A stretch of 64,000 nucleotides of DNA from Christensenella massiliensis (GTDB lineage: Bacteria; Bacillota; Clostridia; Christensenellales; Christensenellaceae): NCBI GenBank assembly GCA_900155415.1, contig LT700187.1, positions 1,426,001-1,490,000 of the forward strand, given 5' to 3'. This document shows positions 1 to 64,000 of this stretch, in pieces; positions within the stretch are counted from its first letter, which is position 1, and the number at the start of each line of letters is the position of its first letter. The notes beneath the pieces were generated by a model. That model searched no databases. It was not told where the DNA came from and saw nothing but the letters and a program-made list of their open reading frames with translations. The translations under genes were made by a program, and so were the position numbers.

Positions 1-1297
1 CGCCTGTGATGTCACCGATTGCATATACGGTTTCGTTTGAGGTGCACATTGTATCGTCGACCACTACGGTGCCTTTGGGAGTGCGCTCTAAATCGAGTGC
101 TGCAAAAGCCGTATCGACCGTGCGTCTCCCAACCGCTTCAAGAATCATCTCACACTCGACGGTTTCACCGTTTTCAAGCTCCAGAGCATTCAGCTTGCCC
201 TGCTTCTTCACGGCCTTTGTTCCGATGCCGTTGATGATCCTCACACCTTTTGCCTGCAAGGAAGAGGCCAAAAGCGAAGAGATTTCTTTATCGACCATAG
301 GAACGATCGTAGGCATCAGTTCGATGATTGTGACTGAGACGCCAAAGGAAGCAAAGATATTTGCGATCTCGCAGCCAATCACGCCGCCGCCGATGATTGC
401 AAGGCTTTCCGGAAGCGCCTCAATCGAAAGCAGTTCATCGGTCGTCAGGATAGTAACGTCGCTGTCCACATTTTGTAAAACGTGGAGCGGAGTCGTACCG
501 GTTGCAAGAAGGATATATCCTGTCGTGAGCGTTTCATCTCCGACCGTTACCGTATGTCCATCCTTGCAGACTGCCTCGCCCTTGTAAAGCGTTACGCCGT
601 TCTTTTTCAAAAGGGCGCCCACACCGCCTGTCAGTTGCTTGACGATACTGTCCTTGCGCGCCATGATCTTAGACCAGTCAAAACCTACTTTCTCAGCGCA
701 GAGGCCGTAGATGTCAGCGTTTTTCATTTTGTTATACTGATTTGCACTGGTATACAGTGCCTTTGTAGGAATACATCCCCGGTTAAGGCAAGTTCCGCCA
801 AGCTCATCTTTTTCTACGACCGCAACTCTCGCGCCGAGCTGTGCCGCCTTGATCGCAGCGACATATCCGCCGGGGCCTGCGCCTATGACGGTGAGATCAT
901 AAGAATAACCGCTCGTATCAAGCTTTGCCCTTGCGGAAACTTCTTTCTTTTCCGGTTTAGGAGCGGCAGGGGCAGAGGCGGCAGGCGCAGCTGCGGATGC
1001 TTTTTCCGGTTGTGCGGCAGACGCAGTGGGAACGGATACATCCGGGATATCTTCGCCCTCTTCTCCAATAAAGCACAGCGGGGTGCCGATCGGAACGGTC
1101 TCGCCCTCCTGCACAAAGATCTTGAGCAATTTGCCCGGTTTGTCGTAATAATCCTCGGCGTTGGAAGCCTTTCCGGTTTCGGCCTCAAATAAACTTTCGC
1201 CTTTATCAACAAAATCGCCCTCTTGGAAATACCACCGGGTGATGGTCCCTTCAGTCATAGACATATCAAACTGGGGCATATTTACTATTTTTCCCAT
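1..1297 (-). CDS. lpdA: Lipoyl-domain dihydrolipoyl dehydrogenase (E3), 3' end outside window
   Basis: E3 of a 2-oxoacid dehydrogenase complex; it re-oxidises dihydrolipoamide with NAD+. Translating the minus strand from ATG 1297 gives an N-terminal lipoyl domain (about residues 1-78, with the lipoylation lysine K43 in ETGKAS), an Ala/Pro-rich linker (about 88-122), then a FAD-dependent disulfide reductase starting at the GAGPGG nucleotide-binding motif near residue 140. The redox-active cysteines C170 and C175 lie in GGTCLNRGC. A second dinucleotide-binding motif (IIGGGVIG) follows. The frame is open to base 1, so the dimerisation domain with the catalytic His-Glu is not visible. An AAAGGAT ribosome site precedes the start. 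It is the last visible gene of the pdhABC operon, 18 bp after pdhC. The lipoyl fusion matters because the E2 here has none. Confidence 0.95.
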   Translation of the reverse strand, partial: MGKIVNMPQFDMSMTEGTITRWYFQEGDFVDKGESLFEAETGKASNAEDYYDKPGKLLKIFVQEGETVPIGTPLCFIGEEGEDIPDVSVPTASAAQPEKASAAAPAASAPAAPKPEKKEVSARAKLDTSGYSYDLTVIGAGPGGYVAAIKAAQLGARVAVVEKDELGGTCLNRGCIPTKALYTSANQYNKMKNADIYGLCAEKVGFDWSKIMARKDSIVKQLTGGVGALLKKNGVTLYKGEAVCKDGHTVTVGDETLTTGYILLATGTTPLHVLQNVDSDVTILTTDELLSIEALPESLAIIGGGVIGCEIANIFASFGVSVTIIELMPTIVPMVDKEISSLLASSLQAKGVRIINGIGTKAVKKQGKLNALELENGETVECEMILEAVGRRTVDTAFAALDLERTPKGTVVVDDTMCTSNETVYAIGDITG

Positions 1298-1315
1298 AAT
1301 TTACTCTATCCTTTC

Positions 1316-2275
1316 TTAATTTTGCTCTTCTTCGAAAATGACCTCTGCCCGGTCGAATACCTCTTGCACTGCCGCCATGAATTTCCCGCCGACCGCACCG
1401 TCAAGATGCCTATGGTCGAACGTATAGCTCAAAGTCATGACCGGATGGATTCCAATGTTTCCGTCAACTGCCACGACCTTGTCAACAGTACGCCCGATTC
1501 CGACGATCGCGCTTTCGGGAATATTGATGATCGGAGTAAAATGGTCTACGGGGAAGCCGCCGAGGTTAGAGATGGTGAAAGTTCCCCCTGTGATATCCGC
1601 CGTCGGAAGCTTTCCTTCTCTGCCCTTGGCCACTAATTCCGCACGTTCCTTCGTGATCTCTTTCAGCGTTTTCCGGTCGGCATCCTTAATATTGGGAACA
1701 ATCAGGCCATCCTCAGGCATTGCCACGGCAAGACCAACGTTGATGTGCTTATGGATCACGATACCATCGTCGGTAAACGTAGAATTTACGATAGGACACT
1801 CCTTTAATGCGGTTGCAAATAATTTGATGAATACATCGGAAAAGGTCGGCTTGATCTCGCCCGCTTCCAAGCACTTTTTCTTATAGTCGCTGAATGCTTT
1901 TTTGAGAGCGAACATATCATACTCCGAATGCAGGGTATACTGGGGGATCGTATCCATACTGGCTTTCATAGATTTTGCGATCACCTTCCGGATACCGCTC
2001 AGCGGCAGCGTCTCATCCGTATTGCTGTCCAGATATGCCAGAACATCATTTTTGCGAAGCATTCCTTTTACTGCGGGAATAGCGTTTATGTCGATACCGT
2101 GATAGTCTGCAATCGCCTTTGCGAGAGGCGTTATTTTTTTCCGGCCTGCAAGGTGGACAATATCGTCCAGCCGAATATAACCGACCGCCGGATTGAGCGG
2201 CAGGCTTGTAAGATCAAGCCCGCGCTCAGCCGCAAGTCTTCTGGCCGCGGGAGTTGCTTTGATTTTTTTGCTCAA
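1316..2275 (-). CDS. pdhC: Dihydrolipoyl acyltransferase (E2) lacking a lipoyl domain
   Basis: E2 core of the 2-oxoacid dehydrogenase complex, 319 aa, which transfers the acyl group from lipoyl to CoA. It begins directly with two peripheral-subunit-binding-like segments (about residues 4-43, starting KATPAARRLAAE, and 46-82, starting ITPLAKAIADYHG) and continues into the catalytic domain, with the active-site motif DHRHLDGAVGG near residue 290. No lipoyl domain with a D/G-K-A motif precedes them; E2 proteins of the family normally carry one to three. The start is TTG at 2275 behind GGGAGG; there is no room for an upstream lipoyl domain because pdhB ends 15 bp away. Lipoyl function is presumably supplied by the E3 fusion. 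The acyl substrate (pyruvate, acetoin or a branched oxoacid) cannot be fixed from sequence. Confidence 0.93.
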   Translation of the reverse strand: MSKKIKATPAARRLAAERGLDLTSLPLNPAVGYIRLDDIVHLAGRKKITPLAKAIADYHGIDINAIPAVKGMLRKNDVLAYLDSNTDETLPLSGIRKVIAKSMKASMDTIPQYTLHSEYDMFALKKAFSDYKKKCLEAGEIKPTFSDVFIKLFATALKECPIVNSTFTDDGIVIHKHINVGLAVAMPEDGLIVPNIKDADRKTLKEITKERAELVAKGREGKLPTADITGGTFTISNLGGFPVDHFTPIINIPESAIVGIGRTVDKVVAVDGNIGIHPVMTLSYTFDHRHLDGAVGGKFMAAVQEVFDRAEVIFEEEQN

Positions 2276-2290
2276 TTTAAGATACCTCCC

Positions 2291-3328
2291 TTATTTCAAT
2301 AAGTCGCGGATCTTATCGCAAATAGTCTCTACCTGCGGAATATAAGAATATTCAAGCTCTTTATTGTACGGGATCGGCATATCGTCACAGCCGCCAAAGC
2401 GAACGATAGGGCGGTCGAGATAATAGAAAGCTTCGCTGTCTGCGATGATTCCTGCGACCTCTGCACCTACACCGCACTTCTGGACGCCTTCATGGGCAAT
2501 CAGCACTTTTCCGGTCTTTTTCACGGAATCGATGATTGCCTGCCGATCGATCGGGTTGATGCAGATCAAATCGAGAACTTCGACGTCGATGCCTTCCGCT
2601 TCCAGCTGTTTCGCTGCTTCCAAGCATTTAACAGTCGTATAGGAATAGCTGATGAGCGTAATATCCTTACCCTCGCGCGCAACCTTTGCTTTGTTGAGGG
2701 GCAGCGTATAATCTTCGCCGTCCGGCACCTCGCCCTTCACGCGATAGCCAAGCTTATGCTCATAGAAACAGATTGGGTTATCGGAACGGATGGCAGCTTT
2801 CAGTAAGCCTTTCGCGTCATACGGATTGGAGGGGGCCACGCAAATCAAGCCGGGCACATGGCACATCCAAGCCTCGAGAGACTGGGAATGCTGTGCCGCA
2901 GCGCCTGTGCCGCAGCCGCCGGGGAAACGGATGACTAAAGGCATTTTGCACTGGCCGCCGAGCATGAATCTTTGCTTTGCCGCCTGATTGACGACGTGGT
3001 CCATCGCACAGGTAACGAAGTCGGAAAACATATATTCGACCACAGGCCTATATCCATACATAGCGGCGCCGACCGCGATGCCAGTGAATCCGCCCTCTAC
3101 GATAGGAGGCTCGATCAATCTTCTGTCTTTGATCGGGGGCTCCGGCCATTGACCGATGGGAGTGTTCTCGTCCGGAGTCAGGTCAAATTCTTCCTTTAAT
3201 CCTCTGGTCACACCAAAACAACCGCCGTAAATACCTATATCTTCACCGATGATAAATACTTTTTCATCCCGCAGCATTTCCTCTCTTAATGCGTCGTGGA
3301 TCGCCTGCATCACTTGAATTTCACTCAT
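2291..3328 (-). CDS. pdhB: 2-oxoacid/acetoin dehydrogenase E1 beta subunit
   Basis: Beta subunit of the thiamine-diphosphate-dependent E1 component, 345 aa, usual length about 325. It has the family N-terminus with GEDIG near residue 28, the GIAVGAAMYGYRPVVEYMF segment and the RFPGG region, and a C-terminal transketolase-C domain. It contains a modest insertion around residues 50-70 (rich in Pro and charged residues, containing GQWPEPPIKD) between the GVTRGL stretch and the IEPPIVEGG segment, which ordinary PdhB/AcoB proteins lack. The start overlaps the pdhA stop as ATGA, implying translational coupling. It forms an alpha2beta2 E1 with pdhA. AcoB (acetoin dehydrogenase) is the main alternative annotation. 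Confidence 0.94.
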   Translation of the reverse strand: MSEIQVMQAIHDALREEMLRDEKVFIIGEDIGIYGGCFGVTRGLKEEFDLTPDENTPIGQWPEPPIKDRRLIEPPIVEGGFTGIAVGAAMYGYRPVVEYMFSDFVTCAMDHVVNQAAKQRFMLGGQCKMPLVIRFPGGCGTGAAAQHSQSLEAWMCHVPGLICVAPSNPYDAKGLLKAAIRSDNPICFYEHKLGYRVKGEVPDGEDYTLPLNKAKVAREGKDITLISYSYTTVKCLEAAKQLEAEGIDVEVLDLICINPIDRQAIIDSVKKTGKVLIAHEGVQKCGVGAEVAGIIADSEAFYYLDRPIVRFGGCDDMPIPYNKELEYSYIPQVETICDKIRDLLK

Positions 3329-4305
3329 TTAAGGTATTCCTCCTTTACAAAAACAAGCTCTTTTGCTTCTTCTGGTGTCATGATCTCTTCACAGGATTCC
3401 GCAAATGCAACGGCATCGTCGTTTACCTGTTCGGCCTTTGCGGAGATATCGTCCAATTCTGCTTGCGTAAAACCATTTTTCAACATGTAGGCTTTGAACC
3501 GCTTGATGGGGCATTTAGCTTTCCAAGCAGCCTCTTCTTCCTTCGTCCGGTAGACTCTTTTATCAGATTTGGAGTGGCCGAGCCAACGATAGGTTTTGTG
3601 CTCGATGAGCGTCGGGCCGTTACCGCTTCTGGCTCTTTCAATGGCTTTTGCGCAGGCCTCTCTGACGGCAAGGATATCGTTGCCGTCTACGATTTCGCCG
3701 GGGATACCAAACGCGGCGGCTCTATCCGCGATATTCGGTACGGAACAGGTTTTTTCAATAGGAGTCGACATACCGTACAAATTGTTTTCGCAGATATACA
3801 CGATGGGAAGCTTCCATAACGCGGCCATGTTTACCGCTTCATAGAAATTACCCGTGTTGGAGGTACCGTCGCCGAAAAAGTTCAGGATGACTTTTCCTTT
3901 ATTTTCTTTCGCGAGCCCAAGCGCTACTCCTGTTGCGATCGGAATAGCCGGCCCAATCACGCCGTTCGCGCCATAATTGTTTTTGGAAAGGTCGACGATA
4001 TGCATAGAACCGCCGAGCCCTTTGCAATAACCGGCCTTTTTTCCCAAAAGCTCCGCCATCATAAGGTTGACGTCCGCGCCCTTTGCGACCATGTGGCTGT
4101 GCCCTCTGTGGCCGGACATGATGATGTCGTCCGGCCTTAAAACGGAGATCGCACCTACGGCAGAGGCTTCTTCACCGATGCTCAGATGCGTCGTTCCGTG
4201 GATCTTTCCTTGACTGAACATGTCAAGAACACGTTCTTCAAAGGCTCGGGCAACACACATTTTGTAGAGTATGTCGTGCATTTGTTCTCTTGATAACTGT
4301 TCCAT
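3325..4305 (-). CDS. pdhA: 2-oxoacid/acetoin dehydrogenase E1 alpha subunit
   Basis: TPP-binding alpha subunit of E1, 326 aa, which decarboxylates the oxoacid (or cleaves acetoin) and reductively acylates lipoamide. The thiamine diphosphate motif is clear: GDGTSNTGNFYEAVNMAA near residues 167-184, ending in the ENNLYGMSTP loop. Also visible are SGHRGHSH, GLGGSMH and the phosphorylation-loop-like RWLGHSKSD. It is the first gene of the operon, behind a predicted promoter about 110 bp upstream. Length and motifs fit the AcoA/PdhA type equally; no acetoin-specific neighbour is visible in the window, so the substrate is left open. Confidence 0.95.
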   Translation of the reverse strand: MEQLSREQMHDILYKMCVARAFEERVLDMFSQGKIHGTTHLSIGEEASAVGAISVLRPDDIIMSGHRGHSHMVAKGADVNLMMAELLGKKAGYCKGLGGSMHIVDLSKNNYGANGVIGPAIPIATGVALGLAKENKGKVILNFFGDGTSNTGNFYEAVNMAALWKLPIVYICENNLYGMSTPIEKTCSVPNIADRAAAFGIPGEIVDGNDILAVREACAKAIERARSGNGPTLIEHKTYRWLGHSKSDKRVYRTKEEEAAWKAKCPIKRFKAYMLKNGFTQAELDDISAKAEQVNDDAVAFAESCEEIMTPEEAKELVFVKEEYLK

Positions 4306-4416
4306 TTGGTACCTTTACCTCCCATAAATATTGATAGATCATGATAAAATGAACATAAATACGAGTCATATTCCATGGTGTTTCGATAGATAGAATAAAA
4401 TATCACTTTTGTAAAT

Positions 4417-4445
4417 AGAATATCGCACAGTATGTCAGATGTCAA
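4417..4445 (-). promoter_or_regulatory. Predicted sigma-A promoter of the pdhABC-lpdA operon
   Basis: Read on the minus strand: TTGACA (4445-4440), 17-bp spacer, TATTCT (4422-4417). The expected start point is about 100 nt before pdhA. Seen directly; activity is inference. Confidence 0.6.
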
Positions 4446-4482
4446 TATATTTTTTTACAATAATTAATATATAATATATAAA

Positions 4483-4496
4483 TTTACAATTGTAAA
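4483..4496. promoter_or_regulatory. Perfect 14-bp palindrome upstream of the pdh promoter
   Basis: TTTACAATTGTAAA is fully self-complementary and sits about 38 bp upstream of the predicted pdh -35, an activator-like position. A 12/14 match lies at 5737-5750 between the xylulokinase promoter and gene. It could be the operator of the adjacent SorC-type regulator; that link is inference. Confidence 0.45.
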
Positions 4497-4522
4497 AATC
4501 ATTTGAAAGAAAGCAAACCTCC

Positions 4523-4560
4523 AAATAAAAAAAGCCTTGTCTTTTCAAAGACAAGGCTTT
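4523..4560 (-). terminator. Terminator after the SorC-type regulator
   Basis: Arms AAAGCCTTGTCTTT (4531-4544) and AAAGACAAGGCTTT (4547-4560), followed in the minus direction by a run of T. It separates the regulator from pdhA, so pdh needs its own promoter. Confidence 0.85.
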
Positions 4561-4581
4561 TATAAGCTCTTTATTGAACCA

Positions 4582-5571
4582 TTACTGCAGCTTTTGTATG
4601 ATCCCTTTCGCGGTATGCTCGTCGGTGATCAATATATTGAATAGATTCGCTCTTGCCGCACCGATGATCGATTCGATCTTATATTTGCCTCCAGCCGCAG
4701 CTATAACATTAGGGGTCGCACGCAGGCTGTCTATATCGATGCCGATCCTGCGTTTATTGATGGGTACATCGCAGATATTCCCGTCCAGATCGTAAAAATA
4801 GGTACACACATTTCCTACAGCATGCGCTTCCCGCAGGTCGGTGATATTGCTGTCGGAAAACATATCGGCATCAGTCGCAAGGTAGTTCATGATCGTCGTG
4901 GAATGCTCGATATCGCTGTCTATTCCAATAATTGCCATGTCGAGTCCGGCCATTTTGCATAGCATGGCCTGAATGGGCTTTGAAGTCAAAAATGCTTCTG
5001 CGGTTATCTCATCCGCAGCAAACATCGGAGCATACAGGTATTGTACGATGCTCTGGGGAAAGTTTGCCGCGATACGTTCGCACAAAGCATTCGCAAACAT
5101 TTTGATATCCTTATTTGTTCCCAAGCCCCCCAAAAGCGGGATAAACTCGATGCTGCTGATTTTTTCAGCAGGCATCATCTTCTCGGCAAAATGTTCCAAC
5201 GTTTTGCCCCAACCGATACCGACGTGAAATTCGCTTTGCATGATCGACATCACATATTCTGCGGCAGCGCTGCCGATCCTGTCGGTCACGACGTCGATAT
5301 GGTCGTTTGAAGCGCCGACGATCTTGACATCCCTGATTCCGAGCAGATCACACAGAATGATCTCATCCTCTGCGAACATATTTTCATTTCTCAGCTCGGC
5401 GATCTGGATCTTTATGATGCCCTCAGCCTTTGCTTCTTTCAGTAATTTAATGACGGTAGGGCGTGAAATGTTGAACCGGTTCGCGATCTCGACCTGCGTT
5501 TTATCTTTGATATAATGAAGATATGCTATCTTTACTTTTAAATTATATCGTTCTTCCTTGGAAAAAGCCAT
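4582..5571 (-). CDS. SorC/DeoR-type sugar-binding transcriptional regulator
   Basis: 329-aa regulator. The N-terminal helix-turn-helix (about residues 25-50, containing KTQVEIANRFNISRPTVIKL) is followed by the sugar-phosphate-binding domain of the SorC family (GASNDHIDVVTDRIGSAAAEY, GIGWGKTL, and an AAAGGKYK stretch near the C-terminus). Such regulators bind a phosphorylated sugar and are mostly local regulators of sugar operons. It stands head-to-head with the xylulokinase/lyxose isomerase operon and upstream of pdh, so control of pentose catabolism, and perhaps of pdh, is likely. Its own predicted -35 lies inside an inverted repeat (5641-5656), which suggests autoregulation. The ligand is unknown; xylulose 5-phosphate would fit the neighbours. 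Confidence 0.9.
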   Translation of the reverse strand: MAFSKEERYNLKVKIAYLHYIKDKTQVEIANRFNISRPTVIKLLKEAKAEGIIKIQIAELRNENMFAEDEIILCDLLGIRDVKIVGASNDHIDVVTDRIGSAAAEYVMSIMQSEFHVGIGWGKTLEHFAEKMMPAEKISSIEFIPLLGGLGTNKDIKMFANALCERIAANFPQSIVQYLYAPMFAADEITAEAFLTSKPIQAMLCKMAGLDMAIIGIDSDIEHSTTIMNYLATDADMFSDSNITDLREAHAVGNVCTYFYDLDGNICDVPINKRRIGIDIDSLRATPNVIAAAGGKYKIESIIGAARANLFNILITDEHTAKGIIQKLQ

Positions 5572-5625
5572 AATACAAATCCGCCCGTCTAAATTTTATT
5601 GTGTGATTACCTATATATTAAAATT

Positions 5626-5656
5626 ATTATGGCATATACAATTGACATTTGTCAAT
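5626..5656 (-). promoter_or_regulatory. Regulator promoter overlapped by an inverted repeat
   Basis: Minus strand: TTGACA (5655-5650), 18-bp spacer, CATAAT (5631-5626). The -35 lies within the inverted repeat ATTGACA-TT-TGTCAAT (5641-5656), a good place for repression by a dimeric regulator. Confidence 0.5.
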
Positions 5657-5692
5657 AAATTTCAAAAAGTATGATTATTTTAAAAAATATGA

Positions 5693-5721
5693 TTGACAAC
5701 TCCGTTGTTATCATATATAAA
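5693..5721 (+). promoter_or_regulatory. Predicted promoter of the xylulokinase operon
   Basis: TTGACA (5693-5698), 17-bp spacer, TATAAA (5716-5721). Transcription would start near 5728, about 80 nt before the xylulokinase start. Confidence 0.65.
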
Positions 5722-5776
5722 TTAATCATATATAAAATTACAATTATAAATTTCAAAAGTTTATTCTCTATGTATA

Positions 5777-5786
5777 AAAACGTTTT
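5777..5786. promoter_or_regulatory. LacI-type operator candidate before xylulokinase
   Basis: AAAACGTTTT, a CG-centred palindrome of the sort bound by LacI/GalR proteins, lies in the untranslated leader of the xylulokinase operon. The same 10-mer occurs just downstream of the promoter at 9024-9052. The LacI-type regulator at 14606-15670 is the candidate binder. Confidence 0.5.
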
Positions 5787-5808
5787 ACTATCAAAGGAGG
5801 TAACTGGA

Positions 5809-7347
5809 ATGAGTTGCTTTATGGGAATTGATGCAGGAACGAGTGGCATCAAAGCTATCGTTATTGACGAAAATGGAACAGTCAGGGGCAGCGGATATCA
5901 TGAGTGCGATGTTTTAAATCCGAGACCCGGCTGGGCGGAGCAGGCGCCGCAGATGTGGTGGGAGACCTGTTGTCAGGCCGTTAAAAAAGCGGTGGAACAG
6001 AGTGGGTGCGGAAAAGAGATCGCCGGGATCGGTTTTTCGGGGCAGATGCAGGGTACCGTTTTTATCGATAAGGAGCATCATTCCATCTCGAATTGTATGA
6101 TTTGGCTGGATCAGCGGTCTACAGAACAGGTCATGGAAATAGAACAGCTGATTTCCGACGAGGAAGCTCTGCAAGCAACGGCGAATACCTGCCTGAACAG
6201 CTTTTGGGCTCCTAAAATCCTGTGGGCAAAGAAATATTGGCCGGATGTCTATGAAAAAATTGACAAGGTGATTTTTACAAAAGACTATTTACGGCTCCGT
6301 ATGACCGGGGAGGTAGCAACGGAGGTAAGCGATGCCTCTCTTTCCTTCCTGCTCGATGTTGCAAAAAGGAAATGGTCGGACGAAATGTTCCAAAGGCTTG
6401 ATATCCCGAAAAGCTTTGCGCCTAAGTGTGTGGAATCCTGCGATGTGGCGGGCTATCTGCTTGAGAGCGTCGCAAAGGACTGGGGGCTCACCGCGGGAAT
6501 ACCTGTTGTTGCAGGCGGCGGCGACCAGCCGGCAGGCGGTGTTGGCACCGGCATTGTAAAGCCCGGAGTCGTAGGCGCTACGATCGGGACCTCAGGCGTT
6601 GTGTTCGGCTGTACGGATAAGCCGCTGATCGATCATAAAAAAAGAGCATTGATGACTATGGCGCACTCCGTTCCGGATAAATGGTGCTATTTAGGTCTCG
6701 TGCTCACCGCAGGAGGCTCATTCAAATGGGTGCGTGATAATATATTTGCAGAAAAGAAAGCGGAATTTGCCGTCCAAGGAAAAGATATTTATGACTATAT
6801 GACGGCGCAGGCTGCAAAGGCAAAGCCGGGCTGCGAGGGCTTGACGTTCCTCCCTTATTTCAATGGGGAAAAAACGCCGATCTCCGACGAAAAGGCGAGA
6901 GCCGTATTTTTCGGGCTTTCCTCAAGGCACAATAGCGGAGACCTATGCAGGAGCGTGATGGAAGGCGTTACCTTTGCTTTGCGCGACACCATCGAGATAT
7001 GCCGGGAATTTGGGATGGAGGTGAACGAGGTGCGCGCCAATGGCGGCGGCGCCAAAAGCGACCTTTGGCTGCAGATCCAGGCAGATATATATAATGCCAA
7101 TGTTGTCACTATGAATATGGAAGAGGGGCCGGCTGCGGGAGGCGCGATCATGGCAGCAGTCGGCTGCGGCACATTTGGCTCTGTTCCGGAAGCCTGCGAG
7201 CATATTTTGAAAGTGGAAAAGGTCGTAGAGCCGATACGGGAAAATGTAAAACTATATGACGATTATTACGATACCTATCGCGAGCTTTATCCCGCACTGA
7301 AGGAAATATACAGCAAGCAGGATCAAAAGGTCAAAAAATATCTATAG
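5809..7347 (+). CDS. xylB: Xylulokinase (FGGY family)
   Basis: FGGY-family sugar kinase, 512 aa, most like xylulokinase: D-xylulose + ATP to D-xylulose 5-phosphate. The N-terminal ATPase-fold motif GIDAGTSGIKAIVID is present, as are the substrate-site segment GFSGQMQG, the catalytic-region GGGDQPAGGVGTG (D is the likely base) and the C-terminal GGGAKSDLWLQIQADI and GPAAGGAIMAA stretches. The ATG at 5809 is preceded by AAAGGAGG; an open frame reaching further upstream runs through the promoter and is not used. It is followed 52 bp later by a D-lyxose isomerase, whose product is D-xylulose, which supports the substrate. Alternatives within FGGY (ribulokinase-like) are less likely. Confidence 0.88.
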   Translation: MSCFMGIDAGTSGIKAIVIDENGTVRGSGYHECDVLNPRPGWAEQAPQMWWETCCQAVKKAVEQSGCGKEIAGIGFSGQMQGTVFIDKEHHSISNCMIWLDQRSTEQVMEIEQLISDEEALQATANTCLNSFWAPKILWAKKYWPDVYEKIDKVIFTKDYLRLRMTGEVATEVSDASLSFLLDVAKRKWSDEMFQRLDIPKSFAPKCVESCDVAGYLLESVAKDWGLTAGIPVVAGGGDQPAGGVGTGIVKPGVVGATIGTSGVVFGCTDKPLIDHKKRALMTMAHSVPDKWCYLGLVLTAGGSFKWVRDNIFAEKKAEFAVQGKDIYDYMTAQAAKAKPGCEGLTFLPYFNGEKTPISDEKARAVFFGLSSRHNSGDLCRSVMEGVTFALRDTIEICREFGMEVNEVRANGGGAKSDLWLQIQADIYNANVVTMNMEEGPAAGGAIMAAVGCGTFGSVPEACEHILKVEKVVEPIRENVKLYDDYYDTYRELYPALKEIYSKQDQKVKKYL

Positions 7348-7399
7348 CTGCGTTTTTTGCGGCAGATATTATAGAAATACAGAAAGAAAGGGGAAAATT

Positions 7400-7963
7400 A
7401 TGTCATTGACACCGGAAAAAAGAGAATGGGCAAGACTCAAGGCACTGGAATATTTTGATAGAGCGCATATCTATCTTACCGACAGCGAGCGGGAGAATAT
7501 TGAGGTTGCCGACATGGGAATGGGGAGGATCGAAGAATACGGGATCCAGATCCATAATTATTTGAATACAAAGCGCGTAGCGGCGAAGGAAATGGTCCTT
7601 TTCCCATATCAGATCTGTCCGGAGCAGATGCATCCGCCGTTTGACGGAACTCCGGGCAAGGAAGAAACCTTCCGCGTACGGTGGGGGACTCTGTATCTGT
7701 ACACAGAAGGCGAGCCGGTAGAGAAGGATAAGATGTTTGCAAAAATACCGGCAGGAAAGGAGAATACTTTCCATGTGTTCCATGAAATAAAGCTGGAGAT
7801 CGGAATGCAGTATACGATGGAGCCCGGCATTACCCATTGGATCGTAGGCGGACCGGAGGGGTGCGTGGTCAGCGAGTTCTCTACTCATAACCGTGATGAT
7901 CTGGATTATTATTCGGACCCGGAGGTTGCAAGAATGGACGGCGTGACGCTGCATGAGGATTAA
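7400..7963 (+). CDS. D-lyxose isomerase
   Basis: 187-aa cupin-fold sugar isomerase matching bacterial D-lyxose ketol-isomerases in length and pattern. Recognisable segments are CPEQMHPPFDGTPGKEETF (metal-binding His and Lys/Glu region, about residues 72-90), RWGTLYLY, and the later GITHWIVGG and VSEFSTHNRDD, which carry the remaining His/Glu ligands. These Mn-dependent enzymes interconvert D-lyxose and D-xylulose (often also D-mannose and D-fructose). Its position between xylulokinase and an epimerase-like gene makes D-lyxose the likely pathway substrate. RBS AAAGGGG precedes the start. Mannose use is possible. Confidence 0.8.
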   Translation: MSLTPEKREWARLKALEYFDRAHIYLTDSERENIEVADMGMGRIEEYGIQIHNYLNTKRVAAKEMVLFPYQICPEQMHPPFDGTPGKEETFRVRWGTLYLYTEGEPVEKDKMFAKIPAGKENTFHVFHEIKLEIGMQYTMEPGITHWIVGGPEGCVVSEFSTHNRDDLDYYSDPEVARMDGVTLHED

Positions 7964-7976
7964 GGAGGAATCGGCG

Positions 7977-9035
7977 ATGGATTTCAAGGAACTCAGAAGA
8001 TATGTGGGCAGCGAATTCCAGCATTTTGGCGTCAAGGAATTCATGCTTTTGAGAGGAAAAGAAAACGGCGTCCGTATGATGCAGGTCAAAAATGGCGGGA
8101 AGCTGCGCTTCGATGTTGTTACCGACCGGGCGCTGGATATTGGGAATCTGGAATATAAAGGGCTCAATTGCAGCTTTATGAGCAAGACGGGGATCGTAAA
8201 TTCAAAATACTATGTGGAAAACGGCCCCGACGGATTTTATAAGAATTTTTACGGCGGGATGCTGACAAGCTGCGGAATGACGCATATGGGTGCACCCTGT
8301 GAAGACGAGGGGAGAAAGTTGGGGCTGCACGGACCGCTGTCCTGTACGCCTGCGGAAGAGGTCAGCGTGCGGACGGAAAAGACTGATACCAATGCGCCCT
8401 ATATTGAGATCAAGGGAAAAATGCGTCAAAGCGAGGTATATGCGGAAAATCTTGTCATGGACAGGACAATACGGGTCGATTATGGAAAGGATATCATAAG
8501 CATACGCGATACCGTCACAAATAAAGCGTTTGTTCCGGCGCCGTTCATGCTGCTGTACCACTACAATTTTGGTTATCCGTTTTTAAGCGAAAAAACAAAG
8601 CTTATGCTTTCCTATAAGGAATTCACGCCCCGTGATGAACCTGCGGCCAAAGGGCAGAACAGAAAATATGTGTTCGAAAAACCGGAGGACGGCCGTCCGG
8701 AGGAATGTTATTTCTATAAACTGGCAAGCGATGGGAACGGTATTACAAAAGTCCTTGTGGAAAATGAGGAATTGGAGATCGCTGCGGTTCTTCAATTCAA
8801 TACCGGTCAGCTGGAGTATATGACAGAGTGGAAATCTATGATGGCCGGCGATTATGCGCTCGGTATCAACCCGGGAACCTATACTCCTATGGGCAGAGCG
8901 CATGCGAGGCAGAATGGCCTTTTGAAATTCATACAGCCGGGTGAATCGCTCCATTTTGATGTGAGTATAGAATTTACTGATGATAAAAACTATATAAAAA
9001 AATTACAAAACATAATAAAATGCTTGACGTTTTAA
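7977..9035 (+). CDS. DUF4432 aldose 1-epimerase-like protein
   Basis: 352-aa protein of the galactose-mutarotase-like superfamily (DUF4432). Typical features are FDVVTDRALDIG near residue 40, GLHGPLSCTPAEEV near residue 110, YHYNFGYP and GINPGTYTPMGR near the C-terminus. It probably interconverts anomers of the pentose used by this operon; no member substrate can be read from sequence. ATG 7977 follows AAGGAGG and lies 14 bp past the isomerase stop; an upstream in-frame ATG at 7953 overlaps the isomerase and lacks its own site. The 3' end contains the -35 of the next promoter. Confidence 0.85.
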   Translation: MDFKELRRYVGSEFQHFGVKEFMLLRGKENGVRMMQVKNGGKLRFDVVTDRALDIGNLEYKGLNCSFMSKTGIVNSKYYVENGPDGFYKNFYGGMLTSCGMTHMGAPCEDEGRKLGLHGPLSCTPAEEVSVRTEKTDTNAPYIEIKGKMRQSEVYAENLVMDRTIRVDYGKDIISIRDTVTNKAFVPAPFMLLYHYNFGYPFLSEKTKLMLSYKEFTPRDEPAAKGQNRKYVFEKPEDGRPEECYFYKLASDGNGITKVLVENEELEIAAVLQFNTGQLEYMTEWKSMMAGDYALGINPGTYTPMGRAHARQNGLLKFIQPGESLHFDVSIEFTDDKNYIKKLQNIIKCLTF

Positions 9036-9052
9036 TGTTGAAACCGTATAAT
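9024..9052 (+). promoter_or_regulatory. Strong predicted promoter for the ABC importer region
   Basis: TTGACG (9024-9029), exact 17-bp spacer, TATAAT (9047-9052). The -35 is inside the last codons of the preceding gene. A LacI-type operator candidate follows at 9067-9076. Confidence 0.75.
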
Positions 9053-9451
9053 TTAGCTATACAAATAAAACGTTTTTCAAAAATTTTCTCAATAAATAAT
9101 ACAGAAAAGGAACACGGAAAATACAGCTTAGGCCATAAAATGTGCGCATAGAGCGCATAGAGGCAGTTATAAAAGTATACATTGATAACCACTGCAATAC
9201 CGTTGCCATTACGCGCATAAAAAGGCGCGTTTTTTTGTGGTCAATTTTTTATAGTTTTTACATCGTTTTACACAAATTTTGGCAAAAAAGGCACTATCGC
9301 ATAAATTTTTGGACATCAGAATCATTTTTGCCATAACGGTAACAGTTAGATGGAACGTTGTGTTCACGGCAATCGAAACGGAAAGCATTGCAGGGGTACA
9401 CCTTCCATTTGACTTCATAAATAAAAAGCTTAGGAGGTAAAGAAAAAGGAA
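9053..9451 (+). other. 400-nt untranslated leader with internal terminator
   Basis: No coding frame with a ribosome site is seen. The stretch holds a tandem 9-bp repeat (GCGCATAGA twice, 9144-9161) and an intrinsic-terminator-like hairpin, arms ACGCGC (9211-9216) and GCGCGT (9225-9230) followed by six T. Either transcription from 9052 is attenuated before the importer, or a separate RNA of about 180 nt is made. The binding-protein gene has AGGAGG about 15 bp before its start. Confidence 0.5.
9067..9076. promoter_or_regulatory. LacI-type operator candidate at the importer promoter
   Basis: AAAACGTTTT 15 bp after the -10, that is over the early transcribed region, where a repressor would block initiation or clearance. 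Identical to the core at 5777-5786. Confidence 0.55.
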
Positions 9452-10543
9452 ATGATGAAAAGAATCGTAGGGATTGTATTGGTTGTCCTGTGCATATTTG
9501 CACTTGTAGCCTGCTCGGGCAGCGGCGGAGAGACGTCTGCTGAGCCGCCGGCATCTGCGGAAGCGTCTGCTGAGGCATCGGCGCCCGCGGAGACGGAGGG
9601 ATCAGCAGCTACCGAATCCGCGGCGGAAACGGAAGGGGAGACTGTTCTTGCCGAAGTGATCGATACCGACATGAGTGTTTCGCAGGGATTGAAGGTCGGT
9701 TATGCGCAACGGAATACAAACGGCGCATGGCTGATCGCTCAGACGGAAAATTTAAAGAAAATAGCGGAGCAATACGGTGTTGAATTTATCATGACCGATG
9801 CGGATGACGATCAGAACAAGCAGCTTTCCGACGTGGAAGACCTTTGCGCGCAGGGGATCGATATTTTGGTATACCCCCCGATCGAATACGAAGCGGGCGC
9901 GGCGGCCTTGGATATCGCGGCCCAGTATGGTGTTCCGGTCATGCTGCTTGGCAATGACTGCGCAAAGGAAGACAGCCAGTATGTCGCATCTATGCTGTTC
10001 AACTATGTTATGGACGGTGGTGCCTGCGGCGAATATGTGGCGGAGAATCTTGACGGCGCCAAGATCGTAGAGATCCAAGGGATATTGGGCTCCGATCCGG
10101 AGATTGGCAGGTCAGAAGGTTTTGCAGCAGAACTGGAAGGAACAAATTGCGAGATCATCGTTCAGCAGACGGCAAATTTTCTGATGGACGAAGCACAGGA
10201 AGTCATGGAAAACATCCTTCAGTCCTATGACGGCCAATTCGACACTGTTTATTGTCATACAGACGAGATGGCGCTCGGCGTTGTTGCGGCGCTGAAAGCG
10301 GCTGGAAAAGAAGGAACAGTAAATGTATTGGGGATCGATGGACAAAAACTGGCGGTTCAGGAGATCATTGACGGGAACATCACGGCGATCGCAACCTGTG
10401 ATACACAAAACGGCGAACTGCTGTTCTCAACGATCGCTGCTTATCTGAACGGCGAGCTGGAGAACAAGGACGTAACGATCCCGCCAGAAATCATTGACGC
10501 TTCCAATGCGGAAGAAGCAATGACTAACGGCATGGCGTTTTAA
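9452..10543 (+). CDS. Sugar ABC transporter substrate-binding lipoprotein
   Basis: 363-aa extracellular binding protein of the ribose/galactose type (periplasmic-binding-protein family with LacI-like fold). It has a lipoprotein signal (residues 1-21, hydrophobic core then LVAC|S lipobox), a low-complexity Ala/Glu/Ser linker (about 22-65), then the sugar-binding fold with DADDDQNKQLSDVEDLCAQGIDILVYPP and a late NVLGIDGQ segment. It delivers the sugar to the permeases encoded downstream. Two adjacent ATG codons (9452, 9455) are possible starts. Neighbouring D-lyxose genes suggest a pentose ligand, but binding specificity is not readable. Confidence 0.9.
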   Translation: MMKRIVGIVLVVLCIFALVACSGSGGETSAEPPASAEASAEASAPAETEGSAATESAAETEGETVLAEVIDTDMSVSQGLKVGYAQRNTNGAWLIAQTENLKKIAEQYGVEFIMTDADDDQNKQLSDVEDLCAQGIDILVYPPIEYEAGAAALDIAAQYGVPVMLLGNDCAKEDSQYVASMLFNYVMDGGACGEYVAENLDGAKIVEIQGILGSDPEIGRSEGFAAELEGTNCEIIVQQTANFLMDEAQEVMENILQSYDGQFDTVYCHTDEMALGVVAALKAAGKEGTVNVLGIDGQKLAVQEIIDGNITAIATCDTQNGELLFSTIAAYLNGELENKDVTIPPEIIDASNAEEAMTNGMAF

Positions 10544-10621
10544 AATAAAAGAGTGGAGTGATGCTGGAGAACAGAAAATTCTGTTCTCCAACATCTTTTG
10601 TGTAACATTTGGAGGTTAACT

Positions 10622-12136
10622 ATGTCAGAGGAAAAGCGTGTTTTGCTCGAGATGAGAGATATATGCAAATCTTTTATCGGAGTAAATGCTTTGAAAGGTG
10701 TTGATCTTGTCGTCCGGGAGGGCGAGGTGCATGCGCTTGAGGGTGAAAATGGCGCGGGAAAGTCGGTCCTTATCAAAATATTGACCGGGATTTACCAAAA
10801 AGATGCGGGAACGATCCGGTTTGACGGAAAAGAAGTGAATTTTACATCTCCTGCACAGGCACAGGAAGCGGGCATAAGGCCGATCTATCAGGAACTCACG
10901 ATTTGCCCGATGCTCAGCGTCGCGGAGAATATGTTTATGGGAAACGAGATCAAGAAAAGAGGCTTGATCGATTGGAGAGCGACCTATAAACGGGCAGAAG
11001 AGATTTTGCAGAGTGTGAATTTGAATATCGATGTCAGGCAGCCTATGGGGCAACTTTCCGCGGCGATGCAGCAGATGGTAGCAATCGCAATGGCGGTCTC
11101 GTTGGATGCCAAGCTTATTATTATGGACGAAGCAACTTCCTCCCTCGACGATAAGGAAGTCCAGTCCTTGCTTAATATCGTAAAGGAATTGCAGAAGAAA
11201 AATATAGCAATCATCTTTATAACACACAGAATGAATGAGATCTATGAAGTATGCGAAAGATGCACAGTTTTAAAAGACGGCGAGTTTATAGGCTGCTATG
11301 ATCTGGATAAGCTGCCTAAGCTCGAGTTGATATCCAAAATGGTAGGAAGAGACGCCTCCACAATCGTCAATTTTAAGAAGCAGTATAACAGTGATATAGA
11401 AAGCAATGAGGTCATCTGTGAATTTAAGAATGTCGCGCAGGGGCTGAGATTAAAAAATATTGAATTCGAGCTGAAAAAAGGAGAGGTTCTTGGCTTTGCA
11501 GGGCTTTTAGGCTCAGGAAGAACAGAAACGGGAGAGGTGCTATTCGGCATTCGGAAATATACGGGCTCCATCACCGTAAAAGGAAAAGAAGTACATTATG
11601 CGAATGCGGGTCAGGCAATGAAGGATAATATTGTTCTTTGTCCGGAGGAAAGAAAACGGGACGCGATTTTTCCGGATATGTCGATTGAAGACAATATTAC
11701 AATTCCCATCATGAATAAAATCAGCAGGCTCGGCTTTATCGATCGGAAGAAGCAGGCTGAATTGGTTGACAAGTATATTCAGATGCTGAAGATCAAAACG
11801 CCGAATAAAGAGCAGCTGATCAAATTTTTATCAGGGGGCAATCAGCAAAAATGCATTATTGCCCGGGCAATGTGCTGCGATCCGGAAATCATTATTTTAG
11901 ATGAACCGACGCGTGGGATCGATGTCGGGGCAAAATATGAAATAGAAATGCTGATTCAGGATATCGCCAAATCCGGTATCAGCGTTATTATGATCTCTTC
12001 AATATTGGAAGAGCTGGAAAGAGACTGTGATCGGGTCGTCATCATGCGTGAAGGTATTGTGGTCGGTGAATTGCTGCATGAGGATATTACAGAAGAGAAT
12101 ATCATTCACACGATTTCTGAAGCACATACGAACTAA
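10622..12136 (+). CDS. Sugar ABC transporter ATPase, two-domain (RbsA/MglA type)
   Basis: 504-aa fused double nucleotide-binding protein that energises sugar import. The first domain has Walker A GENGAGKS, a variant signature LSAAMQQ and Walker B LIIMDEATSSLD. The second has the typical degenerate P-loop GLLGSGRTE, signature LSGGNQQK and ILDEPTRGIDVGAK. The N-terminal signature LSAAM departs from the usual LSVGQ/LSIAQ pattern. ATG 10622 follows GGAGG. It lies 78 bp after the binding protein and 15 bp before the first permease, so it is in one operon. Confidence 0.93.
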   Translation: MSEEKRVLLEMRDICKSFIGVNALKGVDLVVREGEVHALEGENGAGKSVLIKILTGIYQKDAGTIRFDGKEVNFTSPAQAQEAGIRPIYQELTICPMLSVAENMFMGNEIKKRGLIDWRATYKRAEEILQSVNLNIDVRQPMGQLSAAMQQMVAIAMAVSLDAKLIIMDEATSSLDDKEVQSLLNIVKELQKKNIAIIFITHRMNEIYEVCERCTVLKDGEFIGCYDLDKLPKLELISKMVGRDASTIVNFKKQYNSDIESNEVICEFKNVAQGLRLKNIEFELKKGEVLGFAGLLGSGRTETGEVLFGIRKYTGSITVKGKEVHYANAGQAMKDNIVLCPEERKRDAIFPDMSIEDNITIPIMNKISRLGFIDRKKQAELVDKYIQMLKIKTPNKEQLIKFLSGGNQQKCIIARAMCCDPEIIILDEPTRGIDVGAKYEIEMLIQDIAKSGISVIMISSILEELERDCDRVVIMREGIVVGELLHEDITEENIIHTISEAHTN

Positions 12137-12151
12137 AAGGAGGGTGTTGGA

Positions 12152-13183
12152 GTGGAAAATGACGTAAATGCAAGCTTGCTTCAAATTCAGGAATTGAGCA
12201 ATAAAGCATTGAAGCGCAGCGAATTTGCAAAAAAATACGGCGCACTGATCGTATTTGCAATTCTGATCATATTTAATTTGATTGTGACCCCGGGCTTTGT
12301 GGATTCCAGTACGGTCTGGAATCTAATCATACATACTACGACGACACTCGTCGTAGCAATGGGCATGACATTTGTGATTGCAACTGCGGGGATCGACATC
12401 AGTGTTGGTTCCACGATGGCGCTGACAGCAGTCGTCACCGCTACGTTGCTGCCAATGCTCGGAATGGCCGTTTCGATCATGATCGGTCTGGCTCTGGGTG
12501 CCGGAATCGGTCTTTTGATCGGCACGCTGACGGTGAAATTCAAAATACAGCCGATGGTCCTGACGCTGGCGCTCATGATTGCATTGCGCAGTATCGCAAG
12601 AATGGTGAGCAATGCCAAAACAGTCAATATTGCCGATGAAGGATTTATTGGTCTTTCCGTCAATTATATTGGAGGCACAGTTCCGGTCCAGTTGATTTAT
12701 GTGGTCGTTATCGCAATCGTCTTTTATATTATCGCAACAAGGACGGTGTTCGGAAAATCGGTCGAAGCGATCGGCAACAATCCGTCGGCTGCGAGGTTAT
12801 CCGGCATTAAGGCGGACAAAAATACGATCATGGTTTATGTTCTGCTGGGAATACTCTCTGCATTGGCAGGATGCTTGGCGATAGCCAGAACAATGAACTG
12901 CAATCCCTCGTCGGTCGGCTCAGGCATGGAGATGGACGCGATCGCCGCGGTGGTGATCGGCGGAACGTCAATGATGGGCGGTAAGCCACGGATCTTGGGA
13001 ACGGTGATTGGCTGCTTCATCATCACGCTGATCACAACGACTGTCAATATGAACGGTATCCCGAGCGAGTGGTCAATGGTATTTAAGGCAGCTATCATTA
13101 TTCTTGCCGTTTATATCCAGTCTGAAAAGAAGATCAAAGTAAGGCAGAGCAAAATAAAGCCCATTGCAAGTAAGGAGGTGTAA
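12152..13183 (+). CDS. Sugar ABC transporter permease (RbsC type), first of two
   Basis: 343-aa membrane permease of the ribose/xylose branched group, with about eight to ten hydrophobic segments. The hallmark segments are FVIATAGIDISVGSTMAL near residue 75 and AVVIGGTSMMGGKP near residue 265, which contact the ATPase. The start is GTG 12152 after AAAGGAGGG. The protein keeps a cytoplasmic N-terminal stretch of about 28 residues. It probably forms a heterodimeric channel with the next permease, which starts 3 bp after its stop. Confidence 0.92.
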   Translation: MENDVNASLLQIQELSNKALKRSEFAKKYGALIVFAILIIFNLIVTPGFVDSSTVWNLIIHTTTTLVVAMGMTFVIATAGIDISVGSTMALTAVVTATLLPMLGMAVSIMIGLALGAGIGLLIGTLTVKFKIQPMVLTLALMIALRSIARMVSNAKTVNIADEGFIGLSVNYIGGTVPVQLIYVVVIAIVFYIIATRTVFGKSVEAIGNNPSAARLSGIKADKNTIMVYVLLGILSALAGCLAIARTMNCNPSSVGSGMEMDAIAAVVIGGTSMMGGKPRILGTVIGCFIITLITTTVNMNGIPSEWSMVFKAAIIILAVYIQSEKKIKVRQSKIKPIASKEV

Positions 13184-13185
13184 GC

Positions 13186-14184
13186 ATGGACAGATCGATC
13201 AGCGCAAAACATGTTATTACGCAAAATGCCACTCTGGTCGCTGCCGTTGCGATCATAATAGCGGCCGGCATCGCTTTTGATAATTTTTTTACTGTAGTCA
13301 ATCTATCTAATATTTTCAGACAGGCCAGTATGATCGGGATCATGGCGATCGGCAGCTCCTTTGTCATCCTTACGGGAGGGATAGATCTCTCGGCGGGTTC
13401 GCTGTTTGGGTTCGCTGCCGTTATGTGCGGTATTGTAGATGCCTTTTGTCCCAATCCATTCGTGATGGGGCTCATTGCGATCCTGACCTGTGCAGGATTT
13501 GGCGCCTTGAACGGATTTTGCGTGACAAAGCTTCGTATTCCTCCGTTTATCGTGACGTTAGCCATGATGTCCGGCGTGCAGGGCCTCGGGCTCATTATCA
13601 CTGAAGGGGGAAATACGCTGCCGATTACTGCGGAGGGCTTTACAAATATTGCTACAGGTACGATTGGCTCTGTTATAAATGATAAGGGCTTAGAGGTAGG
13701 CGTCGTTCCAGTTCCTGCCATCATCATGATCGTGGGCTTTGTCATTGCAGTCATCGTTTCGAAATATACCACGTTTGGAAGAAATTGCTATGCGGTCGGC
13801 GGTAATGAGGATGCAGCCATTATGAAAGGGATATCTGTCAACAGAACAAAATTTTTAGCTTATCTTATGAGTGGGATATGCTGCGGGATCGCAGGTATCA
13901 TCGTTGCGGCGCGCACCAGAGGAGGACAAATCACAGTTGGAGACGGTTATGAGATGGACGTTATTGCATCAGTAGTCCTTGGCGGTACTCTTTTAAGCGG
14001 CGGGCAGGGTAAGGTGCTGAATTCCATGTGGGGCGCATTGATCATCACAATGATCGGAAATATCATCAATCTAAATTCTGATGTTATCTCTTATCTGTGG
14101 GAGGGCACGATCACGGGGATACTGCTGCTTGTTATTCTGGTAGCACAGTCCAAAATGCAATCGAATAAGTTAGGTGCGAGATGA
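13186..14184 (+). CDS. Sugar ABC transporter permease (RbsC type), second of two
   Basis: 332-aa permease paralogous to its neighbour, with FVILTGGIDLSAGSLFGF near residue 65 and ASVVLGGTLLSGGQGK near residue 265. Two non-identical permeases beside one fused ATPase point to a heterodimeric transmembrane unit, less common than the RbsC homodimer but known in this group. It is the last gene of the importer operon; a terminator follows about 105 bp later. Confidence 0.92.
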   Translation: MDRSISAKHVITQNATLVAAVAIIIAAGIAFDNFFTVVNLSNIFRQASMIGIMAIGSSFVILTGGIDLSAGSLFGFAAVMCGIVDAFCPNPFVMGLIAILTCAGFGALNGFCVTKLRIPPFIVTLAMMSGVQGLGLIITEGGNTLPITAEGFTNIATGTIGSVINDKGLEVGVVPVPAIIMIVGFVIAVIVSKYTTFGRNCYAVGGNEDAAIMKGISVNRTKFLAYLMSGICCGIAGIIVAARTRGGQITVGDGYEMDVIASVVLGGTLLSGGQGKVLNSMWGALIITMIGNIINLNSDVISYLWEGTITGILLLVILVAQSKMQSNKLGAR

Positions 14185-14289
14185 TTTTAGGGCCGTCACA
14201 GCGGAACTGCTGCGGCAGTCCGGCCAACGTCTGAGAAAAAAATACTGAAAGTAGGCTTATCGTTTGATTCCCCCTGAAATACAGATTAG

Positions 14290-14326
14290 AAAAGCCCCGG
14301 CATTCATGCCGGGGCTTTTCTTTTTC
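14290..14326 (+). terminator. Terminator of the sugar importer operon
   Basis: Arms AAAAGCCCCGGCAT (14290-14303) and ATGCCGGGGCTTTT (14306-14319), followed by CTTTTT. Strong intrinsic terminator. Confidence 0.92.
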
Positions 14327-14561
14327 CGGGCTTCTGGGGCACGGTATCACTGGTTCAAATACAAATATAAAGGCCGAACCCGAATGCTTCCGGAAAATGG
14401 AATGCTCCGCGGATGCACAATACAACGTGTACAAAAAAGAATAAAGGGATAGTGTGATAAGCAAAATACAGCCATTAAAACGGCTGTATTGGAAAGAAAT
14501 ACGCTGTTGGATTTTGATATTTGCACAAAAGGCTGATACGATCTGCTCCGTTCCCAACGTG

Positions 14562-14584
14562 AGCAGTCGGCCTTGCCGACTGCT
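14562..14584. repeat. Perfect inverted repeat downstream of the LacI-type gene
   Basis: AGCAGTCGGC (14562-14571), 3-nt loop, GCCGACTGCT (14575-14584). No T run on either side, so it is not a standard terminator; it may stabilise the 3' end of the regulator mRNA. The rest of 14330-14605 shows no supported gene. Confidence 0.55.
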
Positions 14585-14605
14585 ATGTTCGATCCAGACA
14601 CAGGT

Positions 14606-15670
14606 TCACCAACCCGAAATGTCCCATGGCGGGTGCATCGAGGTGTCGGTTGAATTTCTTACAATGATTTTTGTTTTCAAATAGGTAGGCGCTAAATAAT
14701 TAGGCTTTTCTTCACTGTCGATCAATTCTAAAAGTCTTGTGATCGCTGTTTTCCCTAACCGATAAGAAGGAATGTCGATCGTCGAAAGAGATGGAGAGAT
14801 CAATGTGCCGGTATAGATATTATCTGTACCAATAATCGCAATATCATCAGGAACATGATATCCGGTATCCTTGATTGCCTTGATTGCGCCAATACCGATT
14901 TCGTCATTTCCAGCAAAAACTGCGTCGATATCCTCCTGTGTCAACAGATCCTTCATGTTGGAATAGCCGTTTTCCGGAAGAAACGGGCCGTAGCGTATCA
15001 ATGCCGGATCAAAAGGGATTCCTGCGCTTTCCAATGCGCGTTTATAGCCGGAAAGCCGTTTTTGCGTTACGTCATACATCGCGCGGCCGGCAATATGCGC
15101 AATATTTTTTCTTCCAAGCCTGATCAAATGCTGAACAGCCTGAAAACTGGCCTCTTCATAATCGGATAATATAGATTCTACGCCAACGATCGGCAGATAA
15201 CGCTCAATACTGATGATTGGTATATTCTTTTTCGATTTTGTAATACTCCTAAGAAGGCTATAGCATTTAGCACCGTGCTTTTCTGCGTCGTTTGCGTAGC
15301 TTGATATAATGATCCCATCAGGCTGGGAAGTCAAACAGATTCGAAGACATTGCTCCTCGATCTTTTGGTCCATGTCTGTAGTATATGTATTAATGATGAG
15401 ATTCCTGCCAAAACAAACCTCCTGTATACCCTTTAATATCTGTGAATGAAAAATATGGGTATAAGAAGGGATAATGACGCCGATGATATGATTTTTTTTC
15501 CCGCGCAAACCACTTGCCATAGGGTTTGGCACATAATCCAATTCTGCGATCGCGTCATTGACGCGCTTTACCAATTCAGGACGTACATATTTATTGCCTG
15601 TTCTTACATTGGATACCGTAGATACAGAAACCCCCGCTAATTTCGCAACATCTCGAATACTCGGCTGCAT
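14606..15670 (-). CDS. LacI-family transcriptional regulator
   Basis: 354-aa LacI/GalR regulator with an N-terminal HTH (residues 3-25, IRDVAKLAGVSVSTVSNV), a hinge with NPMASGLRGKK, and a periplasmic-binding-like effector domain (IIVP-type IGVIIPSYTH, DAVFAGNDEIGIGAIKAI, DIAIIGTDNIYTG). It converges on the sugar importer operon. The two AAAACGTTTT sites at 5777 and 9067, in front of the catabolic and import operons, are the natural operator candidates. The effector sugar is unknown. Confidence 0.93.
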   Translation of the reverse strand: MQPSIRDVAKLAGVSVSTVSNVRTGNKYVRPELVKRVNDAIAELDYVPNPMASGLRGKKNHIIGVIIPSYTHIFHSQILKGIQEVCFGRNLIINTYTTDMDQKIEEQCLRICLTSQPDGIIISSYANDAEKHGAKCYSLLRSITKSKKNIPIISIERYLPIVGVESILSDYEEASFQAVQHLIRLGRKNIAHIAGRAMYDVTQKRLSGYKRALESAGIPFDPALIRYGPFLPENGYSNMKDLLTQEDIDAVFAGNDEIGIGAIKAIKDTGYHVPDDIAIIGTDNIYTGTLISPSLSTIDIPSYRLGKTAITRLLELIDSEEKPNYLAPTYLKTKIIVRNSTDTSMHPPWDISGW

Positions 15671-16014
15671 AATGAAAAATCCCCATACTCTAAAGCCTGC
15701 TTTATTAATATATTATTAGTATATCGCAAAACAACAGAAACAGCAACACAGAAAAATGTTTTTCCGTTTTGGATACAGCAGATGATTTCAAAAATGCAAT
15801 CATGATATATCGAGTAAAAGAAGACCATTCGATCTTGTCGGTCAAGCGGTTTTAAATGGAATAACTACCCTGTTTGAGAACTTTTTATCCGCGATAAATC
15901 GCGCCGCAGGCATACAACCGTAAAAAGGCGGAAGAACACCAGCGTGTTATGAGCGTATTTACCAAGAGAGCAGCGTAGCTTTTTTGCAAAAGAGGGGAGA
16001 CATCAAGGCAAACA
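15671..16014. other. Intergenic stretch upstream of the LacI-type gene
   Basis: AT-rich up to about 15850, presumably holding the leftward regulator promoter. Nothing else recognisable; no coding frame is supported. Confidence 0.4.
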
Positions 16015-16041
16015 AATACCCCGCCATTCAGGCGGGGTATT
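16015..16041 (-). terminator. Original tRNA-fMet terminator, now stranded
   Basis: Hairpin arms AATACCCCGCC (16015-16025) and GGCGGGGTATT (16031-16041), followed leftwards by TTTGTTT. It lies 23 bp beyond the stranded tRNA 3' fragment, so before insertion of the element it would have ended tRNA-fMet transcription (inference). Confidence 0.65.
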
Positions 16042-16063
16042 GTAAGCGGAGCACGCTCCGATG

Positions 16064-16108
16064 TGGTTGCGGGGACAGGATTTGAACCTGCGACCTCCGG
16101 GTTATGAG
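16064..16108 (-). repeat. Attachment site copy: 3' part of tRNA-fMet
   Basis: 45 bp matching 26858-26902 at 43 positions. It runs from the anticodon loop (CTCATAA on the minus strand) through the T arm and acceptor to an encoded CCA. This is the chromosomal 3' half displaced by integration of the element. Confidence 0.93.
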
Positions 16109-16275
16109 AAACCGTTTCGTTGTACTATTATTTTATAAAGCGTCCTATAATATAGTATTATAAAGCCTTTCTCGGGATTGATTTATTATATTTTATTATT
16201 ATCTCGCATTATCTCTCATCGTAATTATAAGGAAAATTATAAGGTTTTATATTTTCATCTCTTCATTTTCAGCGC

Positions 16276-16302
16276 AAAAAACAGTCGTTTTCACGACTGT
16301 TT
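16276..16302 (-). terminator. Terminator of the phd-doc operon
   Basis: Arms AAACAGTCGT (16279-16288) and ACGACTGTTT (16293-16302), followed leftwards by a T run and 18 bp beyond the doc stop. Confidence 0.85.
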
Positions 16303-16319
16303 TGAGTGTTGTCTAAATT

Positions 16320-16697
16320 TCATAATTCATGATTAAGTATCCAGTGCAGAAGCTGTTCATCGTTCATTGTGCCATCTGCAATCTCTAATCCTATGCGTAT
16401 CAAATCGTCATCTTCACAGTCAATTTTTATTTCGTTTAGCTCAAGAAAAGACAACATTGCCATAATCCCTACACGCTTATTGCCGTCTACAAAAGGGTGA
16501 TTGCAAATCAGGGAATATCCGAGCCTTGACGCTTTATGTTCAAGCGTAGGATATACATATACACCGTCAAAGGTCTGAAAAGGAGAATTGATTGCCGATT
16601 CAAACAGGTTTTCATCCCGCAGGCCATCTAAACCACCGGTTTCATCCAGCAGAATTTTATGCAGCAATTTGATTTGCTCGCCTGTCAACCGCTTCAT
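16320..16697 (-). CDS. doc: Doc-type (Fic family) toxin
   Basis: 125-aa death-on-curing protein. The Fic/Doc core motif HPFVDGNKRVG (about residues 66-76) is complete, with the N-terminal GLRDENLFESAINSP segment typical of Doc. Doc of phage P1 phosphorylates EF-Tu; related Fic proteins transfer AMP. The shortened Lys-containing P-loop of Doc seems present here. It overlaps the antitoxin gene by 4 bp (ATGA) and sits just inside the left att site, where toxin-antitoxin pairs commonly stabilise integrative elements. Confidence 0.9.
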   Translation of the reverse strand: MKRLTGEQIKLLHKILLDETGGLDGLRDENLFESAINSPFQTFDGVYVYPTLEHKASRLGYSLICNHPFVDGNKRVGIMAMLSFLELNEIKIDCEDDDLIRIGLEIADGTMNDEQLLHWILNHEL

Positions 16698-16936
16698 TTT
16701 GCCAGTTCCTCAAAGGCATGCCGGTTTTTTGCAAGAATCCTGCGCCCGATTCTTTCGACCTCTTCTGTTGCGGCCTCTTCTTCTTTTTGAAATTGGCTGA
16801 TCTCCATTAAAACATATTTTGGAGTATTATTTTTCAAAATCACCGCCGCACCGTTTTCGTCTACCAGTCTGGCAACACGAGAAAAATTTTGATTCGCTTC
16901 CGAAATAGATACAAGATTATTTGTATTGACATTCAT
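16694..16936 (-). CDS. phd: Phd/YefM-family antitoxin
   Basis: 80-aa antitoxin with the Phd N-terminal DNA-binding fold (NLVSISEANQNFSRVARLVDE) and an acidic C-terminal tail that should neutralise Doc. The start is set at ATG 16936, behind GAGGTGAG; an earlier in-frame ATG at 16966 has no ribosome site. Antitoxin-first order with overlapping stop/start suggests the usual coupled expression and conditional-cooperativity autoregulation (family knowledge). A divergent/intergenic space of about 110 bp to the integrase contains its promoter. Confidence 0.9.
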   Translation of the reverse strand: MNVNTNNLVSISEANQNFSRVARLVDENGAAVILKNNTPKYVLMEISQFQKEEEAATEEVERIGRRILAKNRHAFEELAK

Positions 16937-17050
16937 CGTTCTCACCTCTACTAATATTATACGCATATTTTAGGATAAATACAACCTAAATCATAAAATA
17001 ATATAGACGATTCGTCGTCTTGTTAGGGATTGACTGCGATTCCTGCTGAT

Positions 17051-18274
17051 TTATTCTTCCTTTTCTTTTTCCGATATTCCCATGCAGGCGGCAATTTTAT
17101 CCATGGCTTCGCTTTGTAGTTCAGGTAACACATGCATATAGGTATCCATTGTAATTTGTACCGACGCATGGCCTAAAAGCTGACTCACTACTTTTACTGG
17201 GATTCCTGCTTCCAATGCTCTTGTTGCAAAGGTATGTCTTAATGCATGAAAAGTATGATGTTTTACTCCCGCTTCGTTCAGCTTCTGCTGATAATGATCA
17301 CGAAAAGTCGCAGGGTCAATATAATAACCGTCCTCCCGGGAAAAAATCATGTCTAAATGGTGATATCCTTTTCCAAATCTCCTTTTTTGCTCATCCTGCT
17401 GTATTTTGTACCTGTCAAACAACTTTATCAATCCTTCTGGAATAGGTATCGTGCGGTTTGAATTCTTCGTTTTTGTATCATCCTGTATTCCTAACCGTGT
17501 TTTGGCCTTTGCGTTTGGGTTGTAATCCTTTAATCTGTTTACCTGACGGCATATCGTCAAAGTTCTATTTTGATGATTAATATCTTTCCATTGAAGCCCC
17601 AATAATTCGCCCAGTCGCATACCTGTTAATAAGTCTACCTTTATAGCTACGCTATATACATCATCGCCACATGCATTTATTAGAGCTTCCTGCTCCTGTC
17701 GCGTCAAGACTTCTACCTCTTTCTTTTTTGTATTTGTACTTCGCAATGTTGGAACATCTGCTATATCTGCGGGATTCTTTATAATTAGCTCGTGCTTCAT
17801 TGCCTCGCTTAACGCTTTATGTAAAACTAAAGCCACATTGTTCACCGTCTTAACGCTTAATCCGCCTTTACCATCTGCACGGCCTTTTTTCAATAGAGTA
17901 AGATACATTTCTTCGATATCAGCCTTTTTTAATTTATCCAACTTAATATGGCCGATATAAGGGATTAAATGCCTTTGAATAATAGTCTCATAACTGCTTT
18001 TTGTTGAAATCTTTACATTTTTATCCACATAATCATCAAACCATTTCAATAGCCACTTTGCGACAGTCATGTTTCCGTTGGATCTCGGTTCTATTCCTTT
18101 CTGATTTGCAATATAATTGGCTAATTTTGCGGCGACTACACTTCGTTTTTTTGATGTAAAGGTTTTGAATGTTGGTTTCCCCTTGACATCTCTGCCAATC
18201 ATAATACGAGCTTCCCATGTACCATCTTTCAAATGATAAATTCCGCCTTCGCCATTGCCTCTTCTTGAAGCCAT
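17051..18274 (-). CDS. int: Tyrosine integrase of the tRNA-fMet element
   Basis: 407-aa phage-type integrase: N-terminal AP2-like arm-binding region (GIYHLKDGTWEARIMIGRDVKGKPTFKTF split over residues 10-38), a SAM-like core-binding domain (about 75-165) and a C-terminal catalytic domain with TGMRLGEL (Arg), HHTFHALRHTFATRA (His-x-x-Arg), LLGHASVQITMDTY (His and nucleophile Tyr). It should insert and, with the excisionase-like protein, excise the element at tRNA-fMet. ATG 18274 follows GGAGGAGA; the upstream ATG 18295 falls over that site. It lies about 0.9 kb inside the left att copy. One DnaA-box-like 9-mer occurs by chance inside the gene. Confidence 0.95.
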   Translation of the reverse strand: MASRRGNGEGGIYHLKDGTWEARIMIGRDVKGKPTFKTFTSKKRSVVAAKLANYIANQKGIEPRSNGNMTVAKWLLKWFDDYVDKNVKISTKSSYETIIQRHLIPYIGHIKLDKLKKADIEEMYLTLLKKGRADGKGGLSVKTVNNVALVLHKALSEAMKHELIIKNPADIADVPTLRSTNTKKKEVEVLTRQEQEALINACGDDVYSVAIKVDLLTGMRLGELLGLQWKDINHQNRTLTICRQVNRLKDYNPNAKAKTRLGIQDDTKTKNSNRTIPIPEGLIKLFDRYKIQQDEQKRRFGKGYHHLDMIFSREDGYYIDPATFRDHYQQKLNEAGVKHHTFHALRHTFATRALEAGIPVKVVSQLLGHASVQITMDTYMHVLPELQSEAMDKIAACMGISEKEKEE

Positions 18275-18428
18275 TTTTCTGTCTCCTCCAATCAATTTAA
18301 TCTATTTGGGGGTGAACGAAAGAAAGCCCTCTTCTCCCCCGATCTATATAACGACTGAAGGAGTAACTTTCCGAGTAAGGAGGGGTTTATGCCAAATAGA
18401 CTGTATTGATTTGTGGTATATTATGGAT

Positions 18429-19037
18429 TTATGAGTTTTTTTCTTCTTTTACAAACTTATAAAATGTATTTGTTTTGAGACCTAATATTTTCATTGCCGC
18501 TACTGCGGTTATTTCCTTGTTTACCCATTTCTGATATATCTCATCCCAATTCTCCGGCCTTTTGGCCTTTGGTCTGCCGATAGGCACTCCTTTGGCCTTT
18601 GCATTTGCAATACCCTGCGCCTGCCTTGCCCTGATATTTTCGCGTTCTTTGGCGGCAACATAGGAAAGTATCTGCAAAACCAAGTCCGCGACAAAACGGC
18701 TGTCTATGGAATCTTTTTCCGTCCGCGTATCGAGCAAGGGCATGTCCAATACCTGTATATCCGCTCCCAATTCGTTTATAATATGCCGCCATTGTTCCTG
18801 TATTTCGGTATAATTACGGCCTAAACGGTCGATAGAAGGGATAATGATTAAATCACCTCTGCGTACTGCGTTCAACATTCGCTGATATTCCGGCCTGTCA
18901 AATGACTTTCCGCTGATTTTATCAATGTAGATATCCCGCTCGGAAACTCCGGCTTCCTTTAGGGAATTGATTTGCCGTTCCTCGTTCTGTTCCTTTGTAG
19001 AAACTCTCGCGTAACCGTGTATTCTGATTTCGCTCAT
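18429..19037 (-). CDS. Serine recombinase (resolvase/invertase type)
   Basis: 202-aa small serine recombinase. The catalytic Ser lies in GYARVSTKEQNEERQ near residue 11; the conserved segments DKISGKSFDRPEYQRML, DLIIIPSIDRLGRNY and the helix-E region with ERENIRARQAQGI are intact, and a short HTH-containing C-terminus ends the protein. Family members resolve dimers or invert DNA. The start is ATG 19037; GTG 19049 is an in-frame alternative. An inverted repeat (AAGTCTA 19091-19097, TAGACTT 19129-19135) lies upstream and could be a recombination or operator site. Its role beside a tyrosine integrase is unclear; there is no obvious invertible promoter. Confidence 0.92.
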   Translation of the reverse strand: MSEIRIHGYARVSTKEQNEERQINSLKEAGVSERDIYIDKISGKSFDRPEYQRMLNAVRRGDLIIIPSIDRLGRNYTEIQEQWRHIINELGADIQVLDMPLLDTRTEKDSIDSRFVADLVLQILSYVAAKERENIRARQAQGIANAKAKGVPIGRPKAKRPENWDEIYQKWVNKEITAVAAMKILGLKTNTFYKFVKEEKNS

Positions 19038-19223
19038 ATCCTTTACCACCTTTATCTGTGATAATGATATTATATAATAACTATTTACAAAAGTCTATGG
19101 ATTTGCAAATATATTTATAAAATATTTTTAGACTTAAATCAATATAAATCCCTATGGAGATTTAGGGGAAATGACATATTTGTAAAGGTGTACTTTTATA
19201 AAGGGATAGGGGAAGGAGGGAAG

Positions 19224-19261
19224 CAGAAAAACAAATACCCCCGGATTTCTCCGAGGGTATT
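19224..19261 (-). terminator. Terminator after the collagen-like gene
   Basis: Arms AATACCC (19234-19240) and GGGTATT (19255-19261), with CGG/CCG strengthening the stem; leftwards it is followed by TTTGTTTTT. Confidence 0.75.
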
Positions 19262-19281
19262 CGCTCAAATCAACATCGTTA

Positions 19282-22059
19282 TTAGTTTACAATACGTCTA
19301 AAAGCATAGCTGTGATAGATTTCTCCAAACCATGTATAGGATAACAATTCTGCCGCCTGTGCAGGGTCAGCAAGAACCTCCGGCTCTATATCATACCAAG
19401 TTTCCCAATCTTCGCCTGTGCCTTGACGTTGCCAACCTGTCGTTTCCTCAAAGTAGACTGTTTGCAATCCAGTATTTCCGAAAGAAGAATTGGCAATTTC
19501 TGTTAAGCTTGCTGGAATTGTTAAAGTTGTTAAAGAAGTACAACTACCAAAAGCGCTTTCAGTTTCTATTGTTTGCAGACTCTTACTGAGATTTATGGAT
19601 GTTAATGATTCACAATATTGGAATGCGCTGCTTTTTATAGTAGTAATTGTATCAGGCATAGAAACCGTTTTGAGATTGCGACAAGACTGAAAACCTGCCT
19701 CCGCAATCTGCGTAACTGTCCTGCCGTTATAGGTTTCTGGTATGACTACTTCTTCAATACTGTCTCTGTACTGCTCGGCTATGGCTACGCTGACCTCGGA
19801 ATCATTCAGTATGGTAAACTTGAAATACTGCGGGTCAGTCGGTTCCTCCGGGTCAGTACCGGAGCCGGAAGAAGTGATCTTGCCGAGGTTGTCCTCTGTC
19901 CCATCGGTATAGGTTACAATCAGTTCGCCGCTTCCGTTTATCTCCATGTCAGCAATCCCGCGCCCATCTTCGCCGGGTTCGCCTTTATCACCTTTGTCTC
20001 CTTTGTCGCCTTTTGCACCTTTCACATTTCCAAGATTCTGAACGGTATTATCCGTCAAGGTAACGCTCAAATCTCCCGAAGCAGAGAGGGTAATGCTCTT
20101 GATTCCAACGCCGTCTTTGCCGTCCTGTCCGCTTGTTCCGTCCGTTCCAACTACTTTACCAAGATTCGATGTTCTTCCGTCTGAATAGGTCAAAACAAGC
20201 TCGCCGAGACCGTTTATCTCAGATTTTGTAATGCCGATTCCGTTCTCGCCCTTGATGTTTCCAAGCTCTAACCGCGTTCCATTGGTAAGCTCTACGGTCA
20301 ACGCGCCTTCCGGGGATATGGTTACATCAGAGATACCAACGCCATCCGTTCCGTCTGCGCCGTTTTGCCCATCCGCACCAACAACTTTACCGAGATTGAT
20401 ACTGGAAGAATCCGAGAAAGTAAGCTCCAGTTGACCGCTTCCATTGATAGACGCTTCTGTGATACCGATTCCATCTTTGCCATCCTGTCCGTCTGCACCA
20501 TCGCGCCCATCCTGACCGTCCTGTCCATCCGAACCGACGACAAGGCCAAGATTTTTGGAATCCCCGTTGGTATAGGTAATGACAAGCTCGCCGGACGGGT
20601 TGATTTCCGTTTTCTCTACGCCGATACCGTCCTCGCCATCCTGTCCGTCCGCTCCGTTTTGTCCGTCCTGTCCATCCATACCATCTTTTCCATCTTCGCC
20701 GACTACTTTACCGAGATTGGTGGAATTTCCGTCCGAATAGGAGATAATGAGTTCTCCTGCGGAGTTGATAGAAGTCCCTGTTACGCCGATACCGTCCTCG
20801 CCGTCCGCTCCATCCTCGCCGTCTGCGCCTTTGATTGTGCCAAGATTTAAGTTTGTACCGCTCGTCAGCAGGATTTCCAGTTCGCCGCTTGCGTTGATTT
20901 CAATCGTCTCAATCCCTACGCCGTCTTTGCCGTCCTGCCCATCTTGACCGTCCTGCCCGTCAAGGCCGCCGACTACACGGCCGAGGTTGTCCACCACATC
21001 ATCCGAATAGGTCAACACCAGTTCACCGTTCTGATTGATTTCGGATTTTACAACGCTTCTTCCATCTTCGCCATCCTGCCCGTCAATACCGTCTTTGCCA
21101 TCCGCGCCGATTACTTTGCCGAGATTGGATTTCTGCCCGTTGGAGTAGGTGAGTACCAGTTCGCCATCGGTATTGATTTCAGAGCCAGATACGCCGATTC
21201 CATCCGTTCCGTTCAGCCCATCTTCACCGACTACCTGACCGAGATTAACGGAATTGCCATCGGTATAGGTCAAAAGAAGCTCGCCGTTCCCGTTGATGGA
21301 AGCATTGGCAACGCTGAGACCATCTTCGCCGTCCTGTCCGTCCGTTCCGTCCTGACCGTCTGCACCTACGACCTTTCCTACATTGGCCTGCTGACCATTG
21401 GAGTAGGTGAGCACCAATTCTCCCTGCGGGTTGATTTCGGATTTTGTCACGCTTACGCCGTCTTTGCCGTTTACGACCGTGATTTTATCCAGATTGACAA
21501 CACGGCCGTCAGAAAAACTGATAAGAAGCTGTCCCGCGTCATTGACGCTCGCGCCCGTAATGCTCACGCCGTCTTTACCGTCCTGTCCATCTGCGCCGTC
21601 TTTACCGTCGCGCCCGTCCGTTCCATCCTGCCCGTCCGCGCCGTTCCTGCCGCTTGCGCCGACAGCCCTGCCAAGATTCAGTTCGGTACCGTCAGTGAGG
21701 GTGAGCACTAAATCCCCGTCAGAGGAAAAATGCGCCGTTGAAATGCCTGCGCCGCCTTGCTCCGCCGCAGCCGCCAAAGAATTGACCCATTCCTGCTCTG
21801 TACCGGAATATCCGTTTTCAACCGCAATATCATAGGCAGATTTCCCGACGAGGGAATCCAGCCATTCCTGCACCGTTCCTTCATACCCATACTGCACCGC
21901 CAGTTCATAGGCTGATAAACCATTTTCTACGGGTTCAGCCGTTACGCTTTGGGCGTCTTCGGTATTACTGTTTCCCTGACACGCCGATACGCTGAATATG
22001 ATAGCAAATGCCAAAACAGCGCATAATGCCTTTACAAAAATATGCCGTCCTTTTTTCAT
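19282..22059 (-). CDS. Collagen-like / BspA-type repeat surface lipoprotein
   Basis: 925-aa predicted lipoprotein: signal peptide with hydrophobic core and lipobox SVSAC (about residues 6-26); two short repeats containing YELAVQYGYEGT and YDIAVENGYSGT with EW(V/L)(D/N)SL (about 45-90); then 14 tandem modules, each a beta-like strand pair (pattern S-x-I-N-x-x-G-E-L-x-x-T-Y-S-x-G-x-x-x-N-L-G) joined by Gly-X-Y runs such as GADGQDGTDGRDG, one being GDKGDKGDKGEPGEDG. After a Pro/Thr linker comes a BspA-like leucine-rich repeat domain (IPETYNGRTVTQIAEAGF, LKTVSMPDTITTIKSSAFQYC). ATG 22059 follows GGAGG. It is probably an extracellular adhesin-like cargo protein. No sortase motif is needed, as the lipid anchors it. 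Function unknown. Confidence 0.85.
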   Translation of the reverse strand: MKKGRHIFVKALCAVLAFAIIFSVSACQGNSNTEDAQSVTAEPVENGLSAYELAVQYGYEGTVQEWLDSLVGKSAYDIAVENGYSGTEQEWVNSLAAAAEQGGAGISTAHFSSDGDLVLTLTDGTELNLGRAVGASGRNGADGQDGTDGRDGKDGADGQDGKDGVSITGASVNDAGQLLISFSDGRVVNLDKITVVNGKDGVSVTKSEINPQGELVLTYSNGQQANVGKVVGADGQDGTDGQDGEDGLSVANASINGNGELLLTYTDGNSVNLGQVVGEDGLNGTDGIGVSGSEINTDGELVLTYSNGQKSNLGKVIGADGKDGIDGQDGEDGRSVVKSEINQNGELVLTYSDDVVDNLGRVVGGLDGQDGQDGQDGKDGVGIETIEINASGELEILLTSGTNLNLGTIKGADGEDGADGEDGIGVTGTSINSAGELIISYSDGNSTNLGKVVGEDGKDGMDGQDGQNGADGQDGEDGIGVEKTEINPSGELVITYTNGDSKNLGLVVGSDGQDGQDGRDGADGQDGKDGIGITEASINGSGQLELTFSDSSSINLGKVVGADGQNGADGTDGVGISDVTISPEGALTVELTNGTRLELGNIKGENGIGITKSEINGLGELVLTYSDGRTSNLGKVVGTDGTSGQDGKDGVGIKSITLSASGDLSVTLTDNTVQNLGNVKGAKGDKGDKGDKGEPGEDGRGIADMEINGSGELIVTYTDGTEDNLGKITSSGSGTDPEEPTDPQYFKFTILNDSEVSVAIAEQYRDSIEEVVIPETYNGRTVTQIAEAGFQSCRNLKTVSMPDTITTIKSSAFQYCESLTSINLSKSLQTIETESAFGSCTSLTTLTIPASLTEIANSSFGNTGLQTVYFEETTGWQRQGTGEDWETWYDIEPEVLADPAQAAELLSYTWFGEIYHSYAFRRIVN

Positions 22060-22116
22060 TCTGTAACCTCCGCAATAGTGATGATAGAAGCCCGCTTCCG
22101 GGCCGCTTTTCATTGT

Positions 22117-22962
22117 TTAGGATTTTGTATATCTGCATCTATCTTTTACTCTGCAAACATGGCAGTTGGGATAACTTTTCGTACAAATCCCGGTATATCC
22201 CGTTGCACAGTAAGACCACAGGATGTAATCTGTCTCGGCAACAGATTTTCCCGCCTGCTTCGCCAGTTCTTCCACAATTTTCAACGCTTCATATTCTCCG
22301 GCGTCTTCTTTCTCCGAAAGGACGAGCCGTTTGCTCCCTAAAATCCGCCGGACATGCCTGTCCGGCTTGGCAATGTCATAGCCGACATTCCGCAGATACT
22401 CCGAAACCAAAGCAATCCCCATCTGCTCCATTTTGCTGTTCGGACTGCCACTGCTGGCTTCAGATAAAGAACGAATCAAATCTTTGATCGTAGGAAAAGT
22501 ATTGTAATATGCCTCGATACTGCCGTATTCAGCTTCAAATTCCTGTAATTTTGGTATGTTTGTTCTAATAAGAGCATCTAATTGCTTCTTCAAATAGGGG
22601 GTACCGCCTACGGTTTGTTGTATCTCTCTGTAAAGTTTGTCAGAAGTGGAGTTTAACACAAAATTCACTTCATATTGGTGGAAAATATTGTCAATTTTTG
22701 GGATTCTTCCGTGTTCTTCTATGAGTGGTTCCAGCCGCGTCCATATGATTCCAGAGCTGAGGAAAGAATACACCATTGCGCGGATGTGGTCTTGGATGAA
22801 AAAGGGTTTTTTAGCCTTTCTTCTGTCTATATGGTGTTTGATATGGGTATTCTCCCATGATTTTTGGGGATTCATACGCCAGACTGTTTCCCGCAGGTAT
22901 TGTTCCATCTGCAAAACGGCTTCTGCCGCCAATTTCAGACTTGTTTTTCCCATTTTTCGCAC
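22117..22962 (-). CDS. Endonuclease III-like Fe-S protein (HhH-GPD related)
   Basis: 281-aa protein not matching a named family that I recognise end to end, but the C-terminal half resembles endonuclease III/MutY. It ends with the 4Fe-4S signature C-x6-C-x2-C-x5-C (GICTKSYPNCHVCRVKDRC), preceded by a DYILWSYCATG helix equivalent to the LILHGRY region, and has KPDRHVRRIL matching the catalytic VDTHxxRV segment (Asp present). At the helix-hairpin-helix the LPGVGRKTA motif is replaced by MEQMGIALV, so the lyase lysine is missing. About 120 extra N-terminal residues are unfamiliar. It may be a monofunctional DNA glycosylase or DNA-binding derivative. Start GTG 22962 after AGGAGGGGG; 57 bp separate it from the collagen-like gene. 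Confidence 0.65.
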   Translation of the reverse strand: MRKMGKTSLKLAAEAVLQMEQYLRETVWRMNPQKSWENTHIKHHIDRRKAKKPFFIQDHIRAMVYSFLSSGIIWTRLEPLIEEHGRIPKIDNIFHQYEVNFVLNSTSDKLYREIQQTVGGTPYLKKQLDALIRTNIPKLQEFEAEYGSIEAYYNTFPTIKDLIRSLSEASSGSPNSKMEQMGIALVSEYLRNVGYDIAKPDRHVRRILGSKRLVLSEKEDAGEYEALKIVEELAKQAGKSVAETDYILWSYCATGYTGICTKSYPNCHVCRVKDRCRYTKS

Positions 22963-23021
22963 AACCCCCTCCTGTATCGCTGAAATTCTGCAAAATACCT
23001 CTATTCAGTATAAAACTATTT

Positions 23022-23040
23022 TCTCGTTTCATCAACGAGA
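23022..23040. promoter_or_regulatory. Inverted repeat in the divergent control region
   Basis: TCTCGTT-5 nt-AACGAGA, in the 153-bp gap between the leftward Fe-S protein gene and the rightward HTH gene. This is where a Cro/C1-type repressor would sit to control both directions. Confidence 0.5.
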
Positions 23041-23115
23041 TTTTAGTTTTAATAGGCCTTTTAGTTGTGCTCTATGGGAAAATAGAAAATAAAGTGTAGA
23101 TTGGTGGTTATCATT

Positions 23116-23487
23116 ATGACTTTAGGAAGGAAACTTCGTATTTTACTGGAAGACCGAAACATGACACAAAAACAATTGGCAACGGAGTTGAATATTGCTC
23201 CATCAACCATAGGGGGATATATTCAAGATAGTAGTGAGCCGGATTTTTCAACCTTAAAGTTATTGGCTTCCTATTTTCATGTAACTACCGACTATCTTCT
23301 GGATTATCACCACAATACAGCCGTTCATCAAAAAGAAATTGATGAATTATTACGCATTTTTGATTCCATGACACCGGAACAACGAGAATTGTATTTAGAG
23401 CAGGGAAGAGCCTTCTTGAAAATCAATTCTAAAAGAAAGGCCACATCATCCGGGTTGATTTCACAAAAAAATAAACAGATAAAATAG
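23116..23487 (+). CDS. Cro/C1-type HTH regulator of the element
   Basis: 123-aa protein with an N-terminal lambda-repressor-like HTH (LGRKLRILLEDRNMTQKQLATELNIAPSTIGGYIQ, split over residues 3-37) and a helical C-terminal half containing DELLRIFDSMTPEQRELYLEQGRAF, a common oligomerisation tail in element regulators. It is the only gene besides the next one that reads rightwards in the element, divergent from the cargo operon, so it is the likely master repressor. No LexA/C1 autocleavage domain is present; derepression would need another route. The ATG at 23116 is chosen; an in-frame TTG lies at 23101. Confidence 0.88.
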   Translation: MTLGRKLRILLEDRNMTQKQLATELNIAPSTIGGYIQDSSEPDFSTLKLLASYFHVTTDYLLDYHHNTAVHQKEIDELLRIFDSMTPEQRELYLEQGRAFLKINSKRKATSSGLISQKNKQIK

Positions 23488-23751
23488 GAAAGATAAAATA
23501 GAATCAATGCCCCCTATAATTATATACCCGTGAGCCATTATCTTTTGTCTCTCGTCCTTCTGCAAATGCAAAACATATAAATTTTATGGATTTTACCTTG
23601 TATATGAATAGATAAGAGAAAACCTCTTTTTCAGCTTTCGTTTTGGAGAATAAAACCGTCATTCTCCCGAAAGAAAGGACAGGGAAACGCCTGTCTTTGG
23701 ATGTTTGCAGGTTCTCTCTGGTTTTCAATCACAATACAAGGAGAATGATAT
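23488..23751. other. Gap between HTH gene and small ORF
   Basis: AT-rich, no supported gene. One hairpin, GACAGG-6 nt-CCTGTC, lies about 50-70 bp before the next start and could influence its expression. Otherwise nothing seen. Confidence 0.35.
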
Positions 23752-24033
23752 ATGAAAATATTAGTTAAGCCTGTAACAGCCGCAGAAACTGTCTGCGAGC
23801 CTTACGACGATGAAATGTGGGATGTAAGATATGAGGAAGTACGCGGAGAAATTATGACCGCGTTTCGGGAAGGGTATTTAAGCAAGGCAGATTTCTTTCA
23901 TCTGATGGACTGTCTGGAAAATATCACGCCGGACCGTCCGTATGAAAACCTTTCGGATGAAAAACGGCAGCAAGCCTCTGATTATTTAGATACTTTATCC
24001 AATGATGTCCGCCAATGTATGCAGATGCAGTAA
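23752..24033 (+). CDS. Small acidic hypothetical protein of the element
   Basis: 93 aa, acidic, no signal peptide or membrane segment, no family recognised. A clear AAGGAG ribosome site and a strong terminator directly downstream support a real gene. Sequence highlights are DDEMWDVRYEEVRGEIMTAF and a helical middle with SKADFFHLMDCLENI; it looks wholly alpha-helical. It sits between the repressor-like gene and the convergent primase-helicase gene. Small acidic proteins in such elements are often regulators or DNA mimics, but nothing here proves that. Confidence 0.7.
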   Translation: MKILVKPVTAAETVCEPYDDEMWDVRYEEVRGEIMTAFREGYLSKADFFHLMDCLENITPDRPYENLSDEKRQQASDYLDTLSNDVRQCMQMQ

Positions 24034-24042
24034 TAAAGGAAG

Positions 24043-24082
24043 ACCGCCGGAGGCCTTCGGGTTTTGCCTACCGGCGGTTTTT
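24043..24082 (+). terminator. Terminator after the small acidic protein
   Basis: Arms ACCGCCGG (24043-24050) and CCGGCGGT (24071-24078) with an inner AGGC/GCCT extension, then TTTT. Confidence 0.9.
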
Positions 24083-24116
24083 ATATGCTAATAGTTATGC
24101 TTTTAATATTAACTTT

Positions 24117-26369
24117 TCAAAAGTTTATGTCTTCGGTGTCATCCTCCGTCATTTCTTGTTCTCGTGAAAAATTATATTCCGGAAGAGAATATACGGAATC
24201 CACCATTGGCATATCCTCGTCTGCAAGTTGCAAGCCTTTATAATAGGCTCCTTTACTATTTCTGTTCCACTGATATCCGGCTTCTACCAATGCTTTTTTG
24301 AAATCGCTTGCTGGTCTGACATACCGCTCCCCGGTATCTTCGCAATATTTTTGGTATGCCTTATACAATTCGCCGGATTTTACGGAAAGGCCCCCTCCTG
24401 TTTCGCAACGGTCAATGATAAAGTTATTTAACCAATCATTTTCCGCCCGGTATTGCTCTATTGCTTGCCGTACTACTTCGGGCTCTGTAACTTTGCAGTT
24501 TGATTGGATAAATTTTTTTGCGCCCTCTATCATCCATGATAGAATAGCTCCCCCTGCCTGATTGTAAAGAAATTCGGCGTAATTTTTTATATCATTCTGC
24601 TCCTCGATCTCCGCGAGAAATGGAATAACAACCAACCGCCGCCATGTGCCTTTGTCTATGGTACCAACTGCCGGTAAATGATTAGTATAAAGAACAATCG
24701 TATGTGAGGGAATGAACTGGAAGGGATCTTTATACTTTTTTTCCGCATAAATTGGATCAGTAGAGCACAGTTTTTTGACGACCGATGTATCGAGCCTCAT
24801 GCCTTCTTCCAATTCAGCCGCAATGATAAAACGCTTCCCTCGCAGTTCTGCAAACTCAGGACTTTTGTTTTTTCTGCTTCGTGATGTCAGTATCTCTGCG
24901 GATACCATTCCTGCATAACTGCCCAAGACGAGGGAAATAGCATTGAAAAATGTACTTTTTCCGTTCCGCCCGCTTCCGTATGCAATAATAAGGTTTTCAC
25001 GGAAAACCTTTCCGACCAGAAACATTCCTGCAATTATTTGCAGATATTCCTGTAAATCAGTATCACCGCAGGTAATTGTTTCTAAAAAGGTTTGAAACAG
25101 CTCGGCACCTTCGTTGTTTGGTTCTGCCGCCGTTATCTTTGTGCAGTAGTCCAACGGGTTATGCGGAGATGTCTCTCCAGTTCTCAAATCGACAAGGCCG
25201 CCGGGAGTATTCAGCTTCATTCCGTCAGCGTCAAGCAACGAAACATCAATCTCAACCATTGGTTGTACTTCACGCATAATGCCGGATATATGTCTGCTGT
25301 CCCTGCAACGCAGAATAAATTTATAATACGCTTTTTCCTTTTCGCCGTCTGCCGACTTTTTGCCGGTTAATGTCTGTAACTGCCATTCGGTTAGTTCCTG
25401 CGCCAATCCATGCACTTTGATTTCATCTTCAGACCAGACCGTGCCTGTATAATAAAGAAATTTTGTAGCCGCAGAATAACCAGTTATGTTTCCAAACACA
25501 TTGGCTAAAACCCGTGCTTCTCCTACATCCGTAAAGTCGCTCGGTTTCAGTTTTTTGGCTGTAGGAAAATTAAATTGCTCCGGCGGGATATAGTCTGGTT
25601 TTATCTGTATATTTTCACAATAATATTTTTGTGCTCCCCGCCAAATTTCATCTATTTCCTGCTGCTCCAGTAAGGGAATACATGTTTTTGACTTTTGAAG
25701 ATAGGCTTGACGGGCCGCCTCTGTATCTCCCCAACGCGTCAATACTTTCAGCGCGTATTTATGCAATGTGTTGTTTCTTTCCCCTTGCGGGATAATATCT
25801 GCTTCATGCTTGGAAGTGCCGTTCTGCGAGCAGGGGATGGAAACGGCAGAAGCCGTCTCCATAAAATTCAAAAGGCTGATCTCGCCGTCAACATACATGA
25901 CCTGCGGATTTTCCACACCGTAAAAGAAACGCGCCACGTCCTTTGCGTTTTTATCGAAGCCGCAAAAATATCGGCATACCCTTTCTTTCAACTGTTCATA
26001 TTCACCGCTATCGCAGATAGTATCATGCGGGAAATACACATGAAATTTTGGTCGCGGTCTTTTGCCGTCCTTCTCTTTCATGTGATTGCGCGAAAAAACA
26101 ATGTAATGTTGTACACCGGGAAAGCTCTTTTTAATGTCCTCGGGTGTAAGCCATTCATTTGCGTTATCACTATGTATGTTATCAACATCAAACATACTGC
26201 AATCAGCCTGAACATAGTTTTCTTTCCTGCGCCGATTGTCCTTATATTGTACGCAAACATGGTCATAGTGTACCGCATCACGAAAGTCATTCTCATTCAT
26301 AATCACCCTATGAAATGGATATTCCGCATTGGTGGCCTTTTGCTTGCATTGATTATAGAAAATTTTCAT
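24117..26369 (-). CDS. Primase-helicase (AEP-like N-terminus, D5/P4-type helicase)
   Basis: 750-aa replication protein. The N-terminal third resembles an archaeo-eukaryotic primase: acidic pair MFDVDN (about residue 59), the PRPKFHVYFP strand with the His motif (about 108) and a later RFFYG segment. The C-terminal half is a superfamily 3 helicase of the phage P4/D5 type: Walker A GSGRNGKSTFFNAI (about 465), Walker B-like RFIIAAELEEG, and sensor segment HTIVLYTNHLP, followed by a D5-C domain (YKAYQKYCEDTGER). It would initiate and unwind replication of the excised element. The AT-rich gap beyond the next gene is the likely origin. Confidence 0.9.
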   Translation of the reverse strand: MKIFYNQCKQKATNAEYPFHRVIMNENDFRDAVHYDHVCVQYKDNRRRKENYVQADCSMFDVDNIHSDNANEWLTPEDIKKSFPGVQHYIVFSRNHMKEKDGKRPRPKFHVYFPHDTICDSGEYEQLKERVCRYFCGFDKNAKDVARFFYGVENPQVMYVDGEISLLNFMETASAVSIPCSQNGTSKHEADIIPQGERNNTLHKYALKVLTRWGDTEAARQAYLQKSKTCIPLLEQQEIDEIWRGAQKYYCENIQIKPDYIPPEQFNFPTAKKLKPSDFTDVGEARVLANVFGNITGYSAATKFLYYTGTVWSEDEIKVHGLAQELTEWQLQTLTGKKSADGEKEKAYYKFILRCRDSRHISGIMREVQPMVEIDVSLLDADGMKLNTPGGLVDLRTGETSPHNPLDYCTKITAAEPNNEGAELFQTFLETITCGDTDLQEYLQIIAGMFLVGKVFRENLIIAYGSGRNGKSTFFNAISLVLGSYAGMVSAEILTSRSRKNKSPEFAELRGKRFIIAAELEEGMRLDTSVVKKLCSTDPIYAEKKYKDPFQFIPSHTIVLYTNHLPAVGTIDKGTWRRLVVIPFLAEIEEQNDIKNYAEFLYNQAGGAILSWMIEGAKKFIQSNCKVTEPEVVRQAIEQYRAENDWLNNFIIDRCETGGGLSVKSGELYKAYQKYCEDTGERYVRPASDFKKALVEAGYQWNRNSKGAYYKGLQLADEDMPMVDSVYSLPEYNFSREQEMTEDDTEDINF

Positions 26370-26381
26370 CTTAATCTCCTC

Positions 26382-26564
26382 CTATTTTTCGTAGCATACT
26401 ACATTTTTTGAGACCCAAATCCGTAGCTCTGCTACGGGAACCATCAGCCGTTTGCCTATACGCAGAACGGGGAAGCCGTCTGTATGAGCCAGCCGATATG
26501 CAAGCGCTTCTGATACGCCGAAATATTCAGCTAATTCTCGGATGCTTAATATTTCTTTGTCCAT
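26382..26564 (-). CDS. Excisionase-like / AlpA-like HTH protein
   Basis: 60-aa winged-HTH protein of the excisionase/MerR-like DNA-binding fold: LSIRELAEYFGVSEALAYRL then FPVLRIGKRLMVPVAELRIWV, the typical helix-turn-helix plus wing. Such proteins direct integrase towards excision or activate integrase transcription. Start ATG 26564 after GGGAGGG; 12 bp upstream of primase-helicase, so co-transcribed with it. It lies near the right end of the element, opposite the integrase. Confidence 0.88.
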   Translation of the reverse strand: MDKEILSIRELAEYFGVSEALAYRLAHTDGFPVLRIGKRLMVPVAELRIWVSKNVVCYEK

Positions 26565-26816
26565 TTTTTTCCCTCCCTTCTGATGTTTTGTATTGATATA
26601 GAAGGTCAAGGAAAAAGCTAAAATCGGTATTTTTTTAACAGAAATAAATTGTTTACAAAAAGTTCACAATTTTATGCCGTTTAATTTAAAAAGCAAAGGT
26701 TTTGACAAAAAATTAAAATTTTATTGAGAGAAATAATTTTGTTAGATAGTAAAATGACAAGAAATATTTAGGTTGATTTTTCAAAATTATAAGGGAAATT
26801 ATAAGGAAAATAAAAC
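26565..26816. other. AT-rich gap, possible element origin and promoter region
   Basis: About 250 bp, very AT-rich, with short partial repeats (for example AAATTGTTTACAAAAAG and AAAAATTAAAATTTTATT). No gene seen. It is the only long non-coding stretch beside the replication gene, so it probably holds the leftward promoter and perhaps the replication origin of the element. Confidence 0.35.
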
Positions 26817-26850
26817 AATAAGGCTTTCGGAATTTACCGAAAACCTTATT
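26817..26850 (-). terminator. Element-supplied terminator for tRNA-fMet
   Basis: Minus-strand hairpin with arms AATAAGG...TTTCGG and CCGAAA...CCTTATT (26817-26830 with 26837-26850, one mismatch pair), then TTGTTTTATTTT. It is 8 bp past the tRNA CCA and differs from the original terminator at 16015-16041. Confidence 0.8.
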
Positions 26851-26857
26851 CTCATTA

Positions 26858-26934
<77 letters not shown>

Positions 26935-27084
26935 ACGTATTTTATGCTGTTTATTTAAGACAGCTTAATTATTATATAACAGGTTTATAGATATGTCAAC
27001 CTTAACGCCATATTAAATTTCAATATCATAAATCCGTCAAATCATGGGGGCCAAATGGGGGCCTGATTCTGTACGGACAGGAAG

Positions 27085-27270
27085 CTATCTGTTCAGCCTG
27101 TCAGAGATGACGGCAAGTGTCTTGGCCGCACGCCGCAAGTCCGAAGCCTCCGCTTCGCTCAATGCAGCGTCATGATGGGTTTCGTAGAGTACTTCCAGTA
27201 TCAGGTTCTTAGCCTCCCTCAGCTTATCGGACGGTGTGCTCAGTTCCGTAATCTCGATTCCATTCCCCAT
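27085..27270 (-). CDS. Small hypothetical protein in integrase remnant
   Basis: 61 aa, charged and helical (SDKLREAKNLILEVLYETHHD, then EASDLRRAAKTLAVISDRLNR). ATG 27270 after GGAGGGAT; a TTG-type upstream extension is not needed. It overlaps by 4 bp in position with the extension of its neighbour and follows it closely, so the two form a small operon behind the truncated integrase. It resembles the short helical proteins found after integrases in Firmicute elements; function unknown. Confidence 0.55.
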   Translation of the reverse strand: MGNGIEITELSTPSDKLREAKNLILEVLYETHHDAALSEAEASDLRRAAKTLAVISDRLNR

Positions 27271-27281
27271 GCTATCCCTCC

Positions 27282-27494
27282 TCATTCCATATTTCCAGTT
27301 TCACATAATCCACGCAAACGGTCAACAAGTATCTCCAGTTTGAATCTCATATCCCGCAAATCGTCAAACTCCCGTTCCGAAAAATAGGGAGCGTCCACAT
27401 TGGCAGACATAGCATCCGTAACATACTGATACGCCTTATCCAGATTATCCGCTAATGTCTTTTTGTCCGTTACTTCTTCCGTAATCTCAATCAT
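27282..27494 (-). CDS. Small hypothetical protein in integrase remnant
   Basis: 70 aa with a good AAGGAGGA site before ATG 27494. It is helical, with TDKKTLADNLDKAYQYVTDAM and FDDLRDMRFKLEILVDRLRGL; the C-terminal helix resembles that of the following small protein, so the two may be distant paralogues. Lies 20 bp after the integrase fragment. No family recognised. Confidence 0.55.
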   Translation of the reverse strand: MIEITEEVTDKKTLADNLDKAYQYVTDAMSANVDAPYFSEREFDDLRDMRFKLEILVDRLRGLCETGNME

Positions 27495-27514
27495 ATTCTG
27501 TCCTCCTTAACATA

Positions 27515-27936
27515 TTACCTCACAGCCAGCACAGCGTCCAGCTTATCCGCCGCGTCGCTGTCCTTTGTCTTCAGGGCATGAGCATACACATCCAATGTGA
27601 TGGATGTATTTGCATGACCTAACCTCTTAGAGACCGTACAGATGTCCACCCCCTCCGCTATCATAAGGGTTGCATTGGTATGACGCAGGGAATGGAGGGT
27701 TACTTTGGGCAGGTCATGGCGTTTCAGGAATTTGGCGAACCATTCCGTTACCGTATCGGGATAAATGGGTTCTCCGTTGCTTTGGGTAAACAGCCTGTCT
27801 GTATTCACCCAGCGTTCTCCTATACGAAGCCTCCGTGTATTCTGCCATACCCTGTAATCTTTCAGCAGAGTACAGAGGGTAGGACTGAGCGACAGCTCCC
27901 GCCGTCCTGAACGTGTCTTGGATTATTTCATGATAA
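27515..27936 (-). pseudogene. C-terminal fragment of a tyrosine integrase
   Basis: The minus-strand frame reads SKTRSGRRELSLSP, then FLKRHDLPKVTLHSLRHTNATL (His-x-x-Arg) and LGHANTSITLDVYAH (His, Tyr): the catalytic domain of a phage-type integrase. An in-frame TAA stands immediately before SKTR (near 27930), and sequence beyond no longer resembles an integrase, so the arm-binding, core-binding and first catalytic Arg parts are lost. It is unrelated in detail to the element's own integrase. It marks an older insertion upstream of the tRNA. Confidence 0.85.
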
Positions 27937-28148
27937 TATAATTTTATTATTTGATATCTTCTGCCTGACCTCCCTGAATGTTTACAGGATTTTAAAATGG
28001 TTAATAAATAGAACAACAGTTCAAAAGTTTAAAAAGATAGAACTATAAAAAATATAGGTAAAATCAGCATAGATAATGGTATTTAATTATGAAGATGGAG
28101 AACCGATAGCTGCTTTACAGAAATTAAATATATGAGGAGAAGATACAA

Positions 28149-29126
28149 ATGTGCACAGCAATCACATATTACACAAAAGATCATTATTTTGGAAGAAATC
28201 TGGATTTGGAATTTTCTTATAATGAAACGGTAACGGTCACACCAAGATATTATCCATTTCATCTTCGCAATGGGAAAACGCTCGATCATCATTATGCAAT
28301 GATAGGAATGGCTTATATAGTTGATGGGTTTCCGCTTTACTATGATGCAACAAATGAAAAGGGCCTCAGCATGGCAGGACTAAATTTTCCAAACAATGCA
28401 GATTATAAAGAGGAGAGGGAGGGCTGCGATAATATTGCTCCTTTTGAATTTATTCCATGGATCCTCGGTCAATGTGCAAATGTGAATGAAGCAAGGATCC
28501 TTTTAGAACGGATCAACTTAGTAGATTTGAATTTTAGTGAAGAGCTGCCGCTTTCTCCACTACATTGGATGATTTCTGACAAGGGAAATTCTATTGTGGT
28601 GGAATCGGTAAAGGATGGTTTGAAAATCTTCGAAAATCCTGTAGGAGTTATGACAAATAATCCTACGTTTGACTATCAAATGTTCAATCTCAATAATTAT
28701 ATGCATTTATCTAAAGAACCTCCTGCAAACACATTTGCTGCCAAATTGGAACTTGAACAATATAGCCGGGGTATGGGTGCGATAGGCCTCCCCGGAGATC
28801 TATCATCCGTTTCAAGATTCGTAAAAACAGCATTTACAAAAATGAACTCGGTTTCCGGTGATTCGGAATTGGAAAGCATCAGCCAATTTTTTCACATTCT
28901 TGGCTCGGTAGAGCAGCAACGAGGCTGCGTACATCTTGGTGGAGATAAGTATGAAATAACAATTTATTCTTCCTGCTGTAATATGGACAAGGGGATTTAC
29001 TATTATACAACCTATGAAAACAGTCAGATCACAGCAGTTGATATGTATAGAGAAAATCTGGACGGAAACACTATAATAAGCTATTCGCTCGTGAAGAAAC
29101 AGCAGATCAATTATCAGAATCGCTAA
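28149..29126 (+). CDS. bsh: Bile salt hydrolase / choloylglycine hydrolase
   Basis: 325-aa N-terminal nucleophile hydrolase that cleaves the amide bond of glycine- or taurine-conjugated bile acids. The catalytic Cys2 follows the initiator Met directly (MCTAITYYT); the family residues are all in place: FGRNLDLEF (Arg and Asp), the Asn in SMAGLNFP, the Asn pair in GVMTNNPTFDYQ and the Arg in SSVSRFVKT. Length matches BSH (316-338 aa). Penicillin V acylase is the related alternative; the substrate loop cannot settle it. RBS GAGGAG. It stands alone between an integrase fragment and a tyrosine recombinase gene, in AT-rich sequence, which suggests acquisition by transfer. Confidence 0.9.
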   Translation: MCTAITYYTKDHYFGRNLDLEFSYNETVTVTPRYYPFHLRNGKTLDHHYAMIGMAYIVDGFPLYYDATNEKGLSMAGLNFPNNADYKEEREGCDNIAPFEFIPWILGQCANVNEARILLERINLVDLNFSEELPLSPLHWMISDKGNSIVVESVKDGLKIFENPVGVMTNNPTFDYQMFNLNNYMHLSKEPPANTFAAKLELEQYSRGMGAIGLPGDLSSVSRFVKTAFTKMNSVSGDSELESISQFFHILGSVEQQRGCVHLGGDKYEITIYSSCCNMDKGIYYYTTYENSQITAVDMYRENLDGNTIISYSLVKKQQINYQNR

Positions 29127-29603
29127 TGCCTGCAAATTTTAATTATTTAGACTAAGCGTATTTCAAAGCCGTAAATATTTATAGTACGTAGATATTACGG
29201 AGCGACTGTAAATCAAAATTGCATTATTAAAAGTAATGCCAAAGCCCCGCCTAACATTTCATCAAGCGGGGCCTTGGCATGTTGAGGTCCATGGTTTATG
29301 ATGGTGTTTGGCTGATTTTTTGAAAATTTTAACAAAAACGGGAAAGAAAGGACGGGGATGCGTATTTTGCAAAGATGCCCTCGTTCGGCTTTTTTAAAAT
29401 TTGTATAGTATGGAAAAGGGGAACATATTTAAAGCAATACAAAAATAACAGTATCCCGATCTCTATACATACTTTACAATTATGGTTTTCCACGTTATTT
29501 TAATCGAATGGAAACACCCTTTTTATAAATAAGACATATTTTATCCACATTCTGAGGTTATGTTAACAATGCGTAGTGTAACGCAATAAAATAGGAGGAA
29601 AAT
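29127..29603. other. Gap between bsh and the recombinase
   Basis: No supported gene. It holds a large inverted repeat at 29237-29279 (arms TGCCAAAGCCCCGC and GCGGGGCCTTGGCA with one bulge position; no following T run) that may protect or end the bsh transcript, and one perfect DnaA-box 9-mer at 29541-29549. Confidence 0.5.
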
Positions 29604-30455
29604 ATGGTTCAAAATATAACCTTACAAGAGGTGGAGGAGAAGAAAAAGGGATATCTGGAGCAGCTGCTTATGCAGGAAAAAGCGGCAAATACGATGTCAG
29701 CCTACGCTCGTCATATCGATACCTTTATCAGGTATATCCGTGAGGAAAAGGAGAGCGGAGAATTTGGAAAGATGGAAGTGGTGGCTTTCAAACAATGGTT
29801 GCTGCCTAAATATTCCCCTGCAACGGTCAATTTAGTGATTAGCTCTCTGAATGGATTATTTGCTTTTATGGGGTTGGATTTTATGAAGCTGAAAAAACTA
29901 AAATATCAAAGATCCAACAGCGTAGAAAACGTCCTGACGGTAACAGAATACAGGAAGCTCTTGACAGCTGCAAAAATGTATAATGAAAAGCTGTATTATA
30001 TTATCCGTACCCTGGCAGGAACGGGGATCCGCGTTGGAGAACTGAAATATATTACAGTAGAGGCGGTGAAGCGGGGGGAAGCCAAAGTGATCAATAAAGG
30101 GAAGATACGGAATGTGGTACTGAAAGAAAATGTACGCCGAATGCTGGAAAGCTACTGCGAGCAGCAGGGAATACTCGGGGGGGTGATTTTTGAAGGCAGG
30201 AACGGACGGGAGGTGATCAGCCGTTCCTATATTTGCTCGGCCATGAAAGAGCTGGGAAAACGGGCAGGTATTGCGCGGGAAAAATTATTCGCTCATAATC
30301 TGCGCCATCTTTTCGCGAAACGGTTTATCGAGAAAACAAATGATATCGTAATGCTTGCTGATGTGCTCGGACATACAAGCATCGATACGACGCGAATCTA
30401 TACAAGGACCTCCAATGCAGAAAAGAGGGCTAAAATCGAGACAGTCGATCTGTAA
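29604..30455 (+). CDS. Stand-alone XerC/D-like tyrosine recombinase
   Basis: 283-aa tyrosine recombinase with a SAM-like N-terminal domain (about 10-95) and a complete catalytic set: Arg in GTGIRVGELKYIT, Lys in INKGKIRNV, HNLRHLFAKRF, GHTSIDTTRIYTR with the Tyr nucleophile. It lacks the AP2 arm-binding domain of phage integrases. The chromosome-dimer XerC/XerD have about 295-305 aa and more conserved N-termini, so this is more likely an accessory recombinase. RBS AGGAGG. No element boundary or partner gene is apparent on its right side. Confidence 0.9.
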   Translation: MVQNITLQEVEEKKKGYLEQLLMQEKAANTMSAYARHIDTFIRYIREEKESGEFGKMEVVAFKQWLLPKYSPATVNLVISSLNGLFAFMGLDFMKLKKLKYQRSNSVENVLTVTEYRKLLTAAKMYNEKLYYIIRTLAGTGIRVGELKYITVEAVKRGEAKVINKGKIRNVVLKENVRRMLESYCEQQGILGGVIFEGRNGREVISRSYICSAMKELGKRAGIAREKLFAHNLRHLFAKRFIEKTNDIVMLADVLGHTSIDTTRIYTRTSNAEKRAKIETVDL

Positions 30456-30596
30456 AAGCACCGGCTATCTGCACGAGGATACTGCCCGCCATTTATATCC
30501 AGTCCAATACGAAGCTCTATTGTTTTTTAGAAAAGTTGAAAGATACGAAAGGGGATTTCTGTGGTATAGTATAACCAGAAAAAAGGAGGGTGATGA

Positions 30597-31178
30597 GTGG
30601 TGCAGACCCGAAAAAGTAAACAAACCAGAAATAGATTGATCGATACGGGGATCGAGTTGCTCCGAAAAAAGGGAATGAAAAAGTTTTCGATTCGGGAGGT
30701 TGCGCGTGAGTGTGGCATGTCGCCGAAAGCGCCGTATAATTATTTTGAAGATGCAGCTGCATTTTTAGCAGGTATGCGGCATCAAATTTTTCGAGAGATG
30801 ATGAAGCGTCTTTATTCAGACGAAGTGCTGAGGGAAACGGATCCTTTTAAACGGATTACAGAGCTGGAAAAGGAATTCTATGCATATCATGAAAAATATT
30901 TTCCGCTGCTGCGGCAAATATTTATAAAAGCACCTATGACACAATACTATATTGAGGAAGACGGAGCGATTTGGCAGTATGTTACAGATTATCCGGTCGT
31001 AATAGACGGACAGGATGATTGGAACCTCCGCTGGTATAAACAGATGATAATGGGCGCCTTGATCGAAGGGATGCCCTATACAGCCGGCGAATGGGACGAT
31101 GGAACCCGCATCGAACGAATTCTGAAAACGGGAATGTCTTGTTTGGACAATAAGAGGACCGGAGGGGAAGGAGAATGA
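30597..31178 (+). CDS. TetR-family regulator, first of an overlapping pair
   Basis: 193-aa TetR-type protein. The N-terminal HTH (about residues 9-50, with FSIREVARECGMSPKAPYNYF) is well formed; the C-terminal ligand domain is unassigned but includes several aromatic-rich helices. GTG 30597 follows AAGGAGGG. It overlaps the next TetR gene by 4 bp, so the two regulators are co-translated. No transporter or enzyme gene is linked in the same direction, so targets are unknown. Confidence 0.88.
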   Translation: MVQTRKSKQTRNRLIDTGIELLRKKGMKKFSIREVARECGMSPKAPYNYFEDAAAFLAGMRHQIFREMMKRLYSDEVLRETDPFKRITELEKEFYAYHEKYFPLLRQIFIKAPMTQYYIEEDGAIWQYVTDYPVVIDGQDDWNLRWYKQMIMGALIEGMPYTAGEWDDGTRIERILKTGMSCLDNKRTGGEGE

Positions 31179-31762
31179 CAAAGCACGGAACCATGAATCC
31201 CACCAAAGGGATCCTGTTGGATACTGCGCTCGCCATGGTAAAAGAGGATGGGATCGAGAATTTTTCAGCAAGAAAATTGGCGGAGCGCTGCGGCCTTACC
31301 CATCAGGCTCCCTACCGCTACTTTAAAAATAAGGATACGCTTATAGAAGGGATGGCGGAAGAGGTTTGCAATAGGCTGACTGTATATGTGAACCGGCAGA
31401 TGAAACGGCGAAGCGGTGAAGAGGCGTTTCTGGTGCTGATCGAAGAGATGATACGTTTTCTTGTAAAGGACCCAAGCTATGGACTTCTATTCTATTCAGA
31501 GCACAGGACTGGTCCGGCGGGCTGTAGGGCAGGAGGAAGAGACCAGCGGTTTTATGCCCGGTTCAGGGATACGGCGCAGACTCATCTCATGAAGTGCTGC
31601 GTTCCGGAAGAAGAATGGGAGGATACGGCGGATGCCATCTATGCAATCCTTTCCGGCCTCATCATCCGCATCATTAATAAGGCTGTCATCATAGACGGAG
31701 CGCTTGCTCCGGTAGTCCGCATTATAATAGAAGATATTCTTCATTTGAAGCCTAAAAAATAA
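31175..31762 (+). CDS. TetR-family regulator, second of an overlapping pair
   Basis: 195-aa TetR-type protein with HTH FSARKLAERCGLTHQAPYRYF (residues about 25-45) and a C-terminal TetR_C-like domain. HTH cores of the pair are similar (SxxAPYxYF), suggesting duplication followed by divergence; they may form heterodimers, which is inference. A perfect GC-rich palindrome follows the stop. Confidence 0.88.
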   Translation: MTKHGTMNPTKGILLDTALAMVKEDGIENFSARKLAERCGLTHQAPYRYFKNKDTLIEGMAEEVCNRLTVYVNRQMKRRSGEEAFLVLIEEMIRFLVKDPSYGLLFYSEHRTGPAGCRAGGRDQRFYARFRDTAQTHLMKCCVPEEEWEDTADAIYAILSGLIIRIINKAVIIDGALAPVVRIIIEDILHLKPKK

Positions 31763-31763
31763 T

Positions 31764-31785
31764 GGAAGCGCCGTACGGCGCTTCC
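31764..31785. repeat. 22-bp perfect palindrome after the TetR pair
   Basis: Half-site GGAAGCGCCGT with its exact complement, 2 bp past the TetR stop. No T run; it could be an operator, a 3'-end stabiliser or a weak terminator. Confidence 0.5.
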
Positions 31786-31886
31786 GATCTATGAGGAAGA
31801 ATATGAAAAAAACTTGATGTATTTATCATAAAGCAATTTTATGAACAGTAAATATTAAAATTATGAAAAATATATGAATATAATGC

Positions 31887-32756
31887 TCACAGCATGCGCA
31901 AATATTCTTTCTTATAATCGATATGCCCGGCCAGCGCACTATGCAGCTGTTCCATCATTGCACTGCGGTCTTTATTCAAAGTGCCGCGCAGGGAAATATA
32001 ATTAGAAGCATGGTTGCTGCGGAAGATGCTTCCCTCACAATCCATGTGCTCCAGCATAACGAGAGTCTCAAGGGCTGCCTCATCCGGTGAGAGAACGGCA
32101 AATCTGCCGGCAGCGGCGTCAGAGAAAAGAGGCGTTCCTTTCTCGAGCATCAAGGTCAAAAGTCCGATATAATCGGGCTTTAAGGCAGTAAACGCCTTTC
32201 CGGTATCGACCGCATGCCCATGCCAAAGCGCTTTTCCGCCCAGACCGCTGATAGCGGTAACGGAAAGCCTGATGCCTGCACATTTGACCCGTTGCCCAGC
32301 GGAAATGATCTCTTGAGCGGAAACACCCTTATGGACGAGACGCAGAACCTCATCGTTTCCGGATTCCAACCCGAGATATACCATATCGAGGCCCGCCGCA
32401 CAAAGGCAGGTCAATTCCTCTGCCGTTTTCAGCATGATGCTGCGCGGCGAAGCGTATGCGGAAATGCGCCGGCAGGCTGGGAAGCAGGTGCGAATATGAG
32501 AAAGCACAGTAAGCATTTCAGCAGTGGGGAGGATCAGGGCGTCGCCGTCCGCGAGAAAAATACGCTCCGCCCCGGGATACAGAATGGAAGCCTCTGTAAG
32601 ATCGGCCAATATGTCTTCTGTTGGACGGACACGGAACTGTTTTGCTTTATACATGCTGCAAAATGTGCAGCGGTTATGGGAACAGCCCACCGTAGCCTGC
32701 ACGATCAGGCTGTGCGCTTCGCTTGGCGGACGGTAAATATCGCCTTCATACTGCAT
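31887..32756 (-). CDS. Radical SAM protein (Elp3/B12-type core)
   Basis: 289-aa radical SAM enzyme. The cluster-binding cysteines are in GCSHNRCTFCSMYKA (residues about 24-38), spaced C-x4-C-x2-C, as in a known subgroup of short radical SAM proteins. Further core motifs are IFLADGDALILP, YASPRSI, GLDMVYLGLESGNDEVL and the SVTAISGLGG strand. There is no additional cobalamin, SPASM or TRAM domain. Substrate unknown. It is a monocistronic leftward gene, with a poor ribosome site. Confidence 0.88.
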   Translation of the reverse strand: MQYEGDIYRPPSEAHSLIVQATVGCSHNRCTFCSMYKAKQFRVRPTEDILADLTEASILYPGAERIFLADGDALILPTAEMLTVLSHIRTCFPACRRISAYASPRSIMLKTAEELTCLCAAGLDMVYLGLESGNDEVLRLVHKGVSAQEIISAGQRVKCAGIRLSVTAISGLGGKALWHGHAVDTGKAFTALKPDYIGLLTLMLEKGTPLFSDAAAGRFAVLSPDEAALETLVMLEHMDCEGSIFRSNHASNYISLRGTLNKDRSAMMEQLHSALAGHIDYKKEYLRML

Positions 32757-32770
32757 AACATTCTCCTATC

Positions 32771-32793
32771 AAAAAACCTGCCCTGTGGCAGGT
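32771..32793 (-). terminator. Terminator after the FtsB/DivIC-like gene
   Basis: Arms ACCTGCC (32776-32782) and GGCAGGT (32787-32793), followed leftwards by TTTTTT. Confidence 0.85.
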
Positions 32794-32800
32794 CTTGATT

Positions 32801-33166
32801 TTATTCAGCCGGTTCGGAGGATGGAACGGTATCGCTTGGAGCCGGTTCGGAGGATGAGTCCGCGGCAGGATCGTCGTTCTCTGGAAAAACATATTTTTTC
32901 TCACCCGGCTTCAGCCAGCCGAGGCGTTCCCGCGCTTCCCGCTCCACATAGTCATCGCTTCCAATATATTCGCGTTCATTTTTGTAATAATCGATTTCCT
33001 GATTGAGCGCTTCCTGCTCCGCCAATAATTCCTCCTGCTTGGTTTGTTGGGCGGCAAGAAGCGTTTGCTGGTTAAAAAAAGTCAAACTGGCATATACAAG
33101 CACGCCAATCAGAACGAATACTTTGATACGGCTAAAACGAAATGTTTTTTTCTTCTTTTTCGCCAC
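32801..33166 (-). CDS. FtsB/DivIC-family septum protein
   Basis: 121-aa single-pass membrane protein: Lys-rich cytoplasmic N-terminus, one membrane segment (about residues 13-32, VFVLIGVLVYASLTFF), a coiled coil (about 33-70, rich in Gln/Glu) and the DivIC signature region DDYVEREARERLGWLKPGEKKYVF. The tail is Ser/Pro/Glu-rich. These proteins act with FtsL/DivIB in cell division. Start GTG 33166 behind GGAGG; an in-frame TTG at 33184 would place the ribosome site inside the gene. Confidence 0.88.
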   Translation of the reverse strand: MAKKKKKTFRFSRIKVFVLIGVLVYASLTFFNQQTLLAAQQTKQEELLAEQEALNQEIDYYKNEREYIGSDDYVEREARERLGWLKPGEKKYVFPENDDPAADSSSEPAPSDTVPSSEPAE

Positions 33167-33386
33167 AGAACAAACCTCCCTCAATTATTTATAACATACT
33201 CGGCTATGTACTGCAAGCGAAATGCAGATAAACGGGGAAAAGCGGAAAGAATCTTAATTTTTTACGGATTTGTTTAAAAAATATGAAGTAAGTGTTATAA
33301 TAATAACCAGTTTTACAGGCAGCCGGATTGGCTGCAGGGATATGCGTAAGCAGATCTCCAAAAATGTTAAAAGAGGTTCTGTCTAT

Positions 33387-34529
33387 ATGAAAAAGTTTTT
33401 AACAGTGATGCTGGCTGCAATAGTGGCCTGCAGTATTTTTACAGCCTGCTCTCAGCCTGTGGAGGAGGAACCATCCGTACAGCCGACGGTGATCGAGGCG
33501 GCAACGCCTGCTCCTGCGGAAACGCCGGCGCCGGAAGCATCCGCCGACCCCACAGAAATTTCGCCCACGACGGGCCTGCCCGGAAATACAGTCTATAAAC
33601 CAATCATGGTGCAGATCGACAATGCAGACGCCGCGCGGCCGCAAACGGGGCTCAGTTATGCTGATATCGTCTATGAAACGGACGTAGACGGCGGGGACAC
33701 AAGGTTCACGGCGCTTTATAACGATGCGGTGAACGGAACGGATGCACCGGACGAGCTGATCGTCGGGCCGGTGCGTTCTTCGCGGTATTATCATCAATGG
33801 ATACAGGAAGAATGGGACGCTCTCTATGTACATATGGGAGGGCCGGATACGACAACAGATGACGAGACCGATATTTGGGGCTCCAGCAGCGAGCATATCC
33901 GGCAGCGCATCAACGGAGCGGGGCGGCATGCCGTCAATCATGATCTCTTTTTTCCGCTGAAAGACGGATATTCCGAATCGGACTATGCAGGGATCGACCT
34001 GATGGAGGCGCTCGCGATTTATGATTATGAGCCGCAGGCGCTTCAGTCCTTTGCGTTTTATCCGGCGCAGGATTACACGGACCAGCCGGAGATTCAGGAG
34101 ATCGGCCTGCATTTCTTTGGAGATAGAGAGTTCGCATCCTATGAGTATGATGCGGACGCCGATAGTCTGCTGCGCTTTACAAGAGGGAAAGAGCACAGGG
34201 ACGATGCGACAGGCGAACAAATTACAGTTCAAAATGCGGTCATCCAGTTTGTTCACGATGCAAGGGCAAACGACGGCCCAGGCAGCGACCGCAGGATCGT
34301 TGATGTAAAGGGAAGCGGCGACGCGCTGTTCGTGATTCATGGAAAGCTGATAAAAGGCACGTGGGAACGGCCGACCTATGACAGCCCGACCTCCTATACG
34401 CTGGAAAGCGGGGAAGAGCTCACGCTCGCGCCGGGCAATACGTGGATCACGATGATGCCCTCCGGGCGGGAAGTGACTGTCACATACGCCGACGGTACGG
34501 ATGAGACGATCGTCGGTGAAGCTGACTGA
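33387..34529 (+). CDS. DUF3048 (YerB-like) lipoprotein
   Basis: 380-aa exported lipoprotein: signal peptide with lipobox FTAC|S (residues 1-21), a Pro/Ala/Glu linker (22-60), then the DUF3048 domains with LPGNTVYKPIMVQIDNADAARPQ (split motif) near 70, SYADIVYE and VGPVRSSRYYH, and a C-terminal domain with DGPGSDRRIVDV and GTWERPTYDSPTSY. Function of YerB-type proteins is unknown; they are common cell-surface proteins in Bacilli and Clostridia. ATG 33387 with AGAGG; the longer frame from 33270 lacks a ribosome site and would bury the signal. Confidence 0.9.
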   Translation: MKKFLTVMLAAIVACSIFTACSQPVEEEPSVQPTVIEAATPAPAETPAPEASADPTEISPTTGLPGNTVYKPIMVQIDNADAARPQTGLSYADIVYETDVDGGDTRFTALYNDAVNGTDAPDELIVGPVRSSRYYHQWIQEEWDALYVHMGGPDTTTDDETDIWGSSSEHIRQRINGAGRHAVNHDLFFPLKDGYSESDYAGIDLMEALAIYDYEPQALQSFAFYPAQDYTDQPEIQEIGLHFFGDREFASYEYDADADSLLRFTRGKEHRDDATGEQITVQNAVIQFVHDARANDGPGSDRRIVDVKGSGDALFVIHGKLIKGTWERPTYDSPTSYTLESGEELTLAPGNTWITMMPSGREVTVTYADGTDETIVGEAD

Positions 34530-34541
34530 TAAAGCAGAGCA

Positions 34542-34574
34542 GAAAGAGGGCAGCCGCGGCGCTGCTCTTTTTTC
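34542..34574 (+). terminator. Terminator after the DUF3048 gene
   Basis: GC-rich stem (GGCAGC with GCTGC, extended by AGAG/TCTT), followed by TTTTTT. Confidence 0.75.
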
Positions 34575-34648
34575 TGCCCGCCGCTCAGGGGAAGAGACGG
34601 TTGACCGGACAGGCGGAGGGTGCTACGATGAAAAAAAGGAGGGGGAAT

Positions 34649-35155
34649 ATGGAATTTGTACTCAGAAGATGGAAGGAAGAAGATGCGGCGTCCATACAGA
34701 GCTATGCGAATCATGAGAAAATTGCGGCAAACCTAAGGAATGTCTTTCCATATCCCTATCCGCCCGGCGCCGCTGCTCAATATATCCGTTCCTGTATAGA
34801 ACAGGAGGGAGACGGACAGGTGACGCGCGCCATTGCAGTCGATGGAACAGCCGTGGGAAGTATCGGCGTTTTTTTCGGGAGCGATGTGTATGAAAAGAGC
34901 GCAGAGCTTGGCTATTGGCTCGGTGAACCGTTCTGGAATCAAGGGATCATGAGTGAAGCGGTCGTGAAAATGTGCCGTTATGTTTTCTCGAAATATAATA
35001 TCGAACGGATTTTTGCGGAACCGTTTGCGGGAAACGCCGCTTCCCGCAGGGTGCTTGAAAAAGCAGGGTTTTCGTTGGAGGGCATCCTGAAAAACAGCAT
35101 ATATAAAAACGGCGTTCTGCAGGATTCCTGTATGTATGCGCTGACAAGAAGATAG
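34649..35155 (+). CDS. GNAT N-acetyltransferase (RimJ/RimL type)
   Basis: 168-aa acetyltransferase of the GNAT_3 group: LRRWKEEDAASIQSYA at the N-terminus, ELGYWLGEPFWNQGIMSEAV (acetyl-CoA pyrophosphate-binding region) and NAASRRVLEKAGFSLEG near the end. Members acetylate ribosomal protein N-termini, amino groups of small molecules or antibiotics; substrate not predictable. ATG 34649 behind AAGGAGGGGG gives the standard N-terminus; ATG 34628 is an alternative with its own GGAGGG. Confidence 0.88.
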   Translation: MEFVLRRWKEEDAASIQSYANHEKIAANLRNVFPYPYPPGAAAQYIRSCIEQEGDGQVTRAIAVDGTAVGSIGVFFGSDVYEKSAELGYWLGEPFWNQGIMSEAVVKMCRYVFSKYNIERIFAEPFAGNAASRRVLEKAGFSLEGILKNSIYKNGVLQDSCMYALTRR

Positions 35156-35187
35156 CAGCTCCGCTCTGCACATGTTATAATAACTGC

Positions 35188-35694
35188 ATGGAGAAAAAAA
35201 CGAGCCGGCTCGTCCACCCGTTGAGACCGGTGTTTGATAAGCGGTCCAGAATATTGATCCTCGGAACGTTTCCGTCTGTTAAATCGCGGGAAACAGGCTT
35301 TTATTATGGGAATCCGCACAATCGTTTCTTTCCGGTGCTTGCAGCTTTGTTCGGCCGGCCTGTGCCGGAGGGAACGGAAAACAGGCGATGCTTTTTGCTG
35401 GAAAATAAGATCGCGGTGTTTGACGTGCTGCGGTCATGCGAGATCAGAGGGAGCGCAGATGCGTCCATCAAAGCGCCGGAGCCGAACGATTTGACAGAGA
35501 TTCTTCAAACGGCCGACATCCGCGCTATTGCTGCAAATGGGAAAAAGGCGGGAGAGCTATATCGCAGATACTGCAAGGAGGCTGTGGAAAGACCGGCCCT
35601 CTGTCTGCCGTCGACCAGTCCTGCTAACGCGGGAATGACGATCGAAAAATTGATTGGCGCATGGAAAGTCCTGCTGGAGTATTTGAAAGAATAA
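35188..35694 (+). CDS. Hypoxanthine-DNA glycosylase (UDG family 6 type)
   Basis: 168-aa member of the uracil-DNA glycosylase superfamily. The motif ILILGTFPSVKSRETGFYYGNPHNRFF (residues about 22-48, read in parts) and the late LPSTSPANAGM match the family 6 deoxyinosine glycosylases, with the Asn in GNPHNRF as the likely catalytic residue. It removes hypoxanthine from deaminated adenine in DNA. It follows the acetyltransferase gene by 32 bp and may share its transcript. Confidence 0.87.
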   Translation: MEKKTSRLVHPLRPVFDKRSRILILGTFPSVKSRETGFYYGNPHNRFFPVLAALFGRPVPEGTENRRCFLLENKIAVFDVLRSCEIRGSADASIKAPEPNDLTEILQTADIRAIAANGKKAGELYRRYCKEAVERPALCLPSTSPANAGMTIEKLIGAWKVLLEYLKE

Positions 35695-35737
35695 ACAGAA
35701 AAGAATGTGCACAGCACACGAAGGAGGGAGCAGACGG

Positions 35738-36469
35738 ATGACGCTTTCCGTTTCCATTTCTTTATTTTTTGCGGTAGCAGTATTGTATATCTTGATTATC
35801 GATATTTTTACGATCCTGTTCCGCATGTCGGGCCTCACAGAGGAAAAAGCAAAATTTCAGGTGATATCCTTGCTTACAAACAGCGGATATACGACGCAGG
35901 AGAGCGAACTCATTATGGGAAAGCTTCTGCGCCGGCGGCTTGCGCGTACGATCATGCTGTTCGGCTACATTTTTTCCATTACGATCGTTACGGCATTTGT
36001 AAACGTCGTTCTGAACCTGCCAAAAGCGATTCAGGAAGATTTTTGGACGCTCACAGTCATACTTGCAGTGGTATTCGTCATATTTATGATTGTCAAGCGC
36101 GTGCCGGGAGCAAAACAAAGGTTTAATGACCTGATCGAAAAAATGGGACGCAAATGGATGTTCCGGGGCAGTGTCAATATCGTAAGCGTAGTGGATCAAT
36201 ACGCGAAGGGCGTAGTCGCGGGCGTCAGCATCGCGGCCGTACCCGACAGCATACAGGGCAAGAGCTTGGGGGAGAGCGGCCTGATGGAAAATTTTGGGGT
36301 GCGTATCATCCTGATCCAACGCGGCGGCGAGGTAATGGAATATATCACCCGGGATACGAAAATAGAGAAGGGTGATAAGCTCGTTGTCTTTGGAAAATTG
36401 GAAAAAATTCGGAGCCTGTTCGTGCTCGGCGACGCGCAGGAGACAATACAGAATACAGAAACTCTGTAA
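35738..36469 (+). CDS. Membrane protein with TrkA-C (RCK_C) domain
   Basis: 243 aa: three membrane segments (about residues 4-28, 65-90 and 100-120), then a cytoplasmic TrkA-C domain (about 160-235, with AAVPDSIQGKSLGESGLMENFGVRI and KIEKGDKLVVFGK). TrkA-C domains bind ligands, in several cases cyclic di-AMP or metals, and gate transporters. No pore or ion-channel motif is visible. ATG 35738 with AAGGAGGG. Adjacent to a YhhN-like gene 20 bp downstream. Confidence 0.85.
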   Translation: MTLSVSISLFFAVAVLYILIIDIFTILFRMSGLTEEKAKFQVISLLTNSGYTTQESELIMGKLLRRRLARTIMLFGYIFSITIVTAFVNVVLNLPKAIQEDFWTLTVILAVVFVIFMIVKRVPGAKQRFNDLIEKMGRKWMFRGSVNIVSVVDQYAKGVVAGVSIAAVPDSIQGKSLGESGLMENFGVRIILIQRGGEVMEYITRDTKIEKGDKLVVFGKLEKIRSLFVLGDAQETIQNTETL

Positions 36470-36489
36470 AGGAGCATGAGGGTAAGGCT

Positions 36490-37203
36490 ATGGTAGGTAT
36501 CATTTTATTTGCGGCAGCCTATTTTGTCCTACTGTCTTTCTATATTCGGGAAGACATTTTCGGACGGTTCAGCCGTGCGACCAAACTAAAAATGACGCTC
36601 AGCACACTTTTTTGTGTATTAGGTGGATGGGGGCTACTGTCATGGCCCGCCGGTCCTCCTGAAGAGGCGGTATTTATTTTATGCGGACTTGTATGTGCGC
36701 TCATAGGGGATTATTTTCTGCGCTTTATTCAGATCGATGCGCGGAAATTCAATTGCGGCATTTTGTTTTTTGCAGGCGCGCAGGCATTCTTTCTCGTTTC
36801 CATGTTTACTGTGCAGGGGATCGGACCCGCTGAATTCGTTTTCACAGCGCTCTTGCTCGCGGCAGCGCTGATCCTGATGAAAAAGCAAAGCTGGCAGCTT
36901 GGAAAAGCACAGGGCCCGCTTACGGTCTATATGATACTGCTTTCCCTTATGATGGCAAAAGCGCTCGTAACAGTACTCGCCCCAACTGCCGGTGCAGAGC
37001 TGTGGCCGTCCACAGTAAGCCCGCATATCCCGGCTTATTTTTTCATGGCAGCGGGAGCAGTCCTGTTTTGGACGTCTGACCTCCTGCTTGGAATATGGAA
37101 CTATCACAGCAGGAAAAACAGCATCACCGCATGGAATTCGATCACCTATTTCACAGGCGTTTTCCTGATCGCTCTGAGTTTACAGTATACGCTTCCTATA
37201 TAA
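36490..37203 (+). CDS. YhhN-family membrane protein (lysoplasmalogenase-like)
   Basis: 237-aa protein with about eight hydrophobic segments. The family signature is visible as LCGLVCALIGDYFLRF (around residue 62, with a conserved Asp) and the C-terminal SDLLLGIWNY. The TMEM86/YhhN family includes lysoplasmalogenases that cleave the vinyl-ether bond of lysoplasmalogens; anaerobic Clostridia do make plasmalogens, which fits. No hydrolase activity can be shown from sequence. Confidence 0.8.
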   Translation: MVGIILFAAAYFVLLSFYIREDIFGRFSRATKLKMTLSTLFCVLGGWGLLSWPAGPPEEAVFILCGLVCALIGDYFLRFIQIDARKFNCGILFFAGAQAFFLVSMFTVQGIGPAEFVFTALLLAAALILMKKQSWQLGKAQGPLTVYMILLSLMMAKALVTVLAPTAGAELWPSTVSPHIPAYFFMAAGAVLFWTSDLLLGIWNYHSRKNSITAWNSITYFTGVFLIALSLQYTLPI

Positions 37204-37215
37204 CGTGAGAATTTT

Positions 37216-38892
37216 TTAACCAAGCAAAATCCCAGTTCCGCCGAAAACAGCGGTACTGCCGAAAACAGCGGCAGGAGCCCCCGTGCTTTCGGGAACGTCG
37301 AGAGAATCGAGGAGAGTTCCCGAATTGTCTAACAGAACAGCCCGCCCCTCTGCAGAAAGGAATACTGCTGCCGCTCCGTCCGGAGTATAAATGGGAACCG
37401 GCGAATCGGACGCAGCAAGCCCTGTTTGATATTCCCATTTGATTTCCCCCGTATCATCGGCAAGCGAATAGACGGCGGAATAAGAGCCGTCTGCATGAGA
37501 AACTGTACAAAGCACAGCGCCGTCCAAGGAGCCATATCCCGGAACAGGCGTGGAAAGGACTCCGCCCGCTTCCCCGCATGAAAATTCGCGCTGCCAGATG
37601 ATTTCGCCCGAAAGGCCTTTTATTTTGTAAAGAGAGGCGGCAGCGTTGGAGGCGCTGGTGCCAATGTAAAGATAAATACCGTCTGCTTCTTCCTCCAGAA
37701 GAGGAGCGGCAGCACAGGCTCCGTTCAGATACTGTATATAAACCGGGTTCATAGTGTTAAGGTCAATGCATTGCAGATAACCGCCGCTGTCCGTCACAAA
37801 GGCATATCCCCGCCATGCACACAGACCGGTGATCGAATAGCTTTCATTTTCCGCGCCGGAGGAAATGCTGTACCGGTATTTCACGGGCGAATCAGGATTG
37901 ACGGACACGGTCCCTGCCGCACGGTCAAAGTCTGAATTTAGCACAAAGGTATAGAGAACGCCGTTGTTTCCTGCCCAAACAAGCGTATCTGCATCCGCAG
38001 AGACGAGGGGAGAGCAGGAGAACCCTTTTTCTGTATCTGCGGGAGAAAATGTGTCCGTCTGGCTGTCATATCGGTACAGAAGCTCGCCGGATAAAAGGCT
38101 GTAGATACGGATGGACGGGTCCTCCGTTCCGCCGCCGGCATAGAGCAGCGGATATCCCCGCGGATCGAGAGCGAAAGAGCTCCCGGAGCCAAGCGAAAGT
38201 GCATCACGGGTGGGACTGCCGTCTGAAAGGTCCTGAAAGGCAAGCGTTCCATCGTCTTGGAGCGAAAGCACTTCCACGAGGCCATCCTTATTTTGTTTTT
38301 CGGGATAAAGCTCCATCATCTGCCGCAGGTCAGCCTCCCATTCCACGATAAGCGGCTGTAAAGAAGAGGACGTGGTCTTTTCGTGCCATGCCGTCTCAAG
38401 TGAGCCGGCTCTTTCAGAAAGTGCGCCAAAGCTTTTTGCGGAACGATAATTGTTTCCGTTTGCCAAGGCGATCCCGGAAAGGAGGGAATAATCGTTTGCG
38501 GACGGAAATAGGATGTCCTTTGCGCGTACAGCGGATGAAACGGTATTTCCATCCTGCTCGATCTCAAAAGAAAGGCCGAATGCCGTGGGCTGCGTCGAGT
38601 CGGCTGCGGCCGGAGCAGCGTCGGCAGGCGCGGAAGCATAAGCAGGCTCAAAGGAGGAAACGGATTGACTGCCATCGGCTGACCGGGCAACATCCTCCGT
38701 CGAGAATACGCCGGTTTTCGTCAAAAACATGATACCAAATACGATCCCCGCAATGACAGCAGCAAAAATCAGGATCAGAAGAAGCAGACGGCCAACGCGC
38801 AGACGGCCTCGATGACGGCGGGGCCGGTAGCCTCCGCCGGAATAACTGCGGTGATAAGAACGCTTGCGGTGATAATGAGAATGGTACGGCAT
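37216..38892 (-). CDS. Membrane-anchored PQQ-like beta-propeller protein
   Basis: 558 aa: a basic His/Tyr/Arg-rich N-terminus (1-30), one membrane anchor (about 31-55), a Ser/Ala linker, then an extracellular beta-propeller with PQQ-like repeats (YLQCIDLNTMNPVY, ASLYKIKGLSGEIIWQ, YSLADDTGEIKWEYQ). Propellers of this type act as protein-interaction scaffolds; the dehydrogenase motifs of true PQQ enzymes are absent. The N-terminus with alternating His/Tyr/Arg is unusual. Its promoter must lie in the gap that carries the DnaA boxes. Confidence 0.82.
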   Translation of the reverse strand: MPYHSHYHRKRSYHRSYSGGGYRPRRHRGRLRVGRLLLLILIFAAVIAGIVFGIMFLTKTGVFSTEDVARSADGSQSVSSFEPAYASAPADAAPAAADSTQPTAFGLSFEIEQDGNTVSSAVRAKDILFPSANDYSLLSGIALANGNNYRSAKSFGALSERAGSLETAWHEKTTSSSLQPLIVEWEADLRQMMELYPEKQNKDGLVEVLSLQDDGTLAFQDLSDGSPTRDALSLGSGSSFALDPRGYPLLYAGGGTEDPSIRIYSLLSGELLYRYDSQTDTFSPADTEKGFSCSPLVSADADTLVWAGNNGVLYTFVLNSDFDRAAGTVSVNPDSPVKYRYSISSGAENESYSITGLCAWRGYAFVTDSGGYLQCIDLNTMNPVYIQYLNGACAAAPLLEEEADGIYLYIGTSASNAAASLYKIKGLSGEIIWQREFSCGEAGGVLSTPVPGYGSLDGAVLCTVSHADGSYSAVYSLADDTGEIKWEYQTGLAASDSPVPIYTPDGAAAVFLSAEGRAVLLDNSGTLLDSLDVPESTGAPAAVFGSTAVFGGTGILLG

Positions 38893-39396
38893 GTGAGTAG
38901 CTCCTTACAATAATCGCTCTGCTGTCATTATACATGAAATATGGGGAACATGAAAGTGCCGGCTGCCATCGCCTGTGCATATAGAAGAAAGAATAAATAT
39001 TTTATGCATAAAAAGAATGGAATATGCAAGACGCTGTTTGTAAAAAAGGTGAAAAAACGCTGTCAAGTCCGGAAGAAATGTGTGCAGGTTTTCCGCATGC
39101 CAAAAACCCGCATATTTATGCGGAAAAGAAAAGTTATCCACAGAAAGATGTGGATAACTTTTTCTGCGAAAAACGGCTCTGTAAAGCTGTTCTTTCAGAA
39201 AATGAAGCTCCGGCAAAGAATGAGTTATCCACAAGTGCAAAAAACGCGCTGCTGTGCTGAAAACAGCTTGTCAATAGGAAAACGGAAAAAAGTTCTGAAA
39301 ATCAGAAAAATTTTCTGATACAAGAATTTTTATTCATAAGAATGAATAAAAAGACCGCGGAAAAAGCCGCGGTCTTTTCTCATTTGTTTTATCCTT
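38893..39396. other. 500-bp gap with DnaA boxes and palindromes
   Basis: No supported gene. It contains three perfect DnaA-box 9-mers: TTATCCACA at 39134-39142, TGTGGATAA at 39149-39157 (inverted) and TTATCCACA at 39225-39233. Further right: a 19-bp inverted repeat ATCAGAAAA-A-TTTTCTGAT (39301-39319) and a hairpin with arms TTTTTATTCAT and ATGAATAAAAA (39327-39352) in AT-rich sequence, then the nfn terminator. No dnaA gene is in the window. Confidence 0.75.
39351..39376 (-). terminator. Terminator of the nfnAB operon
   Basis: Arms AAGACCGCGG (39351-39360) and CCGCGGTCTT (39367-39376), with T runs on both sides. Confidence 0.9.
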
Positions 39397-40797
39397 TCAA
39401 CGGCTCAGATAGGCGTCGATGCTTTTTGCGGCGGTCTTGCCCGCACCCATGGCAAGGATCACAGTTGCTGCGCCCGTCACGGCGTCGCCGCCCGCATAAA
39501 CACCGGGGATAGAGGTCTCTCCGGTTTCCTCGTTTGTAATGATGCCACCCCACGGCTGCGTTTCCAACGCAGGCGTAGAATTTTTGATCATCGGATTAGG
39601 CGACTGACCGATCGCTACGATGACCGCATCCACCGGGAGGACATATTCACTTCCTTCGATAACAACGGGTCTGCGCCGTCCGGAGGCATCCGGCTCACCA
39701 AGCTCCATGCGAACATCTTTCATGCCCGTTACGTTGCCGCGCTCGTCTCCGAGGATTTCGACAGGCGCCTCCAGAAGTCGGAATTCGATCCCTTCCTCCT
39801 TCGCGTGGTGGACCTCCTCCAAACGGGCGGGCATTTCTGCTTCGCTCCTGCGGTATACGATATAGACCTTGCCCGCGCCAAGACGCTTTGCGCACCGTGC
39901 AGCGTCCATCGCCACGTTGCCGCCGCCGATGACCGCGACATTGGAATAAGGCTTGATGGGCGTATCGTAGGACGGATATTCGTAAGCATGCATCAGGTTG
40001 ATGCGCGTCAGAAACTCGTTTGCGGAATATACGTCATTCAGATTTTCACCGGGAATGTTCATAAAGGACGGGAGTCCTGCGCCGCTGCCGATAAAAATCG
40101 CTTCATAGCCCATCTCTTTCAGCTCGTCGATCGTCAATATCTTGCCGATTACCATATCGAGTTTGATCTCCACGCCCATTTCTTTCAGGACGTTGATTTC
40201 AAGGTCGACGATCTCTTTCGGGAGACGGAACTGGGGAATACCATATTTCAAAACGCCGCCCGCGGTATGGAAAGCTTCAAAGACAGTAACGTCATATCCC
40301 TTTTTTGCAAGGTCGGACGCACAAGTAAGCCCTGCCGGACCGCTGCCGATTACTGCGACCTTTTTGCCTTTTTTAGGAGCGATATCCTTTGCACCGAGCG
40401 CGCCCTGACTCATCGCAAAATCTGCCGCAAAGCGCTCGAGACGGCCGATGCCGACAGGCTGGCCTTTTTTGCCGCGCACACAGTATTTTTCGCACTGGCT
40501 TTCCTGCGGGCAAACTCTGCCGCACACGGCGGGCAGACCGTTCGTCTCCACGATCTTCTGATAAGCAGCCATAAAATTGCCTTCTTTGATCTCGTGGATA
40601 AATTCCGGGATATTGACCTGCACAGGGCAGCCCGATACGCACGGCTTATTTTTGCATTCGAGACACCGGTTGCTTTCCTCCTGCGCCATTGCAGGTGTAT
40701 AGCCGAGTGCGACCTCTTCAAAATTGGTCGCACGTACTTTGGGGTCGAGCTCCGGCATCGTTACTTTTTCAAGAGACATATTTCTTTCCATGGTCAT
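39397..40797 (-). CDS. nfnB: NfnB-type subunit (GltA-like NADPH oxidoreductase)
   Basis: 466-aa Fe-S flavoprotein of the glutamate-synthase small-subunit family. N-terminal cysteine clusters CLECKNKPCVSGCP and CGRVCPQESQCEKYC bind 4Fe-4S centres; then the FAD site VIGSGPAGLTCASDLAKKG and NADP(H) site VIGGGNVAMDAARCAKRLG, and a C-terminal GVYAGGDAVTGAATVI. With NfnA it forms the NADH-dependent reduced ferredoxin:NADP+ oxidoreductase, an electron-bifurcating enzyme of anaerobes. The old label NADPH-dependent glutamate synthase subunit is less likely because NfnA is directly upstream, overlapping by 4 bp, and no GOGAT large subunit is present. Confidence 0.92.
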   Translation of the reverse strand: MTMERNMSLEKVTMPELDPKVRATNFEEVALGYTPAMAQEESNRCLECKNKPCVSGCPVQVNIPEFIHEIKEGNFMAAYQKIVETNGLPAVCGRVCPQESQCEKYCVRGKKGQPVGIGRLERFAADFAMSQGALGAKDIAPKKGKKVAVIGSGPAGLTCASDLAKKGYDVTVFEAFHTAGGVLKYGIPQFRLPKEIVDLEINVLKEMGVEIKLDMVIGKILTIDELKEMGYEAIFIGSGAGLPSFMNIPGENLNDVYSANEFLTRINLMHAYEYPSYDTPIKPYSNVAVIGGGNVAMDAARCAKRLGAGKVYIVYRRSEAEMPARLEEVHHAKEEGIEFRLLEAPVEILGDERGNVTGMKDVRMELGEPDASGRRRPVVIEGSEYVLPVDAVIVAIGQSPNPMIKNSTPALETQPWGGIITNEETGETSIPGVYAGGDAVTGAATVILAMGAGKTAAKSIDAYLSR

Positions 40798-41645
40798 TTG
40801 TCCTCCGCATTATCTGCCATTTGAATCAATCTGCAATCCGCTTCACGCTCTTTCATGCCATCATACATGGAAAGGCGGCGCATAGCCGCGTCGAAATCGA
40901 CCTCATGGCCATCGAAATCAGGACCGTCGATGCATGCGAATTTGGTCTTGCCGCCAACCGTCAGCCGGCAGCCGCCGCACATACCGGTGCCGTCTATCAT
41001 CACAGGATTCATGCTGACGATCGTCTTGATCCCATATTCTTTAGTCAGCAGGGAAACGAATTTCATCATAGGGATAGGTCCGATCGCAACGACGATGTCG
41101 TATTTGACGCCGCTCTCGATCTGTTTTTTGAGGGCGTCCGTCACAAAACCGTGCATGCCGAACGAACCGTCGTCCGTCGTGATGATGAGGTTATCCGAAG
41201 CCTCTGTCATTTCCTTTTCCAGAATGATGATATCCTTGGTCTTAAATCCGGCGATCATATCTACAGAAACGCCCATCTGCTTCAGATGCTTTGCCTGCGG
41301 AAGAGCGATCGCGCAGCCGAGGCCGCCGCCGATCACTGCGGCTTTTTTGATGGAGGGGTCAAAGTGCGAAGCAACGCCGAGAGGCCCAACCACGTCGAGG
41401 ATATTTCCGCCTTCCGGAAGCTCGCCAAGCTGCTGGGTCGATTTGCCGACTTGTGCGAAGATGATCGTTACCGTTCCGGCCTCGCGGTCAAAATCCGCGA
41501 TCGTGAGCGGGAACCGTTCGCCCTTTTCATGAGTACGCAGAACGAGGAACTGGCCGCTTTGCGCTTTTTTAGCAATCAGCGGAGCATCGATGACCATTTT
41601 GGTAATGCCGTTTGCCAGTGTTTCTTTCTTTAAAATTTTAAACAT
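40794..41645 (-). CDS. nfnA: NfnA-type subunit (ferredoxin-NADP+ oxidoreductase)
   Basis: 283-aa FAD/NAD-binding protein of the dihydroorotate-dehydrogenase electron-transfer type. Visible features are the flavin-site FLVLRTHEKGERFPLTI region, the nucleotide-site VIGGGLGCAIALPQAKHLKQ, and a C-terminal 2Fe-2S motif with MCGGCRLTVGG and FACIDGPDFDGH. It accepts electrons from NADH and passes them to the NfnB half. First gene of the nfnAB operon. SudB-like sulfide dehydrogenase is an older name for the same architecture. Confidence 0.92.
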   Translation of the reverse strand: MFKILKKETLANGITKMVIDAPLIAKKAQSGQFLVLRTHEKGERFPLTIADFDREAGTVTIIFAQVGKSTQQLGELPEGGNILDVVGPLGVASHFDPSIKKAAVIGGGLGCAIALPQAKHLKQMGVSVDMIAGFKTKDIIILEKEMTEASDNLIITTDDGSFGMHGFVTDALKKQIESGVKYDIVVAIGPIPMMKFVSLLTKEYGIKTIVSMNPVMIDGTGMCGGCRLTVGGKTKFACIDGPDFDGHEVDFDAAMRRLSMYDGMKEREADCRLIQMADNAEDK

Positions 41646-41819
41646 AATGCACTCCCCATTATATAAGATTCGTGAATTGCCGTACCTAAATATTATAAAC
41701 GAAACGGCAGCGCACTTACAAGGGGAAAATAAACAGTTGACATTGCGGGAGGGGCATAATAAGATGATAGATGTAAATGAACATGCGTTCAGTTTGCAGC
41801 GCCGCAGGAGAGAAACAGG

Positions 41820-43247
41820 ATGGAGCAGACGGTTGATAAGCGCGCGGAAATGATGGGCACGGCAAAGGTGCCCAGCGCGATCGTACGGCTTGCGGTCCCG
41901 GCCATTGTCAGTATGGTCGTGATGGCCGTTTATAATATGGCGGATACCTATTTTGTCAGCCTATCGCCGGAAGGGTATCTCGGTACGGCGGCGGTGTCGG
42001 TCTATATGCCGATCATGCTTCTTACGCAGGCGTTGTCTGTTTTGTTTGCGGCAGGCGGAGGAGCATATCTTTCCCGGCTTTTAGGAGCGGAGGAAAAGGA
42101 AAAGGCAGGCCGCACGGCGACGGCTACTATTCTCCTCGCCTTTTTGTCCGGTGTGCTTGTTGCGGTTGTGGGAAGTATCTTTGCAGAGCCGGTTCTGCTT
42201 GCGCTTGGGGCCTCCGGCGATACGATCGGCCTTGCGCTCGATTATGCGCTGATCCTGCTGCTTGCGTCTCCGGTACAGCTCACGAATATGGCGTTCAATA
42301 ATCTGCTGCGTGCGGAAGGAAGCGCGGTCCAGTCCATGACCGGCATGGTGATCGGGGCGGTGCTGAATATCATTCTCGATCCGGTCTTTATTTTTACCTT
42401 TGATATGGGCGTAATGGGAGCGGCAGCCGCTACGGCGCTTTCGCAGGGGATTGCATTTGTCCTCCTCGCTTCCAATTATTGGAGAAAAAAGACGGTCGCA
42501 CGATTTAGGCTGAAAGGCTTCCGCTTCGAGAAAGAAATCGTCGCCTACATCGTCCGCATTGGTTCCTCGACCTTTTTGACTCAGCTTCTTGCAGCGGTGG
42601 GTTTTGCGGTCATCAACATCTGCGCAAAACCGTATGGGGATGCGGCGATCGCGGCGTTTGGGATCGTAAACCGGATCCAGTTTCTGGGATTTGCACTGAT
42701 GTTTGGTTTTACGCAGGGATATCAGCCGGTAGCAGGATATAATTTCGGAGCGCACCGTTTTGGACGGCTGAAAACCGCCATGAAATTTGGGATCGCGGTC
42801 TCTCTTGTGATCGGGGCGCTTGTCACGCTGGCCTGCTATTTGTTTGCGCCGCAAATGCTGCGCCTGTTTACAACGGATGCCTATGTCATGGAGATAGGGG
42901 TGCCCGCGCTTCGCTGGTTCACCTCCGGATTTACGATCACCGCGTTCACACTCGTTATGCTCATGACGCATCAGGCTCTGGGGAAAGCGGGAGGAGCGCT
43001 GATCTTGTCGGTCTCACGGCAGGGAGTGTGCCTGATACCGACGGTCATGGTGCTTGCCAATGTGCTCGGCCTGCTGGGGATCATGCTTTCTCCTCTGGTA
43101 TCGGATGTCATATCGGGGGGGATCGCCGTCGTATTGGCAATGCGCATTTTCCGGTTTATTCGGGAAGAAAAAGAAAAATATGCGGCTGCTCCGACAGGAG
43201 AAGACGCGCAGGGCTCAGGAAAGGAAGGATCATGCCGAAAAAAATAG
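41820..43247 (+). CDS. MATE-family multidrug efflux transporter
   Basis: 475-aa, twelve-segment MATE transporter of the NorM/DinF branch, exporting cationic compounds in exchange for Na+ or H+. Typical segments: AVPAIVSMVVMAVYNMADTYFVS (read in parts) at the N-terminus, LLRAEGSAVQSM, and FGFTQGYQPVAGYNFGA. Start ATG 41820 behind AGGAGA. The downstream TetR gene overlaps its end by 16 bp, so the regulator is co-expressed with, and likely controls, this pump. Confidence 0.92.
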   Translation: MEQTVDKRAEMMGTAKVPSAIVRLAVPAIVSMVVMAVYNMADTYFVSLSPEGYLGTAAVSVYMPIMLLTQALSVLFAAGGGAYLSRLLGAEEKEKAGRTATATILLAFLSGVLVAVVGSIFAEPVLLALGASGDTIGLALDYALILLLASPVQLTNMAFNNLLRAEGSAVQSMTGMVIGAVLNIILDPVFIFTFDMGVMGAAAATALSQGIAFVLLASNYWRKKTVARFRLKGFRFEKEIVAYIVRIGSSTFLTQLLAAVGFAVINICAKPYGDAAIAAFGIVNRIQFLGFALMFGFTQGYQPVAGYNFGAHRFGRLKTAMKFGIAVSLVIGALVTLACYLFAPQMLRLFTTDAYVMEIGVPALRWFTSGFTITAFTLVMLMTHQALGKAGGALILSVSRQGVCLIPTVMVLANVLGLLGIMLSPLVSDVISGGIAVVLAMRIFRFIREEKEKYAAAPTGEDAQGSGKEGSCRKK

Positions 43248-43852
43248 AGGACGTAACACAGAAAATCATCAGCGCGGCGCTCGATATTTATCATAAAGAA
43301 GGGTACGACAGCCTTTCCATGCGTAGGATCGCTGAAGTGAGCGGGCTTTCCGTAGGAACGGTGTATACGCATTTCGACGATAAGGAAGCGCTGCTCGCAC
43401 AGGTGCTCGCAGGCGAGATCGAGCAGATCATGAATGAATTTATGCGCAATGTGTTTGGGAAAGAGCCGAAGGAAGCGCTTTATGGGGCGATCTATTGCTT
43501 TATTGCGCGTATGGTAGAGACACCGCAGGATGTGATCAATCAAGTTGTGAACTTTGAGTCGGATAAAGAATATATTGAGCGGACACTATTTGGGATACGT
43601 AAGCAGGTGCAGCAGCTTCTGATCGAGCTCATCACCCGAGTATTCGCAGAGTGTGGAACAAAATTGACGGAGGAAGAGGCGGAGGTCCTCTCCGAGCTTC
43701 TGTTTGGCATGCTGAATGCGGTCTCGCTGCATGGTGCAGGAAATGTGGAGCGTCGTTCCGTGTTGGTGTACGACATGTTTATCGCCTATGCGGAGAAGCA
43801 AAGCAAAGCACGGAAGCTGCTGCACAGGCGGCGGACGAAAAAAGAAAAATAG
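43232..43852 (+). CDS. TetR/AcrR-family regulator of the MATE pump
   Basis: 206 aa with HTH YDSLSMRRIAEVSGLSVGTVYTHF (residues about 25-48) and a C-terminal ligand-binding domain. ATG 43232, AAGGAAGG ribosome site, overlaps the transporter gene by 16 bp. Autoregulation of the pump operon in response to a pump substrate is likely. Terminator 19 bp past the stop. Confidence 0.9.
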   Translation: MPKKIEDVTQKIISAALDIYHKEGYDSLSMRRIAEVSGLSVGTVYTHFDDKEALLAQVLAGEIEQIMNEFMRNVFGKEPKEALYGAIYCFIARMVETPQDVINQVVNFESDKEYIERTLFGIRKQVQQLLIELITRVFAECGTKLTEEEAEVLSELLFGMLNAVSLHGAGNVERRSVLVYDMFIAYAEKQSKARKLLHRRRTKKEK

Positions 43853-43870
43853 TCCTGCAAAAAACACAAA

Positions 43871-43906
43871 AAAACGGCGAATCACGATTCGCCGTTTTCG
43901 TTTTTT
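43871..43906. terminator. Bidirectional terminator between TetR and ferritin genes
   Basis: Arms AAAACGGCGAAT (43871-43882) and ATTCGCCGTTTT (43887-43898), followed by CGTTTTTT; an A run on the left serves the converging gene. Confidence 0.92.
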
Positions 43907-43915
43907 AGGATGCGT

Positions 43916-44431
43916 TTAGTTGGAAGCCTGCGTAGAGGGAGTATAGACCCTCGATGCAGCGTCGCTGTCCATGTAGAGGATACCAGCCTCGCTGTTTCCG
44001 CTGATTTTCAGCTTCTCGATCAGTCCGCTGGCATTCTCTTCCTCTTCGACCTGCTCGGTCACGAACCATTGCAGGAACTGCTGCGTTTTGAAATCGCGCT
44101 CGTCAACAGCGTTTGCCATCAGATCATTGATCATTCCGGTCACCTTCTGCTCATGCTCCAGCGTCTTTTCAAAAATATCCATTGGCGATTTGAAATCCGT
44201 GTCCGGTGCCTCGATGGCGCGGAATTCTGCATTCCCGCCTACACGCAGGATATAATTCATGAGCATCGTGGCATGGTCGCGCTCCTCCTGCGCCTGTACG
44301 GTATACCAATTCGCAAACCCATTCAGGTTTTTGGAAGAGAACCATGCAGCCATCGAAAGATAGAAATAAGCGGAGAAAAATTCGTTCTTCACCTGCTCAT
44401 TGAGCATATCTTCCATTTTTTTACTGATCAT
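43916..44431 (-). CDS. ftnA: Ferritin
   Basis: 171-aa non-haem ferritin forming a 24-mer iron-storage shell. Ferroxidase ligands appear in EFFSAYFYLSMAAW, QAQEERDHATMLMNY (Glu, Glu, His) and TLEHEQKVT; the QQFLQWFVTEQVEEE helix contains the further Glu residues. Start ATG 44431 behind GGGGG; a longer frame to 44488 runs through untranslatable leader. Monocistronic. Confidence 0.95.
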   Translation of the reverse strand: MISKKMEDMLNEQVKNEFFSAYFYLSMAAWFSSKNLNGFANWYTVQAQEERDHATMLMNYILRVGGNAEFRAIEAPDTDFKSPMDIFEKTLEHEQKVTGMINDLMANAVDERDFKTQQFLQWFVTEQVEEEENASGLIEKLKISGNSEAGILYMDSDAASRVYTPSTQASN

Positions 44432-44503
44432 AATACTTACCCCCTTAAAATATAAAATCCAAATCCAGATACTATTATAATACCCCAAAATAAAAAACGA
44501 AAA

Positions 44504-45505
44504 CTATTTTTTTGTGCGCTCCAAAAATTCTATGAAACGGGAAAAAGTCTTTATAGCTTCGGACCTGTGCATCAGAAATTGATACTCATGCGGCAGAAAA
44601 ACGGAAGAGCGGGAGTAGAATACTGTTTCCACAGACGTGCCGCATTCCCGGAGCGCCTGCGCATAAGCGATCCCTTGCTCGGTGAAGGTGCCGATATTTC
44701 CATCCGTCAGGAAAACGGGAGGAAATCCGCAGCGAGGAATGTGGCGTACGACGGAAGCTTCTTCAAGCGCCGGGCCGTTTCTCCAATTTGGATCAGCCGT
44801 TACGCCCCAAAAAACACGCCGGACCAAATAGGAAAGAGGCGTGCGGCGGTCAAAGCGCGCGGCATAGGCTTCAGCGTCATATAAGCCGCAGAACAAAGCG
44901 GCACCGCGAATGGTATCGGGCGGAACGACCTGTCCGATACCGGCGGCGCGCGCATAGCTTTCATCGAGCTGAGCTGTTACGAACTGCGCTGCCATTTGCG
45001 CGCCGGCGGAGTCTCCGGCGAAATAGACGCTTGACAGATCGGCGTTCAGCTCAATGAGGCGCGAACAAATAAAACGGTATGCATCCGCGACGGCACGGAC
45101 GCCGGACGGATAGGGAGACTCCGGTGCAAGCGGATAATTGATATTTGCCACAATGTATCCGCATGCGGCGATTTGTACGGCATAGCCCTCTACGTCGGAT
45201 TTATCACCGCCGACATAAGCGCCGCCATGCAGCCAGAATAGGACGGGGAGGGGAGGAGCGGAGACTGCAGCGGGCGAGATGATATCTAGCCGGCTGCAGC
45301 GTACGTTACGTTCTCTATAGGGCAGGTCTCGTTCGATTCGGACCGACGCGCGCGCAAAAGCGTAGTCCCGCGGACGGATATAGGTCCCGAAGCGAAACAG
45401 ATTGCGCAGGAACAGGCAGGCAGGTCTGGGAGAGAATGGAAAAATCAACAGCGGGAACGACAGCCCTGTCAATATGATCTTTATAAGCCATTTCAAAATA
45501 TTCAT
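44504..45505 (-). CDS. Alpha/beta hydrolase, HSL-type esterase
   Basis: 333-aa carboxylesterase-like protein. N-terminal hydrophobic segment (about residues 3-30) suggests membrane attachment. The hormone-sensitive-lipase type oxyanion motif FWLHGGAYVGGD (about 110), nucleophile GDSAGAQMAA (Ser), an Asp in the FLTDGNIGTFTE region and His in FLPHEYQFLM complete the triad. Substrate unknown. Start ATG 45505 chosen as first Met after the upstream gene's stop, with only a weak distant ribosome site, so the exact start is uncertain. Confidence 0.82.
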   Translation of the reverse strand: MNILKWLIKIILTGLSFPLLIFPFSPRPACLFLRNLFRFGTYIRPRDYAFARASVRIERDLPYRERNVRCSRLDIISPAAVSAPPLPVLFWLHGGAYVGGDKSDVEGYAVQIAACGYIVANINYPLAPESPYPSGVRAVADAYRFICSRLIELNADLSSVYFAGDSAGAQMAAQFVTAQLDESYARAAGIGQVVPPDTIRGAALFCGLYDAEAYAARFDRRTPLSYLVRRVFWGVTADPNWRNGPALEEASVVRHIPRCGFPPVFLTDGNIGTFTEQGIAYAQALRECGTSVETVFYSRSSVFLPHEYQFLMHRSEAIKTFSRFIEFLERTKK

Positions 45506-45518
45506 AAACGGCAAAAAT

Positions 45519-47738
45519 TTATTCCTTTTCCTTTTTTGCAGGCTGTTTTTGCGCGCCTTTCTTTGTAATGAGGAAAAATACGACCCAAACGGCAAATACA
45601 GACACGAGGACGACAATCCCCAGCGTAAACGGATGGTTCGCCGTCGGATTCTCAAATATGGTCGCGGCATTCAAAAGCCTCGAATTCAACAGATAAGTAA
45701 CGCCCGGAGAGACGGAGAACGTTACATTCCCGGTATGATCGACCTCGATACCGTCCTCGTTCAGTGGCAGAATGTCCCGGTTCTGATCGTAATAATACAG
45801 ATAGACGAGGGAACCGGGCGGGTAGACATCTCCGACGTAAATGCTGATACTGGTCTCCGGCGGGAGAGCGTCGTTTTGGGAGAGGTCGAGAAATACAGCC
45901 TCCGCGTCTGCAGACGAGGCAGTGCGCTTGCCCTGCGGAGGTTCCTGAGAAACATTGGCAGAGAGGCTTATATTCATTGGAACAGAAAGGTCTGTTCCGT
46001 TAAAGATAAAGGAGTAGGGACGGTCTCCCTGCATGGTAAAGGTCAGGTTCCGGTCCTGTCCGATCAATGGATAAACGACGCTTTCCGGAATGATGGAAGC
46101 TTCGTTTAAAAATACGTGAACGTCCTCGGGAACTTCCGCCTCCAGCTTTGCGGATATGCTGTCAGCGTCGATCGTTTCCTCCCATATCGTAAGAGGAGAG
46201 GGATCGGATAAGGATGAAAGCGTTTCCGCAGTTTCTTCGTTCAGATAATTGATGACGGTATCAAAAAGAGTCGGCCCCTCCTTAAGGAGCGGCTCGCTGA
46301 ATGTGTAGCCGTCTCCGCCGTAATACATAAGATCGGTCACAGCGATTGTAAAACGATCCGTATCGGCGATCTCTTTTCCGTCCTTTGTGAGGGCTTGGAC
46401 TGCAGCGGCGGATTCCCCGTCTTCATTGAGATATTTCCGGGCGGAAGCCTCAAAACCTGCAAATTGAGGAAAGGACCCGCTGCCCATAATAAGATGTTCG
46501 TTCAAAAGGTCTTTCAACTCCGCACCGGAGATCTCCGTCGTAACAATCGTGCTGTCATAAGGAATGGCATTATACAGGGCTCCGAAAGAGACCGCTCCCT
46601 CAGGAATGGAAGAAGACAGGATGCTGCTGCTCATAAGCGCGATATCAGCCCCTGTGGCTTTGAGCATAGCCTGCGTGCATAGCTGGCCGAAATTTGTACT
46701 TCCTGTGAGGACAAAGGCCGGATCGGCATTCAAAAAAACAGGCGTATAAGAGACCGTTTCGGTCATGATAGGCTGCTGTTCCTTTTCATATTCTATTACC
46801 GTCTCGGAAACTTTTTTATCGGGAGAATAGCCCGAAGCCTCCTCGATCTCCACAAGCCGTTCGCTTACACCTATCAGCATACCGTTGCTGTCAAAAGACA
46901 AACTGGCGATCCCGAAATTTTCAAAATTTTTTCCGGTCTGTACGATAAGAGGCGTACGTCCCTCGATATATCCGGGATAGCTTGTATAACCTGTTTCATA
47001 GACTGCATCGGATTGGCCGTCTATGATCAGATCGATCCCGCTCACATGTGTTGCCACATCGACGCATGCGGGCTGCCGGCGATCCGACGTTCCCAAAGAA
47101 GAAAGCACGACTACGGCGTTTACGTTCTGGGCGCGCAGGTCGTTTACGGCGTTCTGCACCGCAGTAAAAAGGGGCTCGCCATCAAGAAAGCTGGCGCCGT
47201 CCAAATTACGCGTATCGGCAAATTCAGCCGCCTCGGGAGAAGCGATGCCGATCACGCCGATCCGAATGCCGCTTTCCTGAAAGATATGGTAAGGCTCAAA
47301 AACAGGAGTGCCGTCTTTACCGATGATATTGACTGCAATACCGGCAGTGCCGGAGCTGTCCAGCAGGCTGAGAAGCGTCTCACTGCCAAAACTAAAATCG
47401 TGCGTGCCGGGAACCATGCCGTCATAACCGATCTGGTCCATCAGCGCGGCGATGCTCTGACCGTTGCTGAGGTTGGAAAATGCAGTCCCGGAAAAAACGT
47501 TTCCGGCATCGAGCACAAGGCGCCCGTCCGCATTGTCCTCCTTTAAAATGGTCCGCAGCCGCGCATAGCCGACGGCGGTTTCCGTGCCGACCGCGTGGCC
47601 GCGTACATTTCCGGTATGATAAATATTGATGACCGTCTCGATATCCGCAGCCGCAGGCTCTGCAGCTGCAAGACCGGGGAGGGCTGCAATGGCGATCAGG
47701 ACCGCGATCAGGACCGCCCAAGCTGTTTTATGACGCAT
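45519..47738 (-). CDS. 5'-nucleotidase-like protein with lost metal ligands
   Basis: 739-aa exported protein with the domain order of UshA/YfkN 5'-nucleotidases: signal peptide (1-26), metallophosphatase-like domain, 5'-nucleotidase C-terminal domain (about 330-500), a beta-sandwich tail and a C-terminal membrane anchor (about 700-725) with basic tail. Key residues are replaced: HTND-x-H reads HTGNVRGH, the GD motif reads LDAGNVFSG, GNHE reads GTHD, the later SHxG reads SSLG, and GGHSx reads IDGQSDAV. The substrate motif GGGIR is SSSIL. It therefore looks like a non-catalytic homologue that may bind nucleotides, peptidoglycan or another surface ligand. ATG 47738 after GGAGG. Confidence 0.85.
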   Translation of the reverse strand: MRHKTAWAVLIAVLIAIAALPGLAAAEPAAADIETVINIYHTGNVRGHAVGTETAVGYARLRTILKEDNADGRLVLDAGNVFSGTAFSNLSNGQSIAALMDQIGYDGMVPGTHDFSFGSETLLSLLDSSGTAGIAVNIIGKDGTPVFEPYHIFQESGIRIGVIGIASPEAAEFADTRNLDGASFLDGEPLFTAVQNAVNDLRAQNVNAVVVLSSLGTSDRRQPACVDVATHVSGIDLIIDGQSDAVYETGYTSYPGYIEGRTPLIVQTGKNFENFGIASLSFDSNGMLIGVSERLVEIEEASGYSPDKKVSETVIEYEKEQQPIMTETVSYTPVFLNADPAFVLTGSTNFGQLCTQAMLKATGADIALMSSSILSSSIPEGAVSFGALYNAIPYDSTIVTTEISGAELKDLLNEHLIMGSGSFPQFAGFEASARKYLNEDGESAAAVQALTKDGKEIADTDRFTIAVTDLMYYGGDGYTFSEPLLKEGPTLFDTVINYLNEETAETLSSLSDPSPLTIWEETIDADSISAKLEAEVPEDVHVFLNEASIIPESVVYPLIGQDRNLTFTMQGDRPYSFIFNGTDLSVPMNISLSANVSQEPPQGKRTASSADAEAVFLDLSQNDALPPETSISIYVGDVYPPGSLVYLYYYDQNRDILPLNEDGIEVDHTGNVTFSVSPGVTYLLNSRLLNAATIFENPTANHPFTLGIVVLVSVFAVWVVFFLITKKGAQKQPAKKEKE

Positions 47739-47910
47739 AATGCCTCCATGATTCCGCAAGGGTGCGTTTCCTGCATTATATCAAAAAAGCGTACGCTATG
47801 CAATTTTCGTCTTGCTGGATTTCTGTGCCGATGCGTGGTAAGATGAAAAAAATATCGTGGCGCGGCAGGACCGCCAAAAAAGACTGAAAATATGCTGCCG
47901 GGAGGGAAAA

Positions 47911-48480
47911 ATGGAACTGAAAGAAACAAAATTATCTTCAGAAACGGTCTATGATGGAAAAATCATTAAGGTACAAAAAGATACGGTAGAGCTTCCAAAC
48001 GGAAAAGAAGCGGTAAGAGAGGTAGTACGCCATTCGGGCGGCGTATGCGTATGCGCGGTGGATGGAGCGCTCAATTTGTTTTTCGTGCGCCAATACCGCT
48101 ATCCATTCGCGGAGGAAATGCTTGAGCTTCCGGCCGGAAAGCTCGATGTTGAGGGAGAGGACGCTTACGACGGTGCGCTCAGGGAGCTTAGGGAAGAGAC
48201 GGGGATCCACGCAGCAGATTTGATGCCGCTCGGAGAGATCTATTCCAGCGTCGGTTTTTGCGATGAGGCGATCCATCTGTATCTTGCGGTCAATATCGAG
48301 CAGGGAACGCAGTGCCTTGATGAGGATGAATTTATCAGCGTAGAAAAAATACCGCTTGGCCGGGCGGTAGAAATGTGCCTGAAAGGCGAGCTTCGGGACG
48401 CGAAAACGGTCGCGTGCGTGCTGAAAGCGTATATCATTTTGGAGCAGCTGCAGCGCGGAGCGGAGCAGGAAAACGCTTGA
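47911..48480 (+). CDS. Nudix hydrolase (ADP-ribose pyrophosphatase type)
   Basis: 189-aa Nudix protein of the NudF/ADPRase type, which cleaves ADP-ribose to AMP and ribose 5-phosphate. The Nudix box is ALRELREETGI preceded by PAGKLDVEGEDAYDG, one residue longer than the standard G-x5-E spacing. Upstream VRQYRYP is typical of ADPRases, as is the later SVGFCDEAIHLY. ATG 47911 after GGAGGG. Divergent from the nucleotidase-like gene. Confidence 0.88.
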   Translation: MELKETKLSSETVYDGKIIKVQKDTVELPNGKEAVREVVRHSGGVCVCAVDGALNLFFVRQYRYPFAEEMLELPAGKLDVEGEDAYDGALRELREETGIHAADLMPLGEIYSSVGFCDEAIHLYLAVNIEQGTQCLDEDEFISVEKIPLGRAVEMCLKGELRDAKTVACVLKAYIILEQLQRGAEQENA

Positions 48481-48516
48481 ACACGGGAGGAAAAACCGTC
48501 TGCTGCAGAAAATGAA

Positions 48517-48554
48517 AAGACAGGCCGGGCACAGAAGGGCGCCGGCCTGTTTTC
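48517..48554. terminator. Bidirectional terminator
   Basis: Arms ACAGGCCGG (48520-48528) and CCGGCCTGT (48542-48550), TTTTC on the right and A-rich on the left; serves the Nudix gene and the converging membrane protein gene. Confidence 0.85.
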
Positions 48555-49046
48555 TTACCTATAGCGGCGTGCGGCGAGAAAATAAACGAGATAGACAGCC
48601 CCTCCCGCAACAGCGGAACGGATCAGCATATTCCGAAAATCAGGGGAATGGAGTGTGATGTTTTGTTCATAAACGCGCAGCATCAAAATGCATGTGACCA
48701 CTACGGCGATCAGTTGCCCGGTGCACAAAGCGATCTTGGCAATGTGATACTGCAGCTCCACATTGTCCGCATTGATCTTTACCGGATACCGGTACAGGCG
48801 TGGAAAACGGGATAAAAGAAACAGCAGGCCGCACACTCCGCCGCCCAAAGCAAACAGAATAAACAGTACGGTCCGCATCCCATATTTTGCGACGAGTCCG
48901 TCCGCGTCGGGAGACGGCGCGGGAGCGGGCAGGATGCTCGCCGTAAGGGCAAAGACCACCACCATACAGATGATGCTGATAAAGGTCGCCCATTCCAGCA
49001 GAAAACGCCAGTTGCGCAGGACGTTTAAACGCAGGTCCGTTTTCAT
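48555..49046 (-). CDS. Hypothetical four-segment membrane protein
   Basis: 163 aa with four hydrophobic segments (about residues 16-40, 55-80, 105-125 and 140-158) and an Ala/Pro loop after the first. No family recognised. Starts 9 bp after cobT ends, in the same direction, so probably co-transcribed; the pairing with cobT alone does not tell its role. The start ATG 49046 has a weak site. Confidence 0.7.
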   Translation of the reverse strand: MKTDLRLNVLRNWRFLLEWATFISIICMVVVFALTASILPAPAPSPDADGLVAKYGMRTVLFILFALGGGVCGLLFLLSRFPRLYRYPVKINADNVELQYHIAKIALCTGQLIAVVVTCILMLRVYEQNITLHSPDFRNMLIRSAVAGGAVYLVYFLAARRYR

Positions 49047-49055
49047 GACAAAATA

Positions 49056-50105
49056 TCACCCGCGCAGATCGACATAATTGGTCGGATCGATGCAGCCCTC
49101 CTCAAATGTTCCCATATCCTCGAGCATGCGCAAAGATGCCTCGAGAATATAGAACATAAGCGGGCAGCCGCTGCCCTCGCCGAGGCGCATATCCAGCATG
49201 AGGGCGGGGGAAAGGCCGAGCGCCTTTGAGATCGCGGCATATCCCTGCTCGTAGCTCTTGTGCGACGCGAACATATAGCCGAGACTCATCGGGGAGATAC
49301 GCATTGCGCACAGCGCGGCACAGGCGGAGATAAAGCCGTCGATCACGACAGGAACCTTATAGTGGGCGCAGGCGAGATACGCGCCGGTCATCGCGGCAAT
49401 ATCAAGGCCGCCGACCTTGGCGATCACATCTACCGGGTCGTTTGCGTCCGGCTCGTTCACTTCGATTGCCCGGCTGATTGCGGCGATTTTTTTCTGATAC
49501 TGTTCTTCCGTGATGCCTGCGCCCTTTCCGGTCATCGCGCTGACGGGTTTGTCTAAAAGAACGGAAGCAACGGCAGCCGTTGTAGAGGTATTGCAGATAC
49601 CCATTTCACCGAGGCCGAGCACGTCATAATCCGCATGCGCCGCGGCAGCCTCATATCCGGCTTTCATAGCGCGTTCGCATTGCCCGCGCGTCATGGCAGG
49701 CCCTTTGGTCATATCGTTCGTGCCGCGCATCACGACTGCGTCGATGATATTTTTCTGACGGACCTCCTTTGCGATGCCGACATTGTAAACGAATACATCT
49801 GCTCCGGCCTGCGCTGCGAAAGCGTTTACTCCCGCAATGCCGTTGGCGATATTGATCGTCTGCATCGGCGTTACGTCCTGTGGAACGGGGGTGATCCCCT
49901 GTTCATAAATACCGTTGTCCGCCGCGAATACGAGCACCGCGCGTTTTGCCAGCGTACCGCCCATAAACCCGCGGATCCCGGCGAGCTTCACGGCATAATC
50001 CTCAAGCTGTCCAAGGCTTCCGAGCGGTTTGGAAAGGGAGTCGATGCGCTGGCGCGCCTCCGTCATAGCGGATTCGTCTAACGGTAATACATCTGCATAA
50101 TTCAT
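49056..50105 (-). CDS. cobT: Nicotinate-nucleotide:DMB phosphoribosyltransferase
   Basis: 349-aa CobT, which makes alpha-ribazole phosphate for the lower ligand of cobamides from nicotinate mononucleotide and a benzimidazole (or other base). Visible motifs: DSLSKPLGSLGQLEDYAVKLA at the N-terminus, FAADNGIYEQGI, GLGEMGICNTSTTAA and the catalytic-Glu segment RLGEGSGCPLMF near the C-terminus. ATG 50105 with AAGGAGAG; a longer frame to 50294 includes sequence without coding character. No other cobamide gene is linked here. Confidence 0.94.
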   Translation of the reverse strand: MNYADVLPLDESAMTEARQRIDSLSKPLGSLGQLEDYAVKLAGIRGFMGGTLAKRAVLVFAADNGIYEQGITPVPQDVTPMQTINIANGIAGVNAFAAQAGADVFVYNVGIAKEVRQKNIIDAVVMRGTNDMTKGPAMTRGQCERAMKAGYEAAAAHADYDVLGLGEMGICNTSTTAAVASVLLDKPVSAMTGKGAGITEEQYQKKIAAISRAIEVNEPDANDPVDVIAKVGGLDIAAMTGAYLACAHYKVPVVIDGFISACAALCAMRISPMSLGYMFASHKSYEQGYAAISKALGLSPALMLDMRLGEGSGCPLMFYILEASLRMLEDMGTFEEGCIDPTNYVDLRG

Positions 50106-50270
50106 AAACGGTTTTCTCTCCTTTTGAAGTGTATCCGTCTCCGGAACAGGCCAAGAAGCGAAAAGAGCCATTTGAAGTGTTCCGTTTTTATAAAGCGGAT
50201 ATTTTTTATTATATCCAGTATGGCATATTTTTTTCTTGTAATGCAATCTAAAAATTGGTAAGATTTCACG

Positions 50271-50305
50271 AAAAAGAGGGCGCATGCACTGCATACGCCC
50301 TCTTT
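50271..50305 (-). terminator. Terminator after glyQS
   Basis: Arms AGAGGGCG and CGCCCTCT around a short loop, with CTTTTTCG in the minus direction. Confidence 0.88.
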
Positions 50306-50312
50306 CTGCACG

Positions 50313-51695
50313 TCAGAATACGAGCTTATCCTCGATAAACTGCTTGACAGCGTCCATCGAAATGCGCTCCTGCGCCATCGTATCGCGGTCACGCACCGTC
50401 ACGCAGCCGTCCTCGAGAGAGTCGAAGTCTACGGTCACGCAGTAGGGCGTGCCAATCTCGTCCTCGCGGCGGTAGCGCTTGCCGATCGAGCCCGCAAGGT
50501 CGTAATCCACGTTGAAATGCTTCGCAAGGTCGGCGAACAATTTGTCCGACGTTTCCGCGAGCTTTTTCTGGAGCGGAAGGACGGCGGCCTTGAAAGGCGC
50601 GAGCGCCGGATGGAAATGCAGCACCGTGCGAACGTCACCGTTCTCCAGCGTTTCCTCGTCGTAAGCCTCGCACAGGAACGCGAGCGTCACGCGGTCCGCG
50701 CCGAGGGAAGGCTCGATGCAGTACGGAACATATTTCTGCCCGGTGGAGGGATCGAGATATTCGAGGCTCTCGCCGGAATGCTGCATGTGCGCCTTGAGAT
50801 CGAAATCCGTGCGGTCCGCGATGCCCCACAGCTCGCCCCAGCCGAATGGGAAACGGTACTCGATGTCCGTCGTCGCGTTGGAATAATGGGAAAGTTCTTC
50901 CTGCGCATGGTCGCGCAGCTTAAGGTTCTCGTCGTGGATGCCGAGGGAGAGGAGCCAGTTGTGGCAGGTGTCCTTCCAGTAGTTGAACCATTCGAATTCC
51001 TCTTTCGGATCGCAGAAGAATTCAAGCTCCATCTGCTCGAATTCCCGAATACGGAAAATAAAGTTCCCCGGGGTGATCTCGTTGCGGAACGATTTGCCGA
51101 TCTGGCCGATCCCCATCGGCATCTTGCGGCGCGTCGTGCGCAGCACGTTTTTGAAATTGACGAAAATGCCCTGAGCGGTCTCCGGACGCAGGTAGATCTG
51201 CGCCGCCGTATCCTCGTTGACGCCCTGAAAGGTCTTGAACATCAGGTTGAACTGGCGGATAGGCGTGAAGTCGTTTTTTCCGCAGGACGGGCACACGATA
51301 TGCTCTGCGATAAACGCTTCCATTTCTTCTTTGCCCATAGCTTCCACCGGACCGATATCGAGGCCGTTCTCCGCCACATAGTCCTCGATCAGCTTATCTG
51401 CACGGAACCGTTCCTTGCAGCTTTTGCAGTCCATCAGCGGGTCGTTGAAGCCGCCCACATGACCAGAAGCGACCCATACCTCCGGGTTCATCAGAATGGC
51501 TGCGTCAAGGCCGACGTTGTACGGGCATTCCTGCACGAACTTCTGCCACCACGCGCGCTTCACATTGTTTTTGAATTCTACGCCGAGCGGACCGTAATCC
51601 CACGAATTTGCGAGCCCGCCGTATATCTCCGAGCCGGGATATACAAAGCCGCGCCCTTTTGCGAGCGCTACGATTTTGTCCATTGTTTTTTCCAT
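50313..51695 (-). CDS. glyQS: Glycyl-tRNA synthetase, single-chain alpha2 type
   Basis: 460-aa class II synthetase charging tRNA-Gly, the homodimeric type as in Bacilli, archaea and eukaryotes, not the bacterial alpha2beta2 type. Motif 2 region [21 protein letters not shown], motif 3 [14 protein letters not shown] and the zinc-type [16 protein letters not shown] pairs are visible, with anticodon-binding HGTP domain at the end. ATG 51695 after GGAGGG. Controlled by the T-box in its leader. Confidence 0.96.
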
Positions 51696-51719
51696 CGTTT
51701 ACCCTCCAAAATTTTGTAA

Positions 51720-51858
51720 AAAAAATCTTTCGCTCCCTATCGATCAGGGACGAAAGAACATCTTCCGCGGTTCCACCCTTTTTGGTCAAAAAACCCGCCT
51801 TCTTTGATGCGTTTCTTTTGCGCGGGGCGCCACACCCGCAAAACGCGCTATTCACTTA
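51720..51858 (-). ncRNA. T-box leader of glyQS
   Basis: Minus strand, about 25-160 nt before glyQS: the canonical T-box sequence GGGTGGAACCGCG (around 51764-51778) followed by a terminator hairpin CTTTCGTCCCT with AGGGAGCGAAAG and eight T. Upstream is a GC-rich stem I with a GGC triplet in its loop-side strand, a plausible glycine specifier. Uncharged tRNA-Gly would favour the antiterminator. The leader is short (about 140 nt), as in compact glycine T-boxes. Confidence 0.92.
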
Positions 51859-51866
51859 CAGCCACA

Positions 51867-51895
51867 ATCATATCAAGTTTAAAGGCGGATTTCAA
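51867..51895 (-). promoter_or_regulatory. glyQS promoter
   Basis: Minus strand TTGAAA (51895-51890), 17-bp spacer, TATGAT (51872-51867); transcription would start about 51860, at the beginning of the T-box leader. Confidence 0.7.
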
Positions 51896-51988
51896 GATTA
51901 TTTTCCAAAATACCGGGGACCGGATTTTACGGAGACGCGGCATGTGATATACTGAATGGGAATCAAAAACATACAAAGGAGTACCATC

Positions 51989-52276
51989 ATGACTGGGCTT
52001 GGCCTGTTTGGAATCATTACGGTATGCTCTACGCTGGCCGTTTTCATCGTATGCCTCGCGCTTTACTGCCGCATTCAAACAAAACGGCATTTTAAATGCC
52101 CCTATTGCGGCGCGCGCTTCAAGATGCCCGGAATGCGCACATTTTTTGCGGCGCGTCAGGGAACGGACCGTTTGCTGTTCTGTCCGCAGTGCGGACAAAG
52201 CGGATATATGGAAAATATTCCGGATGCGGACTATGAGGCGGAAAAAACAGAAGAAAAAGAGGACGGCAGAACATGA
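51989..52276 (+). CDS. Small membrane protein with zinc ribbon
   Basis: 95 aa: one membrane segment (about residues 5-28) followed by a cytoplasmic zinc ribbon with paired cysteines (CPYCGARF and CPQCGQSG) and an acidic tail. ATG 51989 after AAAGGAG. Overlaps crcB by 4 bp (ATGA), so it is translationally coupled to the fluoride channel. No named family recognised; a helper or regulatory role is speculative. Confidence 0.75.
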   Translation: MTGLGLFGIITVCSTLAVFIVCLALYCRIQTKRHFKCPYCGARFKMPGMRTFFAARQGTDRLLFCPQCGQSGYMENIPDADYEAEKTEEKEDGRT

Positions 52277-52641
52277 CTGTGCTGCTGATCGGCCTCGGAG
52301 GCTTTGCGGGCGCGGTGGGACGTTATGGCATGAGTCTGCTGACAAAAGGACTGTCCGGAGATTTTCCGTGGGGAACACTCCTTGTGAATCTTATCGGATC
52401 CTTTTGTATCGGCTTGGTATATCAAATGACGCTTGCGTGGAACATAGACGAACGGCTCTCGAGCATGGTGATGCTGGGCGTTCTGGGCGGGTTTACGACG
52501 TTTTCCACTTTTTCACTCGAAACGCTGCGCCTTTTCGAAAAGGGCGATTTGCTTTTTGCGCTGCTGAACATTTTGTTGTCTGCTGCGGCATGCGTGTTTG
52601 CGGCATGGCTCGGGAGACTGCTGGTCCGTACGTTTTCATGA
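52273..52641 (+). CDS. crcB: Fluoride channel CrcB/Fluc
   Basis: 122-aa Fluc-type fluoride exporter with four membrane segments. The conserved GGFAGAVGRYGMSL start, WGTLLVNLIGSFCIG (pore Asn) and GVLGGFTTFSTFSLET (Phe box and Na+-site loop) are present. Fluc proteins form antiparallel dimers; only one gene is present, so a homodimer is likely. I looked for a fluoride riboswitch upstream and did not find one. Confidence 0.93.
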   Translation: MTVLLIGLGGFAGAVGRYGMSLLTKGLSGDFPWGTLLVNLIGSFCIGLVYQMTLAWNIDERLSSMVMLGVLGGFTTFSTFSLETLRLFEKGDLLFALLNILLSAAACVFAAWLGRLLVRTFS

Positions 52642-52678
52642 CGGGGAACGGCCGCTTTTCTTGCGCAGCTCCGCGCAT

Positions 52679-53182
52679 TCAGTTGAGCGCGAGGATCGAA
52701 ACGTTGAGGACTGCCGCGATGCAAAGCCATATAAGATAGGGGAGCAGAAGAACAAAGGCAGGACGGTCTTCTGAAAAAACGCTGCGCAACAGGAAGAACA
52801 GATTCACGAGCAGGGCGGCCATAACGATAAGTGCCGGCAGAGGCGCATGGGCAAGAAAAAAGACGGGAGACCAAAGCGCGTTCAATATGATATTGATGAT
52901 ATAACCGGCTGCAGCGGCCCTGCATATACGGCGTTTCGAAACGATGCGGATAAAAGAAACGGCCAGCAGGATATATAAAACGGTCCATATAGCGGCAAAA
53001 GCCCATGGCGGCGGCTGAAGCGGGGAAAGTGTAAGGCCCGTATACCATGCGGACGAAGTATCCGTAGAGAGCCCGCCTATTACAGCGCCGGCGGCAGTTG
53101 CGGCGGCGGCGCCGATCATTCTGAAAACGCGCATATTTTTTTCGTGCTTTCGTTCCTCCATACTATAAGTCATGACAAACAT
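52679..53182 (-). CDS. tspO: TspO/MBR-family membrane protein
   Basis: 167-aa five-segment translocator-protein homologue. The signature LSPLQPPPWAFAAIWTVLYILLAV (read in parts, near residue 52-75) with PPPW and the later ALWSPVFF match TspO, which binds porphyrins and tetrapyrroles. ATG 53182 behind GAGAGGA; a second Met at 53161 is possible. Its presence in an anaerobe may relate to porphyrin or corrin handling. Confidence 0.9.
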   Translation of the reverse strand: MFVMTYSMEERKHEKNMRVFRMIGAAAATAAGAVIGGLSTDTSSAWYTGLTLSPLQPPPWAFAAIWTVLYILLAVSFIRIVSKRRICRAAAAGYIINIILNALWSPVFFLAHAPLPALIVMAALLVNLFFLLRSVFSEDRPAFVLLLPYLIWLCIAAVLNVSILALN

Positions 53183-53234
53183 AGCATATCCTCTCTTTCT
53201 CCGGGAAAAGAATCCCGGAATCTTCGATAATTCC

Positions 53235-53402
53235 TTGCAATATAACGCGTAGCTGGGCTATAATAAATCATTGGAGATCTGTCCGGCGCTATCGCGCAAG
53301 CAGTTTAATGATAACCGCGAAGCGCACGGGTAAACGGTTTTTCCATTAAAATTCACTTATGTAGGGTATCCGCCGTATGCGGAACCTGAGCGGAGGTAAC
53401 AA
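53235..53402 (+). promoter_or_regulatory. Promoter and 130-nt leader of the pantothenate genes
   Basis: TTGCAA (53235-53240), 18-bp spacer, TATAAT (53259-53264), then an untranslated leader of about 130 nt that can fold: AACCG with CGGTT followed by TTT near 53315-53345, and TCCGC-5 nt-GCGGA just before the ribosome site AGCGGAGG. No riboswitch class recognised. Confidence 0.5.
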
Positions 53403-53993
53403 ATGAATAAGAAAACGAGAACGCTGACCCTGACGGCGATTTTGATCGCCATAACGCTGCTGTTTGGTTTCACGCCGATCGGTTATATCCAGACGCCTTT
53501 CGGCATCGTGATCACACTGATGTGTCTGCCGGTCATTATCGGAACGCTTACGTTGGGCTGGAAAGCGGGTCTTGCGCTCGCAGCTCTTTTTGCGGTCACG
53601 AGCATCGCAAAAATACCGTCTGACGTATTCGGGCCGACGCTGCTTGCCGCGGATCCGGTGCTGCTGATGGTCAACATCATTGTTCCGCGTCTTTTGATCC
53701 CGCTTGTGGTCGCACTGGTATACCGTGTGATGCATACAAAGCGGGAGCTTCTCAATATTGGAGTCGCGGCGGTAGCAGGATCGCTGACGAACACGGTGCT
53801 GTACCTCGGATTTCTGTATGCGTTCTTTTCCGGCATCGTGGCCAGTGGGATCATTATTTCAGTAGCGCTTCTCAACGGTATCATCGAGGCGGTGGTCGCG
53901 GCGCTCCTGTGCCCGCCCATCGTGCGCGCGCTGAGAAAGACGGTGCCGCCGCTTGGCAGGGGGGCGTCCGCGAAACAGACGGCGGCCGAATAA
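53403..53993 (+). CDS. panT: ECF transporter S component, probably for pantothenate
   Basis: 196-aa membrane protein with about six hydrophobic segments, of the energy-coupling-factor substrate-binding type (FGFTPIGYIQTPFGIVITLMC at the start, then GTLTLGWKAGLALAALF and GSLTNTVLYLGFLY). It would use a shared EcfA/A'/T module encoded elsewhere. The pantothenate assignment rests on its neighbour coaX 40 bp downstream; S components for other vitamins look similar. The tail is Ala/Lys-rich and cytoplasmic. Confidence 0.78.
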   Translation: MNKKTRTLTLTAILIAITLLFGFTPIGYIQTPFGIVITLMCLPVIIGTLTLGWKAGLALAALFAVTSIAKIPSDVFGPTLLAADPVLLMVNIIVPRLLIPLVVALVYRVMHTKRELLNIGVAAVAGSLTNTVLYLGFLYAFFSGIVASGIIISVALLNGIIEAVVAALLCPPIVRALRKTVPPLGRGASAKQTAAE

Positions 53994-54033
53994 AACGCGC
54001 GGATAGCCGCGCTCAAAGGAGATTTTACAGCAG

Positions 54034-54795
54034 ATGATATTTGTGATGGATGTGGGCAACACCAACATCAAATGCGGCATGTTTGAGGGGAATGTACTCG
54101 TACATTCCTTCCGGATGACGACGGATATCGACGCAACGTCGGACCAGTATGGTATTCAGATGATAGAGTTTTTTGATTATCTGGACCATGCGCCGATGGA
54201 CATTGACGGGATCATCATTTCTTCTGTCATTCCGTCTATCAACTACACGCTTGACCACATGTCGCGCGAATATTTTAAAAAGAAGCCTATGTTCGTCGGG
54301 CCGGGGATCAAAACGGGGATCAATATCAAATACGATAATCCAAAAGAGCTCGGAACGGACAGGATCGTCAACGCGGTAGGCGCCTATGAGCTGTTCGGCG
54401 GCCCGGTCATTACGATCGATTTTGGAACGGCAACGAGCTTCGGCGCGATCTCCGCAAAAGGGGATTTTCTCGGCGGTGCGATATGCCCGGGGCTTCGCAT
54501 CGCGTCCGATGCGCTTACGGAAAATGCAGCCAAGCTGCCGCGCATCGAACTCAAACGCCCGGAGACGGTCATCAATAAAACGACGGTCACGTCTATGCAG
54601 GCGGGCATCATTTATGGCTATGTCGGGCAGGTGCAGTATATCGTCGAGCGAATGAAAGACGAAATGGGCGGCGCAAAGGTCGTAGCGACGGGCGGCTTTT
54701 CCGAGCTGATCGCGCAGGAGACCAATTGTATTGACGAGATCATACCGACGCTCACGCTGATCGGTTTGAATAAGATTTATATGAAAAACTGCTGA
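54034..54795 (+). CDS. coaX: Type III pantothenate kinase
   Basis: 253-aa CoaX, first step of CoA synthesis: pantothenate + ATP to 4'-phosphopantothenate. The ASKHA-fold phosphate motif DVGNTNIKCGMFEG (residues about 5-18), GTDRIVNAVGAYELFGG and TIDFGTATSFGAISAKG (Asp of the active site) are all intact. Type III kinases need a monovalent cation and are not feedback-inhibited by CoA (family knowledge). Follows the ECF S component in the same operon. Confidence 0.95.
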   Translation: MIFVMDVGNTNIKCGMFEGNVLVHSFRMTTDIDATSDQYGIQMIEFFDYLDHAPMDIDGIIISSVIPSINYTLDHMSREYFKKKPMFVGPGIKTGINIKYDNPKELGTDRIVNAVGAYELFGGPVITIDFGTATSFGAISAKGDFLGGAICPGLRIASDALTENAAKLPRIELKRPETVINKTTVTSMQAGIIYGYVGQVQYIVERMKDEMGGAKVVATGGFSELIAQETNCIDEIIPTLTLIGLNKIYMKNC

Positions 54796-54823
54796 GCAGT
54801 TTTCCGGAAAAGGAGTTACGGCT

Positions 54824-56101
54824 ATGAAAGACATAAAAATAGCGATTCTGGGAATGGGTACGGTAGGCGGCGGTATCTATCAGCTCATCGAACAGGAACA
54901 GAAGAATATCGAACACAAGGACGGCATACGCCTTACGGTCAAAAAGACGCTTGCGCTTTCCTATGCGGTAGATGTGCCGGAAGAAAAGAAAGCCAAGGAT
55001 ATCGACGAGATCGTGAACGATCCGGAGATATCGATCGTTGCGGAAGTGATGGGTGGCCAGCATCCTGCCAAAGAGTTTATTTTAAAAGCGCTTGAAGCGG
55101 GCAAGACGGTCGTTTCTGCGAATAAAGACATGATCTCGCAGAACTGGCCGGACCTTGAGGCGGCGGCAAAGCGCAGCGGAGCCGGCTTTTATTTTGAAGC
55201 GGCTGTCGGGGGAGGAATACCGATCCTGCGGGCGCTAAACGATTCTATGCAGGCAAACAGCATCAGGGAAGTATATGGGATCGTAAACGGAACGACCAAC
55301 TATATCCTGACTAAAATGGACGACGAGGGGCGCGATTTTTCCGATGTGCTGAAAGAAGCGCAGGCGCTGGGCTATGCGGAAGCAAATCCGGAGAGCGACG
55401 TGGAGGGCTACGATGCGCGGTATAAGCTTTCCATTCTTGCCTCTATGGCATTTCATGCACGTGTGCCGGTGGATAAGATATACTGTGAGGGCATCACAAA
55501 GCTGACGAAAGCGGACATTGCGATCGGGCGGGAGCTTGGCTATGTGGTCAAGCTGCTCGCTATCGGAAAAAAGGATGCAGACGGCAGCATCGAGGTACGC
55601 GTACATCCTACGATGATCCCGAAGGAGCATGCGCTCGCGAACATCAAGGGCTCGTTCAACGCGATTTTCATCGATGGCAGCGCTGTAGGGGAAATGATGT
55701 GGTATGGAAAGGGCGCGGGCGATTTCCCGACTGCGAGCGCTCTTGTATCCGACATGGTCTATGCCGTGCATAATGCCGGTCATCCGCGTTATGCGACATT
55801 TGACAACAGGTATGAAGCAGATCAGGTGAAATTCAATAACGATTGGATCACAGAATATTTCATCCGCACCGATGTGCAGGATAAGCCCGGTGTGCTCGCA
55901 AAGATAGCGGGGATATTCGGAAAGCATGACGTCAGCATTGAAAGCGTCATCCAGAAAGGCGCAAAGCCGGGCGAAGAGAGCGCGCCGCTCATTTTGGTGA
56001 CGCATAAGGCGCATGAACAGGACCTTAGGGATGCAGTAAAAGAGATACAGGAGCTTGAGGCAGTCGTTGGAACTGTCAACTGCATCCGGGTGGAAAAATA
56101 G
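54824..56101 (+). CDS. hom: Homoserine dehydrogenase with ACT domain
   Basis: 425 aa; reduces aspartate semialdehyde to homoserine. N-terminal nucleotide-binding ILGMGTVGGGIYQLIEQ, the catalytic segment GIVNGTTNYILTKM and ANPESDVEGYDARYKL, and a C-terminal ACT domain (about 350-425, with DVQDKPGVLAKIAGIF) that normally gives threonine inhibition. It lies 28 bp after coaX. An O-acetylhomoserine sulfhydrylase lies 5 kb away, which fits methionine synthesis. Confidence 0.95.
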   Translation: MKDIKIAILGMGTVGGGIYQLIEQEQKNIEHKDGIRLTVKKTLALSYAVDVPEEKKAKDIDEIVNDPEISIVAEVMGGQHPAKEFILKALEAGKTVVSANKDMISQNWPDLEAAAKRSGAGFYFEAAVGGGIPILRALNDSMQANSIREVYGIVNGTTNYILTKMDDEGRDFSDVLKEAQALGYAEANPESDVEGYDARYKLSILASMAFHARVPVDKIYCEGITKLTKADIAIGRELGYVVKLLAIGKKDADGSIEVRVHPTMIPKEHALANIKGSFNAIFIDGSAVGEMMWYGKGAGDFPTASALVSDMVYAVHNAGHPRYATFDNRYEADQVKFNNDWITEYFIRTDVQDKPGVLAKIAGIFGKHDVSIESVIQKGAKPGEESAPLILVTHKAHEQDLRDAVKEIQELEAVVGTVNCIRVEK

Positions 56102-56166
56102 CAGTAGAAGAGGGGGCGGCCGCTGCAAAGCACGCAGCCTGCCGGAATTATGAAAGGAGAATCGAA

Positions 56167-56511
56167 ATGGTAATTGGAAAACATGAAGCAGTAAATGCGG
56201 ATAAGCTGGGCGGAAACGGCGAGGGAAAGGCGCAGCTTTATCACTGGCTGGACGGAGCCGAAATGTGTCCGAATCTTGAACTGCTCACAACGATCACGCT
56301 CGAGCCGGGTGCAACGGTGAGTGACCATCCGCATCACGGAGAAGCGGAAATCTATTGCCTTACGGAAGGCAGCGGGGAATATAATGACAACGGAAAGACC
56401 GTTGCCGTAAAAGCGGGCGATGTAACGGTCTGCTATGACGGGGAAATGCACGGACTTAAGAACACGGGAGACGGAACGCTTGTGTTCCATGCGATCATCG
56501 TAAAAGGATAA
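56167..56511 (+). CDS. Cupin-domain protein
   Basis: 114-aa single cupin. Motif 1 DHPHHGEAEIYCLTEGSGEY holds the His-His-Glu ligands; motif 2 GDVTVCYDGEMHGLKN gives the late His. Probably a metal-binding small enzyme or sugar-binding protein; no substrate readable. AAAGGAG precedes the ATG. Stands between hom and lemA in the same direction. Confidence 0.85.
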   Translation: MVIGKHEAVNADKLGGNGEGKAQLYHWLDGAEMCPNLELLTTITLEPGATVSDHPHHGEAEIYCLTEGSGEYNDNGKTVAVKAGDVTVCYDGEMHGLKNTGDGTLVFHAIIVKG

Positions 56512-56551
56512 CGCCTGCAGAGAAAGCTGTACCGACGAAAGGAGAAACAGA

Positions 56552-57118
56552 ATGGAATGGTGGACGTGGCTCATTATTGCTGTCGTAGCTGTCGTTGTTA
56601 TCATCGTGATTTGGTATATCACGGCGTACAACAGCTTCATCAAAATGAAAAACAGCATCGAAGAAGCGTGGGCGACAATCGATGTATATCTCAAAAAAAG
56701 GTTCGACCTGATCCCGAACCTTGTGGAAACGGTAAAGGGCTATGCGGCGCATGAACGGGGAACGCTCGATGAAGTGACCGCAGCGCGCAACAGCGTGGCA
56801 AGCTCGGCAACGACGGAAGAGAGGCTTGCAAACGAGAATATTCTTTCCGGTACGCTCAGAAGCCTGTTTGCAGTTGCGGAAGCGTATCCGGACCTGAAAG
56901 CGAATACGAATTTCCTCGATTTGCAGAACCAGCTTAATATGGTGGAAACAGACCTTGCAAACGCGCGCAAGTATTATAATGCGAACGTGAGAATGTTCAA
57001 TACCAAGCTTGAGACTTTCCCGACACGCTTTATCGCGCGGAAGTTCAATTTCACGAAGCAGCCGATGTATGAAGTGGAGAACGCGGCAGAGCGCGAAAAT
57101 GTGAAGGTGCAGTTTTAA
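56552..57118 (+). CDS. lemA: LemA-family protein
   Basis: 188 aa: one N-terminal membrane segment (about residues 4-26) then a long helical LemA domain (NSFIKMKNSIEEAWATIDVYLKKRFDLIPNLV, read in parts) and KFNFTKQPMYEVE near the end. LemA is often paired with a TPM-domain or DUF2207 membrane protein, and here the DUF2207 protein follows. The function of the pair is unknown. Confidence 0.92.
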   Translation: MEWWTWLIIAVVAVVVIIVIWYITAYNSFIKMKNSIEEAWATIDVYLKKRFDLIPNLVETVKGYAAHERGTLDEVTAARNSVASSATTEERLANENILSGTLRSLFAVAEAYPDLKANTNFLDLQNQLNMVETDLANARKYYNANVRMFNTKLETFPTRFIARKFNFTKQPMYEVENAAERENVKVQF

Positions 57119-57139
57119 AGAATATCGCTTATGGAAATA

Positions 57140-57166
57140 CGCAGCCGCAAAGCGGCTGCGGTTTTA
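57140..57166 (+). terminator. Terminator-like hairpin after lemA
   Basis: GCAGCCGC (57141-57148) AAA GCGGCTGC, then GGTTTTAT. May partly separate lemA from the next gene. Confidence 0.75.
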
Positions 57167-57260
57167 TATAAGCACATAAAAGGGCCTGTATCGGCCTAAA
57201 ATGCGGACCGCATCCGGCAGGAACAGGAATCGTATGCGGCCCCATCATAAGGGAACTAAT

Positions 57261-59162
57261 ATGAAAAAATTTTTAACCGGCCTCGTCATAGTGCTTCTGC
57301 TGTGCCTGTCGTTTGTTTCGACGGGGTTTGCAGCAGACGCTGATTATGTCATCGAGGACTATCACCGGAAGATCACGGTGCACGAAAACAATACATACAG
57401 TATAGAAGATACCATGACGGTAAACTGGCTTACGCCTGCCCATGGCCTGCGTGTGGATATCCCGACGAAGGCGGAGCTTACGCGTGAATATGAAGGGAAA
57501 AGCTATCGAGACACCTATCAGGTCCTTGTGAGCGACGTGCACGCACAGCGGCAGTATAGTACAGAAAAAAGCGGCGATACGTTTCTGATAAAGATAGGTG
57601 ATCCGGATTCGTATGTAACAGGCAGGCATACCTATACCTTTGGTTATCTGTTTGACCCGGGCGATGATGGACATGAGGAGTTCGATGAATTCTATTTTAA
57701 CCTTGTTGCACCGGCATGGGCGGCGCCGATCGAACACTTTTCATTCGAGATAGAGATGCCGAAGGAATTCGATACTTCGAAGATCGGATTTTCAACGGGG
57801 GCCTATGGAACCTCAGGCTATAATACGGATGCACTGCGATTCACAGCAGACGGTACGAGCATTGCGGGAGAGGTGACGCAGACGATAGCACCCTACGAGG
57901 GAGTGACTGTCGCTGTTCAGCTGCCGGACGGATATTATGTGGGAGCGCGGGACCCGCACAGCCAGATTTTTCCGTGGATCATCGGCGGGCTTGCTGCCCT
58001 TGGCGTCATAGTGCTGCTGTATGTTACGGCGGGACCGCGCCGCAGGGAGATACAGACGGTGGAATTTTATCCGCCGGAAGGTATGAATCCTGCGGATGTC
58101 GGCTATATCATAGACGGGATCGTAGAAGACCGGGACGCCGTATCCCTGCTTATCTATTGGGCCGACAAGGGTATCATCGAGATCTATCAGGAAGAAAAAG
58201 AAGAGCTGCGTTTCCGTAAAAAATCGGAGCTGCCCGCGGAGGCGAACGATTATGAGCGTATTCTGTTTGATAAAATGTTCAGCGGGCGGGAAAGCGTACG
58301 TCTGAAAGATATGCGGTATCATTTTGCGTCTACGGTCTCGGCCGTAAAAGACCGCATTCGGGATAAATACAGGACAGAGGAGAACCTTGTGTTTACAAAA
58401 GGCTCCGGGCCGCGGCAGACGGCGGCGTGCTTTTTTGCCGTGCTTCCGGCAGTCCTGATGTTCCTGTTCGGCAACTATATGGAAGAGTTCGACCTATTTA
58501 CAGCGGTGTTTTCGGGTGTCGTTGCATGTGTATTCGGCTGCGCTTTCGTTTCGATGCTGTGCAGAAATATCAATAAATGGAAGTCGGAAAAGCTGGCCTC
58601 CAAAACAGGAGCGATGATTCTCAATATCGTATTGATCGCAGGCTGGCTGGGCGTGCTCCTGTTGTTCAGTATCGATAGCTTCAGCACATGGGCGCTCGTG
58701 CCTGCGGCGGCTTCGCTTGCAGGTATGGTCCTTGCGACGCAGATGCGCAGACGGACAAAGCGCGGCGCTGATTGGGCGGGCCGTATCCTCGGACTTAAGC
58801 ATTTTATCGAAACAGTGGAAGCGGATAAGCTGGAAATGCTGGTGGAAAGCGACCCGCATTATTTTTACAATATTCTTCCCTATGCTTATGTGCTGGGTGT
58901 GACCGACAAATGGGCGAAGCAGTTCGAGAGCATCGCGGTCGAGCCGCCGGATTGGTATTACGGATATAACGGCTCGGTCTTTACGACGGTACTGTTTGCG
59001 AATATGCTTTCCCACAACCTCTATTATGCGCAGCAGAGCATGATGGCGGTTAAGAATTCCGGCGGAAACGGCGATTTCGGAGGAGGGATCGGCGGCGGAG
59101 GCGGCTTCTCCGGCGGCGGATTTTCCGGAGGCGGCTTCGGCGGCGGAGGCGGGAGCTGGTGA
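57261..59162 (+). CDS. DUF2207 membrane protein with glycine-rich tail
   Basis: 633 aa: signal peptide (1-21), an extracellular beta-rich DUF2207 domain (about 22-230, starting ADADYVIEDYHRKITVHENNTY), a membrane segment near 238-258, cytoplasmic segment, two further membrane pairs (about 395-470), and a C-terminal Gly/Ser/Phe-rich tail with repeated FSGGGF. Typical partner of LemA, also seen with YlaP-type proteins; function unknown. ATG 57261 lacks a strong ribosome site but gives a proper signal peptide. Confidence 0.88.
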   Translation: MKKFLTGLVIVLLLCLSFVSTGFAADADYVIEDYHRKITVHENNTYSIEDTMTVNWLTPAHGLRVDIPTKAELTREYEGKSYRDTYQVLVSDVHAQRQYSTEKSGDTFLIKIGDPDSYVTGRHTYTFGYLFDPGDDGHEEFDEFYFNLVAPAWAAPIEHFSFEIEMPKEFDTSKIGFSTGAYGTSGYNTDALRFTADGTSIAGEVTQTIAPYEGVTVAVQLPDGYYVGARDPHSQIFPWIIGGLAALGVIVLLYVTAGPRRREIQTVEFYPPEGMNPADVGYIIDGIVEDRDAVSLLIYWADKGIIEIYQEEKEELRFRKKSELPAEANDYERILFDKMFSGRESVRLKDMRYHFASTVSAVKDRIRDKYRTEENLVFTKGSGPRQTAACFFAVLPAVLMFLFGNYMEEFDLFTAVFSGVVACVFGCAFVSMLCRNINKWKSEKLASKTGAMILNIVLIAGWLGVLLLFSIDSFSTWALVPAAASLAGMVLATQMRRRTKRGADWAGRILGLKHFIETVEADKLEMLVESDPHYFYNILPYAYVLGVTDKWAKQFESIAVEPPDWYYGYNGSVFTTVLFANMLSHNLYYAQQSMMAVKNSGGNGDFGGGIGGGGGFSGGGFSGGGFGGGGGSW

Positions 59163-59441
59163 CGTCGCAGCGCGCCTCTTTGCTCGCTTTACCGTTTTAC
59201 GGTAAAGCTTCGCCTTTCCGGCGGCTGCAGCTCTGCATACCTTTATTTTTCCAATCGCGCGGCGCTTTCGCTTGCGCTCTTGGAATTACAGGCATCCTTT
59301 TCCCCACCCGAACCGCTTACGCTGGGTTCGTACGGGGACCCCGGCAAAGGCGTTAACAGCGCACCCCTTTGCTCGCTTCGCCGTTTTGCGGCCATCGGAT
59401 CGGGGATGCAGTAAACAATTAGAAACTTTGGAGTGACAGTT
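59163..59441. repeat. Intergenic region with a degenerate direct repeat
   Basis: No gene. An imperfect repeat of about 35 bp occurs twice, beginning near 59168 and 59358 (both contain CTTTGCTCGCTT and CCGTTTT-CGG). The first copy includes a perfect hairpin, GCTTTACCG-TTTTA-CGGTAAAGC (59186-59208). Between them CGAACC...GGTTCG pairs around 59310-59330. It may be an unnamed dispersed repeat of this genome. Confidence 0.55.
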
Positions 59442-60176
59442 ATGAAAGGAACAGTCCTTATCACAGGGGCCTCGCGCGGGATCGGCCGGGCATGTGCTCT
59501 TGCGTTTGGAAAAGCAGGCTGGTGTGTCGCGGCAAATTATCATACGAATAAAGAGGCCGCGCATTCGCTGCTTTGCGAGCTAAAAGACCTGCATGTCAGC
59601 GCTGGGATATTTCAGGCGGATGTTTCCGATGCCGTACAGGTCGCGCGTATGTACGGCGAGGTCAGGGAACGGTTCGGGAACGTGACCGTTCTGGTCAACA
59701 ATGCGGGGGCCGCGCAGCAAAAGCTATTTACGGATATTACCGAAGCAGATTGGCAGCGGATATTCGATATCAACGTAAAAGGAATGTTCCTGTGTACGCG
59801 GGCGGTCTTTCCGGATATGATCAGCCGTAAACAGGGATGTGTCATCAATCTCTCGTCGATTTGGGGAATAGCCGGCGCATCATGCGAAGTACATTATTCC
59901 GCAGCCAAAGCGGCAGTTATTGGCTTCACGAAAGCGCTTGCAAAGGAAGCGGGGCCGTCCGGCATACGCGTCAACTGCATTGCGCCCGGTGTGGTCGAAA
60001 CGGATATGCTCGCCGGCATTGACGAAGCCGCCCGGCAGGAGCTTGCAGAAGAAACGCCGCTCGGCTGCCTCGGCACACCGGACGATATCGCACAGGCAGC
60101 GGTATTCCTCGCGGGAGAGGGAGGAAGGTTCATAACAGGACAGATATTGAGTCCGAACGGGGGGCTCGTCATTTAA
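59442..60176 (+). CDS. SDR oxidoreductase (FabG-like)
   Basis: 244-aa classical short-chain dehydrogenase: cofactor loop TGASRGIGRACALAFG (residues about 7-22), NNAG near 86, active-site Ser in INLSSIWGIAG, YSAAK (Tyr-x-x-x-Lys) near 153 and a C-terminal GGRFITGQILSPNGG. Closest in form to 3-oxoacyl-ACP reductase, but not in a fatty-acid cluster, so a different alcohol/ketone substrate is equally possible. ATG 59442 chosen; an upstream ATG at 59433 is in frame. Confidence 0.85.
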   Translation: MKGTVLITGASRGIGRACALAFGKAGWCVAANYHTNKEAAHSLLCELKDLHVSAGIFQADVSDAVQVARMYGEVRERFGNVTVLVNNAGAAQQKLFTDITEADWQRIFDINVKGMFLCTRAVFPDMISRKQGCVINLSSIWGIAGASCEVHYSAAKAAVIGFTKALAKEAGPSGIRVNCIAPGVVETDMLAGIDEAARQELAEETPLGCLGTPDDIAQAAVFLAGEGGRFITGQILSPNGGLVI

Positions 60177-60191
60177 AAAGCGTTTTGACGC

Positions 60192-60206
60192 TGGACTTTC
60201 AGTCCA
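60192..60206. promoter_or_regulatory. Inverted repeat before the sulfhydrylase gene
   Basis: TGGACT-TTC-AGTCCA, 45 bp before the start codon and next to TTGACG. Possible operator for sulfur-dependent control; not a riboswitch. Confidence 0.45.
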
Positions 60207-60250
60207 AAAGGAGTACAATAAAAGCAAAAAGTAAAAGCGGGAGAATGGAT

Positions 60251-61513
60251 ATGAAGATAGAGACAAAATGCCTGCATGAAGGCTGGAAGCCTAAAAACGG
60301 AGAAGCACATGCGCTTCCGATCTACCAAAGCACGACCTTTAACTACGATTCGACAGAACATATCGGAGACCTTTTCGATCTCAAGGCAGAGGGTTATTTT
60401 TATACACGCCTCGCAAACCCGACGGTCGGCTTCGTGGAAGAGAAGATCGCGGCGCTTGAGGGCGGCGTGGGCTGTATGTGTACCTCCTCCGGACAGGCTG
60501 CCAATATGATCGCGCTCCTTAATATTATGGGTGCAGGGGATCACATGATCTGCGCTTCCGAGGTATATGGCGGTACGATCAACCTGTTTGGCGTGACGCT
60601 GGAAAAGCTGGGGATCGAGTGCACATTTGTAGATCAGAATGCGCCGGACAGCGAGCTTGAAAAAGCTTTCCGGCCAAATACGAAGCTTGTATTCGGAGAA
60701 ACGATCGCCAACCCGGCCATTAGTGTATTTGATATTGAGCGTTTTGCGGGACTTGCGCACCGGCACGGCGTGCCGCTGATCGTGGATAACACGTTTGCCA
60801 CGCCCGTCCTGTGCCGGCCCTTTGAATTCGGCGCCGATATCGTGACGCATTCTACCTCCAAATATATGGACGGTCATGCGGTACAGCTTGGCGGGGCGAT
60901 CGTCGACAGCGGCAATTTCGACTGGAAGGATTATCCGGGACTCACGCAGCCGGACGAGAGCTATCATGGCGTGACTTATACGGAGACATTCGGAAAGCTT
61001 GCCTATATCACCAAGGCGCGTGCGCAGCTCATGCGTGATATCGGCGCGAGTCCGACTGCGCATGCGGCATTTTTGCTGAATCTTGGCCTTGAGACACTTG
61101 CGCTTCGCATGGAACGTCACAGCGCGAATGCGCAGGCGGCGGCAGAGTTTCTCGCGGCACAACCGGAAGTGGAGGAGGTCAATTATCCGGGACTCAAAGA
61201 TGACCGGTACTACGGGCTGGGGCAGAAATATTTGCCGAAAGGTGCGAGCGGCGTCGTGTCCTTTTCCCTCAAAGAGGGGCGCGAAGCGGCCGTGAAGTTT
61301 ATGGATAGCCTCGAGCTTGCCTCGAATGTAGTACATGTAGCGACAGTCAAGACTTGTGTACTGCATCCCGCAAGCGAGACACACAGGCAGCTTTCGGATG
61401 AACAGCTGATCGCCGCAGGCATCACGCCCGGCATGATACGCCTATCGGTCGGTATAGAGAATATTGATGATATCATCAAAGATCTGGAAAAAGGATTTCG
61501 GGCCGTTCGCTGA
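60251..61513 (+). CDS. O-acetylhomoserine sulfhydrylase
   Basis: 420-aa PLP enzyme of the Cys/Met-metabolism family, converting O-acetylhomoserine and sulfide to homocysteine (or with methanethiol to methionine). N-terminal PIYQSTTFNYDSTEHIG, the PLP lysine in THSTSKYMDGHAVQLGG near residue 205, and TVKTCVLHPASETH near the C-terminus. A family size of 420-430 distinguishes it from the shorter cystathionine gamma-lyase/synthase. ATG 60251 behind GGGAGAA. With hom it links aspartate semialdehyde to methionine. Confidence 0.93.
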   Translation: MKIETKCLHEGWKPKNGEAHALPIYQSTTFNYDSTEHIGDLFDLKAEGYFYTRLANPTVGFVEEKIAALEGGVGCMCTSSGQAANMIALLNIMGAGDHMICASEVYGGTINLFGVTLEKLGIECTFVDQNAPDSELEKAFRPNTKLVFGETIANPAISVFDIERFAGLAHRHGVPLIVDNTFATPVLCRPFEFGADIVTHSTSKYMDGHAVQLGGAIVDSGNFDWKDYPGLTQPDESYHGVTYTETFGKLAYITKARAQLMRDIGASPTAHAAFLLNLGLETLALRMERHSANAQAAAEFLAAQPEVEEVNYPGLKDDRYYGLGQKYLPKGASGVVSFSLKEGREAAVKFMDSLELASNVVHVATVKTCVLHPASETHRQLSDEQLIAAGITPGMIRLSVGIENIDDIIKDLEKGFRAVR

Positions 61514-61598
61514 AAAGTTGTCCGGTTTGTTTCCTGCACGAAAAGCAAGAGGAAGACGCTTTCTGGATGAAAACGGCATCTTCCTCCGCGGAGTTCAA

Positions 61599-61630
61599 TA
61601 AAAAAGCCGTTTTCCAAACGGCTTTTTTGA
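61599..61630. terminator. Bidirectional terminator
   Basis: AAAGCCGTTT-TCC-AAACGGCTTT with A and T runs (61601-61627), between the sulfhydrylase and the converging deoC gene. Confidence 0.9.
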
Positions 61631-61635
61631 TTTGC

Positions 61636-62337
61636 TCATTCTTTTTGACCGATCATATTTTCCCGGCCGAGCCTTTGATCGAGCTCCCGCAATATCCCGT
61701 CGCAGCCGCGTACGCCGAGACCAAAACGCTCCGCTCCTGCATCGGCCATTTCAAGAAGCGTATCGAGGCTGCGGATGCCGCCCGAGGCTTTTACTTTTAC
61801 GGTATCTCCTACCGCGTCTTTCATGATGCGGACCATTTCTACTGTAGTAGGCTTTCCCTGAAATCCGGTGCTGCTTTTGACCCACGGCGCCCCTGCGCCC
61901 GCGACGAGCTCTGCCGCCCGCGCGATTTGTTCATCCGTCAAAAGCGCCGTCTCGATAATGACCTTGACGGGGATCTTTACGGCGTCGCATACTGCTGAAA
62001 TGTCCTGTTTGGTATATTTCAGATTCCCTGAAAGAAAAGCGCCTATATTCATGACCATATCGATCTCCTGCGCGCCTAAAAGCTCGAGCTGTTTGGCCTC
62101 GTATACTTTGGCGGACGTGAGCTCGCCGCCGAAAGGAAAACCGGTCACACAGCCGTGCAGCAGGTCGTAGCCGATCGTATTCTTCAGCGTGCGGGAAAAA
62201 TAACAGGGCAGGGTGATCGTAGAAGCACAATGATACGCTTTTGCGATATCACAGATGCGGTCTACGTCCGACAGGCGCGTATCCGCGGCAACTGCAGTAA
62301 TGTCAATCATATTCGGTAGAGTTTCCAAAGAAACCAT
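61636..62337 (-). CDS. deoC: Deoxyribose-phosphate aldolase (DeoC)
   Basis: 233 aa, cleaving 2-deoxyribose 5-phosphate to glyceraldehyde 3-phosphate and acetaldehyde. Catalytic pieces: IDMVMNIGAFLSG (Asp), VKSSTGFQGKPTT (Schiff-base Lys) and VKASGGIRSLDT (proton-relay Lys). Near-standard length. Monocistronic, not with other nucleoside genes. Its N-terminus (SLETLPNMIDITAVAADT) is a little divergent from usual DeoC. Confidence 0.88.
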   Translation of the reverse strand: MVSLETLPNMIDITAVAADTRLSDVDRICDIAKAYHCASTITLPCYFSRTLKNTIGYDLLHGCVTGFPFGGELTSAKVYEAKQLELLGAQEIDMVMNIGAFLSGNLKYTKQDISAVCDAVKIPVKVIIETALLTDEQIARAAELVAGAGAPWVKSSTGFQGKPTTVEMVRIMKDAVGDTVKVKASGGIRSLDTLLEMADAGAERFGLGVRGCDGILRELDQRLGRENMIGQKE

Positions 62338-62498
62338 AGCGTGATCCTCCGATATTCAGGTCGAATTTAGCGGCTGATGCCTAAAACAGTATTATCATAG
62401 ACCGTGGACCCCGGTGTTGTCAATGAATAAAAGTAAGAAATTTTCTATATTTTGCTGTATAATGAAAGCGGAACAAAAATAGAAACGGAGCATCAAAA

Positions 62499-62912
62499 AT
62501 GAACATTGAAGCAGTTAAGGAATTTTTCAGGCAGGACAGATTCGTTCAGGCAGCCGGGATCGAGATCAAAAGCGCGGAAGCCGGGGCGTGCGAGTGCGTT
62601 GCGAAGATCAGGGAAATGCACCTCAACGCAGGAAATGTGGTGCAGGGCGGAATGATTTTTACGATTGCAGATTTTGCGTTCGCGGTCGCCGCGAACTGCC
62701 GGCACGGGAACGTTGTTTCTCTGAATAATAATATCACCTATGTGCGCCCGCCGAAAGGGAAACTGCTGATCGCCCGCGCGAGAGAAAAGGCGGCGACGAG
62801 AAAGACCTGTCTGTATGAGGTCGAGATCACAGATGAGCTCGAAACGCCGGTAGCGTTTATGACGACGTCCGGCTATATCAAGGGAGGCAGCATCGGCCTG
62901 CCTGAGAAATAA
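62499..62912 (+). CDS. Hotdog-fold thioesterase (PaaI-like)
   Basis: 137 aa; the hotdog segment NAGNVVQGGMIFTIADFAFAVAANC with the GG-M-F/IADFA pattern of PaaI-type acyl-CoA thioesterases (Asp as likely general base) and VSLNNNITYVRPPKG. Substrate acyl-CoA unknown. TATAAT at 62457-62462 may be its -10. Terminator directly after. Confidence 0.85.
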   Translation: MNIEAVKEFFRQDRFVQAAGIEIKSAEAGACECVAKIREMHLNAGNVVQGGMIFTIADFAFAVAANCRHGNVVSLNNNITYVRPPKGKLLIARAREKAATRKTCLYEVEITDELETPVAFMTTSGYIKGGSIGLPEK

Positions 62913-62948
62913 AAAAGAACGGGAGCATCTCAGCACTCCCGTTCTTTT
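62912..62948. terminator. Bidirectional terminator
   Basis: GAACGGGAG with CTCCCGTTC, flanked by A run and TTTTAT, between the thioesterase and the converging MFS gene. Confidence 0.88.
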
Positions 62949-62957
62949 ATTATCCGG

Positions 62958-64000
62958 TCAAGCGGGCTTTTTTGCTGCATCGCGTTTCAGAGCCAGTGTT
63001 ACGAAGATACCGGCAACGGATGCGATCGCCGGAACGAGGAACGTCCATGCCGTCGGGATGCCGCTCGGCGTTACGACGGTCGCGATCGCAGGGAACATGA
63101 GGCCGGAGGCGGCGAACGCGATCATGACGAGGCCGTAATTCGTGCCGTTGTTTTTGATGCCGAAATAATCAGCCGTCACGGCAGGGTAGACTCCGGCGCT
63201 CCCGCCGAATGCAAACGATATAAGCGCGATGAGTACGATGAAGAAATAGCTTTGCGCAAAGGTCAGAAGCAAAATACTCACGAGCGTGATACCATACAAA
63301 AGGAACAATACGTTCCTGCGGCCGAGACGGTCGGACAGCCATGGAGCGAGCAGTCTGCCGGCGGCGGAGGCCATACCTGTAGCCATCACGCCGGCAAGCG
63401 CCGCGGCTTCCGTGAGGCTGCGCAGCTCTCCCAACGATTTCAGCAAAGGATTGATGATAAAATAAGCGGGGGTTAAAAGCAGCATGCTGAAGAAAATAAA
63501 GTAATAATATTTTGTTTTGAGGACCTCGCCGGGCGTATATTGTTTTTGCGCGGAAAGATCGGGCAGCTTTGTCTCGAAACGCTCCATATATCCTTTGGAG
63601 GGATTTTTGACGAACCAACCGAAAATAAGAAGCACGGCGAGGAAAATAAGCGAAAGGGTCAAAAATGTCTGCGAGACGCCGACGGCTTTCAGCAGCGTGT
63701 TTGCGACTGGAGTGAACACAACGGTGGAAGCGCCGAACGTACAGACGATCACGCCCGTTGCGAACCCTTTTCTGTCCATGAACCATTTTTGCGCGCAGGA
63801 GATCGTAGACGTATAGGCCGCTCCTACGCCAAAGCCTGCAAGCCCGCCGTAGAACAGCCAAATCAGCTGGGGCATATCCTTTGGAACGAGGGACGAGAGG
63901 AAAATACCTGCGCAAAACAGGAGGCCGCCGAGAAATACAACAGGCCGCGGTCCTTTTTTATCGCCCAGCCGCCCGCCGAGCACGATGCCGAGGACGAAAG
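62958..64000 (-). CDS. MFS transporter, OFA (oxalate/formate antiporter-like) family; 5' end outside window
   Basis: At least 347 codons; the frame stays open to base 64000 (upstream residues read FVLGIVLGGRLGD), so the N-terminal one or two membrane segments are missing. Characteristic segments are GRLGDKKGPRPVVFLGGLLF, GAAYTSTISCAQKWFMDRKGFATGV and the late FFGSAGVYPAVTADYFGIKN-like stretch (FGGSAGVYPAVTADYFG). OFA members exchange small carboxylates such as oxalate, formate or lactate. Substrate here unknown. Confidence 0.9.
   Translation of the reverse strand, partial: FVLGIVLGGRLGDKKGPRPVVFLGGLLFCAGIFLSSLVPKDMPQLIWLFYGGLAGFGVGAAYTSTISCAQKWFMDRKGFATGVIVCTFGASTVVFTPVANTLLKAVGVSQTFLTLSLIFLAVLLIFGWFVKNPSKGYMERFETKLPDLSAQKQYTPGEVLKTKYYYFIFFSMLLLTPAYFIINPLLKSLGELRSLTEAAALAGVMATGMASAAGRLLAPWLSDRLGRRNVLFLLYGITLVSILLLTFAQSYFFIVLIALISFAFGGSAGVYPAVTADYFGIKNNGTNYGLVMIAFAASGLMFPAIATVVTPSGIPTAWTFLVPAIASVAGIFVTLALKRDAAKKPA

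What the first reader, a model, noticed from the sequence alone, without database searches (positions are those of the whole stretch)
22117..22962. Divergent endonuclease III-like protein lacking the lyase lysine
Seen: the exact C-x6-C-x2-C-x5-C cluster signature and the Asp-containing segment of EndoIII/MutY, but the hairpin lysine is absent and the N-terminal half is unfamiliar. Carried by a mobile element next to a repressor-like gene, it could be a monofunctional base glycosylase. Glycosylase-type anti-phage defence is known for modified phage DNA, which makes defence a reasonable but unproven idea; regulatory or replication roles are alternatives.
Basis: partly seen in the sequence, partly recalled or inferred. 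Interest (0 to 1): 0.7.

Follow-up and report, generated by a model that had tools for sequence, protein, structure and literature searches.

The report
Island-borne DNA glycosylase, possibly phage defence
A small mobile island in a bacterium carries an unusual relative of the DNA-repair enzymes that cut bases out of DNA; some of its relatives sit in or beside known anti-phage systems, so it may remove chemically altered bases from invading phage DNA.

Summary
ORF 22117-22962 (-), 281 aa, has C-x6-C-x2-C-x5-C, a catalytic-type Asp (D201) and Ala184 where EndoIII and Ogg2 have the hairpin lysine. A confident AlphaFold2 model (pLDDT 95.3) matches HhH-GPD glycosylases, so the "unfamiliar" N-terminal half is ordinary HhH-GPD core.
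The gene lies on a 10.8-kb island inserted in tRNA-Met (45-nt att repeats, integrase, xis-like gene, primase, repressor). Its 64 relatives form a near group A (mostly in similar islands: Xre regulator, glycosylase, variable gene, serine recombinase) and a far group B. Related islands without the glycosylase exist, so it is optional cargo.
By profile comparison the family is nearest to the "OGG" proteins of CD-NTase (CBASS) operons (97-98%; an Ogg2-like protein 90%, EndoIII 50%, MutY 13%), which share the KPDxH motif and lack the lysine. Some B members lie beside qatABCD, restriction-type genes or a C5 methyltransferase, or are joined to a PD-(D/E)XK-like nuclease.
Best reading: a monofunctional glycosylase serving immunity against modified phage or plasmid DNA. 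Fold and mobility are shown; activity, substrate and defence are inferred. New variant of a known kind: Brig glycosylases use the UDG fold.

The parts
22117..22962 (-). HhH-GPD-type DNA glycosylase gene, 281 aa, GTG start
   Evidence: AF2 pLDDT 95.3; Foldseek PDB prob 1.00 to Ogg2 and EndoIII
22393..22425 (-). codons 180-190, helix-hairpin-helix segment QMGIALVSEYL; Ala184 at the lysine position
   Evidence: alignments to Ogg2 and an Ogg2-like protein; 0 of 54 relatives have Lys there
22360..22368 (-). codons 199-201, K-P-D: D201 is the predicted catalytic Asp, K199 a family-typical lysine two residues before it
   Evidence: aligned to the Asp of Ogg2 and EndoIII
22135..22185 (-). codons 260-276, predicted [4Fe-4S] cluster loop CTKSYPNCHVCRVKDRC
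   Evidence: aligned with the cluster of the host's own EndoIII
22963..23100 (.). divergent promoter region; predicted -35 TTGATG (23035-23030) and -10 TATACT (23012-23007) for the glycosylase; palindrome CTCGTTGATGAAACGAG at 23023-23039 as possible operator
   Evidence: my reading of the sequence; CTCGTT-N5-AACGAG occurs once in the window and again in L019 at the same place
23101..23487 (+). Xre/HTH_3 repressor-like gene, divergent from the glycosylase
   Evidence: Pfam HTH_3 E 3.3e-13
19282..22113 (-). collagen-repeat/BspA-LRR lipoprotein-like gene beginning 3 bp after the glycosylase ends; variable cargo
   Evidence: Pfam LRR_5 9e-23, Collagen 1.4e-12; other genes sit here in relatives
18429..19049 (-). 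small serine recombinase; relatives lie downstream in many group A loci
   Evidence: Pfam Resolvase 2.4e-32
17051..18295 (-). tyrosine integrase
   Evidence: Pfam Phage_integrase 4.2e-28
23752..24033 (+). 93-aa ORF of unknown function
   Evidence: no Pfam match at E<=1
24117..26369 (-). P4-family primase/helicase (D5-like)
   Evidence: NCBIfam TIGR01613 1.4e-74
26382..26609 (-). excisionase-like HTH_17 protein
   Evidence: Pfam HTH_17 3.7e-9
16320..16966 (-). Fic/Doc toxin-like gene (16320-16697) and Phd-like gene (16694-16966)
   Evidence: Pfam Fic 2.6e-18; both have homologues downstream of the L020 glycosylase; the Phd name is by recall, that protein was not scanned
16064..16108 (.). attL: displaced 3' end of tRNA-Met, 100% identical to the tRNA 3' end of two same-genus genomes
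26858..26934 (-). tRNA-Met (cat), integration site; its 3' 45 nt (26858-26902) = attR

Best explanation
It is a monofunctional, iron-sulphur HhH-GPD DNA glycosylase carried as an inducible cargo gene on a small tRNA-Met-integrated, primase-bearing island, and its most likely job is immunity. When the divergently encoded Xre repressor lets go of the shared promoter region, the enzyme is made, flips a modified or damaged base out of invading phage or plasmid DNA, and hydrolyses the glycosidic bond with D201 and an activated water. Lacking the hairpin lysine, it leaves abasic sites that block replication or are cut by other nucleases (some relatives carry their own PD-(D/E)XK-like nuclease). Shown: the ORF, motifs, HhH-GPD fold of the model, island borders, mobility, and kinship with proteins of immune operons. 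Inferred: DNA substrate, base excision, lack of lyase activity, repressor control, and defence. The target base is unknown.
For: Fold: AF2 pLDDT 95.3, pTM 0.92; Foldseek top hits Ogg2 3knt (E 9.9e-4, prob 1.00, TMt 0.63) and EndoIII 8a5f, 4unf, 1orn (prob 1.00). Chemistry: D201 kept in 54 of 54, Lys at the hairpin position in 0 of 54, cluster Cys about 95% kept. Mobility: att repeat and tRNA-Met; gene found in 1 of 41 near genomes, that being its own, and in 3 of 391 of its class, itself included; the tRNA-Met has no island sequence beside it in 2 same-genus genomes. Kinship: PADLOC OGG model E 3.4e-6; hhalign of the family against three OGG proteins 97.7, 98.0 and 97.3%, against an Ogg2-like protein 90.0%, host EndoIII 50%, MutY 13%, OGG1-like 1.4%; the OGG gene L016 lies by a CD-NTase matching CdnD 9ntn at E 1.6e-41. 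Defence neighbours in group B: qatABCD by L049 (QatC E 3.3e-56), a protein matching PADLOC mREase_IV, HEC-06 and Orf5 models by L046 with a relative by L047 (same cluster c77), Type I R-M models matched by 2 of 118 B neighbours, C5 methyltransferase by L061. Nuclease-like domain: fused in 5 loci (3 apparently the same protein) and adjacent in 3, of 64; its model matches PD-(D/E)XK enzymes.
Against: No experiment and no known substrate. In group A, the window's own group, I recognised no restriction, CRISPR or CBASS gene: 8 genes directly downstream or near in A loci gave 0 PADLOC hits at E<=0.1, and Pfam on 115 A neighbours (25 of 77 matched families shown) lists resolvases, primases, LRR proteins, one NADAR-DarT1 antitoxin, 2 PIN and 2 AAA_21 members. 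The full A neighbour set was not scanned with PADLOC. The partner gene is often a surface protein, as here. No match in 50,697 phage records. No control set for defence enrichment was run. Several B neighbourhoods look like ordinary genes, and the Cupriavidus relative lies near imuA / Y-polymerase / error-prone polymerase genes, that is repair. The nearest solved folds are 8-oxoG repair enzymes; Foldseek E-values are modest (one hit under 0.001).
Confidence: 0.5

Rival explanations
1. An accessory DNA-repair glycosylase (8-oxoguanine, alkylated or deaminated base) carried by the island for stress tolerance or to protect the island's own DNA.
For: Nearest solved folds are Ogg2 repair enzymes; the N-terminal half resembles 3-methyladenine glycosylase I; one plasmid relative lies near imuA, a Y-family polymerase and an error-prone polymerase.
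Against: The host already has three HhH-GPD genes over cut-off that read as EndoIII-, MutY- and OGG1-like; patchy, mobile distribution; relatives next to qatABCD, CD-NTase and restriction-type genes; Ala in place of the Ogg2 lysine.
Confidence: 0.22
2. A regulatory or life-cycle protein of the island (induction, excision, replication), using abasic-site formation or DNA binding to control the repressor switch.
For: First gene behind the divergent repressor in the window; an Xre HTH gene of cluster c1 lies upstream, divergent (16) or only codirectional (3 more), in 19 of 22 group A loci; in L026 and L030 the HTH and glycosylase are read in one frame.
Against: Three islands with a close small serine recombinase, the same HTH type and a primase or primase fragment have no glycosylase (L099, L101, L104); group B members mostly lack this setting (HTH c1 upstream in 0 of 35).
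Confidence: 0.13
3. Not a base excision enzyme for DNA: like the OGG protein of CD-NTase operons, whose role I do not know, it could act on nucleobases in another setting (nucleotides, RNA, nucleobase-protein adducts) or have lost catalysis.
For: Closest profile relatives are proteins of CD-NTase operons; type IV CBASS is known to use nucleobase-protein conjugation (PMC11996544, abstract); lacks the lysine.
Against: D201, W249 and the Fe-S cysteines are kept over some 50 divergent relatives, and some B relatives are fused to a nuclease-like domain, which points to DNA.
Confidence: 0.15

Closest known systems
OGG protein of CD-NTase (CBASS) operons (PADLOC PDLC00910; that this is Cap11 of type IV CBASS is an unsure recollection)
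   Same: hhalign 97.3-98.0% for three proteins; same KPDxH motif and D-x3-W motif; no Lys in the hairpin (Ala in L015 and L016, Ile in P0003).
   Different: No Cys cluster in L015, L016 or P0003; L015 and L016 sit beside a CD-NTase and a membrane-protein-like gene; no such gene was seen on the window's island.
Ogg2 8-oxoguanine glycosylase/lyase (MjaOgg, 3knt, 9o00)
   Same: Best solved-structure match in sequence and fold; catalytic Asp; an Ogg2-like protein scores 90.0%.
   Different: Ogg2 has the hairpin Lys, the window protein Ala; it adds a Cys-cluster tail; it is below NCBIfam's Ogg cut-off (26.4 against 183 bits).
Endonuclease III / MutY
   Same: C-x6-C-x2-C-x5-C cluster and Asp; HhH-GPD fold.
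   Different: No Lys (EndoIII); no room for MutY's C-terminal domain (ends 5 residues after the last Cys); hhalign only 50% and 13%.
Brig1 / Brig3 anti-phage glycosylases (PMC11078745, passages read; PMC13160076, abstract, Discussion and passages read)
   Same: Proposed logic: a monofunctional glycosylase makes abasic sites in modified phage DNA.
   Different: Brig proteins belong to the uracil-DNA-glycosylase superfamily; this one is HhH-GPD with a predicted Fe-S cluster, and its substrate is unknown.
Phage satellites / P4-like integrative islands (PICI and kin; features recalled)
   Same: tRNA att site, integrase, xis-like gene, P4-family primase, Xre repressor, small size.
   Different: No packaging, capsid or terminase gene among the nine island proteins scanned; no helper phage known; carries a serine recombinase and a surface-protein gene.

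Membership tests
HhH-GPD DNA glycosylase superfamily | HhH-GPD fold | tested here: met
   AF2 pLDDT 95.3; Foldseek prob 1.00 to Ogg2 and EndoIII
HhH-GPD DNA glycosylase superfamily | catalytic Asp after the G/P loop | tested here: met
   D201, 54 of 54 rows, aligned with Ogg2 Asp
HhH-GPD DNA glycosylase superfamily | recognised by the Pfam model PF00730 | tested here: not met
   no PF00730 hit at E<=1 in hmmscan nor at this place in the own-genome search at E<=10; only Ogg-HhH PF22175 at 0.0068, below cut-off
Endonuclease III (Nth) | hairpin catalytic Lys | tested here: not met
   Ala184; 0 of 54 rows have Lys; the host EndoIII-like protein has it (GVGRKTA)
Endonuclease III (Nth) | C-x6-C-x2-C-x5-C cluster | tested here: met
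   residues 260-276; aligns to the cluster of the host EndoIII-like protein
MutY | C-terminal 8-oxoG-recognition domain | tested here: not met
   protein ends at residue 281, 5 residues after the last Cys
MutY | Ser at the lysine position | tested here: not met
   Ala184; the MutY residue is given in PMC11754123 (passages)
Ogg2 | curated family model | tested here: not met
   NF002305 26.4 bits against cut-off 183
Ogg2 | hairpin Lys for lyase activity | tested here: not met
   alignments
OGG of CD-NTase (CBASS) operons | sequence/profile relationship | tested here: met
   PADLOC E 3.4e-6 on the C-terminal part; hhalign 97-98%
OGG of CD-NTase (CBASS) operons | operon with a CD-NTase | tested here: not met
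   no such gene among the nine island proteins scanned with Pfam
Brig anti-phage glycosylases | UDG fold | tested here: not met
   the Foldseek list is headed by HhH-GPD glycosylases
Brig anti-phage glycosylases | protects cells against modified-DNA phage | not testable with these tools
   needs phage challenge
Phage satellite (PICI / P4-like) | integrase, xis-like gene, primase, repressor, tRNA att | tested here: met
Phage satellite (PICI / P4-like) | helper-dependent packaging | not testable with these tools
   no packaging gene seen; no helper known

The most novel reading that the evidence does not exclude
The KPD branch of the HhH-GPD superfamily is a general immune glycosylase module, separate from repair enzymes: it serves CD-NTase operons (the OGG protein), qat- and restriction-linked loci, fusions to PD-(D/E)XK-like nucleases, and satellite-like islands such as this one. 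Its branch-specific lysine two residues before the catalytic Asp takes over, or tunes, the chemistry that the hairpin lysine performs in EndoIII and Ogg2, so these enzymes excise modified phage bases and may still nick the DNA by a rewired lyase.
Probability: 0.25. Interest if true: 0.8.

Novelty: new variant of a known kind. Interest (0 to 1): 0.6.

Why it matters
Known anti-phage DNA glycosylases (Brig1, Brig3) come from the uracil-DNA-glycosylase superfamily. If this family works in defence, a second, unrelated glycosylase fold has been recruited for the same purpose, with an iron-sulphur cluster and nuclease-fused versions, and the OGG protein of CD-NTase operons (whose role I do not know) gets a testable model: base excision without the lyase lysine. 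It also points to a recurrent class of small primase islands, seen here in records titled as Clostridia, whose cargo slot holds glycosylases, surface proteins or both.

Tried and rejected
Rejected: (a) plain EndoIII or MutY: lysine or C-terminal domain missing, weak profile scores. (b) Ordinary host repair gene: absent from the 5 other same-genus genomes searched, and the host has three other HhH-GPD genes over cut-off. (c) Phage gene: no tblastn match of the window protein, nor of relative P0004, in the phage records; the two relatives in IMG/VR contigs are group B. (d) Backbone gene of the island: sister islands lack it. (e) Base-hypermodification enzyme (recalled alpha-glutamyl/putrescinyl-thymine pyrophosphorylase kin; one viral Foldseek hit named '5-hmdU DNA kinase helical domain' at prob 0.13): no Pfam model of that kind was listed for the proteins scanned.

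Led nowhere or spoke against: PHROGs (best 9e-4 for one relative, unknown function); PADLOC on downstream genes; solved-structure search for the N-terminal domains of L051 and L046, which by recall look like a MazG-type and a deoxyribosyltransferase-type domain, not confirmed; single-sequence and three-row viral-contig scans. Att repeats at other loci: of 9 tRNA/tmRNA genes tested in 8 sources only the window's gave one. Operator: my palindrome finder did not flag the window (it flagged L104, L022, L026, L030 and L035); the motif was read by eye, and the shuffle figures (0 of 200 for the window and L019) used a pattern built from the window, L019 and L104, so they are not independent; the other loci do not carry it. 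The left flank of the island is not conserved in the genus, so a full empty site could not be shown.

Literature searches in which I found no report of this family: (listings; open-licence PubMed Central only).

Full report
What is there. ORF 22117-22962 (-) encodes 281 residues from a GTG start. It carries C260-x6-C267-x2-C270-x5-C276, a K199-P200-D201-R-H203 segment, and Ala184 at the place of the Ogg2 hairpin lysine. Pfam gives only a sub-threshold Ogg-HhH match (E 0.0068); NCBIfam's Ogg model scores 26.4 bits against a cut-off of 183. Solved-structure searches hit Ogg2 (9o02, E 7.1e-6) and, with the family profile, Ogg2 (9o00, 4.4e-7) on the C-terminal half and 3-methyladenine glycosylase I (4ai4, 2.8e-5) on the N-terminal half.

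Fold. An alignment of 47 rows gave an AlphaFold2 model with pLDDT 95.3 and pTM 0.92. Foldseek against the PDB puts Ogg2 (3knt, E 9.9e-4, prob 1.00; 3n0u TMt 0.67) and EndoIII (8a5f, 4unf, 1orn, prob 1.00) on top, with MutY, a thymine-DNA glycosylase, Mag2, TAG and ROS1 below. So the fold is HhH-GPD and the N-terminal half is not a new domain. No coordinates could be measured here, so the position of K199 in the pocket is untested.

Conservation. In 55 rows of 230 aa or more (recounted; near-copies and partial copies included): D201 54 of 54; W249 54 of 54; H203 55 of 55; Cys260 50 of 52, Cys267 48 of 52, Cys270 50 of 51, Cys276 48 of 50; position 184 Ala 45, Pro 5, Glu 2, Val 1, Thr 1, Lys 0 of 54. 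K199 is 54 of 54, but the genome scan that brought most rows used the pattern KPDxH[VIL][RC]R[IF][LAF], so that figure is biased. In nine rows not chosen by that motif (A4: the window plus relatives found by whole-protein or profile searches) K199 is Lys in 8 of 9 (Asn in L012), position 184 is Ala in 7 of 9 (Asp, Ile in the others), and D201 is kept in 9 of 9.

The island. A 45-nt direct repeat (43 of 45 identical) joins 16064-16108 to the 3' end of tRNA-Met at 26858-26902 (tRNA). Between them lie Fic/Doc- and Phd-like genes, a tyrosine integrase, a small serine recombinase, a collagen/BspA-type lipoprotein-like gene, the glycosylase, a divergent HTH_3 gene, a 93-aa ORF, a P4-family primase and an HTH_17 excisionase-like gene. 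No conjugation or packaging gene was seen among the nine proteins scanned. The gene is absent from the five other same-genus genomes searched (1 of 41 near genomes has it, its own). In two of these (G004, G001) the tRNA-Met, with the same gene on one side (window 28135-29201), has no island sequence in the 5.4-5.6 kb fetched on the other side, and their tRNA 3' ends match the window's 16062-16108 copy at 100%. The far flank is not conserved.

Relatives. One genome-contig scan gave 62 loci and one viral scan 2. I grouped them by identity and neighbours: A, 21 loci plus the window (42-49% identity to the window for the 18 A rows in A6); B, 35 loci; 8 loci left ungrouped. A maximum-likelihood tree of 51 rows keeps A together only weakly (42/82 support, 40% of bootstrap trees), so A is a working group, not a proven clade; three of the four OGG rows fall outside all others (100/98), the fourth (L013) groups with the archaeal row L074, and long branches were flagged. 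Record titles in B include Fusobacteria, Spirochaetales, Paludibacteraceae and a proteobacterium beside Clostridia, which suggests horizontal transfer or binning error.

Group A neighbourhood (n = 22 with the window; several contigs are cut short). A divergent Xre HTH gene (cluster c1) lies within 400 bp upstream in 16, and a codirectional small HTH gene in 7, either in 19. A codirectional gene follows within 100 bp in 20. A serine recombinase lies within 6 kb downstream in 15, against 1 of 35 in B. The downstream gene differs: clusters c6, c7, c40, LRR/BspA proteins, lipoprotein-like genes; one c7 member has a weak match to the SMODS-associated 4TM effector domain (E 0.019, below cut-off). 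L024 reads as a whole island between tRNA-Met and feoB with primase, HTH, glycosylase, c6 gene, small and large serine recombinases, and L021 has a similar order after a tmRNA gene, but no att repeat was found there. Of 115 A neighbours scanned with Pfam, 12 matched HTH_3, 10 Resolvase, 4 VapE-like, 4 reverse transcriptase, 2 D5_N and 1 NADAR-DarT1 antitoxin (25 of 77 families shown).

Cargo, not backbone. Searching 391 genomes of the class with the small serine recombinase of L024 gave 12 genomes at E<=1e-50. I fetched all 12 regions (L104 and L110 end early at contig ends). In three (L099, L101, L104) the same HTH type and a primase (a fragment in L101) flank an operon with other genes: a 284-aa protein plus BspA and cohesin proteins (L099), SLH and copper-amine-oxidase-N proteins (L101), a protein with a sub-threshold ea8.5 match plus an LRR protein (L104). 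No ORF in any of the 12 regions was listed as a glycosylase match; the other nine show the recombinase with at most a large recombinase or a weak HTH match.

Kinship with immune proteins. The PADLOC OGG model matches the window at 3.4e-6 and relatives P0003, L013, L015 and L016 at 1.6e-27, 2.1e-14, 2.2e-84 and 1.4e-86; L012 has no match. hhalign of the family profile gives 97.7% (L016, E 1.9e-12), 98.0% (L015) and 97.3% (P0003) against OGG proteins, 90.0% (E 1.7e-6) against an Ogg2-like protein L131, 50% against the host's EndoIII-like, 13% MutY-like, 1.4% OGG1-like protein (single sequences on one side throughout). L016 is preceded, by my reading of the strand, by a membrane-protein-like gene and a CD-NTase that matches CdnD (9ntn, E 1.6e-41); SMODS matches lie about 1.4 kb from the OGG match in both G539 and G471. 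PDB 9NTO is Cap9-CdnD of type IV CBASS by PMC13279940 (passages). That PADLOC's OGG is Cap11 is an unsure recollection: one review says type IV holds cap9-11 (PMC10002423, passage), and the Ogg2-like L131 protein, which keeps the lysine (GIGPKQA), is the one whose neighbours read as QueC-like, TGT-like and TIR-like (by eye).

Group B neighbours. L049: a qatABCD-like operon directly upstream; QatC E 3.3e-56 to 9zee; the QatB-like protein begins MGTS as the paper describes; QatA- and TatD-like by reading only. L046: the upstream protein matches PADLOC Orf5, HEC-06 and mREase_IV models, which I read as DUF262/GmrSD-like. L047: a relative of that protein (cluster c77) and HsdR/M/S-like genes; Type I models were matched by 2 of the 118 neighbour proteins scanned, which the output does not name. 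L061: C5 methyltransferase; the next gene had no match. A roughly 140-residue domain is fused to the glycosylase in 5 loci (L038-L040 apparently the same protein, L047, L055) and is the next gene in 3 (L058, L069, L082, 92-93% alike), and was not found elsewhere in these loci. Its model (pLDDT 86.8, but 55-65 for the other four models) matches PD-(D/E)XK enzymes such as McrC, lambda exonuclease and SSO0001, none under E 0.001; the top hit is AF1548, of unknown function. DUF1653 is fused in L043 and L045, DUF6508 in L058. Many other B loci have neighbours that look like ordinary metabolic or unknown genes; no control for enrichment was run.

Control region. The 138-bp gap between glycosylase and HTH gene holds, by eye, a TTGATG-N17-TATACT promoter for the glycosylase and a palindrome CTCGTTGATGAAACGAG over its -35. 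The half-site pair recurs in L019 at the same place; other loci do not carry it, my unbiased palindrome finder did not flag the window, and the shuffle test is not independent.

Function. Fold, Asp and Fe-S loop argue for an active base-excision enzyme. Loss of the lysine is no oddity: PMC11754123 lists Trp (AlkA), Tyr (MIG) and Ser (MutY) at that site (passages), and also describes an enzyme without it that still has lyase activity, so 'monofunctional' is a prediction. Brig1 and Brig3 show that glycosylases can defend by making abasic sites in modified phage DNA, but from the UDG superfamily (PMC11078745, passages; PMC13160076, Discussion). I put the defence reading at about one half: good for the family, indirect for this gene, whose own group shows surface-protein partners and no clear defence neighbour.

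Noticed in passing
L015, L016 (PADLOC OGG proteins beside CD-NTase genes): They have Ala at the hairpin-lysine position (LGPATS, MGPATS) and KPD, so a glycosylase/lyase label may overstate lyase activity.
   Followed up: partly
L131:399-3563: An Ogg2-like protein that keeps the lysine (1474-2172) lies in a row with genes that read as TIR-, QueC- and TGT-like: a possible relative of type IV CBASS/qat-type systems.
   Followed up: no
L049:4519-9261: qatABCD-like operon with a type I restriction-like gene upstream (1193-4402), in a contig titled Fusobacteria, directly before a group B glycosylase.
   Followed up: partly
L058:10701-11129, L069:10609-11037, L082:4208-4636, and N-terminal parts in L038-L040, L047, L055: A nuclease-like family (FD...ECK motif, PD-(D/E)XK-like model) for which Pfam gave nothing in L058, L038, L055 and L047; seen only fused to or directly after the glycosylase.
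   Followed up: partly
L026:9761-10834, L030:9761-10813: Xre HTH domain read in frame with the glycosylase (357 and 350 aa); the two are near-identical.
   Followed up: no
L035, L041, L053, L061, L069, L076, L011/L017: Broken or partial glycosylase copies (split ORFs, fragments, one insertion that reads as IS3-like), suggesting fast turnover, though draft-assembly errors are possible.
   Followed up: no
19282-22113: 943-aa lipoprotein-like gene with collagen-type repeats and a C-terminal BspA LRR region, beginning 3 bp after the glycosylase.
   Followed up: partly
16320-16966: Fic/Doc- and Phd-like pair near the integrase end of the island; homologues of both lie downstream of the L020 glycosylase.
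   Followed up: partly
27085-27808: What looks like remnants of another element, including a 97-aa C-terminal integrase-like fragment (27515-27808), on the other side of the tRNA-Met.
   Followed up: no
L099, L101, L104: Small primase islands with the same HTH type and serine recombinase but surface-protein cargo; L099 has a large serine recombinase, L101 an integrase that reads like the window's: a modular island class.
   Followed up: partly
L005 (Cupriavidus pinatubonensis plasmid): A distant relative without the Cys cluster lies near imuA, a Y-family polymerase and an error-prone polymerase (SOS mutagenesis genes).
   Followed up: no
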